Origin: a virus
IMG/VR virus record: IMGVR_UViG_3300020205_001870
Span: 1 to 50,796 of that record
Length of the DNA: 50,796 bases
Reading direction: 5' to 3' (one strand)
How positions within the stretch are numbered: position 1 is the stretch's first letter; every line of letters begins with the position of its first letter. Under the pieces are notes generated by a model. That model made no database searches. It saw only the letters and a program-made list of their open reading frames with translations, and had not been told where the DNA came from. The position numbers were made by a program, and so were the translations under genes. This document shows positions 1 through 50,796 of the stretch, piece by piece.

Positions 1-99
1 CGGCTGCTGTGGATCTACCCGGTAAAAAGAAGAAAAAGAAATTCAAAGGTGGCGCACCGGCTCCTATTCCGGCTCCAGCCTCCCCTTCACCTGCAACTC
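1..99. repeat. Terminal direct repeat marking a circular contig
   Basis: The first 99 bases are identical to the last 99 (50698-50796). The repeat lies inside one open reading frame that stays in frame across the junction. This fits the k-mer overlap an assembler leaves on a circular or circularly permuted molecule better than a true short terminal repeat. Removing one copy gives a circle of about 50,697 bp. Confidence 0.95.
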
Positions 100-494
100 C
101 GGGGGTTGGGATAGGTGATACCTTAAAAAAGGGCGCAGGTTTTATGCGCTTTCTTATGCCCCTTCTTGGTATTTACGGTGCCTATGAAGTAGCAAACATG
201 CTAAAGGAGGGGACCATTGGAGAAGCCGATGAACGGAGACTCCGGACTTTAGAAGCTCTGGGAGCAGTCAGTGGGGGTATGTCCCAAGATCTCCAGAACC
301 AAGAACAAATTAGAACCATGCAACGGATGGTGGATCTTGCAGGGGTAGAACGTCAAAAAAACCTTGACGCTATGCGGCAAGAGTATACAGGAAACATGAG
401 TCTTGATACCCTCCTTCGGGGACAACAAGCCTCGTTGGCGATGCTGGCTCAACCTAGTCGGCCAAGTATTGCGGAGATGATGGCGAGGATGTAA
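1..494 (+). CDS. C-terminal part of junction-spanning Ala/Pro-rich virion protein
   Basis: This is the 3' end of the gene that begins at 49386. On the closed circle the product is about 601 residues. The visible part starts in a Lys-rich patch and an Ala/Pro linker. A hydrophobic segment follows, likely one membrane-spanning helix (around FMRFLMPLLGIYGAYEV), and then a helical tail rich in Gln and Met. The TAA stop overlaps the next ATG by one base (TAATG), so translation is probably coupled. The GTG at position 9 would fit an ORF caller but is internal to the real frame. Position among other Gln/Ala-rich genes and the single hydrophobic segment suggest an ejected internal virion protein. That function is inferred; no family was recognised. 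Confidence 0.8.
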   Translation, partial: AAVDLPGKKKKKKFKGGAPAPIPAPASPSPATPGVGIGDTLKKGAGFMRFLMPLLGIYGAYEVANMLKEGTIGEADERRLRTLEALGAVSGGMSQDLQNQEQIRTMQRMVDLAGVERQKNLDAMRQEYTGNMSLDTLLRGQQASLAMLAQPSRPSIAEMMARM

Positions 495-862
495 TGATTC
501 AGATTGAGGACGTTAAACAAATTTCCCATGAGGTTGTTGAATCCCACAACAATCGGGGCTTTGCCATTGTGAAGATAACCCCCACTGATTATGGGCCAGT
601 GGGGGTTCTACTCAACATGACTAAAGAACCTTTGATTAAGAAAGGTTCCGAGTTGAGAGCGAAGGCGGATGTCCGAAAGTTCCTGTGGGATCAAAGTAAA
701 AAGTTACAGATGCGGCGACGGGACCGTAGTTTTATTTGGACCCGATATGTCGAGGCGGAAGATTCTAGTGTTATGGGGTTAGCCACGTTGGTTAGCCGGG
801 AGGTTGCAGAACGGATGGCTAAACTGGACAATGGGTACCAGTGGATAGAGGTGCATCCATGA
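494..862 (+). CDS. Hypothetical late protein, 122 aa
   Basis: A small soluble charged protein with mixed alpha/beta character, no signal peptide and no membrane helix. Its ATG overlaps the previous stop by one base and its TGA overlaps the next ATG (ATGA), placing it firmly in the late virion operon. Two copies of the dispersed CAGTGGGGG motif lie in its coding sequence as an inverted pair (577-607). The family was not recognised. A small structural or assembly role is the default inference from context. Confidence 0.7.
   Translation: MIQIEDVKQISHEVVESHNNRGFAIVKITPTDYGPVGVLLNMTKEPLIKKGSELRAKADVRKFLWDQSKKLQMRRRDRSFIWTRYVEAEDSSVMGLATLVSREVAERMAKLDNGYQWIEVHP
577..607. repeat. Inverted pair of the CAGTGGGGG motif
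   Basis: AACCCCCACTG at 577-587 and its exact reverse complement CAGTGGGGGTT at 597-607 are separated by nine bases. Together they form a perfect 11-bp stem inside the coding sequence. The encoded peptides are TPT and PVGV, so no protein repeat explains the symmetry. Confidence 0.9.
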
Positions 863-1398
863 GTCGTATTGCCGCATCAGCGTTTAAAAGCTTGTCCAAT
901 TTTGGAGCCCCCCTAAAGACTATCGCCCGCAAGAGCAGGGCTATTGCAAATAAAGTCGAGGGTGTGGCAGACAATATGGGTCTACAGTTTGGATCCCCCA
1001 TGACTGCATTGGGGGTTGGCGTTCCAACAGCCATGTTTCTGGGGGGACTTGGTACCACCCTTGGGTCTGCATCTAAAGAAGAATTCACCGGGTTTGACCG
1101 GGATCTAAAACTAGAACTTGCAAGGCAGCGATATCAGGTAAGCCAGAATTTAAAGGCCCGCCGCCTCCAGCAAGCGATGGCTGCAAACATGACGAGGTTG
1201 GCAGCTGCAAACCCGCAATTGTATAACCAATTGTTGGTTGGGCGAACTCTGCCCCAAGGAGCTGTAGTTATTGGCGGTGGTCAAAAGACAGATTTTCTTG
1301 AAAGTGTTGCTTATCAGATGGCTACCGGGGGGTTTGAAAACCCTACTCAATCCCCCGATTCTCCAGATGTGATGCAGACCCTTTTGAACTCTTATTGA
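859..1398 (+). CDS. Hypothetical virion-associated protein with hydrophobic segment, 179 aa
   Basis: The start is placed at ATG 859, which overlaps the upstream TGA (ATGA). The alternative GTG at 841 lies inside the previous gene. The N-terminus is basic (many Arg and Lys in the first 35 residues). A Gly/Ala-rich hydrophobic stretch follows at about residues 48-75 that could cross a membrane, and then an amphipathic Gln/Arg helix. This layout, a basic head, a hydrophobic span and a helical tail among Gln/Ala-rich genes, resembles podoviral ejection proteins. No specific family was recognised. Confidence 0.65.
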   Translation: MSRIAASAFKSLSNFGAPLKTIARKSRAIANKVEGVADNMGLQFGSPMTALGVGVPTAMFLGGLGTTLGSASKEEFTGFDRDLKLELARQRYQVSQNLKARRLQQAMAANMTRLAAANPQLYNQLLVGRTLPQGAVVIGGGQKTDFLESVAYQMATGGFENPTQSPDSPDVMQTLLNSY

Positions 1399-1406
1399 GG
1401 TGAACC

Positions 1407-1853
1407 ATGCCCGGACAAATCCCACTCGACACACGTTACTACCCATCAGACTTCAACATTCATGGCGAGACTATTGTTATTCCCGCTACTGGCGTAATGG
1501 CTATGCCTTTGCTTTACGCGGATCGGGCGATGATTATTGACTCGGTCACAATGTACGTCTTTGGGGGCGTAGCAATTGCTACTAACCCTGTGTCGCTGAA
1601 GATTAAGCAGGTGCCTGCTTCCGCTGAACCGGTTTTTAGCACAGCAACTCAGGACATTGGCTCGTTTACAACCCTTGCTGCGGGTACTACTACGGCAGCT
1701 ACGCAGACCCTTTCCTTTTCCAAGACAAACAACAATGTAAATAATAATCAGGTCCCTGCAGGTTCGTGGGTTTGGTTCCAGACTACAGCTGCAGGTAGTA
1801 TTACGAATACCCCAACCGTTGTTGTCCAAATTCGGTATCGTAGTCAGTCCTGA
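1407..1853 (+). CDS. Small beta-rich virion protein, 148 aa (decoration or spike candidate)
   Basis: The gene is preceded by a GAGG-type ribosome site shortly before ATG 1407. The protein is rich in Thr, Val, Ala, Gly and Asn, has alternating hydrophobic residues typical of a beta sandwich, and has few charged residues. It is followed by a strong terminator. A small beta protein with its own terminator in the late operon would suit an abundant capsid decoration or fibre-base protein. The role is inferred from composition and position only. Confidence 0.6.
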   Translation: MPGQIPLDTRYYPSDFNIHGETIVIPATGVMAMPLLYADRAMIIDSVTMYVFGGVAIATNPVSLKIKQVPASAEPVFSTATQDIGSFTTLAAGTTTAATQTLSFSKTNNNVNNNQVPAGSWVWFQTTAAGSITNTPTVVVQIRYRSQS

Positions 1854-1877
1854 TTTTAAGATCTTTTTCCCCCCGCG

Positions 1878-1908
1878 AAGGGCCATCCGTCATGGGTGGC
1901 CCTTTGTC
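1878..1908 (+). terminator. Rho-independent terminator after the 148-aa gene
   Basis: An 11-bp stem (arms 1878-1888 and 1894-1904, one G-T wobble) with loop GTCAT, followed by TTGTCTT. It lies between the stop at 1853 and the next start at 1927. It also rules out an upstream TTG start at 1819 for the next gene, whose message would have to cover the hairpin. Confidence 0.8.
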
Positions 1909-1926
1909 TTAGACGATACTAATTAC

Positions 1927-4900
1927 ATGAGCCAGTTACCCCTCAACCTCCCCTTTGAACAATTGACTGGGTACGACAAACCGCAGATTCTTTTGACCCA
2001 AGCATTAGATAACGAACTGACAATGCGAGGTGCATTGCAGACGTTGGTGGATGTGGATGGGTTAACGCCCAAAGAGCGCGATCTGTTTACCACACGTTTA
2101 AAGGATCGCATCGGTAGAAACGCGATCACAGATACGGTGGTGGATATTGCCACGAACCCGTTTGTCCTGTTGATGGCCATCACCAATCCAGTGGGGGGAC
2201 AGGCCCTAAGCCGAACGGGTAAAGCGATATTTGATATGAGCGCAAGGTTCAGCCCCTTGGTTAAAGATCAAGGGGGAATGCATGCAGCGTTGGGGGCTCT
2301 TGCGCCAATGCAATTGTTTCGAGGGACCGCTTTAACTCCTGCCGTTCAAGCATTTTCAAAAAATGTAGATCAGCTGGAGAAAGAATTGATGGCCCGTGTT
2401 GGGGATCCGCTTAGAAAAGTGCTAGAGAAGAACGGGTTGGATTCGTTGAACCCGGAACATATAAAGGACGCGGCGAAAAAATTAAAGGCTAGTCAACTAA
2501 ACGATGCGCTTGAAGCGTCTTTAAGGGGTCTAGATAAGGAAGTTGTAGATAAGGTTCTTCAGGCTCGGAAGATGATTGGCACAGAAGTTTACAGTAAGAA
2601 GAAGCACACTCGGATGCAGTGGGCTCAATATGGTCGGTACGAACCGGTGGTTAAAAAGCGAGTGACAAAGCGGTATATCCAAAGGGATATGGATCAAGAG
2701 ATTGATCGTTTGGGTTTGACAGAATTGAGAGATGCATACAAGAGTGCGCTCTCCGAACGAGAAAACGCTTTGTTTATGGATGTTGAGAAGACCCTTCGCA
2801 CGGGGAAGAAAGTAGCAGACCCGCAGAAGTTATTGCGTATCTGGGAAGGTGCTCGTTTCGGGGCAAAGCAGGGTGGTGCTTTTAATGGCACGACAGCTGA
2901 GATGGCGGCTATGGCTCTCAACCCCGAGATTGCTTCTTTAATTGCTAGCGGCAAGTTAAATCAGAAAGCCTTTATGGCGGCTATGACCGAAACGATTGAA
3001 GGTCATGCCAGTTATTACATGCCCAGAAATTTGATGGAGCTAAAGGGGACAACAGACATTGGGCGATTGATGGAGCAGAAGAGAAGTCGAAGCTTGGTGG
3101 CTAGTGGGTCAACTTTAAATCGCACCAGTTCAACAGGTACATTTGATCCTGAAGATCTGCAACGAATCTTTGATCAATATGGGGCCACTAAAGCAGGGGC
3201 CAAGTTGTTGGACAACGCGCAAAAGAAAGTTAAGAACATCTTGGGGAAAGGTGGAGTTGCCCGCACTTACCGTCTGAACGCCCAAGAATCTTTGAGCCGT
3301 TACTTCCGAGATACAGGGGTGACTCATGCTTTGTATGTCCAAACAGAGGATGTCCTTCCTCGTCTAGGGCAAGCTTTGCAAGACACCAAGGGTTATGCAA
3401 ACCCTGAGAAACTGAAACAGATAAACAAAGCTCTAAGGCCTAATCCTTTGATGGACGGACGCAAGTCTTTGGCTAAGGTGTTTCAAGAACAACACTTTTT
3501 GCTAGAGGATCGTTTCGCAAAGGAGGCTCTTGAAGTCATCTTGCGGCAAGCAACAGGGGTTCAAAAGATTGAACATGCTGCAACCCACATGGCTTTGATT
3601 AAAGGCAAGCAAGGCTTGCGTTTGATGCTGGATTCCCCGGTAGGAAAAGCCCTTAAAGATTCCAGTAAGTGGGGCGAAGGTGTGTATTCCCGCATGGACG
3701 AAATGGCTAATGCAGAGTTGTCTTTAGGGGGTGCAAAGGGAATCAGTGGACAGTTGGCTAAGTATTTCTATGTCACCCATCTGGGTTTGAATTTGGCATC
3801 TGTGACCATGAACATGATGCAACCCCTTCTTTATGCAAGCGTGTATGGGGGGTTGGGCAACGTACTCAAGTCGTATAAGAGTGCGTTCACAGAACTAGGT
3901 TCTTATATGAGTGCGCGTGTTGGCAAGCACGGATTTAAATCCCTGAATGACGAACAACATCAAGCACTGATCTCTAAGCACTTTAAGTTTGCAAACATGG
4001 AGGGGGAGAATCTTGTCCAAATTGGGCGAGACACATTCTCTACTTTGGATAGCATCTCTTATAAAACATCTGCCCTTGCCGATGCCGCAAAGAAAGAAAG
4101 TTATTTCTTTGACTACCCTATGAAGCTGTTTGAGAAAGCGGAATGGTTGAACCGGAACGTAGCCGCTTACACGGTCGAGAATCTTTATAAGTCAAAGGGT
4201 TTGATTCCCACCAAAGCCAGTCCCACGTATTACCGGATGATAAATGACGTGGATGAAATGGTGAGCGCGACCCAGTTTGGCGGGTCTAACCTCAATACCC
4301 CTATGGTATTTCAAGGGGAGGGTTCTTTAGGACGGCTTGGAAACAATCCTTTGTTCCGTCAGTTCTTAAGCTTTCCTCTTCGTACCACGACAGGTATGAC
4401 GTATGAGGCCGCTCGTCTTGGGGATAGAGGTTTGTTTAAGGGGGTTGGCCAAGATCTTATTAGAGGTTTGGGTATCAGTGCCATCTTCTATGAGGCGGGA
4501 AAGAACACATTTGGTGTGGACCTGAGCCCCGGTTTGTTTGGGGCAAGTCTTGGACAATTGGTTGGTGGGGATCGCTTCTTTCAAGATGGAAACGAGTATG
4601 TTCCTATCCCCCCGGTTATTGATATCCCGGTCAACATTGTTCGTGGTGCATTGGATCCCGGTCAAAGGGAGCTGTTACAGAACAACATTCCCCGCTTGAT
4701 TCCCGGAGGTATCGGGCTGGCTCGAATGTTTAATCTGATGCCCAACTTGCCGGAAAGCCCCCTGTTTAATTTGCCGGGGGCACTACAGAAAACGTACATT
4801 GACCCTCGTCAACGAAGTCCTGAGGGGGGTGTTGCTTTGTTTAAAGGAGATGGAACCCTGATTGGGTATGAGTCTCCGGGTCAGATTTATGCAAAGGCTC

Positions 4901-5364
4901 TTGGTGTGGATCTTGGTACGTTCAAACAGGCCGGGGACTTTGACGGGTACCTATTGAAGAACCGTGACCAGATAGTGAACTATCGGCAACGGGCAATTCA
5001 AGCCTTGTTGAGTAACGAAATCCCCCGGATGCAAGCCATCAAATCCGAATTTAAGAAACGGTATGGCATGGATCTGACGATCAGCAAAGAGCAGTTAGAC
5101 TCGGCTCAAAAGAATAGATTGATCAGCCGAACAGAACGTATTCTGGATCGTATGCCCCCTGATCAACGGGCGCAATTTCAACAGCAGGCTGTGTCTCGCG
5201 CCCCTGAAATGGGTTTGGAAGCAGAGGTCATCATGGGTGCAGACACAGCCCGGGAACGAATGCAGGGCCGGTTAACGCAACAGCAACCTATGTCCCCGGA
5301 ACAAGTTGAAGTTATGCGCCAAGAGACTGGTAATCCGGGATACCAACCCTTCTCTACTTATTAG
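1927..5364 (+). CDS. Very large probable internal virion (ejection) protein, 1145 aa
   Basis: The start is placed at ATG 1927, after the terminator; the frame remains open back to 1819. The protein is largely helical, Lys/Arg/Gln-rich in its first third, with a hydrophobic helical zone near residues 610-650. The C-terminal third is rich in Gly/Pro and ends in long charged helices. The length, last position in the late arm and lack of enzyme motifs recall the large internal or polyvalent proteins of podoviruses that are ejected with the genome. I see no transglycosylase or protease signature. Its stop overlaps the convergent gene's stop by four bases, so the two transcription arms collide here without an obvious terminator. 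Confidence 0.7.
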   Translation: MSQLPLNLPFEQLTGYDKPQILLTQALDNELTMRGALQTLVDVDGLTPKERDLFTTRLKDRIGRNAITDTVVDIATNPFVLLMAITNPVGGQALSRTGKAIFDMSARFSPLVKDQGGMHAALGALAPMQLFRGTALTPAVQAFSKNVDQLEKELMARVGDPLRKVLEKNGLDSLNPEHIKDAAKKLKASQLNDALEASLRGLDKEVVDKVLQARKMIGTEVYSKKKHTRMQWAQYGRYEPVVKKRVTKRYIQRDMDQEIDRLGLTELRDAYKSALSERENALFMDVEKTLRTGKKVADPQKLLRIWEGARFGAKQGGAFNGTTAEMAAMALNPEIASLIASGKLNQKAFMAAMTETIEGHASYYMPRNLMELKGTTDIGRLMEQKRSRSLVASGSTLNRTSSTGTFDPEDLQRIFDQYGATKAGAKLLDNAQKKVKNILGKGGVARTYRLNAQESLSRYFRDTGVTHALYVQTEDVLPRLGQALQDTKGYANPEKLKQINKALRPNPLMDGRKSLAKVFQEQHFLLEDRFAKEALEVILRQATGVQKIEHAATHMALIKGKQGLRLMLDSPVGKALKDSSKWGEGVYSRMDEMANAELSLGGAKGISGQLAKYFYVTHLGLNLASVTMNMMQPLLYASVYGGLGNVLKSYKSAFTELGSYMSARVGKHGFKSLNDEQHQALISKHFKFANMEGENLVQIGRDTFSTLDSISYKTSALADAAKKESYFFDYPMKLFEKAEWLNRNVAAYTVENLYKSKGLIPTKASPTYYRMINDVDEMVSATQFGGSNLNTPMVFQGEGSLGRLGNNPLFRQFLSFPLRTTTGMTYEAARLGDRGLFKGVGQDLIRGLGISAIFYEAGKNTFGVDLSPGLFGASLGQLVGGDRFFQDGNEYVPIPPVIDIPVNIVRGALDPGQRELLQNNIPRLIPGGIGLARMFNLMPNLPESPLFNLPGALQKTYIDPRQRSPEGGVALFKGDGTLIGYESPGQIYAKALGVDLGTFKQAGDFDGYLLKNRDQIVNYRQRAIQALLSNEIPRMQAIKSEFKKRYGMDLTISKEQLDSAQKNRLISRTERILDRMPPDQRAQFQQQAVSRAPEMGLEAEVIMGADTARERMQGRLTQQQPMSPEQVEVMRQETGNPGYQPFSTY

Positions 5365-5903
5365 AGGGGAGTCCAGAATTGAAGGCATTGCGTTTTCTCA
5401 AACCAACGAACCACGCCTTGCCCGTATCTAGGGAGTAGGCGGACCAAGATTCTGGAGTCTGGATCTAACTTCATAACTTGGTCCGCCATATCCCGTAGAG
5501 TCTCCCGCCCGATATTAATGTTGGCAAGGTAAGCACCACCCACGGAGGAAAATGTAAGGTGTCCCTTACACGGGCCTCCGTCCACGCGAATGGTCTTTGC
5601 TTCCTTGCCATGCAGTTCAGTGGGGGTTTCTCCAGCTGGCAACGACAATGTCTGTACAAGCCAGTAACCATTGTTTGGATCCAAAATAATTTGGATCGAC
5701 CCCCGTAACGGGAGGGTAAAACATGCTGATTTATTTGTGTTCAGGGGAACGGGTGCAGAAACCCCGAGACTTTTAAATCCAGAATGTTTCACCCTCAACG
5801 GCACGGGCATACTCCACGGACGCGGCGTGTAATTTAAATCCACCATCCGGACAATTGTTTTGCATTCTACGTAAGGGATTGAGGGCTCGTAGGACCGATC
5901 CAT
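5361..5903 (-). CDS. Hypothetical protein, 180 aa, last gene of the leftward arm
   Basis: Begins at ATG 5903 with no clear ribosome site; an internal ATG at 5846 is an alternative start. The sequence looks globular alpha/beta with several beta strands, no membrane segment and scattered cysteines. It contains one CAGTGGGGG copy (5618, antisense to the gene, encoding PTE). It is convergent with the 1,145-aa gene and overlaps its stop by four bases. No family was recognised and no function is suggested beyond being a member of the early or middle arm. Confidence 0.65.
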   Translation of the reverse strand: MDRSYEPSIPYVECKTIVRMVDLNYTPRPWSMPVPLRVKHSGFKSLGVSAPVPLNTNKSACFTLPLRGSIQIILDPNNGYWLVQTLSLPAGETPTELHGKEAKTIRVDGGPCKGHLTFSSVGGAYLANINIGRETLRDMADQVMKLDPDSRILVRLLPRYGQGVVRWFEKTQCLQFWTPL

Positions 5904-5999
5904 CGTCTTGCTTTCTAGGGGGAGACAACCACCTAGGCCAACCCGCTAGAGCCAGCAGGCAAGTATGCACCCTCAATCCCGGGAACGTAGCCAAAGGGG

Positions 6000-6031
6000 G
6001 AGGGGGTAGAGCTTGTGGGCCCTACCCCCTC
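6000..6031 (-). terminator. GC-rich hairpin in the 5904-6058 gap, weak terminator candidate
   Basis: A 10-bp perfect stem (6000-6009 with 6022-6031) lies just downstream of the gene ending at 6059. On the leftward strand the stem is followed by CCCCCTTT, so the U-tract is poor. A CAGTGGGGG copy (6035-6043) sits beside the hairpin, one of only two copies outside genes. Confidence 0.45.
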
Positions 6032-6058
6032 TATCAGTGGGGGTTTCAGTTAGGAGGC

Positions 6059-6625
6059 TTAGGCCTCGGACAGAAGCTTGTTGAGAAACTCTGTCTTGTA
6101 GATCTTAGATGCCGACGTGCCCTTCCCTTTACGGTATTGGCAACGGACCGTGCAAACGATCTGCTTGTCACTGGACAAGTTTGTGGTTGTGCGTTCAATC
6201 GCGTCTGCCACATCCAGACCATCGGCAGTTCCAACCTTACTTCCAAGCAAGGTGGACAGATGGCCACAGAAACGATTACGTTCAATCTGAAGACCGGTGC
6301 GCCGACCCTCAGAAGTTACCGCCGCAGGGTTGTCCGGGAAGATGAAGGGAGCCCCACCCCACACAAGCGGACTATCCGGGTTGGCTTCGTCATTGAGAAG
6401 TTGATAGCGGAACCGGAACTCTGTGGCGGAGATCTCTTGCTGTTGCCCTTGTTCGGATGTGAATCGGTAGGTTGCCTTATCGTTGATGTCGAGGGACAGA
6501 ACATAGCAATCGTGCTCCCCCTCATTTGGCCACTCGCCAAGACCACCAATACCAGTGTCCGGGTTGGCATCTCCGAATGCGGCTTTCTGTGCTGCGAACA
6601 TTGCGCTAATCTTTTGATTCGCCAT
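6059..6625 (-). CDS. Probable ssDNA-binding or recombination accessory protein, 188 aa
   Basis: The start at ATG 6625 is chosen because AGGAG lies about ten bases upstream; the ORF itself opens ten codons earlier. The N-terminal half has beta-strand patterning with aromatic residues (for example YVLSL, FRFRYQLL). Its partner gene directly upstream in transcription order is a Sak4/RecA-like ATPase. In many phages that ATPase is followed by an OB-fold or DUF669-like ssDNA-binding protein, so this is a candidate of that type. The family assignment is inference from neighbourhood and general fold character, not from a diagnostic motif. Confidence 0.5.
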   Translation of the reverse strand: MANQKISAMFAAQKAAFGDANPDTGIGGLGEWPNEGEHDCYVLSLDINDKATYRFTSEQGQQQEISATEFRFRYQLLNDEANPDSPLVWGGAPFIFPDNPAAVTSEGRRTGLQIERNRFCGHLSTLLGSKVGTADGLDVADAIERTTTNLSSDKQIVCTVRCQYRKGKGTSASKIYKTEFLNKLLSEA

Positions 6626-6658
6626 AACTATCACTACTCCTGAAAGGTTCTGCAAGCG

Positions 6659-7555
6659 TTACGCGCTTGCGTTGGTGTTGTACTTTTCCACAAAGATACC
6701 CCATCCGCCTGCCTCTGGCAGTTCAAATTCGGAGGGCATCTTAACGCGATGCTTGGTGATACCCGCTAAAGACTCGGAGTCTACAGAGAACAAGTATCGC
6801 TTGCGCTTCTCAGTCACGATCTTTGGTTTGAGGGTGACGGTCTTTCCGTCCCGAACAATCGGGGGCTGTGCAATCTCTCGTTGCTCCGTGACCCACTCTG
6901 TAGAGATGGCGGCAACCATTTCAAACAAGGGGTAAAGACGTTTATAGAAGCCATCCGTAATTGTAAGCTCGGGTTTGATTACATACTTGTCGTCCCCAAG
7001 AGGGATCTTTGCGTTGACGACATGGCAGATAATGTAGACCCCGTAGCCATATCGCCGCAGAGTCAGACAACTGTCAATGACCATATCGTAAAGCTGGTCC
7101 CATGAACGTCGTCCGTCCATCTCCCGCCAGTCCTTCTTATCGTTAGACCGGGTAATCCAATCTTTAAGGAGGGGGATAAAGGTTCCCAAGGAATCAAAGA
7201 ATACAGTTGCTGGGCGGGGTTGATTGTTCTTTGAGAGAGAGCACAACAAATCTATCTTCGCTTGGACCGCCTCCCAAGTCATGACCAAAGGTTGACCATC
7301 AACATCAATTGGCTGGCCTTGTGGATTGATCCCCGGCCAGACACAAGCATGAGGATCACCAAGGGTGGAGGTACAATCCATATTACAAACCCAAGCATCC
7401 GGGTGTGACTGAATGAATTGAGACTTGCCCTCTCCCGGCATACCGCAGATGAGTCCAAACAACTTTTCAGGGGGGTGAACCATCTTAACCCCTTGGAATC
7501 CAAGGGACGAATAGCGGTGCTGTGGTAGCTTACCGGCATGGGTTGTTAGAGTCAT
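6659..7555 (-). CDS. Sak4/RecA-like P-loop ATPase (phage recombinase), 298 aa
   Basis: Walker A is GMPGEGKS at residues 38-45. A Walker B-like strand VFFDSL is near 118-123. The central region (WDQLYDMV, then YGVYIICHV) follows the pattern of RecA-fold phage ATPases such as Sak4 and related AAA-type recombinases. Such proteins promote single-strand annealing or strand exchange together with a phage SSB. Here a probable SSB lies immediately downstream (6059) and a RecB/Cas4-type nuclease two genes upstream (7897), forming a plausible recombination module. The length fits the family. The assignment to Sak4 rather than another RecA-fold subfamily is tentative. Confidence 0.75.
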   Translation of the reverse strand: MTLTTHAGKLPQHRYSSLGFQGVKMVHPPEKLFGLICGMPGEGKSQFIQSHPDAWVCNMDCTSTLGDPHACVWPGINPQGQPIDVDGQPLVMTWEAVQAKIDLLCSLSKNNQPRPATVFFDSLGTFIPLLKDWITRSNDKKDWREMDGRRSWDQLYDMVIDSCLTLRRYGYGVYIICHVVNAKIPLGDDKYVIKPELTITDGFYKRLYPLFEMVAAISTEWVTEQREIAQPPIVRDGKTVTLKPKIVTEKRKRYLFSVDSESLAGITKHRVKMPSEFELPEAGGWGIFVEKYNTNASA

Positions 7556-7558
7556 CTG

Positions 7559-7897
7559 TTAGTCCTCGAATCCGGGCATCCGGACATTCTGAAACATTTG
7601 ATTTTGAGGGGGCGGAAAATTAAAGTGCCCTTGTTGATGACTTGTTTGGAAGTGTTGTTGATCTGGGGGTGGGGGCAAGGGGGCTTGGTTTCTAATCCGA
7701 GGACCATCAATCTGCACAGTCCTCGTTACTCGGTAGCCGATTGCCTTAAGCCAATCTGTAATTCGATTCTTAGAAACTCGACACCCGTGAAGCTTATTAA
7801 ACTTGGTGGTCATATCCCCAATGGATTCAACCCCGTCTTCTAACACACGATCTATACGTGGCTTAATGACAAGATGCACGTAGTCCTCCTCAAACAT
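7559..7897 (-). CDS. Small putative DNA-binding protein with Pro/Gln-rich tail, 112 aa
   Basis: The start is placed at ATG 7897, which overlaps the stop of the upstream nuclease gene (TAATG). The longer ORF to 8113 would run through the nuclease gene and is rejected. Residues about 28-58 (GDMTTKF to AIGYRV) look like a helix-turn-helix that compares new strands or sites. The rest is a low-complexity Pro/Gln/His/Phe tail that ends with acidic residues, reminiscent of SSB-type interaction tips. It lies between the nuclease and the RecA-like ATPase, so a role in recombination or regulation is likely but unproven. Confidence 0.6.
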   Translation of the reverse strand: MFEEDYVHLVIKPRIDRVLEDGVESIGDMTTKFNKLHGCRVSKNRITDWLKAIGYRVTRTVQIDGPRIRNQAPLPPPPDQQHFQTSHQQGHFNFPPPQNQMFQNVRMPGFED

Positions 7898-9324
7898 TAC
7901 ATGCGGGGCTCGGGCTCTAGGTTCTCTATCAACCCGTCGAACTCGTGCTGCGCGGGCTGCAATGGCAGCTCGCCCGCGTCCCGATGTGCTATTAGGAACT
8001 GCTCGGACTTCAGGAGCATTGGCCAGTCCTTCGGCTCCGTCAGATAAAACGGGCTGTAGTTCGCCAGCTTCGATCCCATCCTTAATCCGTCGATGTTTCT
8101 TAGGTAGTTGCATGGGTTTGCCTCGCGTGTTGCCAAATCGTAAATCATGACAACACGGTTAAGATAGTCTGTTCGCCAATCCTTGTCAAGCATAATGCTT
8201 GCGTGAGTGTAAGAAATGTTTATAGGGGGGTCGTTGTTAAAATCGGGAGCACGGTCCAAGTATTCGCCCTCTCCCTTGTACCAACGCATACACCGCTCTT
8301 GGTATTTGGCAATGGATGGTTCACCTTGGTAGACACGCTCTGGTTTTTTACCTGTTTGGCTATGCAATTCAGCCAAGCAATCCTCTATTGATCCACAAAA
8401 TGGTTCCAGATAAGGAGCTTGGGCAGTCCACTTTATAACGTAGGGCCCAAGGTCTTGAATGTTTACAGGGCTGCGCATGATACGTCCCGCGACCCCCGTC
8501 CTCTTCCCTTCTGATTCCCAATGAAAGTCTCTATCGGCTTGGCCAAATTGAATGGATGGTTTCAAGATGGCCATGTGCATCATGCCCCCTATCTCTGCGT
8601 TGGCTGGGATCTGGGGGTATTGTTTATGGAGTAGTCCCCGCTCAAAGAACCACTCCAATGCATGGATGTAATGCATCGTTTGGAATTCTTCTTTCACGGT
8701 GGACAACCTAATCAGTGGGGGCCCAGCGGTCGTCTTTGCATCCACGATCCACAGCTTATTGGTCTTACGGTTGAGAAGAAGCAGGTCGAACTGGGTCACC
8801 TGACGACACTTTGGAAATCGTTCGTCTAACCATGTGAGTCGTAGTTCCGCGCCGATCTTTATGAAGTTGTCTTGCAATAGGTCGAGGGCGGAATTCTGAT
8901 TGAGGCACGGCAAATTTTCAAAGGCATTATACCAAGCCCCGGCCATAGCCTGATCCAACTGCTCATTCTGAATTGCAGTAGCACGAGCTGTCTCCGAGAT
9001 CCGCAGTTGTTTACAGATGTTGTTGATTTCTGTAAGCCGAGCAGCACACATTCGCTTATAGATTTGTGGCCGATCATCCCGATCAAAGAGGGCGAACAGA
9101 ACATGAAAGTAGCTACCTCTAGACAGGGCTTCTGAATAGGAGAGCGCAGGGATAATTCCTAATCTACGCCGGAGGTAGTACCCAAAGGGATCTGAAAGTG
9201 CAGATCCGTAATCAGAAGAACGAATTGATGGGATACTTGCAGGTAGCCCTTCGGACTCAAGGAAGTGGCGGGCACTTCTTCCGCGATCTTTTGGAAGGGG
9301 GGCTGGGTTTACAACTGGGAACAT
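7897..9324 (-). CDS. PD-(D/E)XK nuclease of the RecB/Cas4 exonuclease type, 475 aa
   Basis: Motifs appear in the order expected for RecB/Cas4-type nucleases: SRGSYFH with H74, the acidic residue D180 in TQFDLLLLN, the D195-A-K197 catalytic pair in WIVDAKTT, and a QxxxY motif at Q215-Y219. These enzymes degrade or resect double-stranded DNA ends and would feed ssDNA to the nearby RecA-like ATPase. The C-terminal half (about residues 240-475) is less recognisable. The start at ATG 9324 follows GGAAAAAG and overlaps the upstream sigma-like gene by 68 bases. No Fe-S cysteine cluster of the Cas4 type is evident, so a RecB-like subfamily is more likely. Confidence 0.8.
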   Translation of the reverse strand: MFPVVNPAPLPKDRGRSARHFLESEGLPASIPSIRSSDYGSALSDPFGYYLRRRLGIIPALSYSEALSRGSYFHVLFALFDRDDRPQIYKRMCAARLTEINNICKQLRISETARATAIQNEQLDQAMAGAWYNAFENLPCLNQNSALDLLQDNFIKIGAELRLTWLDERFPKCRQVTQFDLLLLNRKTNKLWIVDAKTTAGPPLIRLSTVKEEFQTMHYIHALEWFFERGLLHKQYPQIPANAEIGGMMHMAILKPSIQFGQADRDFHWESEGKRTGVAGRIMRSPVNIQDLGPYVIKWTAQAPYLEPFCGSIEDCLAELHSQTGKKPERVYQGEPSIAKYQERCMRWYKGEGEYLDRAPDFNNDPPINISYTHASIMLDKDWRTDYLNRVVMIYDLATREANPCNYLRNIDGLRMGSKLANYSPFYLTEPKDWPMLLKSEQFLIAHRDAGELPLQPAQHEFDGLIENLEPEPRM

Positions 9325-9835
9325 CTTTTTCTTTTTCCTTGTCTTGTTGAAATTTTTCCCGGATATGAGTGAGGCGGTTGTACACGGACTGCGGGCTTTT
9401 CAATTCGAGTACATCGGCTATGCGGGTCATCGTATACCCGTCACAGCGCAACCTGATGATGGTCCATTCTTCTTCCGTCAAGTCAATAGGGAGACAAAAA
9501 GTTTTTTCAGTGGGGGCCGCAAGCTGTTCGTCACAGCTTGAATCTTTTGACAAGGGGATCTTTAAACGAAGACCCTTCTCCGTAAAGCGATAACCCCTTT
9601 CTTTCCAGTATGCATAATGCACTGCCCCCCATAAAAAGGCTTTAAGGAAAGTGATCACCGAAGATTTTTCGGCATCGTAAATTGTGGACAGGAGCCTGTT
9701 CGTTTGGATGTAGGCTTCAGATAGGATCTCGTCTGTCGTCCAAGCCGGGAATCTTTTTTTTCTAGAGACTTCTCGACTCCAGTAAATAAGATAACCTACG
9801 TGGTCATGAGGATTATCGCTATGCCGTTGATCCAC
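9257..9835 (-). CDS. RNA polymerase sigma-factor-like protein, 192 aa
   Basis: Residues about 35-81 (TDEILSEAY to YWKERG) match the layout of sigma-70 region 2: a helical core followed by a Trp/Lys/Arg-rich end. Residues 119-162 (LTEEEW, then a helix-turn-helix ending SVYNRLTHIREKF) match region 4, which contacts the -35 element. A short linker separates the two, as in ECF sigma factors. The C-terminus is a basic Lys/Pro/Ser tail. Such a protein could redirect host RNA polymerase to middle or late promoters. It could also be a general HTH regulator, because only region 4 is strongly patterned. Its 3' end overlaps the nuclease gene by 68 bases. Confidence 0.6.
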   Translation of the reverse strand: MDQRHSDNPHDHVGYLIYWSREVSRKKRFPAWTTDEILSEAYIQTNRLLSTIYDAEKSSVITFLKAFLWGAVHYAYWKERGYRFTEKGLRLKIPLSKDSSCDEQLAAPTEKTFCLPIDLTEEEWTIIRLRCDGYTMTRIADVLELKSPQSVYNRLTHIREKFQQDKEKEKDVPSCKPSPPSKRSRKKCPPLP

Positions 9836-9853
9836 GTTTGCAACCCCTGCTGG

Positions 9854-10111
9854 TTATCGACCGAGGTAGTTGCCTATTCCTCTAGCTTTATTATAACCAG
9901 TTGCCTCTTCAAATTCTAGAAGGGCTTGAGGGTGAACGCGCCTATCTCTAGAACCCGGAAGACGAATTCCTAAGAGTCTTCCGCTATCTACCCATTTAGC
10001 AACGGTGCGGGTCGAACAACCTAACCGCTTGGCAACTTGGCTGGTGGTCAACCATTTAGCCGGGAGATCTGCTGGAACTTGTAATCTCTGTAAATAGGAT
10101 TTAGCTTTCAT
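9854..10111 (-). CDS. Excisionase/MerR-type helix-turn-helix protein, 85 aa
   Basis: Starts at ATG 10111, overlapping the end of the upstream lipoprotein gene by 11 bases. Residues about 20-65 contain WLTTSQVAKRLGCSTRTVAKWV, continuing to a wing with RLPGSRDRRVHP. This is the classic winged HTH of the excise/HTH_17 family. No integrase is present in the genome, so a regulator of transcription or a DNA-architecture protein is more likely than a true excisionase. The gene lies between the lysis block and the sigma-like gene. Confidence 0.8.
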   Translation of the reverse strand: MKAKSYLQRLQVPADLPAKWLTTSQVAKRLGCSTRTVAKWVDSGRLLGIRLPGSRDRRVHPQALLEFEEATGYNKARGIGNYLGR

Positions 10112-10346
10112 GACCCAGAGATTCCTCGTTTGATTCAACAAACGACGGCGGAACCAAATACCAGCCCTCAGGATATTCAAGGGGCTGAGAAGACTCTCGC
10201 CACTCTCCGTCAACGCGGTAATAGATTGCGCCGGAGACACGAGGACCAACACGGATGACCGAGTCTTCAGGAACGAGGACTGTCCTGCTTCCGCAGCCAC
10301 TCGCGAATGCGAGAACCACCACGGCGCAGCCGAGCATGATCCACAT
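10101..10346 (-). CDS. Small outer-membrane lipoprotein, o-spanin-like (Rz1-type), 81 aa
   Basis: From ATG 10346 the product opens with a hydrophobic leader and a lipobox (AFASGC), followed by a short periplasmic domain with the EGWYLVPP-type ending common in phage lysis-region lipoproteins. AAGG lies six bases upstream of this ATG. The frame is open further to a GTG at 10478 that overlaps the holin stop (GTGA), so a longer 125-aa form is possible. The gene begins inside the 56-aa ORF at 10267-10437 in another frame, like Rz1 nested in Rz. It probably acts with a membrane partner to disrupt a Gram-negative outer membrane. Confidence 0.6.
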   Translation of the reverse strand: MWIMLGCAVVVLAFASGCGSRTVLVPEDSVIRVGPRVSGAIYYRVDGEWRESSQPLEYPEGWYLVPPSFVESNEESLGHES

Positions 10347-10437
10347 CAGCATCCTTGGCAGTAGAGCCTCGCTCAATTCTGCGCTCAAGGAACGAAAAAA
10401 GCGCGAGCGCGAAGGAGGCAATGATTCGGTCGAGCAT
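10267..10437 (-). CDS. Small membrane-anchored protein overlapping the lipoprotein gene, 56 aa
   Basis: ATG 10437 is preceded by GAGGAG at good spacing. The product starts MLDRIIASFALALFSFL, a short membrane anchor, followed by a highly basic helix rich in Arg and Asp. Its 3' part overlaps the lipoprotein start in a different frame. The position between holin-like and lipoprotein genes suggests a lysis role, perhaps an inner-membrane partner. It is much shorter than typical Rz, and the coiled-coil protein at 10669 is an alternative i-spanin. Confidence 0.55.
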   Translation of the reverse strand: MLDRIIASFALALFSFLERRIERGSTAKDADVDHARLRRGGSRIREWLRKQDSPRS

Positions 10438-10474
10438 GGGGCATTCTCCTCAAACCAATCATCATACCCTTGGT

Positions 10475-10672
10475 TCACTTAGCACCCGCCTTTTCACTGG
10501 AGACATTGTTGTCCCGTGCAAAGAGCAGTCCGATGCCTGCAATCAAAGCAGCGAATGCTGTTTCCCATTGAGGCATAGTGGTGGGGTCATTATCAAACTG
10601 TGCTTGCACTGCGGCCAACACAGAAATGAGGATGGCGAGAATTCCGGCAGAAGTAGTTTTCCATGAAGTCAT
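10475..10672 (-). CDS. Holin-like small membrane protein, 65 aa
   Basis: Two predicted membrane helices (around AGILAILISVLAAVQA and FAALIAGIGLLFA) and a charged C-terminus ending in NNVSSEKAG. That ending is a pattern frequently seen in small phage membrane proteins annotated as holins. The start codon overlaps the end of the upstream gene (ATGA) and the stop overlaps the next GTG. Lysis-cassette context (coiled-coil membrane protein upstream, lipoprotein downstream) supports a pore-forming or lysis-timing role. An endolysin was not recognised nearby, so the pathway is incomplete as seen. Confidence 0.6.
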   Translation of the reverse strand: MTSWKTTSAGILAILISVLAAVQAQFDNDPTTMPQWETAFAALIAGIGLLFARDNNVSSEKAGAK

Positions 10673-10938
10673 TTTGAATACCTTTCAAGACGGTCTAGTC
10701 GGGCAGAAAGTTGTGAAAGGCGATCATCGGTTTGTGTTCCCTTAAGGGTCAAACCGATATTGGCCTTTGCCAAATCGGACACAATGCTACTAAGTTCCTT
10801 TACTTGTTCACCGGTCTGGATTAATTGTTGATCCTTGCGGCCCATGTAGACAAGTATAGATCCAAAGACCACCAACATGGCTACAAATTGAGCCCACGTT
10901 GCAACAAGTTGAGATGTTTTTCTTTGCTCTTCGGTCAT
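10669..10938 (-). CDS. Membrane-anchored coiled-coil protein (i-spanin or holin-accessory candidate), 89 aa
   Basis: One N-terminal membrane helix (about residues 13-32, ATWAQFVAMLVVFGSILVYM) is followed by a long heptad-patterned segment with regular Leu/Ile spacing (about 40-87). A type II membrane protein with a periplasmic coiled coil is the layout of Rz-type inner-membrane spanins. It overlaps both neighbours by four bases. The alternative is a simple membrane-anchored accessory protein of the holin. Confidence 0.55.
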   Translation of the reverse strand: MTEEQRKTSQLVATWAQFVAMLVVFGSILVYMGRKDQQLIQTGEQVKELSSIVSDLAKANIGLTLKGTQTDDRLSQLSARLDRLERYSK

Positions 10939-11333
10939 GAAAGAATTACTGCCTTTCGTTCGGGAGTGAGCAACCCCTGCATAACAAGATAATCCATCCC
11001 CCCAATAGTGGTAGGATCGTCGGATTTAATCTCTTGTGCAGCCGTGGCCAACGTAAGGAAACGCCATGCAACAGGATCAGTAAGTGCTGCTGCACGGATG
11101 CCAAGCAATTCCGCTTCCGTGAACCGCAGCAAGAACTGGTACGCAGTCCATACAGGGGGGACTACGGGCGGCTTGAACCGAGGGGTCGCGCCAGCCGCAT
11201 AGGTCCAGCCCCGATCAAGTTCTTCACCCTCCTGCAATTCAATCTTGTGTGGAGCAGGGGTTGGAGGGAGGGTGTGTTCTTTGATTACAAGAACGCTGTT
11301 TGTTTCAAGGTTAACGTATGCGTACCAACTCAT
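10935..11333 (-). CDS. Probable tail-fibre chaperone-like protein, 132 aa
   Basis: It follows the collagen-like fibre gene directly with ATGA overlaps at both ends. The N-terminus is beta-rich with aromatic residues. The middle is Pro-rich. The C-terminal half ([17 protein letters not shown], continuing to a helix ending [10 protein letters not shown]) is a helical module of a kind often found in proteins encoded after phage fibre genes. Fibre assembly or attachment is inferred from this position. No catalytic motif was seen. Confidence 0.5.
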
Positions 11334-12634
11334 CGGACAACCTCCGAAAGAATGCTGAGGTGATCTACCATGATGCTTCCCCCGCCAGATGAGCTTCCAG
11401 CGGAACGAATAGCAACGTGCGGGGACAGCAAAACGCCGTTCATATCTACGCTGTGCGAAGTCGCCAACGTCCCTTTACTAATGGTGTGAACCGTTGCGCC
11501 ACCAATTTTAATGGTGTATGTAATGGCGGCTCCCACAGTTTGAGTGATCAATTGAATCGTGCGCCACGCTGTACTCTTAGGCACCCCGGTAGAGAACTCG
11601 GCGTACCGAAGTTCCCCGATTTCAAAGTCACTTCCGGTGTAGCGCACCATCCAGTTTGGCATACTGGCGTTGATCCATACACAGATTCCGAGTGTGCCAT
11701 ACCCAAACGTTTCCAGAAAGAAGTCAACACCATCTGTAAAGCAAACCCCTGCTTGAAAATTTGCGGTTGCAGAGGGCAACGTATTCACACGCACAACAGC
11801 GGTTATGGTGTTGGAAGACAAAGATTGAGACACGCTGCTTCGACAAATGGTGCCGTTATTGAGAACGAAACCACCGATGGAAGCTGTGTTGCTCGACGAA
11901 CTTCCGAAGGCACCGACAGCACAACTGGTCATCCCTACTTCCAAGACACCCGCACGGTCTACAAACACGCCGTATGCGGGGGCAAGGACAGGGCGGACGT
12001 AGCTGTTTCCTAGCGTGTAGGCATTGAAATCCCCGGTGCTATAGCCTTCCGTAACGGCGTATGCTTGCGTGATGAGGGGGATTGTGCCATCGGATCCACC
12101 GCCACCACCGCCAGCTGGGCCTGTCGGGCCGACCGGGCCAGTCGCGCCTGTCGCACCTTGGATACCTTGGATTCCCTGCGGGCCAGTCGCGCCTTGCGGC
12201 CCGGTCGCTCCCGTAGGTCCAGTTGGACCCGCAACGGTACTAGCCGCGCCCGTTGCGCCCGTTGCGCCTGTCGCTCCCGTCAATCCTTGAATACCCTGCG
12301 GGCCAGTCGCACCAGTCGCGCCCGTCAGACCTTGGATTCCCTGCGGCCCGGTCGGGCCAGTCGCGCCTGTTGGCCCCGCGGCCCATGTTCCATCTCCGCG
12401 CAGGAATGTGGTGTTATTAGCGGTACTCGTTCCAAGTCTGGCGGGCGCAATGAAGCCAGACACAACGGCACTCGCGTCATGCGTGTGAACTAGTGGGGCC
12501 GTTCCAATGCCACCAACGGTTGTGCCATCACCGATGTACAGTTGCTTGGTGTCGGTGGTGAACATAGGCTCACCCGCAACAGGAGTTACCGCTGTACGCT
12601 GTGCATTTGTTCCGCGTCTAACTTGTAGGGGCAT
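11330..12634 (-). CDS. Collagen-like tail fibre / receptor-binding protein, 434 aa
   Basis: The N-terminus has the MPLQVRRGT then [13 protein letters not shown] motif typical of phage fibre attachment domains. Residues about 87-174 are Gly-X-Y repeats rich in GPTG, GATG and GPQG with one short interruption (AASTVA). These would trimerise as a collagen-like rod. A poly-Gly hinge follows, then a beta-rich C-terminal domain of about 250 residues that probably binds the host surface. Sited leftward in the early arm, away from the other virion genes, next to lysis genes. Confidence 0.85.
12110..12376 (-). repeat. Collagen-type GXY coding repeat
   Basis: About 88 codons of imperfect 9- and 18-base units encoding GPTGATG/GPQGIQG. 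The DNA repeat makes this stretch prone to length change by recombination, a common way to vary fibre length. Confidence 0.85.
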
Positions 12635-12643
12635 GGGGAATCC

Positions 12644-12835
12644 TTAAAGAGATCCGAAATCTACGGACTCAATTGATGGAGTAAGGAAGGTTCCAAAATC
12701 TTTAGAGGTTGCCGAAGGCATAAGAAAGGAACCGAAATCAAAGTCTTCGGGAAGACTAGGAGAAACAAAAAAGAAAATGTTAGTGGCTTTAATAATGCTA
12801 CGTCTAGATACATGACGAGATCGTTTTGAGCGCAT
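12644..12835 (-). CDS. Small hypothetical protein with DFGSF-type triple repeat, 63 aa
   Basis: The N-terminal 20 residues are strongly basic (Arg/Lys/Ser). The rest contains three related units, DFGSFLMPSA, DFGTFLTPSI and DFGSL, spaced about 16 residues apart. It lies between two virion-protein genes with gaps of nine and three bases. Repeated acidic-aromatic units on a basic anchor could be peptide hooks for a virion or fibre partner. No family was recognised. Confidence 0.55.
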   Translation of the reverse strand: MRSKRSRHVSRRSIIKATNIFFFVSPSLPEDFDFGSFLMPSATSKDFGTFLTPSIESVDFGSL

Positions 12836-12838
12836 GGT

Positions 12839-13729
12839 TCAACCTAGAAAGACACCCATCATAAAGAAGTTGGCCCCGACAGCTCCGTTCAGAGTTCCGT
12901 CCCCCGCGTTAATTGTGTAGGTCGGGTAGACGGGCGCAGAAGCGAGAGAAAGTACAATCTCTTGGCATCCGGTAGTTGCAAACTCCAAGCCTTGCCCAAT
13001 CATCGGGCCATTCACAGAGCTGGTATACGCAGCAATTTGCGGGCTAGTTAGAGTGGTCGAGCTTGCAGTTGAATTGGAGATAGACACATCTCGGGGCAGA
13101 GCATAAGCCCCACCAACACCTGCTCCCGTAACCAGATTACGGGGAACAGAAGAGAACGCCGTTGCACTATGCACCGCTGTGGAGACATTAGAAGTTGTAA
13201 AATTCGAGGCGTAGGTAGGGAGCGGCATCCACATTCCGTGTTCCCGGACAGAAAATTGGGGTATCGCCAATGGTTGCTTTGTTCGGATCACATCATCAGG
13301 GATAAGAGCCTGCTGCATCTTCCCCGCAAGGGATGTGTTCTTCGTTTCTGGAAGCAGACCGAAGGGGATAATTTGAGGCGGTGTCCATCCTGAAAGATCG
13401 TTGATAAAGGCCACCGGAATTTCAGGTGTGCCTGTAGTATTCGGCACCGTATCTAGCACCAACATTGGAAAGACATAGATGCGGTCATAGGCAGCAGGAA
13501 TCTTGACCGGGTAAACAGCATCGTCTAGGCGATTCACCCACGGAAGAAACCTAGTTGCAGTAAGGGTAGGTGCGGGAAAGGCGGCGGTAGTCTGATTCGA
13601 ACTGGTGTGGGCAGTAGAAGACCGCACGTGATAGAGAACAAAGGGGGACGAGGCCAAGGTGGCGGTTGCACCGAAGGCGTAATTAGCCGGTTCAACTGTG
13701 CGGAATACTTGAAGGGGGGTGTTCGGCAT
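12839..13729 (-). CDS. Putative virion or fibre-associated protein, 296 aa
   Basis: Rich in Thr, Ser, Ala and Pro with long beta-like stretches, few charges and a Gly-rich C-terminus ending in GANFFMMGVFLG. Composition resembles phage fibre or decoration proteins and not enzymes. It sits directly upstream of the collagen-like fibre gene and overlaps the ERCC4 nuclease gene by 38 bases at its start. Function as a fibre-base or adsorption protein is inferred. The start at ATG 13729 is not strongly supported by a ribosome site. Confidence 0.6.
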   Translation of the reverse strand: MPNTPLQVFRTVEPANYAFGATATLASSPFVLYHVRSSTAHTSSNQTTAAFPAPTLTATRFLPWVNRLDDAVYPVKIPAAYDRIYVFPMLVLDTVPNTTGTPEIPVAFINDLSGWTPPQIIPFGLLPETKNTSLAGKMQQALIPDDVIRTKQPLAIPQFSVREHGMWMPLPTYASNFTTSNVSTAVHSATAFSSVPRNLVTGAGVGGAYALPRDVSISNSTASSTTLTSPQIAAYTSSVNGPMIGQGLEFATTGCQEIVLSLASAPVYPTYTINAGDGTLNGAVGANFFMMGVFLG

Positions 13730-14240
13730 TGGTAATAGCTCCGTTGATTAAGAGTCTTGCGACTTCTTCCCCCACTGATTTGCGTTGTTCGGGGGTTGCG
13801 GCGGGGAGGTAAAGGATTTGAATGCGACGTTCGAGACAGATCCTGTGAAGGGCATCGACCACCAGCCAAGGGTCATAATCTAATTGTGACCGGGCGGTAC
13901 GGACTAAATGGGCAACAGACCCTTCGAGTATTAGTATCGGATGAGAACACTCCAATCGCAAACGATCACAGGCAGAGACGAATCGCTCTCTCCCGCTAGG
14001 GGTCAACAGATTGGACGCGAGTTCAAGAAGATGCTTCTTCCGTTCAACAAGAACCCGAGACTCAAAGTCTTTTAGTGCGTAGTCCCCGGTTTGAAGGCGT
14101 TTTTTTACAACCGTAAGGGAAACGGTACAGGTTTTCCGGGCACACGGAAGATGAGTGTCATCCAACATGACAATGTGCGCGGGAAATATGAGCGGTGTTT
14201 TCTCCCGATCATCCTGAAAGATGGTCCAAGATTTGATCAT
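13692..14240 (-). CDS. ERCC4-family structure-specific nuclease, 182 aa
   Basis: The ERCC4 (XPF/MUS81) signature is in order: DDRE at 10-13, LQTGDY at 49-54 and VERKK at 65-69. A helix with RERFVSACDRL and the hydrophobic strand ILILEG follow. These nucleases cut branched DNA near single/double-strand junctions. No C-terminal HhH2 dimerisation domain is evident, so this is a minimal phage version. Starts at ATG 14240, overlapping the upstream stop (ATGA). It may process replication forks or recombination intermediates made by the polymerase and RecA-like modules. Confidence 0.85.
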   Translation of the reverse strand: MIKSWTIFQDDREKTPLIFPAHIVMLDDTHLPCARKTCTVSLTVVKKRLQTGDYALKDFESRVLVERKKHLLELASNLLTPSGRERFVSACDRLRLECSHPILILEGSVAHLVRTARSQLDYDPWLVVDALHRICLERRIQILYLPAATPEQRKSVGEEVARLLINGAITNAEHPPSSIPHS

Positions 14241-14527
14241 GCAAGAACAGATCTTGTTTCACGGTCCACGCGGGATAGGACTTCCTTGATCCGCGATTCC
14301 GCAATACGGAAGGCCGCAGAAATTTCAGGGATGGTAAGCACCCGAGAAGCGTGAACAATCTGCTTTTCAATTCGGCCACCGGGCTTGACCAATGGGTTGG
14401 TCGGAGCGTTATGCCGACGAGCGAGATCAAAGATTCGCTTTCGGGATAGCCCTACCTTGATGGCAACCTCTGCTGCATTATGACCGCGCTTAAGGAGGTG
14501 GATTACTTCTTTGTGGTTAGGTTGCAT
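14237..14527 (-). CDS. Helix-turn-helix DNA-binding protein, 96 aa
   Basis: Two HTH-like units are visible: residues about 10-36 (LLKRGHNAAEVAIKVGLSRK) and about 62-85 (LTIPEISAAFRIAESRIKEVL). The protein is small, basic and without other domains. It overlaps the end of the polymerase gene by 25 bases and the nuclease start by four. A transcription regulator or DNA-bending factor is likely. The double HTH could also bind repeated DNA sites. Confidence 0.65.
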   Translation of the reverse strand: MQPNHKEVIHLLKRGHNAAEVAIKVGLSRKRIFDLARRHNAPTNPLVKPGGRIEKQIVHASRVLTIPEISAAFRIAESRIKEVLSRVDRETRSVLA

Positions 14528-16620
14528 ATAGGCTCATAGATGGTTCGTTCATAACGAATGGGGATACGTCGCCCCAATCTTGTGCATAGTTTACACCAGT
14601 ACCCCTCCTCTGTCACGTAACGAAACGATTCCTTGAACAACATATCTAAGCGGTCAAGGGCTTGAGTGTTTTTAACATCGAAGTAGATGGCATCGTAGAC
14701 GTTTAAGCACATCAGAATATCGGGAGCTGCTGCGTTCAGTGGGGGAAGAGAGTGGTGTAGGCGGTGTTGAATTCGCAGAAGAACATTACCGGCTGTGCAT
14801 TGAATAGGCATATTGACAATTTCGGAAAGGTCATAAGCATCTCCCCCCATGAAGCGGCGGGATTGCCCGATGAAGGGGAGATCTATAAACCCTTTAGCTC
14901 GTGTCTCTTTGATCAGCTGTTCTTGCCAACGCCATAACCCCGGCCTTGTAAGCGCACGGGTTCGGACAATGTTCTCGCAGATCGAAAGCGGCACCACAAT
15001 CCCAGTCATTTTAAATACTTGGGTTTGTAGAGTCGGTGCTCCTGCCCGGAAGAGATCTCCGAAGTTCGCACCCTTGGCGGCTTGTCGATAGATCGTTTTA
15101 AAGTCCGGGTCGTCTGTAATCTGGGGCCCAAATACTTGAAGGGCCCGACCAGTATGTAAATCCAGTGGGGGTTCAGCAAGAAACGCAGAGCACAAAGCGT
15201 CATCTCCAGAGAGAAGGCCCGCGACCACCATTTCTATTTGAGATAGGTCGTAACCAACGATACGGCCCGTTGACCACCGGCTACGGTAGTGGCGTTTAAT
15301 TTCCGGCGGATCGGTTTGATGCCGAAAGTTTTTACAGGTGATACGCCCCTGTAAAGTTCCTCCCTCTCCCCCCGCGCCATCCTTAGAAGCAGTGGGGGTT
15401 ACAAACCATGTAGGGTAGGAGATAGCAACGGAAGATTTAGGACGACGAATAAGGCGACTAGATTTATTGGTTGGATCTTTACGTTGATGGCGGAGCAGCG
15501 GGTAGAAGTAGGAGGACAGTAACTTTTGGAGGCTAGAGTATTTACCTAGGATTTGAAGAAGAGATATAAGATGTGCCGCAACAGGTGTTTGTATGTTCGT
15601 TAGCTGGGCAATGAACAGTTGCCTATTGATATCGTTGACTGCTACCTGCTTACGGGTTTCAGTTAGTTGAAAGAGGGGATGAGATCGGATGTCTGGGTTT
15701 TCTGTTTCAATAAGGAGACAAGATTCTTGGAGCAGTCCCAGTTTGGATGCGGCAGAACCCTTGCCCTCAAGGATTAGATCGTGATCTCGGGCTTGTCCCA
15801 CGAGCTGTGACATCTGGAGCAACAGGCTCTGTTCATGACCCACAAGGCCGTCGTAGTCCATGGGCAACCCCGCCTCTGACATCCGGATAACGGTCCAGAT
15901 CGTGTCGCTGTAGTGGGTGATGCACTCGGGGCTGAGTTTGTCAGTGTCGGGGTAGTCGGAACGGATTCGGCGGGCGAGCTCGGCGCAGGCGAGAAGGGTG
16001 TTGTGGGTGTCGGCTGCGTTGTATCGGTGGAGCTCAGGGGATTTGGCATCATGATATCTCTTGGTTCTATCTAGTTGTTCTTGGGGGTAGGCGTGGGTGC
16101 CAAGGATAGGGCCAAGCGATTTCAGAGATCGTTCAGGACGTAGTTCTGAATGAAGATAATTCAGAACCGAAAGATCAATAAGAACTTGATTGGATAGATG
16201 GAAGCGAAGATCAGGCTGGGACCGGAGGTAGAGCAGATCGAATTGCAGGTTCATGCCAAGGATGGTGTGGGCATGAGTGAGCCATCGGGCTAGATGAACT
16301 CGATGTTCTGGTCGGTGGAGTTGGAAGACGAAGGTTGGCCCGGGACGAAGGTCGGCCAGTTGTACATCATCAGTGGCAACTGTGATTGAAACGGATTGAA
16401 CCAGATCACGAAGTCGGCATCCGTCCACATCAACTGATCGGGCAGGATGGAAGACGGTTTGGTCGGGGAGGAGTTGTCCGGAGACAGAAAATCTGGTGAT
16501 GCCATAGGTTTCAATGTCCAAGGATATGGTATGGGGATCGGGCCGGTTGAATGTCTGGTTCGGTAGGGATTGGGGCGATCCCCTTAATCGTGGAGGTAAG
16601 CAGTTCAATGTGGTCTTCAA
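14503..16620 (-). CDS. Family A DNA polymerase with 3'-5' exonuclease domain, about 705 aa
   Basis: Exonuclease motifs: D35-I-E37, FD at 127-128, and Y200-N-A-A-D204. Polymerase motif A is YDLSQIE at 457-463. Motif B is R512-x3-K516-x2-NFG. The conserved PIQCTAGNVL follows at about 605. Motif C is V641-Y-D-A instead of the usual V-H-D-E, so the His and Glu are replaced while the metal-binding Asp is kept. The frame opens at TTG 16620, giving a 110-base overlap with the glycosylase gene. A later TTG at 16521 would remove the first strand of the exonuclease fold, so the start is uncertain. Three CAGTGGGGG copies lie within 14737-15398. Confidence 0.9.
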   Translation of the reverse strand: MKTTLNCLPPRLRGSPQSLPNQTFNRPDPHTISLDIETYGITRFSVSGQLLPDQTVFHPARSVDVDGCRLRDLVQSVSITVATDDVQLADLRPGPTFVFQLHRPEHRVHLARWLTHAHTILGMNLQFDLLYLRSQPDLRFHLSNQVLIDLSVLNYLHSELRPERSLKSLGPILGTHAYPQEQLDRTKRYHDAKSPELHRYNAADTHNTLLACAELARRIRSDYPDTDKLSPECITHYSDTIWTVIRMSEAGLPMDYDGLVGHEQSLLLQMSQLVGQARDHDLILEGKGSAASKLGLLQESCLLIETENPDIRSHPLFQLTETRKQVAVNDINRQLFIAQLTNIQTPVAAHLISLLQILGKYSSLQKLLSSYFYPLLRHQRKDPTNKSSRLIRRPKSSVAISYPTWFVTPTASKDGAGGEGGTLQGRITCKNFRHQTDPPEIKRHYRSRWSTGRIVGYDLSQIEMVVAGLLSGDDALCSAFLAEPPLDLHTGRALQVFGPQITDDPDFKTIYRQAAKGANFGDLFRAGAPTLQTQVFKMTGIVVPLSICENIVRTRALTRPGLWRWQEQLIKETRAKGFIDLPFIGQSRRFMGGDAYDLSEIVNMPIQCTAGNVLLRIQHRLHHSLPPLNAAAPDILMCLNVYDAIYFDVKNTQALDRLDMLFKESFRYVTEEGYWCKLCTRLGRRIPIRYERTIYEPICNLTTKK

Positions 16621-17179
16621 CGGTATGGATGAGAGAGTTGTTGCGAAGGATCGCTGCGGGATGCAGCGTTGTGAAGACCGAGGCAGAACGGCCTAGGATT
16701 TGGCGAAGCTTTCCGTTCTGGGAGATAGATGCTTTATGGGAGTAACGTAGATTTAGATGGAGCCGATGGAATTGGGATGTTGAGGATGACCCTAGAAGTA
16801 GGATGAATATCGGTTGATCTGGATGGCGGGTGAATATGGTTGCGAGATCGTCCCGGTGATGATTGAAACAGGACTTGTAGTCTTTGGATTTAGCGTCAGG
16901 TTCCGGACCGCAGCGTGTGAGATAGGTGCCATAGATTGTGCATAAGGTGGATAGTTCGGATAGAAGAATGTCCCGAAGCAATCGCCCCGGTTTACCAACG
17001 AAGGACTCGGCGTGTATATGTTCGTGATACCCGGGAGAGGGACCGATGCAGACGAGGACGGGCGCGTCCGGCCCCGGCAATCCCCACTGGGTAGTGGGAA
17101 CGCCGGGGTTTCGGGGCACCAGTTCCCATCGACCGCAGGCACGGCAGTCGGGATGTGATGGGAAGACGGGCAGGTTCAC
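16511..17179 (-). CDS. Type-4-like uracil-DNA glycosylase superfamily protein, 222 aa
   Basis: GTG 17179 is chosen as start because AAGGAG lies eight bases upstream and the codon overlaps the previous stop (GTGA). Cys12 and Cys15 (CRAC) plus Cys90 and Cys104 match the four-cysteine iron-sulfur pattern of type 4 UDGs. Motif 1 is GPSPGYHEH near 46-54, followed by FVGKPGRLL. LHPAA near 172-176 is the second active-site motif. The enzyme would remove uracil or another damaged base from phage or host DNA. It sits directly upstream of the polymerase gene and overlaps it by 110 bases, linking repair to replication. Confidence 0.75.
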   Translation of the reverse strand: MNLPVFPSHPDCRACGRWELVPRNPGVPTTQWGLPGPDAPVLVCIGPSPGYHEHIHAESFVGKPGRLLRDILLSELSTLCTIYGTYLTRCGPEPDAKSKDYKSCFNHHRDDLATIFTRHPDQPIFILLLGSSSTSQFHRLHLNLRYSHKASISQNGKLRQILGRSASVFTTLHPAAILRNNSLIHTVEDHIELLTSTIKGIAPIPTEPDIQPARSPYHILGH

Positions 17180-17583
17180 TCGGTGTTCTCCTTGAAGCAG
17201 TCCCATCCCATGATTTCCGCGCAACCTTCGGGAGTTGTGACTTCAACAGTTTTGCCACCGACACGGCGAAACACTCCTCCTATATGGATGCTCATTTTGC
17301 AGACGCTTTGCCTTGCCTCGTCGCGCTCAGTGCGCATTCGGTCACGGTCGTAACTCGCTCCTCGATATGCCAACATAGATCCGTCAAGGTCATTCCGTAG
17401 CCGTTCGATTTCGTCTTCGTAGGCGGCTTCTCGACATCTTGCGCGAAATCCGTAGCCACCCTCAATGTCGCGTAGCCGCTCGATCTCAGCGGTGGCGGAG
17501 GCGAGGGCACGACGGTAGCGGGTGGACTTGGTGGTGCGGGCGAGGGCGGCGAGGTCGTTGAGGTCGGTGGGTTCAGGGTTCAT
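17176..17583 (-). CDS. Hypothetical coiled-coil protein, 135 aa
   Basis: Residues about 15-90 are rich in Arg, Glu, Ala and Leu with heptad-like spacing (RALASATAEIERLR, then YEDEIERLRNDL), predicting a charged coiled coil. The C-terminal part contains a CAEIMGWDCF segment. GC-rich codons contrast with the late arm. Starts at ATG 17583 with an 11-base overlap to its upstream neighbour. No family was recognised. Confidence 0.65.
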   Translation of the reverse strand: MNPEPTDLNDLAALARTTKSTRYRRALASATAEIERLRDIEGGYGFRARCREAAYEDEIERLRNDLDGSMLAYRGASYDRDRMRTERDEARQSVCKMSIHIGGVFRRVGGKTVEVTTPEGCAEIMGWDCFKENTE

Positions 17584-17875
17584 TGTCTACTCCGTCGGAG
17601 TTGGAGCCACGGTCGCAGTGGTTGATGCAGTCGGTGGGTCGAGCGATGTTGTCCCAGTCAGCGTTGGCCCGGTAGAACCCGGTGTACGAGGGCTCACGGG
17701 GCAGGTCGTGGTGGGTGAGCAGGTCTTCGAGGTCGCGGTTGAAAGCAACAAGCTTCTCGTGGTGGACGGTGTCGGTGAAGGGGGGGAAGGCGAGGCGGAT
17801 GTGCTGGACGTTGTGGGTCCAGTTAGATTCCTGCTTACGCCACGGGTGATTCTTGGCGGGGATGTTGGCGGTCAT
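17573..17875 (-). CDS. Hypothetical protein, 100 aa
   Basis: A small soluble protein rich in His, Asp, Asn and aromatic residues, with no membrane segment. The C-terminus has two Cys/His-containing turns (DCINHCD) that could bind metal. Overlaps the next gene by 11 bases. The 52-base gap upstream holds one intergenic CAGTGGGGG copy (17912, minus orientation). Function unknown. Confidence 0.6.
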   Translation of the reverse strand: MTANIPAKNHPWRKQESNWTHNVQHIRLAFPPFTDTVHHEKLVAFNRDLEDLLTHHDLPREPSYTGFYRANADWDNIARPTDCINHCDRGSNSDGVDNEP

Positions 17876-17927
17876 GGTGGTTCCTTGGTTGGGAGAGGGG
17901 TGGTCGCATCACCCCCACTGCTAGCTG

Positions 17928-18296
17928 TTACTTCCTGTCTTGGATTAAAGCTGCGGCGAGTTTCTTATAGTCCAAGTAGTGGACTATTTCGGCATTGTCT
18001 ACTTCCTTAGCGATCGCATAAGGGGAGACGTAAGTAGCAACGTTTGCGGGTTCGATGAAGTCAATGACCCGATCAATAAATTTAGAGGACTCTAGGTGCT
18101 TGGTCATTTCCCGTTCCATAAACTCCGCGACCGCATGCGTAGTCGGCAAGGTTAAAGAATCCTTTGACTGAGCGGCCAAGATTTCTTTGACCTGCGCAGC
18201 GATTAAATCTTGCACGAAGGACATGCCGAAGATCTCTCGAATAAATCCCTTGAGAGCGAGGGCTTGCGTAAGTTGTTCTTCGATATGGCTGGTCAT
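17928..18296 (-). CDS. Hypothetical all-helical protein, 122 aa
   Basis: The sequence is dominated by amphipathic helices with regular Leu/Ile/Val spacing, mixed charge, and no cysteine or membrane segment. It starts at ATG 18296 with AAGG about nine bases before it. It is encoded just after a 32-aa membrane peptide. No family was recognised. Confidence 0.65.
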   Translation of the reverse strand: MTSHIEEQLTQALALKGFIREIFGMSFVQDLIAAQVKEILAAQSKDSLTLPTTHAVAEFMEREMTKHLESSKFIDRVIDFIEPANVATYVSPYAIAKEVDNAEIVHYLDYKKLAAALIQDRK

Positions 18297-18308
18297 AGTT
18301 GTGCCTTG

Positions 18309-18407
18309 TTAGGATGCGAGAATGGAGAAGACGATATACAAGAAGGACGCGATGTAAAGGGTTACGGGGTTAAGAAACCTGAAGGGGTTAGGCGTTGGCC
18401 GTTTCAA
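18309..18407 (-). CDS. Small single-span membrane peptide, 32 aa
   Basis: TTG 18407 overlaps the upstream stop (TTGA) and has AGGGAG a few bases upstream. The product is a basic, Pro-rich head of about 15 residues followed by one membrane helix (VTLYIASFLYIVFSILAS) that ends the protein. The coupling style matches neighbouring genes, many of which use ATGA or GTGA overlaps. It fills an otherwise empty gap of 107 bases. Small early membrane peptides of phages often act on host membrane functions, but the role here is unknown. Confidence 0.5.
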   Translation of the reverse strand: MKRPTPNPFRFLNPVTLYIASFLYIVFSILAS

Positions 18408-18781
18408 TGTTCTCCCTGCGCCAGTAAATTCTTCCGCTCCGCGTCGGGGCAATAAGTGGGGGCGACGAACATGAATACTTTGTTCGCTTCTTCTTCGTCA
18501 TTCAGTAGGTAGTTACGCACCATGCGTGATGGTTCATGATTCGTGAAGACTCGAAATAGGTACTCGTGATATTCCCCGGGGGTAAGGACTTCGCGTATGG
18601 CGGTACCTTCCGGGGTCAGGACTTTGGTTAGTTCGAGTGACTGGCCCCAACCGAAGGTGAATATAAATATGGCGGTGAAGGATTCCCCCTTGCGAATAGG
18701 CTCGTCAATGGCGCAGTGGACTTCCCCGTCCATCCCGTACTTGTGGACTTGACAATCAAAGATGTCGCATTTAGATGCCAT
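18404..18781 (-). CDS. Hypothetical protein, 125 aa
   Basis: ATG 18781 is chosen as start because it overlaps the end of the GP88-like gene by 11 bases; a longer ORF to 18970 would lie inside that gene. The N-terminus has a CDIFDCQVH segment (two Cys) and a later C-A-I-D. Central beta strands (SFTAIFIFTFGWG) are followed by charged helices. No membrane span is certain. Family not recognised. Confidence 0.6.
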   Translation of the reverse strand: MASKCDIFDCQVHKYGMDGEVHCAIDEPIRKGESFTAIFIFTFGWGQSLELTKVLTPEGTAIREVLTPGEYHEYLFRVFTNHEPSRMVRNYLLNDEEEANKVFMFVAPTYCPDAERKNLLAQGEH

Positions 18782-19490
18782 TGGTGGCTCCGATGGTGAG
18801 GCGAACGGCACGTTCACGGGGCGTGAGGACATGGCCGTGGGGTAGGTAGTTGACGTAGTCGGTGTCGTCCCAACAGGTGCGGCAGGAGTTGTCGGAGCAG
18901 GAACCGCCGAGCATGGACTTGGGGCAGTTGCGAATACCGGGTAGTCCACTAGACATAGAGACGGTTCCATGTCCTAGGCCCGGTACCACGGGAGGAACGT
19001 CGTCGAAGTTAAGGGCGGATGGACGGACGCAAACATTCTCGCGAGAATGCAAGGCGGACAGGGCAGGAATCCAATGGGGAAACCTATAGGTTCTTGTTGG
19101 AAACCAGAAGCGGGTACCGGGGCACCGATCCACAATTCCGATCCATGTTAGGATGGACGAAAGGTGGTGAAAGTCTCCGCTGTCGTGAACACGAAACCAC
19201 CTTGTTCCTTCGTTGTGTAAGAAGCGGACAAGGATATCGGCAAAGTGGCCGGGGTCGGACTTGAAGAAGGCGAAGCGGGCTGCTTGTGATTCTTGGACGT
19301 TCCGGAATAGGTAGTTAGCCTGTTGGGCGTAGCAAGAATTGCAGATTGAGTTAGGCCCACGATGTTCAGCGGGACATGCGCCCGCCTTTCCTGCGGGCAG
19401 GGACCATGACCAACAAGACATGGCTGTTGTCCATGATAGAAGGGAGTAGGACTTCCCGTTGTGTTGGAAGCGGGGAGAGGATGAAGCCAA
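18771..19490 (-). CDS. GP88-like cysteine-rich phage protein, about 239 aa
   Basis: Cys-rich pattern: a CP, C, C-YAQ series near residues 38-54, then a conserved core FRVHDSGDFH, FWFPTRTYR and C-terminal cysteines (NCP, CSDNSCRTCW). This layout resembles the phage GP88 family, whose function is not known; the cysteines suggest a metal or Fe-S site. The ORF opens at a TTG (19490) with GGAG upstream. In another frame the bases just before encode a peptide like LSFTPNGDNVGF, so the true N-terminus could differ or a frameshift may be present. A 62-base gap separates it from the DUF932-like gene. Confidence 0.6.
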   Translation of the reverse strand: MASSSPRFQHNGKSYSLLSWTTAMSCWSWSLPAGKAGACPAEHRGPNSICNSCYAQQANYLFRNVQESQAARFAFFKSDPGHFADILVRFLHNEGTRWFRVHDSGDFHHLSSILTWIGIVDRCPGTRFWFPTRTYRFPHWIPALSALHSRENVCVRPSALNFDDVPPVVPGLGHGTVSMSSGLPGIRNCPKSMLGGSCSDNSCRTCWDDTDYVNYLPHGHVLTPRERAVRLTIGATNGI

Positions 19491-19552
19491 CGTTGTCTCC
19501 GTTAGGGGTGAAAGAAAGTCCGGCGGTCGTATCGCCGGGGTAAGGGGTAGAG

Positions 19553-20374
19553 TTAGTTGGGTAGATCGGCTGTCCAGTCGCTGTCGTCAAAGCGAGCATC
19601 GACAAGGGCGCGGCAGGTGCCGTCGAGGATGCTAGAGAGTCGAGCGGTACGGCGTTGCGACTCTCGGGGAGACTCGGATAGTTTCTCTACTTCGGTAAAG
19701 GCGTTGAAGAGGGACCAGAGGTTGTTGCCCTTTAGGGCATTGTGTCCCCCGGGTCCGTCTTCGCGGTTGAATTCTTGCCATACACGAGGGAGAAGCCGAC
19801 CATTTGTGCCCCCTTTAGTGAGGGCAGTCATGCATAGATCGGCGGCGTTGCGCCGCACAGTTATTGGGTCCGTTCCTAGGTAGGTAGACTTCCACCGTTC
19901 TACTTGTTGCTCTGTGTCTTCAAAGTATCCGGGCAGTTCAGCGATCTTGTCGATGCAAAGACGCGGGAAGTCCCGCATGATGTTGGTAGTGTGTCTCCGG
20001 CTGAATTTCACTACGGCATTGTCGGCACGGAAGGCGAGGTTGTCGCAGACAAGGACTCTGCTACCAAGAGCCGCTTGACCCGCGAACACCATACGGTGAC
20101 TGTTACGCAGGCCTAGGACATGGCAGAAGTCACCGTTTGGACTAGTCCGGGACAAGTCGAGAACCCCGAAATAGTCCTCTCCTCCCTTACCCATAAGGGC
20201 ATGCTCTTGGCGTGTAACGGTGTATCCGTGGTACGCAAGAGCCTCTAGCACCATGTCAAGTAGATAGCGGTGTGGAATTGGATGGTGAGTGGCGGTCGAT
20301 CGGGGGGTTACGACATTCGTGATGTCAGCGAGGGATGCGGAGTAGCCACCAGCATGCAACATAAGTTTAGACAT
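19553..20374 (-). CDS. DUF932-like phage/plasmid protein, 273 aa
   Basis: The start at ATG 20374 overlaps the upstream stop by eight bases; the ORF opens 32 codons earlier inside the neighbouring gene. Features resembling DUF932 proteins include YFGVLDL, LGLRNSHRM near the centre, and a helical C-terminal half with many Arg/Asn. The family is common in phages and plasmids and may act in DNA metabolism or defence evasion; its biochemical role is not established. It lies upstream of the GP88-like gene in the early block. Confidence 0.55.
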   Translation of the reverse strand: MSKLMLHAGGYSASLADITNVVTPRSTATHHPIPHRYLLDMVLEALAYHGYTVTRQEHALMGKGGEDYFGVLDLSRTSPNGDFCHVLGLRNSHRMVFAGQAALGSRVLVCDNLAFRADNAVVKFSRRHTTNIMRDFPRLCIDKIAELPGYFEDTEQQVERWKSTYLGTDPITVRRNAADLCMTALTKGGTNGRLLPRVWQEFNREDGPGGHNALKGNNLWSLFNAFTEVEKLSESPRESQRRTARLSSILDGTCRALVDARFDDSDWTADLPN

Positions 20375-20711
20375 TATCTTTGTCTCCGAAGGGTTCATGA
20401 GGAAACCATATCCGCTGGCCCTTCTTGCAAGCGGATATAGCGATAGCCTCGACAAGCGCACACGCGCCACTGTCGAGGATTTCGAAGTCGAAGTTATCCC
20501 CTTTGTCCTCTAGCACGGACACAAGGTAGAAACGATTAGGGGGCATGTCGGGATCATTGAGAATCCTCGCTTTATGAGGACTGAATATGACGAAGTCGGA
20601 GGTGTTGAAAGTGGGTTGGTCTGGCACAGTTCTCCATTGTACACAAGGTTGCGAAGTAGTAAAGAGGTTAGAGAGATTGTTAAGTGTTTCCGGGGGGTGG
20701 GTCGGTGACAT
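20367..20711 (-). CDS. Hypothetical protein, 114 aa
   Basis: A small soluble alpha/beta protein with a strand-rich middle (DFVIFSPHKARIL, RFYLVSVLEDKGDNFDFEIL) and no metal or membrane motif. It overlaps the upstream gene by 32 bases and the downstream one by eight, so the three are probably translationally coupled. The pattern of a hydrophobic strand followed by acidic loops could be a small regulator, but no family was recognised. Confidence 0.6.
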   Translation of the reverse strand: MSPTHPPETLNNLSNLFTTSQPCVQWRTVPDQPTFNTSDFVIFSPHKARILNDPDMPPNRFYLVSVLEDKGDNFDFEILDSGACALVEAIAISACKKGQRIWFPHEPFGDKDNV

Positions 20712-20880
20712 CGTCTAGATAGCAGTTGAAGGGGTGGCTTATTCGGTATTCGAGGGAGGCGATGAGGTCGCGGGTAAGTTGGTCGGCGTATTGATCGGGG
20801 TCAACGCCATCGGAGCGGCAGTCGTCGTCGGTAAAGTCGATGGTTAGGCGCACTTCGGCGCGGTAGGTTCTATTAGTCAT
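20680..20880 (-). CDS. Hypothetical acidic protein, 66 aa
   Basis: An acidic protein with a beta strand (YRAEVRLTIDF), an Asp-rich loop and a central helix. It starts at ATG 20880, overlapping its upstream neighbour by eight bases, and overlaps the downstream gene by 32. No recognised domain. Small acidic early proteins can be inhibitors of host enzymes, but nothing in the sequence identifies a target. Confidence 0.55.
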   Translation of the reverse strand: MTNRTYRAEVRLTIDFTDDDCRSDGVDPDQYADQLTRDLIASLEYRISHPFNCYLDDVTDPPPGNT

Positions 20881-21124
20881 GGGTGATGGAGTCGAAGCAA
20901 GAGGGGCAGATGCGGGAGATCAAGGCTTCGCGGTCGTCGCGGTTGAGGTAGGGGAAAGCGTGTTGCATTAGTTGGTTTCTATTCAAGGCGGCTAAGCCGG
21001 AGAGCCAGTCGGCTTCGTGAATGTCGAAGCGATGGGGGCGGTGACACTCGCAACAGTTCACGGTAACGCGGACTAAGTCAATGTCCGTGGGGTGGGGATT
21101 GAAGGATATGGGGTCGATGGTCAT
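20873..21124 (-). CDS. Small zinc-ribbon-like protein, 83 aa
   Basis: Two Cys pairs, CCEC near residues 24-27 and CPSC near 73-76, are separated by a helical segment with His residues (HRPHRFDIHEADW). This arrangement suggests a zinc ribbon or treble-clef-type metal site. It begins only 17 bases after a terminator, leaving no space for a separate promoter, so it depends on read-through. Function unknown. Confidence 0.6.
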   Translation of the reverse strand: MTIDPISFNPHPTDIDLVRVTVNCCECHRPHRFDIHEADWLSGLAALNRNQLMQHAFPYLNRDDREALISRICPSCFDSITHD

Positions 21125-21140
21125 GAGTTGGCTCGTAGGG

Positions 21141-21183
21141 GGTGAAAGAAAGCCCCCTGCACCTTGTGACGGGTGCAGGGGGC
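21141..21183 (-). terminator. Rho-independent terminator after the gene at 21204
   Basis: A perfect 12-bp GC-rich stem (21152-21163 with 21172-21183, loop of eight) is followed on the leftward strand by CTTTCTTTC. It is one of three similar terminators in 1.1 kb. Confidence 0.85.
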
Positions 21184-21203
21184 CGGGGACAAAGGCGGGT
21201 GGG

Positions 21204-21641
21204 TTAGTTGGTGGCAGCAGTTGGACAGGGAAGAGGACGGGGGAGCGAGGAGTCTCGGTTGGAGACTTCGGGGAGGTTCTCGAAGTTGTTTATACTGACG
21301 TGCTCCTCCATGTCGTCGTTAGGGGGGATGAGGGTGACGGTTTCGAGGAGGACGTTGGTTTGGAGGTGGTGGAGGAGGTCGTCGTCGGAGAGGTGGTTGG
21401 TGCTGTGAAGGTAGACGTTCCAACAGGCGAGGCCGTTGATGATGTCGGCGAGGGAGGCGGTGCCGGGGTCGATGCCGATCATCTTGAGCATCTTCCAGTT
21501 GGTGGTATCGGTGGCAGCGCGGTCAGCGGCCATAGCGGCTTCCCAACGCCCGACGTTGTGGTGGGATTGGTAGTCGGCGATTCGACGTTCGCGGTCGGCG
21601 GCGAGGTTTGCGAACACGAGAAGGGGATTGGTCGTTGTCAT
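21204..21641 (-). CDS. Hypothetical early protein, 145 aa
   Basis: The start at ATG 21641 follows GGAGA by about nine bases; an upstream ATG at 21704 lies next to the preceding terminator and is less likely. The sequence is helical with Ala, Arg and Asp in the first half and Leu/Asn-rich helices later (LACWNVYLHSTNHLSDDDLL). It has its own terminator on each side, so it may be made at a level set independently of its neighbours. No family recognised. Confidence 0.6.
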   Translation of the reverse strand: MTTTNPLLVFANLAADRERRIADYQSHHNVGRWEAAMAADRAATDTTNWKMLKMIGIDPGTASLADIINGLACWNVYLHSTNHLSDDDLLHHLQTNVLLETVTLIPPNDDMEEHVSINNFENLPEVSNRDSSLPRPLPCPTAATN

Positions 21642-21706
21642 TGGCGTTGTCTCCGCATGGTTTGGTGGGTTGGTGTCGTTGCCCCATGCAAGCAACGAAA
21701 CCATAG

Positions 21707-21747
21707 TGAAAGAGAAAGCCCCCCGTCTCGGGCAGGAGACGGAGGGC
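21707..21747 (-). terminator. Rho-independent terminator after the gene at 21765
   Basis: A 12-bp stem (21718-21729 with 21736-21747, one G-U in RNA) is followed on the leftward strand by CTTTCTCTTTC. The tail resembles those of the other two terminators in this block. Confidence 0.85.
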
Positions 21748-21764
21748 CGGAGACTGCAGGGGGT

Positions 21765-22070
21765 TCAAAGGGAGCCGGTATCGGCGGGTACACCGTCGTA
21801 GTCTCCCGCCCATTCAACTTCGACTTCGGGGGCGGGAGTCGGTAGGTTCGGTTGGATAATTTGAACGATGTCCCCCGGGCAAACGAAAGCATAGGGGCGG
21901 TTGTACTTATCCGCGTAGAAGCGACATAGTTCCGCCGCTTCCGCGTACCAACGAACACGAGCGATAGGGTGGATGTACCCTAGGGAGTATATAGCGAATT
22001 CGTCACCCGGTGAGCAATTTGAGCCGTGATGGGGTGCTATGTATGTTCCAACGAGATAGAAGGGATTCAA
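21765..22070 (-). CDS. Hypothetical protein, 101 aa
   Basis: TTG 22070 is chosen as start because CGGAGA lies about eight bases upstream and an earlier start at 22214 would place the message across a terminator. The protein has an aromatic-rich core (PFYLVGTYIAP, FAIYSLGYIHPIARVRWYAEA) and a Pro/Glu-rich C-terminus. The core has some flavour of a small beta-barrel or nucleic-acid-binding fold, but no family was recognised. Confidence 0.55.
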   Translation of the reverse strand: MNPFYLVGTYIAPHHGSNCSPGDEFAIYSLGYIHPIARVRWYAEAAELCRFYADKYNRPYAFVCPGDIVQIIQPNLPTPAPEVEVEWAGDYDGVPADTGSL

Positions 22071-22134
22071 TTTCGTGTCTCCGATTTGGGGGTTTGTAAG
22101 GGGTTTCGTAGTGCGTGAACGGGTACTAGGAAAG

Positions 22135-22176
22135 AGAGAAACAAAGAAAGGGGGGGAGAGCGGTTGCCCTCCCCCC
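22135..22176 (-). terminator. Rho-independent terminator after the gene at 22183
   Basis: An 8-bp GC stem (22151-22158 with 22169-22176) is followed leftward by CCTTTCTTTGTTTC. It stands seven bases after the stop of the first gene in the block. Confidence 0.75.
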
Positions 22177-22182
22177 AAGGGG

Positions 22183-22518
22183 TCAGAAGGTGACCGGAGC
22201 ACCTTCGGGTGCAACCGCTCCCGCTGGTTTCAGGTAGATCCGTGATTGTCCTACACGGTCGCCCTCTTTGACGGCCAGTTGCATCATCACCCCGCCGACG
22301 TTGATCATCGGAGCGTCCAACTTCAGGGTTCCGTACCGGGTGTATGTCACTTCCGACTTCCCCTCCGGGGTGAAATTAGCCGTCAACCCTTCGCCAGCCA
22401 ACAACCGCAGCGTTACCACCCATCCGGTTCCTGCGGAATTCTGCTCCACCGTCGCTCCGACTTGTGAGAAGTTCACCACAGGAGCGATCATCATAGCCTT
22501 CGTTGCATTCTTTGCCAT
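22183..22518 (-). CDS. Hypothetical early protein, 111 aa, first gene after the iteron region
   Basis: The start at ATG 22518 follows GGAG by nine bases; an upstream ATG at 22533 overlaps that ribosome site. The sequence is mostly beta (VEQNSAGTGWVVTLRLLAGEGL, then TPEGKSEVTYTRYGTLKL) with a Gly/Val/Met-rich C-terminal half. It is the first gene downstream of the 455-base non-coding region and is followed at once by a terminator, which suggests strong, self-contained expression. An ssDNA-binding or host-takeover role is possible but there is no diagnostic motif. Confidence 0.6.
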   Translation of the reverse strand: MAKNATKAMMIAPVVNFSQVGATVEQNSAGTGWVVTLRLLAGEGLTANFTPEGKSEVTYTRYGTLKLDAPMINVGGVMMQLAVKEGDRVGQSRIYLKPAGAVAPEGAPVTF

Positions 22519-22973
22519 TGTACTAGTCTCCATTAGAGTGCTATTGCTACCCTAACAATAAGGGCGGCGACACTCTAGGCCTTACGGTGGAGCATGCCCC
22601 GGGGTGAAGTGAGCGTAAACCCTTGGAAATGCTGGACTTACAACAAACCGAAATTCTCTTTGCGTGCTTACTGCCCCCGATCCGTGTCGTGTTATCGGAC
22701 TCCGTTGCCCCTGTGACGCAGCGCACCCCCCCGGAGGCCCCCTGCTGATGGCCACAATTTGCGGGGGAAAGACCCTTTTTGTCTAGTAATTTTTTCACTG
22801 ACAACCACTGACAACCCTGCCTGTCAGTACGGACCCGCATTTGCAGGGTGCCAGAGGGGTTTATCTATCCCTTTTTCCCTTACTGACAGGACTGACATAT
22901 ATTTCCAAAGAGATAGGGGTATAGATATACAGAGAGTTTTGTTGTGGGAAAAGTCTGTCAGTACTGTCAGTCA
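22519..22973. other. Long non-coding region, origin and early promoter candidate
   Basis: This is the only gap over 300 bases. The part at 22796-22971 holds seven heptamer repeats around an AT-rich core (separate entry). The part at 22519-22795 is GC-rich; I see no tRNA and no convincing ORF. It must hold the promoter for the leftward gene starting at 22518, but no clear -10/-35 pair was identified. Position immediately downstream of the helicase gene fits a replication origin. Confidence 0.55.
22796..22971. repeat. Seven-copy heptamer cluster ACTGACA/TGTCAGT (iterons)
   Basis: ACTGACA occurs at 22797, 22807, 22882 and 22891. Its reverse complement TGTCAGT occurs at 22822, 22956 and 22965. 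The first two form a tandem 10-base repeat. Two nine-base-spaced pairs (22882-22897 and 22956-22971) face each other as imperfect 16-bp inverted arms across 58 bases of AT-rich sequence. A random heptamer would appear about 0.02 times in this span on both strands. This is typical of initiator or repressor binding arrays. Confidence 0.85.
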
Positions 22974-24401
22974 TTAATCCAGCTCATCTTCTTTGTCCTT
23001 CTTCAGCGAAAGACCCCCTAAAACGCGCGTTCCTTCAACACCTTTCCTGATCCTGCTTAGGTCCCAACTAGATTCCGCCTGAATTTTACTTACCAGTTGG
23101 TTGTCAGCCACATGCATTTTCACGTTATTGGACTTGCACCAGTCTTTCCATTCCCTCCGAACAAGGTCATTGGACACAAATCCGGCCTTGTTCTTTAGAA
23201 ACCGGGCCTCCAAAAAATAGTCAAACGGGTTATTGACCAAGTGATATTCTTTAACAACGCGCAACCCGTTATCAGTGGGGGTAAACTTCAGCGCGTCCGG
23301 GGCAGCTTCCAATCTTATAGCTCCCTGTAGGGCCCAATAGGCAATCCCTGCTAGCTCTCCTTTAAGTACATCCATAAGGTTGTGCTGCTCCTTGCCTTCA
23401 AAACTTTTCTCAAACGGAAGCACCAACATCTTGCCGCTGAGTCCTCTGCCCTTATTTGGCAACTGGGGAATTTCATTAGCTTGCACCCAAGGGGCGGCGT
23501 TGACTACAACATTTCTAGTTTGCCTTTTGTACTTCGCATTAATGCTAATGGGATCGCGTCCTAGTACGTTCTTCAGTACACGAACGGCGATTTCCCCCTC
23601 CCTTGAATCAAGTTCGCTGACCTCTGAAATGCATAACACTTTGGCAAACTCCATCCCGTCTAAGCCAAAGCTTCCGGCAATCTCATCTAGGCTGGTTCCT
23701 ACAAATCCGGTTCCCCCAACAAGCCAACGCATCACGGTGCTGATCGTTCCCTTGCCTGCCCGTATTTTCCCGTGAAACAACATCCACTTGGCGTACCTTC
23801 GGTGGCTCATCATTGAGTAGCCCATCCACCGCTGTAGTAACTCGACCCATACAGGATCTCCCCCACTCCATTCCCGCAGGCATTGTTGCCATCTGGGGCA
23901 CACCGCTGCAGAGTCAAGATCTACATCTACGACGCAAGGATCAAACCATTCTGGACCGCGTGGCACAACCACAAGAGTTTCCGAAAGGGCACTGGCCTTG
24001 ATATCCACAACGTAATCCCGAAACGAAATCGAACAGTGGGGGTCCTCAAGAGTCCCTTCTAATTCAGGTCGTAACCATTGAGGAACATCTGTTCTAGCAA
24101 CACGACACAAGGCTTCTAAAGCGCGAACAATCCCATTTACCTTGAACTCTGTTGGGCCAAATCGTTCGACTATTAATCCTGCAGGATCATCACTGACATA
24201 CAGATCCTCGCTCCACCGCCAGACAGCATCCTCTAGCCACTGCTTATCTCGCTGCATCCACCTTCCCCCGTACCATTCAAACAAACGGCCTTGAACTTCT
24301 TTAAGTCCAAGACCTTCTTCAAAGCCCACCTTAAGCATGGCCCGTGCAACTTTTAATGGTTCAAGAGTGCGAAGGGGATTTTGTTGTGTACCCAGAGTCA
24401 T
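22974..24401 (-). CDS. D5/P4-type superfamily 3 helicase (replication initiator candidate), 475 aa
   Basis: Walker A is GKIRAGKGT at 211-219. The Walker B-like strand KVLCISEVSE is near 254-263. The sensor Asn is in VVVNAAPW at 301. The D5-type motif NEIPQLPNKGRGLSGK is at 309-324. A C-terminal winged-helix-like region follows. The N-terminal 200 residues resemble the D5_N cap; no zinc ribbon or archaeo-eukaryotic primase domain is present, so it is helicase-only. Such proteins unwind origins and load the fork. The gene starts only 28 bases from the divergent late-arm gene and ends next to the iteron cluster, so it may be the initiator that binds there. Confidence 0.85.
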   Translation of the reverse strand: MTLGTQQNPLRTLEPLKVARAMLKVGFEEGLGLKEVQGRLFEWYGGRWMQRDKQWLEDAVWRWSEDLYVSDDPAGLIVERFGPTEFKVNGIVRALEALCRVARTDVPQWLRPELEGTLEDPHCSISFRDYVVDIKASALSETLVVVPRGPEWFDPCVVDVDLDSAAVCPRWQQCLREWSGGDPVWVELLQRWMGYSMMSHRRYAKWMLFHGKIRAGKGTISTVMRWLVGGTGFVGTSLDEIAGSFGLDGMEFAKVLCISEVSELDSREGEIAVRVLKNVLGRDPISINAKYKRQTRNVVVNAAPWVQANEIPQLPNKGRGLSGKMLVLPFEKSFEGKEQHNLMDVLKGELAGIAYWALQGAIRLEAAPDALKFTPTDNGLRVVKEYHLVNNPFDYFLEARFLKNKAGFVSNDLVRREWKDWCKSNNVKMHVADNQLVSKIQAESSWDLSRIRKGVEGTRVLGGLSLKKDKEDELD

Positions 24402-24429
24402 TCGACTATCCTTCCAACAGGAGTCTTAG

Positions 24430-26373
24430 ATGCCTAACGAATTTTCGCCCACTAACCCACTGCAATTTTCACTTACTGATCCACGAGCTTTCCTTGATAT
24501 TTTGGCTTCCCGTGCTGCAGCCAGTGGTGTTCCTATGGGCACAGGACAGAAAAGGGTAAAGGCTTCTCCAGTCCCTGCAGCTCCGCCAGCGACCCCGCCT
24601 GCTGCCCCGGCAAAGGGAAAAACAACACCCAAGCAGACGTTGCCCACAAATGCGGCAGATAGGCTGAAAGCTGCAAAGGCGGCTGTAGAACAAGCACGAA
24701 TGGCCGATTTAACTCGCCTACAGACACTAGCTCAACAAGGATATGAAATTGATCCTCTGACTGAGCGAAGAGCTATGGAGCGATACCAAAATAGAATGCG
24801 GGGCATTGTGGCAGAAGAAAATCTGCTTCAACGTCAAGGGCTCTACAAGCAACAAATTCGAGATCGGGTTTCCGAAAACAAAGCAAAAAAGCTAGAACGA
24901 GGTGTTGCGAGAGCGGGGGCTAAGGCTGTCCCGCAGTCTACACCAAGTCCGGAAACTACACAAGATACAAGTATTGAAAACCCAGAACAAGTTCTAGATT
25001 CTGTTCCCCCGGTCCCAGTTCCGGCCTTGGCCCCAGTTTCGATCCCAGTCCCGGCTTCGGTCCCGGTTGCGCCTCAGGTTCTGGCCTCGGCTGCTCTTGA
25101 CCAAGCAATAGCTCAAAGCCCCACGGGACAACTAAGTTCTCTAGCCAATAACCCGCTAGGTTATCGTGCAGATTATGGAGCACAACAACCGCTTGATCAA
25201 TTGTTGGGGGAGCTTCTTCCTGAACAACGGGCGATGGTGCAATCACAGATGGCCGCTAATAATCCTTACGGATATCAGCAAAGTATTGGGGGCGGCGTAC
25301 CAGTTAAGCGGCAACCAGAGGATTTTGGAACAACTCTTAGAAAAGGAAACAACGAGGCAGTCCGAAGGATAGAAAATTTCTTGTTTAGTTTACCTGTTGT
25401 GCAATCAACTTTTGCACCCGGTGGAATTCTAGGTCCACCATTGCCTCCCGATCTGGCTCAACGAGCTGTGGACCGGGCGATGACTCCAAACGAAAGGGCG
25501 ATGGCCCAAGCCCAACAAACGCAGGGTGCTATGCAAGGAGCCATTCAAGATATGGCTGGCTTTGGAGCTGGTGCTGGGTCAAGGTCCATTCCTTCGGGGG
25601 CGATTAAACAGACCACCATCAACGAAGGTCCGGTCCTTCAAGGCCGTACTCCTAATGTTGCTGAATCTGCAAGGCCTTCACCTACTTATAGGTTTAACGA
25701 TTTAACTGCTCAACAGCAAGGGGATTTAGCGGCTCTTTCTGAATGGGGTAGCCGAAGTGTTCCTTCTTCTCCCCCTTTAACAGGGCCAAATCCTCAGCCT
25801 AGTGTAGGTATGTTACCCCCTAATATGAATCGGGGCGTGTTGAATGTGACCCCGGGTAATCAGGGGCAAATTAGAGATCTTCCTGTTATCCAAGAACCGG
25901 TGGTACGCGCTCCTTCTCTTGTAGATTCTGTACGCCCAAATATGCCTGTTGATGTTGTACCTTCTCTTGCACCTATTGGTTCGATTTCTAAACCTTATCC
26001 CCGGACCCAAACTACTCCGGATGGCCAAGGTCTTTTACCGGGAATTTCCACAGCTGATGCACCGGCTCTTAGGCCTTATGAAATGCCAGTGCCTCCGGTC
26101 AATCAAATTCCAAGGCCCGAGATCAATGAAATTTTGGGTCAATTGATCTTCCCTTCTAATTTTTCTCAGCTCAAACCAGTTCGTCCTTCTGTCGTCCCAG
26201 CTGAAGCACCTCCAACAACGCCTTCCCCTTCAAAGTTTAATTTTACAGAGGGTCTAAAGCGAGGCGCAAAGGGTTTGATTGAAGGTTATAAGTCCGGCGT
26301 AGCAGAACGTAAGAAGCAGGAAGAAGCAGCAAGACTTGCGAAAGAAAAAGCTAAGAGTCAAGGAAGCTCTTAA
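24430..26373 (+). CDS. Large Pro/Ala-rich protein, first gene of the rightward arm, 647 aa
   Basis: ATG 24430 follows AGGAG. Residues about 75-165 form a charged helical segment (Arg/Gln/Glu-rich). The rest is low-complexity: repeated Pro-Val/Pro-Ala stretches near residues 190-215, then Pro/Gln/Asn-rich linkers, with a basic C-terminus rich in Lys/Glu/Ala. No enzyme motif or signal peptide. The composition resembles the junction-spanning protein at 49386, suggesting both are extended internal virion or scaffold-like proteins. Function is inferred only. Confidence 0.65.
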   Translation: MPNEFSPTNPLQFSLTDPRAFLDILASRAAASGVPMGTGQKRVKASPVPAAPPATPPAAPAKGKTTPKQTLPTNAADRLKAAKAAVEQARMADLTRLQTLAQQGYEIDPLTERRAMERYQNRMRGIVAEENLLQRQGLYKQQIRDRVSENKAKKLERGVARAGAKAVPQSTPSPETTQDTSIENPEQVLDSVPPVPVPALAPVSIPVPASVPVAPQVLASAALDQAIAQSPTGQLSSLANNPLGYRADYGAQQPLDQLLGELLPEQRAMVQSQMAANNPYGYQQSIGGGVPVKRQPEDFGTTLRKGNNEAVRRIENFLFSLPVVQSTFAPGGILGPPLPPDLAQRAVDRAMTPNERAMAQAQQTQGAMQGAIQDMAGFGAGAGSRSIPSGAIKQTTINEGPVLQGRTPNVAESARPSPTYRFNDLTAQQQGDLAALSEWGSRSVPSSPPLTGPNPQPSVGMLPPNMNRGVLNVTPGNQGQIRDLPVIQEPVVRAPSLVDSVRPNMPVDVVPSLAPIGSISKPYPRTQTTPDGQGLLPGISTADAPALRPYEMPVPPVNQIPRPEINEILGQLIFPSNFSQLKPVRPSVVPAEAPPTTPSPSKFNFTEGLKRGAKGLIEGYKSGVAERKKQEEAARLAKEKAKSQGSS

Positions 26374-26391
26374 GGAAGTATTCGGTATCAA

Positions 26392-26841
26392 ATGACCACG
26401 AAGAAGCGCAAGGGAATGTCATTTAGTTTGGGAGGGGGACTTCGGTGGGTCCATGAATCTCGTTTCTGTGACGAGATGCAATTGACCCCCACTGCTTTCC
26501 GGAAGTTGTGTCGGGCCCTTGGGGTTCCGATGCTGCACATTCATGATGATTGGCTGGTCAATCTGCATATGTTTCGTATCGGAATGTGGGCGGCTTGCCG
26601 GTTTGGCCAAAATGATTTTTTGGTTCCGGGTTGTACAGAGATTGCAAAGGGTAGAAAGCTTGGGCGTACAAAATCCAAAATGCTCTCCCGGGAATACATC
26701 GAAGCCAATTTGCCGATGCTTGTTGAGGAAGTGTGCAAGGCCCGTGTTATGGACGGCATTGAACTCGAACAACGCACCATCGAAGAATCCCAAGACGCTG
26801 CTCGTCGCATGCTCAATCTACTAAACCCAAGGATTCCCTAA
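26392..26841 (+). CDS. Hypothetical basic protein, possible DNA-binding, 149 aa
   Basis: The N-terminus is Lys/Arg-rich. Residues about 28-50 (EMQLTPTAFRKLCRALGVPML) look like an HTH specificity region followed by a wing. The C-terminal half is a charged helix. Such proteins upstream of terminase are sometimes small terminase subunits or packaging regulators. Alternatively it may be a transcription regulator. It overlaps the next ATG by one base. Confidence 0.5.
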   Translation: MTTKKRKGMSFSLGGGLRWVHESRFCDEMQLTPTAFRKLCRALGVPMLHIHDDWLVNLHMFRIGMWAACRFGQNDFLVPGCTEIAKGRKLGRTKSKMLSREYIEANLPMLVEEVCKARVMDGIELEQRTIEESQDAARRMLNLLNPRIP

Positions 26842-27092
26842 TGGCCGCAAAGAAACGATTTAACCTAAGGGCAGAGCACAAGAATCCCAGTGGGGGTCTT
26901 AATGCTAAAGGCCGAACGGCTTACAACAAAGCCACAGGAAGTAATTTAAAAGCTCCTCAGCCGGAGGGCGGTTCTAGGCGCGATAGCTTTTGTGCACGAA
27001 TGGAAGGGATGAAGAAAAAGTTGACATCCCGAGAAACGGCACGGGACCCAAACAGCCGGATCAATAAAAGCCTGCGGGCGTGGAGGTGTTAA
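26841..27092 (+). CDS. Conserved small basic phage protein (DUF6321-like), 83 aa
   Basis: The C-terminal half contains the run SFCARMEGM, then LTSRETARDPNSRINKSLRAW with a terminal Cys. This pattern is found in small proteins near the terminase genes of many phages from aquatic bacteria. The N-terminus is a NPSGGLNAKGR-type segment. The role is unknown; the basic charge and conserved Cys/Arg pattern suggest binding DNA or a capsid partner. One CAGTGGGGG copy encodes the PSGG. Confidence 0.7.
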   Translation: MAAKKRFNLRAEHKNPSGGLNAKGRTAYNKATGSNLKAPQPEGGSRRDSFCARMEGMKKKLTSRETARDPNSRINKSLRAWRC

Positions 27093-27290
27093 ATGGCTAA
27101 GAAGAAAGACCTGTTGGACATGTTGATGGGGCCCCCTAAAAAGGAACCTAAATACAAGAGTCTTAAGAAAAAGAATGGGGAAGAAAAAGAAGAAGAAGAA
27201 GACGAAATGGACGAAGGGTGTAGTGGACACTCTAAGGGTATTGAAATGCGTATTTCACTTCTTCTTCCTGCAGCATTGCAGGCGAAGTAG
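27093..27290 (+). CDS. Small highly charged protein, 65 aa
   Basis: Starts one base after the previous stop (TAAATG). It has a Lys-rich half (PPKKEPKYKSLKKKNG) and then an acidic run of Glu/Asp (about residues 31-41), ending in a hydrophobic tail. Such bipolar proteins are common in virion gene clusters, but no family was recognised. The 62-base gap downstream contains a small TCCCC-TTGTT-GGGGA hairpin without a T-tract. Confidence 0.55.
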   Translation: MAKKKDLLDMLMGPPKKEPKYKSLKKKNGEEKEEEEDEMDEGCSGHSKGIEMRISLLLPAALQAK

Positions 27291-27352
27291 AAGTTGTTGA
27301 TTTTATTTTTAAACCGCATCCCCTTGTTGGGGAGCTAACAAAAGGAGTGGTC

Positions 27353-27475
27353 ATGCCTAAGGTTAATGGAAAGAAGTTTCCGTACACATTGAAGGGGAAG
27401 ACTGCCGCGAAAGCTGCAGCTAAGAAGATGCCTTCACATATGAAGTCAATGCGCCCTAAGGGTGGTAAAGTTTAA
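27353..27475 (+). CDS. Very small basic phage protein, 40 aa
   Basis: AAAGGAG lies just upstream of ATG 27353. The product begins MPKVNGKKFPYT and is rich in Lys and Ala (KGKTAAKAAAKKM). This resembles tiny conserved proteins of unknown function often found beside small phage structural genes. Excellent ribosome site and conserved-looking start support reality. Likely DNA- or capsid-binding by charge. Confidence 0.65.
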   Translation: MPKVNGKKFPYTLKGKTAAKAAAKKMPSHMKSMRPKGGKV

Positions 27476-27490
27476 AATAGGGATTGCGTA

Positions 27491-28834
27491 ATGGCTCTGG
27501 ACCCTCGTCTTCTAAAACAAATGGAAGCTGTTGGAATTGGACTTCCGTCCGAGGGCGGTGGCTTTCAATTAGGCCAACGGGAAAAACGTCCGGGGGGTCC
27601 AGTCCCATTACGTCCATATCCGGGGCAAGGAACTTTGCTGTCCAACCAGCGAAAGAATCTTGCTTCTAATTTAATGCCAGAACTTGAAGATGCCTTAAAG
27701 GGGATTGTTGAAACGCCCTTTCAAGAAACTTTTGGTTACAGCCGAGCCCCTATAGGAAATTTGGTTGAGCCGTTCTTTACAGTTAATCTTGTAAAGGACC
27801 TCCCCTTTGAGCATTCAGCTGTTTATCCTATTTTAGGGGACCCTAAAGAAACCGACCATTTCTATCGGAACTTGGGGAATAGGTTGTCTAGCGGAAAGTA
27901 CCCCACTGTCCGTGCGGATATTCAGGAAGTTTATTCTGATCTCCGAAGATTCAACAAAGATTACAGGATGGTCATAGATCTAGGATTGGCAAGGGGTCCG
28001 GGCTTTCACGCCCCAACTGTTGATGCAGCCTTTAAACATGGCATATTGCTTGAGTCAATGGCCACGCATCCAGAAGCTGCAAATATGGGGTCGGTTCAAA
28101 GAAGCAACAGTATTATGCGTTTGCATTCCCAACTAGCCGCTCTAAAGGCTAAAGATGTTCGCGCGGGGGGGCCTTTACTTGCTCAAGCAATTCAACAATA
28201 CCGCAATCTTATTGGCCCATCTGTAGGTTTAAGGGCGGGTCGAGGAGTTGATCGCGTTTTGTTTTCGCCAACCCTAACGTCTCAAGATCCCGTTCAGGCT
28301 CGGGCCGTTGCTGTTGCAGGGAAAGGTATTAGGGAACAAGACCGGGCTAATTTGCGAGCTTTAATTTCCCCCCAGATTGAAAAACAAACTCCTGTTCAAA
28401 ATTTTGAACAACTAGAGAAGTTTGTAAAGTCAAACATGGAACCGGAGGACTGGCGTATTTTGCAGTCTTCAATGGGCCCAACGAGCCGGATGGATCCAAA
28501 GAAAAGGGCGGAAGTTTTAATCCGAGAATTAAAAAGCACGTTGGAGTTTGAAGGCCGTTATCGTGCCTTGGCCGATAGGGCATTAGAGGATTACGCAAAC
28601 ACTGGTAGGCCAGTTAAAAAAGTAAAGTCAAAGCCTGTCGGTAAACAACGTCTCACAAAAGAAGCAGTGGAGGCGGGCATGATTAGCGAGGAAACTGCGC
28701 TTAAACGATTGAAGGCCTTGCAGCGAAAGATGAAACCGGTTACAGGCGGGGGCCCAAAAAATCTTGCTTTGATCATGGCTCTTGCGGGAATTTTGTCTGC
28801 TGGATTTATGGCTATGAATGAGCAGGAGGCTTAA
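27491..28834 (+). CDS. Hypothetical late protein with C-terminal hydrophobic tail, 447 aa
   Basis: The sequence is mixed alpha/beta with basic helical stretches near residues 330-410 and a hydrophobic C-terminal segment (ALIMALAGILSAGFMAM) that could insert in a membrane. No catalytic motif was recognised. Upstream of the terminase and portal genes, it could be a virion protein delivered with DNA or an assembly factor. The ATG at 27491 has no strong ribosome site. Confidence 0.6.
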   Translation: MALDPRLLKQMEAVGIGLPSEGGGFQLGQREKRPGGPVPLRPYPGQGTLLSNQRKNLASNLMPELEDALKGIVETPFQETFGYSRAPIGNLVEPFFTVNLVKDLPFEHSAVYPILGDPKETDHFYRNLGNRLSSGKYPTVRADIQEVYSDLRRFNKDYRMVIDLGLARGPGFHAPTVDAAFKHGILLESMATHPEAANMGSVQRSNSIMRLHSQLAALKAKDVRAGGPLLAQAIQQYRNLIGPSVGLRAGRGVDRVLFSPTLTSQDPVQARAVAVAGKGIREQDRANLRALISPQIEKQTPVQNFEQLEKFVKSNMEPEDWRILQSSMGPTSRMDPKKRAEVLIRELKSTLEFEGRYRALADRALEDYANTGRPVKKVKSKPVGKQRLTKEAVEAGMISEETALKRLKALQRKMKPVTGGGPKNLALIMALAGILSAGFMAMNEQEA

Positions 28835-28839
28835 ATAAA

Positions 28840-29271
28840 TTGGCAAAGCCGTCAAAGAAACCAATTATTGAAAATGGGGAAGATGTTATTCGCGCAATGT
28901 TTTCTATTGATGGTGCTGCAGCGGCAATTCAAAGATCGGGCTTTGATGTTGAAGAAGAGGTGTCAATGTATATTGACATAGCCCGTAACTCTCTAGAAGA
29001 CAACACAAGACTTTCCGCGCTACAAAGATTGAATAGGCGTGTACGAGAAATTGCGGAAGTGAACGGTATGATCTCCACTGGATCTGTTAGGATGGTATCC
29101 CATGAAGAAGATGGAACCCTTGTTGAACAAGTCCGGTCTGAATCCCGAATCCTCTCACAGGTTCGAGGACTCACGCTCCCCGGAAGTTCACGCATCTCAA
29201 ATCGAGTATTGCCCCCAGCTGCCCAAATCAATCACGGACCTCAACCAGGTTTTGATGCGGTTGAGAAATGA
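28840..29271 (+). CDS. Hypothetical helical protein, candidate small terminase subunit, 143 aa
   Basis: TTG 28840 is used as start with GGAGG about ten bases upstream, reaching into the previous gene's end. The first 80 residues are helical (AMFSIDGAAAAIQRSGFDVEEEV, then NRRVREIAEVNGM) and could form an HTH plus oligomerisation helices. The C-terminus is loop-rich. Three small genes precede the terminase large subunit, and one is likely to be the small subunit. This is the first of them. No motif settles the matter. Confidence 0.5.
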   Translation: MAKPSKKPIIENGEDVIRAMFSIDGAAAAIQRSGFDVEEEVSMYIDIARNSLEDNTRLSALQRLNRRVREIAEVNGMISTGSVRMVSHEEDGTLVEQVRSESRILSQVRGLTLPGSSRISNRVLPPAAQINHGPQPGFDAVEK

Positions 29272-29557
29272 AGACTTTGCGAATTGGGGGGCTTACGTTC
29301 TAGAAGACATTGGAATTGTGGAGGTGGATCGGGCTATTGAGTCGATCTCATCCTTTGGGGAATCAATTCGCCAAGAACTTTGTAGTCCTGCAGGAATACT
29401 GAATGCAAAGTGGACGGAGGTTGCTTTGCGTTTGTACGTGTTGTCCCCCTCCACAACGAATCCCAATGCGATGCTTGCTTCGTTGTGTCAACTTTCAGCT
29501 GCACTTCTTTTTACGGAGGGTCGTCATGCCCCAACCCGATATCGAACAACGTCTTGA
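29255..29557 (+). CDS. Hypothetical protein, 100 aa
   Basis: ATG 29255 is taken as start, overlapping the previous gene by 17 bases; the frame is open further to 29102 within that gene. The product is helical with an acidic first half (RNEDFANWGAYVLEDIG) and an Ala/Leu-rich later helix. No motif. The following gene starts 32 bases before this stop. Confidence 0.5.
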   Translation: MRLRNEDFANWGAYVLEDIGIVEVDRAIESISSFGESIRQELCSPAGILNAKWTEVALRLYVLSPSTTNPNAMLASLCQLSAALLFTEGRHAPTRYRTTS

Positions 29558-29915
29558 AGAACTCCGAGAATTTTACCCCTCGGATGAACACCAAATTTTA
29601 GACGAAGCTCTAGAGACAATTAAAGAATTGCGTCGTCGAGTTCGGAGGGTCACCTATGGACAACGTATGCAAGATGAAATTCAAGAACTTAATCCTGAAG
29701 CTCAATTCCTAGAGGGTATGGATGAAGCCCTTGTTGGATACGCAGTTCAGTGGGGATCCCCCCCTCTGCCAGTATACGACGGCGAGAAAATCGTTGAAAT
29801 TTTGGCAAAGGACATGGGCTTTGAAGAGGCCGCTGAACACTTTAGCTTCAATATCGAATGTGCTTATGTAGGGTCCGGAACACCGTTGATTCTTCATAGG
29901 CCGGAGCTTGACTAA
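29526..29915 (+). CDS. Hypothetical acidic coiled-coil protein, 129 aa
   Basis: ATG 29526 follows GGAGG and is preferred over the upstream start at 29403, which would lie in the previous gene. Residues about 4-45 are heptad-rich (IEQRLEELREFY, then ALETIKELRRRVRR). The rest is acidic with aromatic residues. Its stop overlaps the terminase start by one base. It could be a terminase partner or a head-completion protein by location only. Confidence 0.6.
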   Translation: MPQPDIEQRLEELREFYPSDEHQILDEALETIKELRRRVRRVTYGQRMQDEIQELNPEAQFLEGMDEALVGYAVQWGSPPLPVYDGEKIVEILAKDMGFEEAAEHFSFNIECAYVGSGTPLILHRPELD

Positions 29916-31879
29916 TGGATATTAAAAGGATTCCCGCTCGTGAGCAGGGCAATCCAAACTATCCCCTTCCTTCCGATTACGATACTTTAACGGATGCGGG
30001 TCAAAGACAAGCACGAGTAAATGCTTGTAGACAATGGTTGTTGCCGGAAGACAATCTTGAAAAACGAGGAAACAACCTTGTTGCCTCTGTTTGGTTTTTT
30101 GACCGGTTCTATTTGTGGCCGGATGAAGAAGCCGATTTTAATCCTTTGTTTTATGACGACACTCCCCTAGAGACTCCGGACTTTCACTGGGTTCTTCTTA
30201 GGCAGTGGGCTTCTTATCGGCTTACCGCAGCTGTTGCACCACGCGGTTCAGCGAAGTCATATCTCAATTGCAAAGACATGATGCTGCGGATGATCACGCG
30301 GCCTGCTTATTCATTTGTATATGCAACTTCAACCCATCCAAATGCCCGAGAGGTTGGGGAAAGAATCAAAAGGCAATTCATTCACAACGAAAAGATTGCG
30401 AATGACTTTGGCCCGGAGTATGAAGGGGGGCGTATTGTTCCTCGGCGTGGAGAAGGATCCTTTAGTACCGAACATATGATCCTAAACAACGGGTCTTGGT
30501 TGCGATTACTTAGTGCCTCCTCAAAGCAACGTGGTGGTCGTCCCCGACGATACCGGTTGGATGATCCTGAGTACGACCCAAAGAGCTCGACACCTATGTC
30601 GGTGCTGCGGGCGTACATGTCGGAATTGCTCTTTAAAATTGTAATCCCAATGGTTACGCGCCCGGACACAGGCGTTGATTGGGTAGGTACCTTTGTCTCT
30701 AAGAGACATTACCTATGGCATGCAATGCAATTAGAGGATACCCCGGAAGGGCCTCGGGCCAAGGATCCTCGTTTCAATCGTTGGGCGCGTTTAATTATTC
30801 CTGCAGCAATTGAGGACGCTGGAGAAATGTCCTCTTGTTGGCCGGATATGTGGCCGACTACCCGAAAAGAAAGATTAACAAGGGCCGAGACTCAACCAAA
30901 GTTTAAAGAAGCTCTTTCACTAGAAGAGATTCGCGAAGCTATTGGAGCCTCTAACTTTTCTTCTGAGTACATGGCTTCTCCCGGAGACGGGACAGACGGA
31001 TTCTTTGGGGAGTTGGATGAAACAAAACATGCTTGGTGGTATGAAGAAATTGATGATCGTTTAGATCGTCCCCTTCAAACATCCACCTTTATTTGTTGGC
31101 ACGAACGAATCAAAGATAAATTTGAGGTTCGGCGTGTTTCTCTCCCTGAATTTTTGCGGGATCACTGTCGCACATTTATGACTGCTGACACATCTCATAC
31201 GTCTGGAAAGGATTCAGACTATAAGGCTTGTGCTTTGATGGCTGTCACCCCCCAAAACGATCTTTTTGTTTTGGACCTTTGGGCACATCAAGGCCCTGAA
31301 TCTGAACTTGTCAAAGCAATCTTTGAAATGGCTGACCGATGGAAATGTCCAACGGTTCATCCGGAGGCAATTCGACAAGGGGTGTCCCTGTATAACGCTC
31401 TCGCCTCTATTGTCTCAACAAGAGCCAATGACATGGCAGGGGTGGAACATCTCCCTAAAATCTCTAAGTTGAATCCGGGCATGGCGGAAAAGCAGGATAA
31501 GATTGCGGGTCTGCAATTCCGTTTTGAACATGGGAAGATTAAATTTCCTTTGTGGAGACGGGATCAATTGCCTTGGCGGCACCTCTTTGATCAAGTTGAA
31601 TCCTTTAATCCGGAAGCGCAAGACGGGGGTCTAGAGAAAGACGATTGCTTGGACATTGTGGCTATGTCCCAATTTGTATTGAGGGGGCGGCTTTCAAAAG
31701 TTCCGGGTTCCGACCACACCAAGACCCTATTTGAACGTCTTCGGGACGGAGATTTTTACGATAGTGGGCGGCATATAGGGGAGGGTTTAGATTTATCTTC
31801 CCTAAACCCTCAACAGATAAACGAGATATTGGATGCAAGAACCCCTTCAACAACACACTCCCGGCACACCAAGGTCTGA
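29915..31879 (+). CDS. terL: Terminase large subunit (packaging ATPase-nuclease), 654 aa
   Basis: Walker A is APRGSAKS at 108-115. The Walker B strand ends in LDD at about 215-217. The nuclease domain begins with TADTSHTSGKDSDYKA near 424, with further acidic positions in HPEAI and EKDDCLDI. This set identifies a large terminase that powers DNA packaging into the prohead and cuts concatemers. Its length is at the upper end for the family. TAATG coupling to the upstream gene. The C-terminus is Ser/Thr/His-rich and overlaps a small ORF. The packaging strategy (pac or cos) cannot be decided from the sequence. Confidence 0.92.
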   Translation: MDIKRIPAREQGNPNYPLPSDYDTLTDAGQRQARVNACRQWLLPEDNLEKRGNNLVASVWFFDRFYLWPDEEADFNPLFYDDTPLETPDFHWVLLRQWASYRLTAAVAPRGSAKSYLNCKDMMLRMITRPAYSFVYATSTHPNAREVGERIKRQFIHNEKIANDFGPEYEGGRIVPRRGEGSFSTEHMILNNGSWLRLLSASSKQRGGRPRRYRLDDPEYDPKSSTPMSVLRAYMSELLFKIVIPMVTRPDTGVDWVGTFVSKRHYLWHAMQLEDTPEGPRAKDPRFNRWARLIIPAAIEDAGEMSSCWPDMWPTTRKERLTRAETQPKFKEALSLEEIREAIGASNFSSEYMASPGDGTDGFFGELDETKHAWWYEEIDDRLDRPLQTSTFICWHERIKDKFEVRRVSLPEFLRDHCRTFMTADTSHTSGKDSDYKACALMAVTPQNDLFVLDLWAHQGPESELVKAIFEMADRWKCPTVHPEAIRQGVSLYNALASIVSTRANDMAGVEHLPKISKLNPGMAEKQDKIAGLQFRFEHGKIKFPLWRRDQLPWRHLFDQVESFNPEAQDGGLEKDDCLDIVAMSQFVLRGRLSKVPGSDHTKTLFERLRDGDFYDSGRHIGEGLDLSSLNPQQINEILDARTPSTTHSRHTKV

Positions 31880-31910
31880 ATCGAAGATACCCCTTTCGTT
31901 ATTTGAGGTA

Positions 31911-32318
31911 ATGTCTCGTTGGTATTTCGGAGGATCTGAACAGAAGGAACCACCTGCTTCCCGGATGGCGGACACGGTGGTCACAATTTCCGATGCTTGG
32001 ATGGGGATCCTTTGTCTTTCCTATTACGGAAATGGACCCCGCCACCCATCCACAGGATTCAGTGGGGGCATAGATGTCCCCCCTAAGGATTCTGTGGTTC
32101 AGTATGCCCAAGTAAAAGAACGTATTCGCATGATCCCCGGAGGATATGCGGCAAGGAAAGCAAACAATGGCGAGCGACCCAATCAAATTGACCAAGGATC
32201 CGCTGGCTCTAGCGCGGATTATCGACCAGCACGTGGACCGGGAGATGAATCGGTTGTCCTACCGCCGAGCGACTTGGCTAGTAGCCCTCTATTACCTAAT
32301 GGGGGCCCGCCAGTTTGA
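31911..32318 (+). CDS. Hypothetical protein overlapping the portal gene, 135 aa
   Basis: The frame is open from 31833; ATG 31911 is preferred because it lies beyond the terminase stop and has GAGG before it. The first 85 residues (DTVVTISDAWMGILCLSYYGNG, then VVQYAQVKERIRMIPGGYAA) look like a folded alpha/beta domain. The last 50, which overlap the portal start in another frame by 152 bases, are Pro/Ser/Gly-rich and disordered-looking. The gene fills an otherwise empty 287-base gap, so it is likely to be real. One CAGTGGGGG copy encodes FSGG. Confidence 0.6.
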   Translation: MSRWYFGGSEQKEPPASRMADTVVTISDAWMGILCLSYYGNGPRHPSTGFSGGIDVPPKDSVVQYAQVKERIRMIPGGYAARKANNGERPNQIDQGSAGSSADYRPARGPGDESVVLPPSDLASSPLLPNGGPPV

Positions 32319-34179
32319 TGTGTTTGACCCTGAGAGCGGTTCCGTCCGTTATTCATATTTGGATGAGCACGACCGGCTTGACTTTCAGTCTAGCGAGTTG
32401 CTGAGTGCCGTCGATAAAATTTCGGGACGCTTATCGTCCCTTGATTATCGACCCTTGGTTCAACGAGTCGGTTCTTCTTTGAGCTCTATTCGTCAAAGGT
32501 CTATCGCCCAAATTATGTTGGATCAGGTGGTTTCAGACCACCAATTGGCCCGTGTTGTGCCTCAGTTTAACCATGTGTTTTCACTTCTTGGTTCCTGTGG
32601 AATTACGGGGCACATAGTTAATCACGCCACAATCGGCATGACGGCAGATCTAGAGGTTGTACATCCGATTGAATTGTTTCCATTTCCTAGTTTGGCGCAG
32701 GATTACACCAAACAACGGGGGTTGTTGCGTCAACGAATGGTTTCGTTGGAGTATTTGAAGGAAGTTTTTGGGGCGAAGGTTACTCGCAACAAAGAACGTC
32801 TGGAGTTTTACACGATTAAACCCGGAGAGGTTTACGAACAACAGCAGGCGAACGAGTACACGTTGGGCTCAAATGTTTCTTATTCGGATACCCGAGTTGT
32901 TGGGCACAATCAAGAAGCGGAAGCTCAAGAAGTTGTTCGTGTTCGGGAACTTTGGTTAAAGGGTCCTCGGGACACGGTTTCCCGCTACGTAGTTACAAGC
33001 GGAGAATACGTAATTCACGACGAGGATCTTGAAGGCCGGGAGGTTTATTGCCCTATTGGCTTCGCTCGCTTTATGGAGAATGGAACCTTTCATGGAGCAG
33101 GGGTCTTTGATCTTTTGTTCCCATTGTGTCGCGAGGCGGAGAAACTTCAAAAGTCCTTGTTTAAAAACATTCAGGACCTTGATAAGTACGGCGTTTTGGT
33201 TTTGCCGCATGGCTCATTCAACGCCAACACAATGCTGCGAGATGTTGGGCAGGGCTTGCGAGTCTTCCCGTGGGAGCCAGACCCAATTAGTGAAGGCTTT
33301 AAACCGTTCAATATCAACCCCAATAATACAGGGGACGTTCCGGGGCGGGTTAGTGCATTTGCGGTTCAACAGATCGACCGCCTTAACCCTATCCGAGATT
33401 TGATTGCTGAAAAGGGGCGAGTTGATTCGGCAACAGGATTGCAGTTCTTGGACGAACAAGTAAATCGGGCAATGAATACCCCCACTGCTGGAGTTCAACA
33501 GGCTTGGGGCGATTGTTATAGGAGTGTCCTTGCCGGTTCTGTTCGAGAGGTTGTCTTTAGCCCTAAGACGTTTACCGTAGATCAACTTACCTTGGATCTT
33601 GCGGGCGTGGTTGTAGACCCCGAAACAATGGCCGTAAGCTTTGAGCAGAATCCCCTCCCTTCATTGGCTCAATTGTCCTTTAAAATTAAGGACATTAATC
33701 CCCGCAGTAAGGTTGCTAGAAAGCAAGAAGCTCTTCAACTGCAACAACAGTTTCAATTGGATCAGGACACCTTCATGCTGTTCGCTTTGAAGGAAGGTCT
33801 AGACTTTGCAATGTGGACTGATGAACATCAGAGCGGTTATGAATCAGTGGTTCGTAATTGCCTACTGTTGTTTGGGGACGGAAAGACTCCCGGCCAAGTT
33901 GTTTTGACTCCTCAAACTTCAAAACCAGAAATGCAAATCAGGGTTTTGAATGGGTTCATGGCAAGTCCAACTATGGCGGTCGCCTCTTCGGAGGTTCAAG
34001 ATGCCTTTATCAACTACCATAAAACGCTTATGGGATTCATGGGTCTTGTTCTCCCTAACGCCCTTCCCAATCCTGACGATATGGCTATGCTATCGAAGTT
34101 GGACCAGCAGATGGCCCAGATGCAGGGGTTGCAATCCGGTGGTGCTGGCCAACAGGCACCCCAAATGCAAGGAATGTAA
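32167..34179 (+). CDS. Portal protein, 670 aa
   Basis: A large protein directly after terminase and before scaffold and capsid, the usual place for the portal. The sequence has the helical start (IDQHVDREMNRLSYRRATWLVALYYLMG), a long beta-alpha wing, and a C-terminal segment rich in Met and Gln (QMAQMQGLQ) that fits the portal barrel. The start is placed at ATG 32167, with AAGGAAAG upstream, rather than at ATG 32146. The size suits podoviral portals. Twelve copies would form the DNA channel in the prohead. Confidence 0.8.
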   Translation: MASDPIKLTKDPLALARIIDQHVDREMNRLSYRRATWLVALYYLMGARQFDVFDPESGSVRYSYLDEHDRLDFQSSELLSAVDKISGRLSSLDYRPLVQRVGSSLSSIRQRSIAQIMLDQVVSDHQLARVVPQFNHVFSLLGSCGITGHIVNHATIGMTADLEVVHPIELFPFPSLAQDYTKQRGLLRQRMVSLEYLKEVFGAKVTRNKERLEFYTIKPGEVYEQQQANEYTLGSNVSYSDTRVVGHNQEAEAQEVVRVRELWLKGPRDTVSRYVVTSGEYVIHDEDLEGREVYCPIGFARFMENGTFHGAGVFDLLFPLCREAEKLQKSLFKNIQDLDKYGVLVLPHGSFNANTMLRDVGQGLRVFPWEPDPISEGFKPFNINPNNTGDVPGRVSAFAVQQIDRLNPIRDLIAEKGRVDSATGLQFLDEQVNRAMNTPTAGVQQAWGDCYRSVLAGSVREVVFSPKTFTVDQLTLDLAGVVVDPETMAVSFEQNPLPSLAQLSFKIKDINPRSKVARKQEALQLQQQFQLDQDTFMLFALKEGLDFAMWTDEHQSGYESVVRNCLLLFGDGKTPGQVVLTPQTSKPEMQIRVLNGFMASPTMAVASSEVQDAFINYHKTLMGFMGLVLPNALPNPDDMAMLSKLDQQMAQMQGLQSGGAGQQAPQMQGM

Positions 34180-35109
34180 ATGAGTCAACTGGATTCACAA
34201 AGCAAGATTACTTTGGAAGATGGCACTGAGGTTTCGGTTGCTGATTTGATTGCCAGCCATAAAGATTTGAAGGATGCTCTCGCGATCAACGAGAACCTTC
34301 AAAAGGATTTTGATGAGGTTGGTTATTTGTTTCGGTCCGACATGCCTATGGAACGAAGGCAAGAGGCTATTCGTAGCGTTCTTTCTAATTTGGGTTACGA
34401 CGATTCCCAAATTCAACAATACGTACAAGCCACACAGGCTTCATCTGCGGAACCCGAAGCCGTGGACGACGAGGTTGCGGAAGTAGATTCCCCCGACCTT
34501 GAAGAAGATTCGGAAGAGAATTCAGAGGACCCCTATTTCAGTGGGGGTTCACGAGAGGACATCATGAGCGAAGAACGAGCAAATCTACTTCAAAAAGAAC
34601 TTGAAACCCAGCGGGCTGAACTTCACAGGATGCGGGTTCGGGAACTGCGGGATAACCTGAATACAAACTTGGATCGGGTATTGAAAAGTAATCCCGATTT
34701 TCAGAAACTAATAGAGAGCACTCGTGCAACTCGCGGCGAGGAAGGTGTGGGGCAGGCTATGCAGACCTTGCGTTCCCAATTGGAACAACGGGCTTTGGAG
34801 CGCATGCAGTCACGCCGTGCTGCCGCAGGAACTTTTGAGGACGCTTGGATGTCTGAAGAAGTCGATAAGGCGGCAGAGCCTGTTTTGGGAACATTTCGGT
34901 CAGTAATCGGAGATATTGACCGGCTCGGTCGATCTTCGGAAACAGTCACCGGATTTGATGCGCAAGAAATTTTGCGTAGTAAGCCAGTACCTGAACCTGA
35001 GTGGAAATCTGGAGCCACCATCTCGGACCTTGAGTCCCAGATTAAGAGCTTTACAAGTGATTCTCTCCGGCGGGCAATGGCCTCGTCTTCTGGTGAATCT
35101 TCCATTTAA
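34180..35109 (+). CDS. Capsid scaffold-like protein, 309 aa
   Basis: An acidic N-terminal half (many Asp/Glu, for example EAVDDEVAEVDSPDLEEDSE) is followed by a long charged coiled-coil-like middle (ERANLLQKELETQRAELHRM) and a basic C-terminus. This is the typical layout of podoviral scaffolds that template prohead assembly and bind the capsid protein with a basic tail. It is placed between portal and major capsid genes, one codon after the portal stop. Confidence 0.75.
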   Translation: MSQLDSQSKITLEDGTEVSVADLIASHKDLKDALAINENLQKDFDEVGYLFRSDMPMERRQEAIRSVLSNLGYDDSQIQQYVQATQASSAEPEAVDDEVAEVDSPDLEEDSEENSEDPYFSGGSREDIMSEERANLLQKELETQRAELHRMRVRELRDNLNTNLDRVLKSNPDFQKLIESTRATRGEEGVGQAMQTLRSQLEQRALERMQSRRAAAGTFEDAWMSEEVDKAAEPVLGTFRSVIGDIDRLGRSSETVTGFDAQEILRSKPVPEPEWKSGATISDLESQIKSFTSDSLRRAMASSSGESSI

Positions 35110-35126
35110 AATAAAGGTAAGCAACT

Positions 35127-36857
35127 ATGCCATTTGCAACTACGGGATCAATTTTTGATCGCCAATCTCCCCGCATTCAAGAAGTTTTGAACAAGTCAAT
35201 GAAGGTTTTTTTGGCGGGCCTTGATCCTGTCTGGCGTGACGCAGTTGTTACGAGTCAGGGAATTGGGGCTTCAAGCGACCTTGGCCGAGATCTTAAAATC
35301 ACAAAGCTCTTTATGGGTAGCCTCACAGGCGTGATTGAAAACGGACGCGGCTTTAACGATCAGGATCTCTATGGTGATGCAACGGAAGCTCAAGGAGCTT
35401 CGATGCACCTCCAGTCTACTTCACAGGCGTACCCGAGCCCACTTGAGGGTCCGAACGCCACGGCGTATCGTTTGGCTATTCCAATGCGTTCGCTTGTTAC
35501 AAACTTGATGATCACCCTTGGTGAGAAGCAAGCTGACGCAACTCCTGCTCTTATTGATCAGGTGATTGCACCCAAGTTGACTGCGTTTGCGCGTAATATG
35601 GCCCTTACGCTCTGCAACTACTGGTACCTCTCCCAGAACGAGTCGTACAAGCTCTGCACGGCCACGAACTTCTCGACTTCGGTGGCCGCGGGTACGAACG
35701 CCTTCCGGTTCTCGTTTGAGCCAACTAACTTTGCGGTACATCGGTTTAGTCGTGGCCAACGCATCGACTTCCTTTGGAACGCAACCTACAACTCGGGCAA
35801 CCAGACCGGCGTTCGCGCAAACGATTCGAGCATTCAGTCGTCGGCTGCTACCACCGGAACCCTGAGCCACATTTTGGCCACCCGCGCGACCCGTCTGCAG
35901 GTCCTCATTGAGAGCGTCGATCCGTTGAGCAATAAGGTCACCTGCATTGCGGGCGGAGCTCCGGCTACCCCCGGAAGCGGTGTCAACCCGACCGCGTGGC
36001 AGAAGCACACGGGTGCCCCGGGGTCTGTCACTACGGGCACCGTGGCCACGATGAACACGATGAACGGCTTTGTGGACGTGGTTTACGCCAACAGCCATTT
36101 GTTGAACAACCAAGGTCAAACTAGCTTTACGGGTATTGCAGGTATTAATTCTTGGCTCAAGAATGGTACTGAGACGGGCGCAACCCGTCCGACCGCGCTT
36201 CTTGGTGGGGAGTCAGATTCTACTGACTTCATCGACGTGGTTGAGCGTCCGGAGTTTAAGAGCTTTAAGTATGACGTTAATGGGGTGTTGACGGAATACA
36301 ATTTGAAGCGTTATCTTCAGCGCGTCCATTCGGCCTTTGAGCCACTTGGAAACACCATTGATACGCTTATCGCGTCTGAAGGTGTGTGGAGTGCTTACGA
36401 AGCGCAGAAGATTGGCCAGTATCGTATTGACCGCACAAATCGTGTTGCGTCAATTACGAACGAGGGTCAACAGGAAGGGTTTAGCTTTAACTTTGAGGGT
36501 CATACTTATAAGGGCCATACCTCGCGGTTTGTCGAGGCAGGGACCATGTACGGTATTAAGCTCGGAGGAAAGAACTGGAAGAAGTACGTTCCTCCAAGCC
36601 CCGCAGGTATGTCGAAGATGAGTCAAGCGGACGCATATGTTCCGTTTGAATTTGTGGCAAGTGCTCTTACAGGCACGTCTACAAATCAACTTCCGATCTA
36701 TCAGACTGCGTCGGGCGGAGGCCCCAGCCTAGTTACTCAGGGAAGCCAGATGCCGGGACGTATCCGCATGCAGCTGGTTCCAGATCAGGTTAACGGCATG
36801 AAGCTTGTGAACATTGCCGAGGATCGAATCTATATGGGTTCTAACCCCATTCTGTGA
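35127..36857 (+). CDS. Major capsid protein, 576 aa
   Basis: It follows the scaffold gene and is followed by a terminator. The sequence is Thr/Ala/Gly/Asn-rich, with an extended N-arm, an AVVTSQGIGASS-type start and a long middle section, consistent with a large HK97-fold capsid protein with an inserted domain. Third codon positions are noticeably more G/C-ending between about 35580 and 36060 than in neighbours, as expected for a highly expressed gene. No protease was recognised, so scaffold removal is probably without cleavage. Confidence 0.85.
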   Translation: MPFATTGSIFDRQSPRIQEVLNKSMKVFLAGLDPVWRDAVVTSQGIGASSDLGRDLKITKLFMGSLTGVIENGRGFNDQDLYGDATEAQGASMHLQSTSQAYPSPLEGPNATAYRLAIPMRSLVTNLMITLGEKQADATPALIDQVIAPKLTAFARNMALTLCNYWYLSQNESYKLCTATNFSTSVAAGTNAFRFSFEPTNFAVHRFSRGQRIDFLWNATYNSGNQTGVRANDSSIQSSAATTGTLSHILATRATRLQVLIESVDPLSNKVTCIAGGAPATPGSGVNPTAWQKHTGAPGSVTTGTVATMNTMNGFVDVVYANSHLLNNQGQTSFTGIAGINSWLKNGTETGATRPTALLGGESDSTDFIDVVERPEFKSFKYDVNGVLTEYNLKRYLQRVHSAFEPLGNTIDTLIASEGVWSAYEAQKIGQYRIDRTNRVASITNEGQQEGFSFNFEGHTYKGHTSRFVEAGTMYGIKLGGKNWKKYVPPSPAGMSKMSQADAYVPFEFVASALTGTSTNQLPIYQTASGGGPSLVTQGSQMPGRIRMQLVPDQVNGMKLVNIAEDRIYMGSNPIL

Positions 36858-36883
36858 TCTGAGTTCTTAAAGACTGATACAAT

Positions 36884-36918
36884 GGGGCCACCTCGTAAAT
36901 GGGGTGGCCCCTATTCTT
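36884..36918 (+). terminator. Rho-independent terminator after the capsid gene
   Basis: A 9-bp perfect stem (36884-36892 with 36903-36911) with a ten-base loop, followed by TATTCTTT. It sits 27 bases after the capsid stop. It probably caps an abundant head-gene message while allowing some read-through to the tail genes. Confidence 0.8.
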
Positions 36919-36927
36919 TGGAAGAAC

Positions 36928-37479
36928 ATGACTCAATCAGACGACGAAATTACAATTGCCCTGATGATGGGGACAGAGATGACCCCCGAGAAGTATGAAC
37001 TTGTTTCGGATTGTCCTTGGATTGAAAGTTTGAGGCGCAAAACAGGTTTAAAGGATTTGTTTATCCATCGCCATCGAAAAACAGGAAAGTTTGGGTTGGC
37101 GCAATGGAGTGTCAAACCTAAAGTTTTTGGGCAGGGAGTTGCTGCCGCCACAGAGATCTGTCTTTTTTCTGCCCCTCCCGGTCAAAATCCTGCCGACCTT
37201 CCGGATATGGAATGGCTGTTATGGCGGTGTCAACCCGCCCATATTGTTACAGAAGAGGGTAAACAAAAAAGAATGCACGCCCTGAGCGAAAAGCATTTGG
37301 CCTTAGTTGAGCGAAAAAATATGCTCGACGAGATGGAGAAGGTGTTACGAAAAAAGAAATTGAATGAGGCGGCTGAAAATCTGAGTCTTGAAGATGTACC
37401 TGATGATGGCCCTGAGCTGGATGAAATGCGTGAACTATTGCACTGGGCCGTAAATCAAAAGACCATTTCTATAGGGTAA
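36928..37479 (+). CDS. Hypothetical protein, 183 aa
   Basis: ATG 36928 is used as start, after GGAAG; the frame is open to GTG 36904 within the terminator. The first half is alpha/beta with aromatic residues, the second a charged helical tail (KRMHALSEKHLALVERKNMLDEMEK) with an acidic end. Position between capsid and adaptor suggests a head-completion or assembly role. No motif recognised. Confidence 0.6.
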   Translation: MTQSDDEITIALMMGTEMTPEKYELVSDCPWIESLRRKTGLKDLFIHRHRKTGKFGLAQWSVKPKVFGQGVAAATEICLFSAPPGQNPADLPDMEWLLWRCQPAHIVTEEGKQKRMHALSEKHLALVERKNMLDEMEKVLRKKKLNEAAENLSLEDVPDDGPELDEMRELLHWAVNQKTISIG

Positions 37480-37481
37480 CT

Positions 37482-38540
37482 ATGCACTCTTCCGGATCTA
37501 TCATTAAGACGTATTGCGAAAAGGTCCGTCACTACTTGGATGATCCTGATTTGGATGCTAAGTACGACGATAATTATTTGGTTCGTTTCTTCTTGTCGAG
37601 CGCAATGACGGACATCATTTCAAGGGTGTCCCAAATGTCTGATGCGCAAGTTCTTTCTGCGATCAGCATCAATGTTGTAGCTGGGACCAACAGTTACAAA
37701 CTGCCCCCGGCTGTAGCGCAAGTCATGCGTATTGGCACGGTAGATTCTTCGACGGGTCTATTTATTGAAGACCTAAAACCGAGGGGCCATTTTAATCCCT
37801 TTGGTTCAAATTGGTCTATTCAAGGGAACACCATTGTCTTTCAACCTGCGATCCAAGAAACTAAAACCTACACGCTGGTTTTTATTCCTAGTGGGGACGT
37901 TGTTTGCCATTACGTTTCTACTGCCACGGGGTCATTGAATTCCAATGAGACGTTCACTATGCCTACAACCGTGACCATTGGGTCATTGGATAAAAGGCCG
38001 AACGCTTATACCGGTTCTTATCTTCGAGTGTTTGGGCCATCTATTACAGACGAAGTTCTTGTAACGGACCATGATGCAGCCCTACGAATTCTAACCCCCT
38101 CAACGCTTTTTCAGAATTCTGCAGGAACATACTCTTATGAGGTTGTTCCGTTTCTGATGGAGCCAATGATCGACGCTATTTCAATTAGCGCGGCTATGCG
38201 AGCGGGTGTAGGGCGTAAGATTTCTCAAGCGCACATGCAGGCTTTGACATTGGCTTATAAACAAGCCATTAAAACTGCGCATGACACGCTTGGAAATATG
38301 AACGGACGCATAGGAAAGCGATTTGATGATAACACCATTGACGCGCCTCCGTTTTTTATAGGCTCTTCTACTGGCGGGGGAGCAGGATCTAATGCAGGTG
38401 GCACAGGGGCTTGTGATTGCAATGACGTTGCGAGCGAAACGCTTCAACAACAAATCATTTTGACCCTAGATCAAATTCAGGTGGATATAAATTTGCTCCA
38501 GACTGAAGGGGTAAACGGGGAGTATTGGGGTGCACCTTAA
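37482..38540 (+). CDS. Head-tail adaptor-like (tail tubular A-like) protein, 352 aa
   Basis: The N-terminal segment (DDNYLVRFFLSSAMTDIISRV) and the C-terminal helical repeat (MEPMIDAISISAAMRAGV, then ALTLAYKQAIKTAHD) resemble the helical bundle of podoviral adaptor proteins such as T7 gp11 and P22 gp4. The middle is beta-rich. It would dock below the portal ring. A Gly/Ser linker with a CDCND motif lies near the C-terminus. It starts two bases after the previous stop. The family assignment is by overall pattern. Confidence 0.55.
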   Translation: MHSSGSIIKTYCEKVRHYLDDPDLDAKYDDNYLVRFFLSSAMTDIISRVSQMSDAQVLSAISINVVAGTNSYKLPPAVAQVMRIGTVDSSTGLFIEDLKPRGHFNPFGSNWSIQGNTIVFQPAIQETKTYTLVFIPSGDVVCHYVSTATGSLNSNETFTMPTTVTIGSLDKRPNAYTGSYLRVFGPSITDEVLVTDHDAALRILTPSTLFQNSAGTYSYEVVPFLMEPMIDAISISAAMRAGVGRKISQAHMQALTLAYKQAIKTAHDTLGNMNGRIGKRFDDNTIDAPPFFIGSSTGGGAGSNAGGTGACDCNDVASETLQQQIILTLDQIQVDINLLQTEGVNGEYWGAP

Positions 38541-38555
38541 GAAGAGGACAAAATA

Positions 38556-39677
38556 ATGGCGGGCATTGGTTACCCCTACGTTTCTGCAGTTCAAGATCTT
38601 TGGTTGTATGAACCAAGAACTGTGACGTGGAATAGTGGTTCAAATAGCGGGGTGTTTGAATACCCTGTTGCTTGGAATCCCGGATCTCCTCTTTATGGAT
38701 ATCGCGCATCCCTTCAGGGTATTTCTCTTCGCTGGAGAATTGCAACCGCCTCTGCAGCTACGTATTTAGCACCTGCTTTGTATGCGGCTTATGCGGCGAT
38801 TAATAACCCCGCAACGCCCGCTAATAAATGGGCGTTTTTCAATTGTTATCCGATGCCTCTTTATGCGGTGTCTAAAAAGTTTTGTTGGACCTGCGCTCAT
38901 TGCTTTGCTGCTTCGGGAGAAAGAAACCCCACTAGAACTTTTAGAGAAAGTGTGTTCGGCCCTGAAACTTTAAACGATAAGTTGATGGTTTCAAAGTGGA
39001 TGAACAAAGACAATCAGATCACAGACACAGTGCAGACAGATCAAATGTTGCCTCCATTTAACGTGGACACACCTCAAAATTTTAGAAGTGGCTTTGATCT
39101 TTCACTTACGGAACTGCACAACCCCCTGTCCTTTAATCCCTTAACGGTTGTGGATGTTCGTTCGTTGCGTCCGGGTTCGACAATGTGGTATATCGACTCG
39201 GCAATGAAAATTATTCGTTTCCGTATGGACGGAGCGGGAGTAAAAAGGAGAACGGTGTCAAGTTCACCATACTCCTTTGACCGGGTAAAGGCTACGGCTA
39301 TGTTGCCTGATGGATCTGCGGTCGCATCCGCTTATGCTTATCAGCATGATTCGGGCTCTGTTTTTCTTGCAGAGATTCAACCGCCCTCAAGTCCTACGGC
39401 GGGAGATGGAGTTTTGGGCTTGGTTCCTTGGCACCAATTTACGGGGGGTCAATTAGGAGAGACAACGGACCATGAAAACTATGGGGAATTTACAGCCTAT
39501 GGTTATCAAGGTTCTTCCCCTGTTTATTCAAACGTGCGCAATTATATGAGTGCCCGGTTTTTTCCCATGACTCCGGCTCAAAAAGCAAAGAGGCAACATT
39601 CGGATCTTTTGCTCGTCAGCACATTAGACCGCTTGGTTGAAAAAGTAAATTCTATCACTGTGGATCTTACCCCATGA
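38556..39677 (+). CDS. Hypothetical virion protein with CxxCxxC motif, 373 aa
   Basis: The start at ATG 38556 follows GAGG. The protein is Tyr/Ala/Pro/Asn-rich with many beta-like stretches. A KKFCWTCAHCFAASGER segment near residues 107-123 gives a CxxCxxC motif, unusual for a virion protein and possibly metal-binding. The C-terminus is a basic helix (AQKAKRQHSDLLLVSTLDRLVEK). It overlaps the next gene by four bases (ATGA). No family recognised. Confidence 0.6.
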   Translation: MAGIGYPYVSAVQDLWLYEPRTVTWNSGSNSGVFEYPVAWNPGSPLYGYRASLQGISLRWRIATASAATYLAPALYAAYAAINNPATPANKWAFFNCYPMPLYAVSKKFCWTCAHCFAASGERNPTRTFRESVFGPETLNDKLMVSKWMNKDNQITDTVQTDQMLPPFNVDTPQNFRSGFDLSLTELHNPLSFNPLTVVDVRSLRPGSTMWYIDSAMKIIRFRMDGAGVKRRTVSSSPYSFDRVKATAMLPDGSAVASAYAYQHDSGSVFLAEIQPPSSPTAGDGVLGLVPWHQFTGGQLGETTDHENYGEFTAYGYQGSSPVYSNVRNYMSARFFPMTPAQKAKRQHSDLLLVSTLDRLVEKVNSITVDLTP

Positions 39678-40549
39678 TTACCGGCCCAATTCTTCTTCGG
39701 ACCTTTCACGATGTTAATTCAGTGGCCCCTTATCCAGCGTACAACACTGTGGGGGGTAACCCCGGGGAGATAGTGACCTGCAGTAAAACAGGGCGTATGT
39801 GGATCCTGCAGAAAAACGGGTCAGAACGAGTATACATCCCTGTGCGCCCTGAATTTAGATACTCAGATCCATTAGCGGGAGTGTCGGAAGCAGGTGTGAA
39901 GGGGTATACCTTTTCATCAGGCCCTTCCACTTATCAGGGCTTAGAACTGTATGGCCCAACTAAAGTAACAGGTAGTTCGTTTGAAGTTTCAAATCTAGTT
40001 CTTATTAACAATACAGCTGCAGCGTTTAAAACAAAGATCCAAGGCCAAAAGGGTATTTACCTTTATAAGCTGGATGTGGGTACGGGAAACGATGTTCTTG
40101 CTCCGGACATTCCTAGTTTAGGAACAAATGAGTTTGGGGAGATTGTTGCCACGGAATCTTATGCCCTAAGAAACATCTTAGACGCAGATCTCCCGTTGAC
40201 CCCAAACACTAGCACAGAAATAGTGGACTTAAGATCAAGTACGGGAACTACAGGAGAGGGTAAAAGTGTGTATGTAGAAGCGGTTATTCAGTTTAACCAC
40301 ACTGGAAGTCACGTCGTGACTGCCGCTCTGTATGACCATAGTCTTTCAGTCTATATTTCTAGTTCTAAAGTATCTATGAACGGGTGGGCTCAAGTAAAAC
40401 TGAGCGGCTTTGCGCCCGCTGGAAATCAAATCCGGGTTTATGTCCAGTGTGATGTTAACGCTGTTGTAAAGGCGCAGGTCGGAACTTATAACTCCCCTGC
40501 TACCCACATAACGCTGACCGAAACAAGATATCCTGATCCATCGTTATGA
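39674..40549 (+). CDS. Beta-rich virion protein, 291 aa
   Basis: Starts at ATG 39674 within an ATGA overlap and ends in another. The sequence is rich in Thr, Ser, Val, Gly and Tyr with regular alternation and few charged helices, and a C-terminal half that looks like a carbohydrate-binding or jelly-roll type domain (VYVEAVIQFNHTGSHVVTAALYD). A tail-appendage or fibre-base role is inferred. Confidence 0.55.
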   Translation: MITGPILLRTFHDVNSVAPYPAYNTVGGNPGEIVTCSKTGRMWILQKNGSERVYIPVRPEFRYSDPLAGVSEAGVKGYTFSSGPSTYQGLELYGPTKVTGSSFEVSNLVLINNTAAAFKTKIQGQKGIYLYKLDVGTGNDVLAPDIPSLGTNEFGEIVATESYALRNILDADLPLTPNTSTEIVDLRSSTGTTGEGKSVYVEAVIQFNHTGSHVVTAALYDHSLSVYISSSKVSMNGWAQVKLSGFAPAGNQIRVYVQCDVNAVVKAQVGTYNSPATHITLTETRYPDPSL

Positions 40550-41334
40550 GCAATAACCCAGAGCAACTTGACACTGCAAATAGGGAATTTGAACAGATAG
40601 GCCCATCTGTTTCGACTGTCCTATCCCAACGATTGACTCAGGGTTTTCAAATTGCAACCATTTCCCCGGGCCTTAAATTTTTAGGGCCAACAAACTATTC
40701 CGCTCCCGGATCTGTTCCCAACCAAACCGGACCATCGTTAGCCGCAAACTTCTTCAGTGGGGGTGGCGACGGCTTTGGCGATTCAAGTCCGATGTTTTTT
40801 AATGTCATAAACAATCCTCCCCTTTCGGGAACTGCAAATCCTGAATCTGTTCCTGCTACGGGCCCTGAAGAAAAGATCCGTTATTCGTGTGTGGATGGAA
40901 GATGTCTACAGGATCCCAATGGGGATTATTTAGGCATTGAAGAATGTTTGGCTGCCCCCTGCATTTCTTCAGGCGGGGGTCCGGGAGATGATCCCTGCGA
41001 TTGCGGCTATGGACCCAGCTTAACGATCTTTAAAGCTCGTATTACAGGAATTACAAATACCGAGGGGGGTAGTTCTTCAGGTGGTAAAACTTATTGGACT
41101 TATAGTTTTACAGAGGTTACTGCTGGAACCCCGAGAACAAATGTTACTTTAAGTTCTGCGGCTCGAAATGAGCATGAACTTACAATGCCTAATAACGGCG
41201 GTAATTCTGTTCCTGCAGGAACAACTATAACCCGCAAAAGAATTCCGAACGATGCAGTAGTCCCTTTGTTTTTAGATGAAGACGGGATTCCTTGGTTCCA
41301 CTTTATTAATCCCTTAGGGATAACTTGCACATGA
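40546..41334 (+). CDS. Hypothetical virion protein with Cys-rich hinge, 262 aa
   Basis: The first 105 residues are Asn/Ser/Pro/Gly-rich. A compact Cys-rich stretch follows (SCVDGRCLQDPNGDYLGIEE, then CLAAPC and CDCGY). The C-terminal 90 residues are a beta domain with TYWTYSFTEV. Cysteines are unusual in phage tails and continue in the next two genes. One CAGTGGGGG copy encodes FSGG. Family unknown. Confidence 0.55.
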   Translation: MSNNPEQLDTANREFEQIGPSVSTVLSQRLTQGFQIATISPGLKFLGPTNYSAPGSVPNQTGPSLAANFFSGGGDGFGDSSPMFFNVINNPPLSGTANPESVPATGPEEKIRYSCVDGRCLQDPNGDYLGIEECLAAPCISSGGGPGDDPCDCGYGPSLTIFKARITGITNTEGGSSSGGKTYWTYSFTEVTAGTPRTNVTLSSAARNEHELTMPNNGGNSVPAGTTITRKRIPNDAVVPLFLDEDGIPWFHFINPLGITCT

Positions 41335-42401
41335 GTATTCTTGCGGCTGCTTGTTGTTGCACAGTTCCTTCTGTGTGTCCTAAGTGGTACGCAACCTCCT
41401 ATTTGGCAAGCGGCATTAGTGGAAGTGTTTCTTTCTCTAAACAATACAACTTTAGTTATAGTTGTTGGTGCCCGGTAGGGGAACCCAATACTATCCCTAC
41501 GTCCTACTCTATTGATGTCTCTTATAGTCAAGTGACACCAATTGTTATGGTGTTAGATGATTCTCTTGGCCCAAGTGGTTGTTGCTATAGAGGACAAGGA
41601 CAAATTGAAATTCAGTATTCGGTAACTCTTATACACGCAGTACACTGGTGTGATTGGTCCGATGCAAATCTTTGTCCTTGGGGGGAAGGAGATCCCCCGG
41701 ACGATTGGACCGCAGTTCAATACGAAGAAGTAACTCTTACGGGATCTGCAACTGTAGATTGTTGTTTAGACGTTATCCCCTTCGGAACATTTGCTAATGA
41801 AGGTTGGCCCGCAGGTGCAACGGGGGCTACGCCTACCTTTCTCCACACCTTAAACATTTGCGACTTCCCTGTAGGGGGATCTATTACCCCGCTTTATGAC
41901 AGCGTCGGTGGGATCTATGGCCCTTGTTATGCGGTGGGAGGGATTCCTTTCAGTTTACGATGCGTAGGGGCGCAATTTGCTTGGATTAGCCCCCGGCAGG
42001 AGTTGGATACTTTGGCGGGAGAACCGAAAGGTTTTCTTAGCGTCTGTCAAACTTCAAGTAATGAATCTCTTAGGCGATGTGGACCCGGTTTGCAGTCAGG
42101 GGTTTGTGCTTCAGATCAGCTCTCTTGCTACCCCTGTGTCGCACTGAACCAACTAAATCACGGCCCCTTCGCAATGGTTGGGGTTGAAGAATTTGGGGGC
42201 CAAGATATTCCGGAACCATGTACGCTCGGCACAACTGGAACTCTGGCCACATTTAAAACTGTCCCCACAGCGGGTGGTGGTAGTCAGACTTGTGGGTTAG
42301 ATCCAAGTTTAGATTGCAATCCATATGGGTCTTTAGATGAGGCTACGCTCTGCTGCGACATTCTCCGAACCATCTCAAAGACGGGATGGATTTACACATG
42401 A
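41331..42401 (+). CDS. Extremely cysteine-rich virion protein, 356 aa
   Basis: The start at ATG 41331 overlaps the previous stop (ATGA); the ORF opens two codons earlier. I count about 25 cysteines, including ACCCT near residues 7-11, CWC, GCCY, DCC, CYPC and LCC, spread over the full length in a beta-rich, Thr/Ser/Gly-rich chain. No signal peptide is convincing. Disulfide-rich or metal-rich proteins are rare among phage virion genes, since the bacterial cytoplasm is reducing. The gene is coupled to a Zn-ribbon gene by another ATGA overlap. Function unknown. Confidence 0.6.
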   Translation: MSILAAACCCTVPSVCPKWYATSYLASGISGSVSFSKQYNFSYSCWCPVGEPNTIPTSYSIDVSYSQVTPIVMVLDDSLGPSGCCYRGQGQIEIQYSVTLIHAVHWCDWSDANLCPWGEGDPPDDWTAVQYEEVTLTGSATVDCCLDVIPFGTFANEGWPAGATGATPTFLHTLNICDFPVGGSITPLYDSVGGIYGPCYAVGGIPFSLRCVGAQFAWISPRQELDTLAGEPKGFLSVCQTSSNESLRRCGPGLQSGVCASDQLSCYPCVALNQLNHGPFAMVGVEEFGGQDIPEPCTLGTTGTLATFKTVPTAGGGSQTCGLDPSLDCNPYGSLDEATLCCDILRTISKTGWIYT

Positions 42402-42838
42402 TCTGCATTTCGTTGATTGAAAAAAATTGCACGAACGCCGAGGCCGTTGCTCTTTACGGATCCCGTCCTAGTCCGGGCATTTGCTCTATTTGTGCTTTGC
42501 ATTCCGAGCGTGCCCCCACTGAACCGCCTTTGCCCCTACCCCCAGAACCAGTGGGGGTCCCTAAAATCACTTCCCGAGTTGCAAGCTGGCTAAAGGCAGA
42601 AGTTAGTTTAGTTGTGGAAGGGCCTTTGGCGGATCTTGATTATGAAGTAAGAATGGATACGTGCCGTAAATGTGATCGTCTTGAAAGTTCTTCTGAGCCT
42701 AATAAAGTGGGATTTTGTTCCGCTTGTGGGTGTGGGAGTAATCGGCGAGCAGAGTTGACTGTAAAGGGCCGAATGCCAAAGGCTAAATGCCCACTGAATT
42801 ACTGGCCCAAAATTGAAAGTAGAACGGGAGAACCTTAA
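42398..42838 (+). CDS. Zinc-ribbon-like protein, 146 aa
   Basis: ATG 42398 overlaps the upstream stop (ATGA). N-terminal Cys residues (MICIS, KNC, GICSIC) are followed by a Pro-rich linker and a C-terminal CRKC, FCSACGCG and KCP arrangement that looks like a zinc ribbon or double-knuckle. Such small metal-binding proteins sometimes lie beside phage tail genes. It contains an inverted pair of CAGTGGGGG motifs (42513-42557). Stop overlaps the next start (TAATG). Confidence 0.6.
   Translation: MICISLIEKNCTNAEAVALYGSRPSPGICSICALHSERAPTEPPLPLPPEPVGVPKITSRVASWLKAEVSLVVEGPLADLDYEVRMDTCRKCDRLESSSEPNKVGFCSACGCGSNRRAELTVKGRMPKAKCPLNYWPKIESRTGEP
42513..42557. repeat. Second inverted pair of the CAGTGGGGG motif
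   Basis: CCCCCACTG at 42513-42521 and CAGTGGGGG at 42549-42557 are separated by 27 bases, giving a 9-bp stem with a long loop. The encoded peptides are APTE and PVGV, so coding does not require the symmetry. Confidence 0.85.
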
Positions 42839-45800
42839 TGACGGACATTAAAAACGATTGGTCTTATCCAGTAATGGAAACTACGTTGGACAAACGCCTT
42901 GAAAGGCCGGGAGTTCAGCGGGGTTACGCTAGTGAAATGACCGGCGTAGATGGACGTAGTGAGGGGGGCCTTAAACCCTTCCCCGGTTTTAAAAAGGTTT
43001 ACACACTTTCCGGGTTGCAGAGCCAGCCGAATCACACAATTAAATCTGTTGTGTCGGATTTAAAGGCTGTCGATTTTAGGATTGGCTCAGATCATTATGC
43101 TTATGGATTTGTTTATCGCGCCATCCGCCCCGCTGCGCCGACGCTAAGTGATGTCTTTCTAGACTATTGGGACTCTGTAAATCAAAGTTGGACTCAAGCG
43201 ATTGTGTTGATGAGTGGCGTTTCAATCTCGGCACAGTTTGATGTTCAAGTTGCAGGGCGGTTTGTTTATTGTTTTGCGGAAGGTCGTAGCCCTTCGTTGT
43301 TTTATATTGAGGCTACACGCACGAAAGAATACATTTGTGAAGCCGATGCATTTGTAAACAGTGCTGCAGCTACAACAAATTACGAATCTAGTCAACCGTT
43401 AACCCTAGAACTTATTAGCGGTTCAAGTACAAAAAATATCTTTTTGCGCTTCGATACTTCGGCAGAAACAAATGAGCTTGTTGAGTCTGCCGTTCTAGAG
43501 TTTACGGTCACCGGTAATTCAATTACTGCTGCATCGGGAACCCTACATGTTGCCCCTCTAAGTGATCCGGGAACAACGGCGGTTCTTTGGAATGAAGCTC
43601 AAACAACATGGAACCTGCGAGCAACGGCTGTAAATTGGTCTACAGCCGGAGGTTCTTATGAAGCAGGTCATGAAATCAATTACACGCTGCTTAAAAATTA
43701 TTTAGGCAAAGTGCAGTTGTCAACAACAAACATTGTACAACGAGCCGTAAATGGTTTGTCTCAAGCCTTTACCCGTAAAACAGATGTAATTGTTCGAGGG
43801 ACGACAGGGAATAATTTGGTTTCTCTTGCGGGTAAATCGCAATCAAATTACTCTATTCGACCTAAGTTAGTTGTCACCTACACCAATAAAGTGTTTTTGA
43901 CCCCCACAATTATTGGGGTTACGGGAACAGGATCTATTCCGGGCCCCGGTAAGCAGCCTTCTTTGTCTAGTCCTGAGCGGGGTATCGCTCCCGGAAGCTT
44001 TACCAGTTTGGATGCTGGAAGACCCTCTAGTGCTCAAATTGTTTTGATCTCTGATAACCCTTATTCCTCAGACAACTTTTTTCCCAATCAAGCAACAGGA
44101 ATTTGTTACAACGATACGGTTCCTTCCCCAGCTGTTGTTACTCCCCCGGGAAGCCCCTATACCCATACTCCTACGGCGGGTGCTTGTACGGGCTACACAA
44201 GTACAGGACTGATTACACAACTGTTGACCCCTGCAAATAAGCAGACCAGTGTCAGCGTTACGCCGAAATTGGATTGGACAACGTATTACACAACTGGCCA
44301 AAGCATCGGTCCAAACACTCGGTGGGATGTTTACATGGTTGAGGATGGGCAGGGCATACTCTCACAAAAACGATTGAATACAGTTGACTTGACAGAGACA
44401 AGCTTTGAACCAGCAAATTTGTTCCCAAACCTTCGCCTAGCTTACGGTAAAAAGTATTTGTGGAAGGTTGTTGCAAAGCGCATGGACTGTGCTGACTTTT
44501 ATGTTGAAAGCACTGTCGGTTCCTTTACAACAGAGAATAGATATCAAGCTCGAAAGTTTGAACCGGGTGATTACAGCTTCGGCTACGTTTTGGGTAGTTC
44601 AAAGACGGGGCGTAAAAGTGCCTTTAGCACTGTTGCTCAAGTCCGCAGTGAAGACTTTACGATTGCCCGGACACAAAATGGAAATACCATCAGTGTCAAA
44701 CAAGATCAGTATGTCGGCGTAGAGATCGTATATGACTCCGCTAAATACGATCAAATGTATGTTTATCGCAGCGTCAAGATTCAAGATGCAGGAGGCACCA
44801 TGGTTGCTGGTCTGCCCTTTCTTGATGCAATTGTCCGATTGTCGGATTACCACACTTGTTTGAATGGGACTGGTCGCACCTTTGGAGATGCAACGACTAA
44901 TCGACATGCAATGTATTTCTACGAACTTGAGGACAAGCAACTTGTTTATCAAAATGCATACGTAGATCGAAGCGTCTTTGATGAAACAATGCCATTTGCG
45001 GGCACTGCGTTCTTTTATCAGAACACAATGCTGACATCTAAGATTTCTACCCCTCAAGTTTCTACGACTGAAGAGAATAGAATTTCCGACTCTACGCGAG
45101 GGCTTGGGGAAATGCGTTGGTCTAGTCTCATGGACCTAACGCCAGAATTGTTCCCACCCTTTAACCGTTATAACCCAACGGTACCGAGCAATGAAATTAT
45201 ACGGTTTTCGGGGGTGGGTTCAAACGTATTGGGTTTTTCGAGGGACAAAGTATATCACCTTCGTAAGTCTGGTCCTTACGTCAAGGTGACAGAAATGCAT
45301 GAGGGCTACGGGATTGTAAATCAGAAGGCTGTAGATACCGTTGGCTCTGCTGCTTACTACGTAACTAGCCACGGGTTGAAGAGTGTTGATGGTCAAGGAC
45401 AACTTGATGAGATCCGAAATCTCAACACGGTCTTTGTTCGTGAGTGGAAGAACACGCTTCAATATGTGCAGGTGGTTCATGACCCATTTATGAACTGCTT
45501 GTTTATCCACAACCCTGTAAGAGAAGAAACTTATATTCTTTGGTTTTCTACGGGTAAAACAACGAAGCTTGAAGACACAAATTTTGATTTGGTGGCTCAA
45601 GGTTCATGGCCTATTCAGTGGTTAACAAATCTACAAGCGTCTAATGATCTAAGTCGTCGGGCTTTCTTTCTGCAGAACAATCAAGACCCGCGTGTAAGTG
45701 GGGTAGGATTTAATACCTTTACAGGCCCCACGATTTATATCGTGGACAACTATGGATTTAAATCCGTAGTAAATGGTTCTAGTTCTTGGAACGGACAAAG

Positions 45801-46545
45801 ACGGATAACAACTCTTGACTTTCAGGGCGATAGTCGATTTGTTGCTTCGGCCAACTGGGATCCAACAAATCTCCAGATTCCAATTACAAGTGCCACAGGC
45901 ACAGTCGTTGGAACAAACAATTGGCGATTCGCCTATGTTTACCTAGTGGCATCCTCGACAAACCCTTCATTGGTGGGTTCAAAAGCCAAAGTGTTACATA
46001 ACACATCGACGGGGGTCTATGTTCAAAACACCGGATCTCAAGCGTGGGTTACATCTATTGTGGCCGGGGACATCTTTGTCGTTAGCCCGGTTCCATTTGA
46101 GTGGGTCGGACATCCACTAGGCCTGTCTAACGAACAAGGGCTAATCTATTCAAACGCGGACTTTTTCCGTATGAAAATTGTCAGCAGTTTGGGGGCAAGT
46201 TTTTCCGATGTCTCGGGCCCCCCGATAACGGATGTAATTACAACTACTTCACCGTTGGACAGATTTTCAGCCGTTATTTATTCCGGAACTCAAGATCTTC
46301 CTTTGGCAACGGCTTTGACTAAAGAGACTAATGGAACCCTTTATAGTTCGGTTGAAGACGATGAAGGGTTGGTGTATGCGGCGTTTGGTTCCGATTCTTC
46401 AGATGGAAGATACGGAGTCAAAGGAACGACTTTGAGTCCGGGCATTAAAATTTTGTGCCCTGATCTCGACTTTCGTCTCTTGGGTTGCATTGTTCGGGGA
46501 AGCATTACGTCCGTTGAACGGACATCTAACAACCGAGGTAGCTGA
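42838..46545 (+). CDS. Large tail nozzle / tubular B-like protein with inserted domains, 1235 aa
   Basis: The N-terminus (GVDGRSEGGLKPFPGFKKVY) and the region from about residue 740 onward (RGLGEMRW, then FSRDKVYHLRK, YYVTSHGLKSV, CLFIHNP) resemble the propeller of T7 gp12-type nozzles. Residues about 178-345 look like a DNRLRE-type beta domain (NIFLRFDT, SAVLEFTVTG, YSIRPKLVVTYT). A fibronectin-III-like unit follows near 465-565 (LTPANKQTSVSVTPKLDW to KYLWKVVA). The length far exceeds T7 gp12 because of these insertions. It probably closes the tail and carries surface-facing domains. Confidence 0.7.
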   Translation: MTDIKNDWSYPVMETTLDKRLERPGVQRGYASEMTGVDGRSEGGLKPFPGFKKVYTLSGLQSQPNHTIKSVVSDLKAVDFRIGSDHYAYGFVYRAIRPAAPTLSDVFLDYWDSVNQSWTQAIVLMSGVSISAQFDVQVAGRFVYCFAEGRSPSLFYIEATRTKEYICEADAFVNSAAATTNYESSQPLTLELISGSSTKNIFLRFDTSAETNELVESAVLEFTVTGNSITAASGTLHVAPLSDPGTTAVLWNEAQTTWNLRATAVNWSTAGGSYEAGHEINYTLLKNYLGKVQLSTTNIVQRAVNGLSQAFTRKTDVIVRGTTGNNLVSLAGKSQSNYSIRPKLVVTYTNKVFLTPTIIGVTGTGSIPGPGKQPSLSSPERGIAPGSFTSLDAGRPSSAQIVLISDNPYSSDNFFPNQATGICYNDTVPSPAVVTPPGSPYTHTPTAGACTGYTSTGLITQLLTPANKQTSVSVTPKLDWTTYYTTGQSIGPNTRWDVYMVEDGQGILSQKRLNTVDLTETSFEPANLFPNLRLAYGKKYLWKVVAKRMDCADFYVESTVGSFTTENRYQARKFEPGDYSFGYVLGSSKTGRKSAFSTVAQVRSEDFTIARTQNGNTISVKQDQYVGVEIVYDSAKYDQMYVYRSVKIQDAGGTMVAGLPFLDAIVRLSDYHTCLNGTGRTFGDATTNRHAMYFYELEDKQLVYQNAYVDRSVFDETMPFAGTAFFYQNTMLTSKISTPQVSTTEENRISDSTRGLGEMRWSSLMDLTPELFPPFNRYNPTVPSNEIIRFSGVGSNVLGFSRDKVYHLRKSGPYVKVTEMHEGYGIVNQKAVDTVGSAAYYVTSHGLKSVDGQGQLDEIRNLNTVFVREWKNTLQYVQVVHDPFMNCLFIHNPVREETYILWFSTGKTTKLEDTNFDLVAQGSWPIQWLTNLQASNDLSRRAFFLQNNQDPRVSGVGFNTFTGPTIYIVDNYGFKSVVNGSSSWNGQRRITTLDFQGDSRFVASANWDPTNLQIPITSATGTVVGTNNWRFAYVYLVASSTNPSLVGSKAKVLHNTSTGVYVQNTGSQAWVTSIVAGDIFVVSPVPFEWVGHPLGLSNEQGLIYSNADFFRMKIVSSLGASFSDVSGPPITDVITTTSPLDRFSAVIYSGTQDLPLATALTKETNGTLYSSVEDDEGLVYAAFGSDSSDGRYGVKGTTLSPGIKILCPDLDFRLLGCIVRGSITSVERTSNNRGS

Positions 46546-47747
46546 TGAGCCAGTTTCAATCTTATAATAATCAAGGTGGTTCTTCGGGTTACGATCCCGT
46601 TTCTGCGCTTTCAAATTTCGGAGGTAACCCCTTTGATCAACCGGGATTTAATCAGTCGGGCCCTCGTCAAAATCGAAGTCCAGCCCCGAAGCCACCTACT
46701 TTAACTCCCCCTACAAGTCGAAGTTCCCAAAGTGGATTCCAACCGCGAACAAATGGGATCATGGGTAATGTGGCCCGCGCCGGTTCTTTGCCCCGAACAA
46801 CGACAACTTCCGGAATTAACCCGGGGTATTTGCGTTGGGATGCGGCCCTTGCGGGAGCAATGGGGACGGATATCCGCAACCAGCAAGGTGAAATGAACCG
46901 GATGTTTGGCGCGGGGCAGAAACAAATCGGAATGAGTGAAGACGCTCTTCAGCGGGGCATCGGCACTATGCAATCAGTGGGGGCTGAACAGCGACAGAAT
47001 TTCTCCCAGATGGCGGGAGGACTAGAACAACAGGGTCAAAAGGACTTTGAGGGATTTACAAAGTACCGGGACGAACAAATGGGCCGGGTGGATAAGGATA
47101 TTTCTGTGGCTAATCAGCAGGCTGCAGGGGCTGTTTCTGGTTATGAACAGGCTATTGGTCAGTTCAAAGATACAGGCGCACAAGACGCGGCCAATGCTGC
47201 CTTTGGAATGCGTCGAAACATTGAGATGGCAAACAAGCAAATTGATGCGGGTTTAAATGCGGACGGTTCCATGATGAGCCCTGCAGAGAAACAAGCAGCA
47301 CGTCAACAGCTTTATTCTGAGTCTGAGAGCCAAGTCTCTCAGGCTGTTACAGGCATCTATAGCAATATGAATCAACAGGTTGCTTCAATGCAAGGGAATC
47401 TTGCAGGACTCCGGACAGGTCAAGCACAACAGACGTTGGCTGGTGGTCAACTTCGGGGTCAGATAGGTACAACCTTTGGGGCTCAAACTTTAGATGCCCA
47501 ACAGACAAATTACCGGATGAAGGAACTAGGTTCTAATTTGCGAACAATGGGAGAGCAGGCATATGCCAGTGCTATGCAGCAATCCGTAATGTTTGAAATG
47601 CAAGGACGGCAAACCATGGCCCAGATGGTGAGAGAAAACCCAAGGCAGTTTGTCAGTATGTTTGCTGGACTCACAGGATTCCTCGCGGGGGCAACAACTC
47701 CGGGTCTTCGAGATATCAGCATTCCTAACTTTGGAGCCATGACATGA
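46545..47747 (+). CDS. Gln/Gly/Ala-rich probable ejection protein, 400 aa
   Basis: TGATG overlap with the nozzle gene. The first 100 residues are Pro/Ser/Asn/Gly-rich and disordered-looking. Residues about 110-345 are long Gln/Ala/Met-rich helices. A short hydrophobic segment near the C-terminus (FVSMFAGLTGFLAGATTPG) could insert into a membrane. The layout and order, nozzle then Gln-rich helical proteins, are like T7 internal core proteins. ATGA overlap downstream. Confidence 0.6.
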   Translation: MSQFQSYNNQGGSSGYDPVSALSNFGGNPFDQPGFNQSGPRQNRSPAPKPPTLTPPTSRSSQSGFQPRTNGIMGNVARAGSLPRTTTTSGINPGYLRWDAALAGAMGTDIRNQQGEMNRMFGAGQKQIGMSEDALQRGIGTMQSVGAEQRQNFSQMAGGLEQQGQKDFEGFTKYRDEQMGRVDKDISVANQQAAGAVSGYEQAIGQFKDTGAQDAANAAFGMRRNIEMANKQIDAGLNADGSMMSPAEKQAARQQLYSESESQVSQAVTGIYSNMNQQVASMQGNLAGLRTGQAQQTLAGGQLRGQIGTTFGAQTLDAQQTNYRMKELGSNLRTMGEQAYASAMQQSVMFEMQGRQTMAQMVRENPRQFVSMFAGLTGFLAGATTPGLRDISIPNFGAMT

Positions 47748-49393
47748 GCGCACTTCCCAGTAGCAGCGAACAATTCCTAGGTGGCCTTGCAGCGGGGGCT
47801 CAAAATTTAAACATTGCTTCTGCTAATCAGCAAGCCAAAATGAACTATTCCCTTGGACAACAGCAGATGGGGTTGCAGCGGGAAAAGATGGCCCAAGAAC
47901 AACAGATGCAACAGGCCCAGTTGGCCGCAGAAGAAACCAATAATGTAAACCGCCAAAAGATGCATGAACGCGAAATGGCTCAACAGCAATCGCAGTTTAC
48001 GGAAGGGCAAAAGTTTACGCGGGAACAAAACAATCTTGAACAAATGGCCAATATCCGGATGAAGAAAATTGAAATGGATTTGATGGCCAATGAACAAGAG
48101 ATTGCGGCATCAATGGACAACGATCCTGCTCTTCAGGAAAAACGAGCCAAACGTAGAAACCTTAAACAAGAAGCAATTAAACTCCAAAGCCTTATCACAT
48201 CCAGTCAAACGGCAATGAGTCTTGCCCAAGGTCTAAGAGAAGACCGTCTAAAGGAAGTAGATGGTCGTTTAACCGCTTTTCAAGAAAGTGTTGATACGCG
48301 CAGGAGTGAAGCAGAGAAGGCTGTTCAACGAGGCTTTCAATATGCTATGACCAAGAATGCAGCCGAAGGGGGTTTTTTTAACGAAGCTCAACGACTAAGT
48401 TCTGCGGGCGAAGATTATCAAGTTCAGTTCTTTGGGGACCGTCAACTTTGGACAAGTCAAGTAGGCGCAGGAGCGGCCATTGCGTTGGACAATCTCATGC
48501 AGTGGTTTGGTATGAATGGCAATGCCGATCTTGCAGCGTCTAAAATGACTGACTTTATGCAGAATGGGGGGGCCATGGCCGCTCAAACTGTTTACAACGC
48601 AATTGATCTTGATGATGGTGCATTTGGTCTTGATGCAGGCAATAAGGCTAAAGCGGCCACACTTGCCGCAGAGCTAGTTACCAACGCAGGGCTCTATGCA
48701 TACATGCCCCCAGAAGTACGCAACAGCCAAGAGCCTCAAATTGTTTCTCTGAAAGAAAAAATTGCTCAAGGTATTGGCGAGTTTAGAAGGATGGGTATGG
48801 GCGATGAACAGATTTCTGCAGTTTTTGAAGGCCTTGAGGCCTTGTCCCAAAACCGAGCGGAAATAAGTATGCAATATGCTCTAAAGCCTAATGACCCTAC
48901 CTTTAAACTTCTTGATCGCTCGCTCCAAGGCGTTGGACGTATTGAAGATCTAATTCAAAATGTTCTTGAGGATGAGAAATTCATGGCTCCAGTGGGTGGT
49001 AAAATTGTTGACCACTCTAAATTTGATTGGGTAGGCGTTACTAAAAATGCCCGCATTGCTTACGGTATGGGACAGAGTCCCGAGATGACCAACATGATGC
49101 GTGAGTTGCAAGCTTTAGGTGCAACAACCCAAGAAATTCAAGCGATTGCTCAAACTCTTACGGAGAGCGATCCTCGCCTTAAAGGTTTGCGGCCAGAAGA
49201 TTATGCTCAAGCCTTAACTCAGTTGGGGATTCAGCAGCAAGAACAAGCTTTGGACTTTGAAACTGCGACTGAGGAACAAGATTTGACAGAAGCCCGACTT
49301 ATGGCTCGTGGTCGAACCAAGGGTCTTCAACGAGGACAACAAAATCTAGAAGCTTTGTCTTCGCTTTATGAGGGAGGGGAACCAAATGACTAA
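47744..49393 (+). CDS. Gln-rich coiled-coil probable internal virion protein, 549 aa
   Basis: Residues about 28-200 are an extended Gln/Glu/Met/Lys-rich coiled coil (for example REKMAQEQQMQQAQLAAEE). The rest is mainly helical, alternating acidic and Gln-rich stretches. No lysozyme or protease motif. The next start (49386) overlaps its end by eight bases. An internal core or ejection protein is inferred from composition and neighbours. Confidence 0.6.
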   Translation: MSALPSSSEQFLGGLAAGAQNLNIASANQQAKMNYSLGQQQMGLQREKMAQEQQMQQAQLAAEETNNVNRQKMHEREMAQQQSQFTEGQKFTREQNNLEQMANIRMKKIEMDLMANEQEIAASMDNDPALQEKRAKRRNLKQEAIKLQSLITSSQTAMSLAQGLREDRLKEVDGRLTAFQESVDTRRSEAEKAVQRGFQYAMTKNAAEGGFFNEAQRLSSAGEDYQVQFFGDRQLWTSQVGAGAAIALDNLMQWFGMNGNADLAASKMTDFMQNGGAMAAQTVYNAIDLDDGAFGLDAGNKAKAATLAAELVTNAGLYAYMPPEVRNSQEPQIVSLKEKIAQGIGEFRRMGMGDEQISAVFEGLEALSQNRAEISMQYALKPNDPTFKLLDRSLQGVGRIEDLIQNVLEDEKFMAPVGGKIVDHSKFDWVGVTKNARIAYGMGQSPEMTNMMRELQALGATTQEIQAIAQTLTESDPRLKGLRPEDYAQALTQLGIQQQEQALDFETATEEQDLTEARLMARGRTKGLQRGQQNLEALSSLYEGGEPND

Positions 49394-50796
49394 TAAAGAT
49401 AAAGAACGTATCAAAGAAATTAAAGATCGGCTGGAAGGAATTTTTTCAGGCAAGGCTCTAATTAAAGCGGAAAAAACTATTGCCGCTCTTGGGGGTGTGA
49501 AGCAAGTTAATCAACTTCCCGCCGACGAAGAGGTTTTAAAGGCCGCAGAGGAAATGATCTCCTCTCTAGAGCAAAACCAATCTGCTGTGCCCCAACCAAA
49601 GATGGACCCAAATACCCCGGTAAGTTCAGTAGACATTCAGCCGGGTTATCAAGCTCCTCCTGCTGCACCCGTTAATGCTCCTACGCAAGATGTAATCAAC
49701 AACCTTCGGCTCAACAATTTTAAGAAGTCTTGGGCTCAGACAACGGATAAGGCCCAAAAAGATGTTTTAGGAAAGGCGTTTGGCCCGCGCGTTTTTGAAT
49801 TGAATAAGGTGCAAAGGAACAAACTTGGTGAAATGCTTTTAGCTGAAGAAGGTTTTTCTAAGGCAGGTTTAACGACTTTGCCTGATATGGAAGATCGTTT
49901 GGGATCCTTAAAGCTATTAAAGGAAGCAATTAAAGATAAGTCGCGCAGCATTAAAAGTATTGATACATCTATTGGTATTGCGCATAAGGGACTATTGACA
50001 AGTGCCGGAAGGATCCCTTCAAGGATCTTGTCTTTCCCCATGCCCAAGGGTCCAACAAAGGTTGAGCCTACATCTTCTATCTCAACTGCAGATTTTGATG
50101 TGGATCCCCGTGGAAAAAGTAAAAGTGTGGAGGTGGATCGTAAGCAGTTGATAATGAACTTAGACCCTCAACAATCGGGAGGAGCGTCGGCACCTACTGC
50201 TGCCCCTACTGCCTCGGCTCCTGCTCCTGCGGCTGTTGCTGTTCCTACACCTAACGCCTCAGGCGTTCGTGAACCAACGGAGTTTGCTAAACTAGTTGCT
50301 GCGGACCCAGCAAAATATGGAACTGGTTGGGGGCGTGGCAAGGTAGTTGCAACAAAGGAACAATGGGCAGCGCGTAACGCTTTGGCCCGAGAACTAGATC
50401 CTGTAACTGCTGCGATCAAAAAAGAGTGGGCCGAAACGCTTAAAACAAATAAAGCGAAGTATGGCTCCGGCAAAACAAAGAATAAAACTGCGGCTCAAAA
50501 GGAGGCAAGCAGTAATCTTTATACTGAAATTGAAACCCGTGTTCGTCAAGGCACAGCTCCTGTTCTTGCTGGGACACGTGTTAAGTATGTCCAAACAGCT
50601 GCGGACCCGGCTCCCGCCCCCGCCCCCGCCCCCGCACCGGCACCGGCTCCCGCATCAGCTCCATCGGCACCGGCCCCGACTCCTGCACCGGAACCACCGG
50701 CTGCTGTGGATCTACCCGGTAAAAAGAAGAAAAAGAAATTCAAAGGTGGCGCACCGGCTCCTATTCCGGCTCCAGCCTCCCCTTCACCTGCAACTC
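49386..50796 (+). CDS. N-terminal part of junction-spanning Ala/Pro-rich virion protein
   Basis: ATG 49386 lies within the previous gene's last codons (eight-base overlap), with GGAGGGG just before. It reads without stop to the contig end and continues at position 1 to 494, giving about 601 residues on the circle. The first 90 residues are helical and charged. Residues about 100-210 are helical and basic. Then come Ala/Pro linkers (two (PA)n-type stretches) around a small globular part with WGRGK and WAETLK. A Lys-rich run and a hydrophobic helix follow after the junction. Probable ejected virion protein. Confidence 0.75.
   Translation, partial: MTNKDKERIKEIKDRLEGIFSGKALIKAEKTIAALGGVKQVNQLPADEEVLKAAEEMISSLEQNQSAVPQPKMDPNTPVSSVDIQPGYQAPPAAPVNAPTQDVINNLRLNNFKKSWAQTTDKAQKDVLGKAFGPRVFELNKVQRNKLGEMLLAEEGFSKAGLTTLPDMEDRLGSLKLLKEAIKDKSRSIKSIDTSIGIAHKGLLTSAGRIPSRILSFPMPKGPTKVEPTSSISTADFDVDPRGKSKSVEVDRKQLIMNLDPQQSGGASAPTAAPTASAPAPAAVAVPTPNASGVREPTEFAKLVAADPAKYGTGWGRGKVVATKEQWAARNALARELDPVTAAIKKEWAETLKTNKAKYGSGKTKNKTAAQKEASSNLYTEIETRVRQGTAPVLAGTRVKYVQTAADPAPAPAPAPAPAPAPASAPSAPAPTPAPEPPAAVDLPGKKKKKKFKGGAPAPIPAPASPSPAT
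50698..50796. repeat. Second copy of the 99-base terminal repeat
   Basis: Exact copy of bases 1-99. It encodes the lysine-rich and Ala/Pro-rich stretch of the gene that starts at 49386 and ends at 494 when the circle is closed. Confidence 0.95.

Follow-up and report, generated by a model that had tools for sequence, protein, structure and literature searches.

A probable replication origin with facing iteron pairs beside a D5/SF3-type helicase gene in an uncultured tailed-phage lineage

The phage genome and the intergenic region beside the helicase gene

The window, by which we mean the whole stretch of viral DNA analysed here (50,796 nucleotides, an IMG/VR virus record), starts and ends with the same 99 bases and therefore corresponds to a circular map of 50,697 bp. 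Genes on the minus strand extend from 24401 down to 5361, and those on the plus strand, among them that of the terminase, from 24430 through the end of the map and on to 5364; an adaptor-like protein is also encoded. With the patterns used, no bacterial or archaeal relatives or prophages were found in 84,980 genomes, and the conserved gene at 32146-34179 had no match among 50,697 phage records. In the early genes that were scanned (5361-22533, minus strand), neither Pfam nor PHROGs recognised a primase of the AEP or DnaG type. The features considered in this work are:

22534-22973, no strand: intergenic region of 440 bp, with the whole proposed origin inside
22738-22786, minus strand: second conserved block beyond the array, AGACAAAAAGGGTCTTTCCCCC-N-GGGGGCC, putative priming site or leader
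22797-22971: iteron array, seven ACTGACA copies at 22797+, 22807+, 22822-, 22882+, 22891+, 22956- and 22965-
22797-22828, no strand: auxiliary iteron cluster (22797+, 22807+, 22822-), spacings of 10 and 15
22882-22897, plus strand: distal arm in the central module of the proposed origin, ACTGACA at 22882 and 22891, 9-bp spacing
22898-22955, no strand: A+T-rich core of 58 bp, proposed melting site by its composition and low stability
22956-22971, minus strand: helicase-proximal arm, facing the distal arm, TGTCAGT at 22956 and 22965, 9-bp spacing
22974-24401, minus strand: stand-alone DUF5906/D5-SF3-type helicase of 475 aa, proposed initiator (Pfam, PHROG, PDB, hhalign)
23004-23228, minus strand: predicted winged-helix domain of the helicase, residues about 392-466, proposed iteron reader (AlphaFold2, Foldseek)
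29915-31879, plus strand: terminase, with relatives in viral contigs

A preliminary description of this DNA had placed the array in the only large intergenic region; more cautiously, the gap 22534-22973 ranks among the longest without a credible gene. The left part of this gap probably also contains the promoter of the gene at 22183-22533. Conserved GTAAG...CAAGGGTTTACG...CCGTAAG repeats, located at 22580-22642 upstream of the next gene, are probably its promoter or operator. The block at 22738-22786 is conserved in the closer group of relatives described below (clade A) as CAGACAAANNNGGNCTTTCCCCC-N20-GGGGGC, with a C5/G5 inverted repeat, and at a comparable place the more distant group (clade B) has AAATTTCCAGAGCGG..GGYCTTT. 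This block is perhaps a priming site or a leader, and we do not claim it as the origin core.

The iteron array

The seven copies of ACTGACA/TGTCAGT in 175 bp that had been described beforehand were recovered over the same extent, the array starting at 22797, one base later than had been given. Only about 0.02 copies would be expected in such a stretch, since dinucleotide shuffles of the whole window give 5.06 copies on average; the two strands of the window actually contain 11. In a window-wide count, every other 7-mer reached at most four copies per 175 bp, and the 7-mers that reached up to five copies in 250 bp fall in a collagen-repeat gene. The ACTGACAG/CTGTCAGT 8-mers occur four times in the genome, all four inside the array. 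Little weight can be given to the orientation of any one copy, because the heptamer is close to a palindrome (CTGACAG/CTGTCAG).

The proposed geometry of imperfect 16-bp inverted arms (22882-22897 and 22956-22971), each a pair with 9-bp spacing and separated by 58 bp, was reproduced, and when extended the arms form an inverted repeat of 25 nt with 84% complementarity. When two direct-repeat pairs facing each other were sought irrespective of motif (k = 5, 6 and 7), the array was the one place identified in the window, and the same motif-blind test recovers the crr site of phage P4. The core was correctly described as AT-rich (65.5% A+T versus 50.5% in the genome); the 100-bp stretch from 22859 has the second lowest duplex stability in the whole genome, and the least stable 60-bp window of the region stands at the 99.96th percentile. 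Rfam and PADLOC searches gave no match.

The adjacent helicase

The array begins directly 3' of the stop codon of the SF3 helicase gene, in agreement with the position assigned to it at the outset. The helicase matches DUF5906 in Pfam (1.2e-7), and only the C-terminal (helicase) halves of phage primase families in PHROG align with it, with values down to 7.8e-42. Its sequence contains a Walker A motif (GKIRAGKGT) and VQANEIP, and homology with D5/P4-type AAA+ helicases was established, with a value of 95% in hhalign to the helicase region of P4 alpha. A profile built from the two clades (A3) matches PDB entry 7ola with an E value of 2.5e-14; the PDB name of this entry is only 'DNA primase', and if it is the SaPI5-type helicase, the closest PDB entry in sequence is a protein of that type.

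An AlphaFold2 model of the last 136 residues, made with 21 relatives, predicts a winged helix with a pLDDT of about 75-88 over the domain. A full-length model from ten close sequences was discarded (pLDDT 35). In Foldseek, the PDB structures that best matched the predicted C-terminal domain were AsfvPrimPol and the DNA-bound RFX DNA-binding domain, and the P4 origin-binding domain 1ka8 matched weakly (E 0.4). Phage primases and D5-type helicases/primases were among the best matches in viral models. Clade-specific substitutions are not in excess in the C-terminal domain compared with the rest of the helicase.

Conservation of the array and change of the iteron

The comparison with relatives proposed beforehand showed that the array is kept in two clades, in each of them 3' of the helicase gene. 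About 30 relatives were considered, with helicases 79-85% (clade A) and about 42% (clade B) identical to that of the window, and the array is present in every relative whose contig extends far enough for its presence to be judged. Clade A comprises 15 viral contigs. Their loci have the order ACTGACAG box, CCACAAC (in most), A+T- and pyrimidine-rich core, and TGTCAG pair, with a core length of 59-62 bp in 10 of 12 loci and of 66 and 68 bp in the other two. The helicase-proximal arm has two good copies in the window, but one good and one degenerate copy in most clade A relatives. Of 14 CTGWCAG occurrences in near-complete clade A genomes, 12 lie at the array (G001 5/5, G011 2/2, G012 4/4, G010 1/3). 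Scanning for a DNA pattern that combines the conserved box with CCACAAC retrieved eight further contigs, which were rejected as chance matches, since they have neither the helicase nor further boxes.

Clade B was entered through G016, which was reached by a terminase search and whose helicase is about 42% identical to that of the window. In this genome the same place is occupied by another iteron (TGACCACC/GGTGGTCA), in facing pairs 9 bp apart with a core of 60 bp. In all 17 clade B loci, (T/C)GACCA pairs face each other across a core of 58-61 bp. Both arms have a spacing of 9 bp, save where one contig ends, and side clusters comparable to that of the window at 22797-22828 are seen in these arrays. 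Clade B regions contain 8-11 GACCA copies and almost no CTGACA, whereas clade A regions contain CTGACA, with GACCA absent or at background, the exception being the degenerate locus L009. In L107/L141 (same contig) and L131 an ORF is inserted between helicase and array, which lies 650-790 bp from the helicase stop with its geometry intact; elsewhere the array is immediately 3' of the gene.

Between the clades the iteron sequence changed and the layout stayed, as predicted by read-out through a co-evolving initiator. The two clades represent one change event, and only two independent iteron dialects. The two dialects, with one geometry and helicases about 42% identical, constitute a natural experiment, in which domain swaps could probe specificity.

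The helicase is the one array neighbour present throughout the relatives and likely reads the iterons; conserved early genes for the polymerase and nucleases may provide alternative readers. The two HTH genes initially put forward as readers are poor candidates. That at 9854 (HTH_17) is missing from G016 and from four clade A relatives whose genomes are complete or nearly so, and that at 14237 (HTH_23) occurs in clade A but in none of the four clade B contigs searched, three of which are 46-52 kb long.

These data also bear on the second function suggested at the outset, an operator array, in which a phage regulator bound to the heptamers would control the minus-strand early operon from 22533 or the expression of the helicase. 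The array does lie upstream of a minus-strand gene, the phage has two HTH genes, and initiators can also autoregulate via their own iterons. Nevertheless, the gene concerned (22183-22533) has no homologue in the same four clade A relatives, which keep the array, and neither HTH protein accompanies the array through the two clades. No sigma-70-like promoter was found in the array, with two weak ones at 22490-22539, and other conserved repeats, GGGTTTACG/CGTAAG, are nearer to the gene start. The concentration of the boxes at a single locus, and a fixed core of 58-61 bp with facing arms, which would not be expected of an operator, also argue against this explanation, which we consider very unlikely.

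GC skew

Skew was computed as plain window skew, with two window sizes and about 520 positions; third-codon skew, which relied on a crude gene caller, was dropped because shadow ORFs make it unreliable in the relatives with 63-67% GC. The skew analysis suggested in the preliminary description gave the largest step of the genome beside the array in seven genomes of both clades, with a sign opposite to the bacterial norm. This step, the first of about 520, lies 0.5-1.1 kb 3' of the helicase stop in the window, G001, G010, G011, G012 and G016; in G024 the largest step is 0.2-0.5 kb from the array. All seven genomes except G001 have overlapping ends. The genes on either side of the step are codirectional, so it is not accounted for by transcription, and in G001, G010, G011, G012 and G024 the skew decays on both sides of the array in a two-replichore-like manner. 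In the same seven genomes, the early genes have strikingly C-rich sense strands.

The strands pointing away from the array are C-rich, and by the bacterial rule the reversed sign would call a terminus. A replication terminus or fork trap, at which forks from elsewhere would meet, also agrees with the cumulative skew maximum at the array (on the strand in which the helicase gene is minus) and avoids the C-rich leading strands that an origin at the array would imply. Against this reading, the opposite skew extreme is mobile (28-33 kb away in four genomes and -3 to -7 kb in two), lies about half way round in some genomes only and falls in structural genes, where the motif-blind search found no facing-pair array. 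Moreover, the unstable core adjoins a gene for a helicase of the self-loading type, as in known origins. A terminus thus seems highly improbable, and the origin reading was kept despite the sign, since the opposite extreme has no fixed position.

Proposed function of the array

A packaging, partition or recombination site of another phage protein, which might be suspected from the several contigs that end nearby and from the second conserved block with its C5/G5 inverted repeat, is scarcely credible: the nearby contig ends vary in position and several overlap at 99-100% identity, no terminase or recombinase gene lies alongside, and geometry and skew fit an origin better. The overlaps imply circular maps broken at variable sequence, and physical genome ends near the array were ruled out on these grounds.

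Of the two functions originally offered for the array, that of an origin is well supported by position, fixed geometry and skew step, and that of an early-arm operator is disfavoured. We therefore regard it as very probable that the array is the replication origin of the phage, at which the adjacent helicase would bind the iterons and melt the core, with forks running both ways. In the mechanism that we propose by analogy with the systems discussed below, the SF3/D5-type helicase would bind the iterons, probably through its C-terminal winged helix. On the inverted pairs, two assemblies facing each other at a fixed distance of 58-61 bp would be built, each probably a hexamer. These assemblies would melt the A+T-rich core, and the two helicases would then move apart in the 3'-5' direction, giving bidirectional replication. 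The constant core of 58-61 bp represents a measurable constraint on such face-to-face loading of two SF3 initiator rings.

A more detailed picture can be drawn only tentatively, and as a whole we hold it to be doubtful: this uncultured tailed-phage lineage might combine an origin of the PICI/P4 type and a stand-alone SF3 initiator, without a dedicated primase, with facing pairs at a fixed separation of about six helical turns whose iterons can change freely, and with a C-rich leading strand from an SF3 fork, the reverse of bacterial chromosomes. The PolA-type polymerase that the phage encodes at 14503-16620 may prime replication, as PolA-type enzymes can do in SCCmec elements (PMC7581432, PMC10061031).

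Comparison with known systems

The origins of SaPI and PICI elements and the putative origin of SCCmec are placed relative to the helicase gene as the array is in the window (PMC7581432, PMC6092414). In the PICI/SaPI rep-ori modules (SaPIbov1, SaPI5 and E. coli PICIs) the origin is immediately 3' of the initiator helicase gene (PMC6092414, PMC7581432), and according to the authors no other known bacterial replicon shares this origin type (PMC6092414). These elements are islands, whereas the window, with its circular 50,697-bp map, its own terminase and an adaptor-like protein, represents a complete 50-kb phage lineage; its helicase has no primase domain and its iteron sequences differ.

SCCmec Cch2 is a 3'-5' helicase whose C-terminal domain binds iterons just downstream of its gene (PMC7581432). 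As in the window, a stand-alone D5-type helicase, iterons just downstream and a PolA-type polymerase are found together in SCCmec. Unlike those of the window, the SCCmec iterons are AAGTG direct repeats, three in number, and facing arms are unneeded for binding (PMC7581432); furthermore, the polymerase gene of the window is 6 kb from that of the helicase, outside its operon.

The crr site of P4 resembles the array in layout, being directly 3' of the alpha gene and formed by 8-bp iterons; a direct pair with 9-bp spacing and inverted copies face each other there on the two sides of an A+T-rich spacer. In P4 the cis sites are two, ori and crr, the spacer measures 35 bp and the iterons are GGTGAACA, while the window has one array, a 58-bp core and a different iteron. 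P4 alpha (777 aa) is a fused primase-helicase-origin-binding protein, unlike the unfused 475-aa helicase of the window. Ten cultured phages whose helicases are related were scanned in the same motif-blind way downstream of the primase-helicase gene, and none has a facing-pair array within 1 kb.

The origins read by SV40 T antigen and papillomavirus E1 combine inverted short sites, an easily melted tract and a self-loading SF3 helicase. In these proteins DNA binding is N-terminal, and domain order and sequences differ from those of the window. A comparison with these viral origins is also drawn in PMC7581432.

From the comparison with PICI, SCCmec and P4 it follows that the system of the window would work like a PICI/P4 origin. 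Nevertheless, it is neither a PICI, since it belongs to a complete phage, nor a P4 replicon, since it has no fused primase, a single site and another iteron. An origin of the satellite kind (PICI/SaPI, P4), which has been described as exclusive to such elements, is thereby tied to a complete phage lineage, and the analysis provides a strong in silico origin call for phages without a cultured relative.

Other observations

A collagen-like tail fibre gene of the Mtd_N type (11330-12634, minus strand) lies inside the early minus-strand block; among the four near-complete or complete relatives it was found only in G001. The GC content of the window is 49.5%, against 63-67% in the syntenic genomes G001, G010, G011 and G012, whose helicases are 79-84% identical to that of the window.
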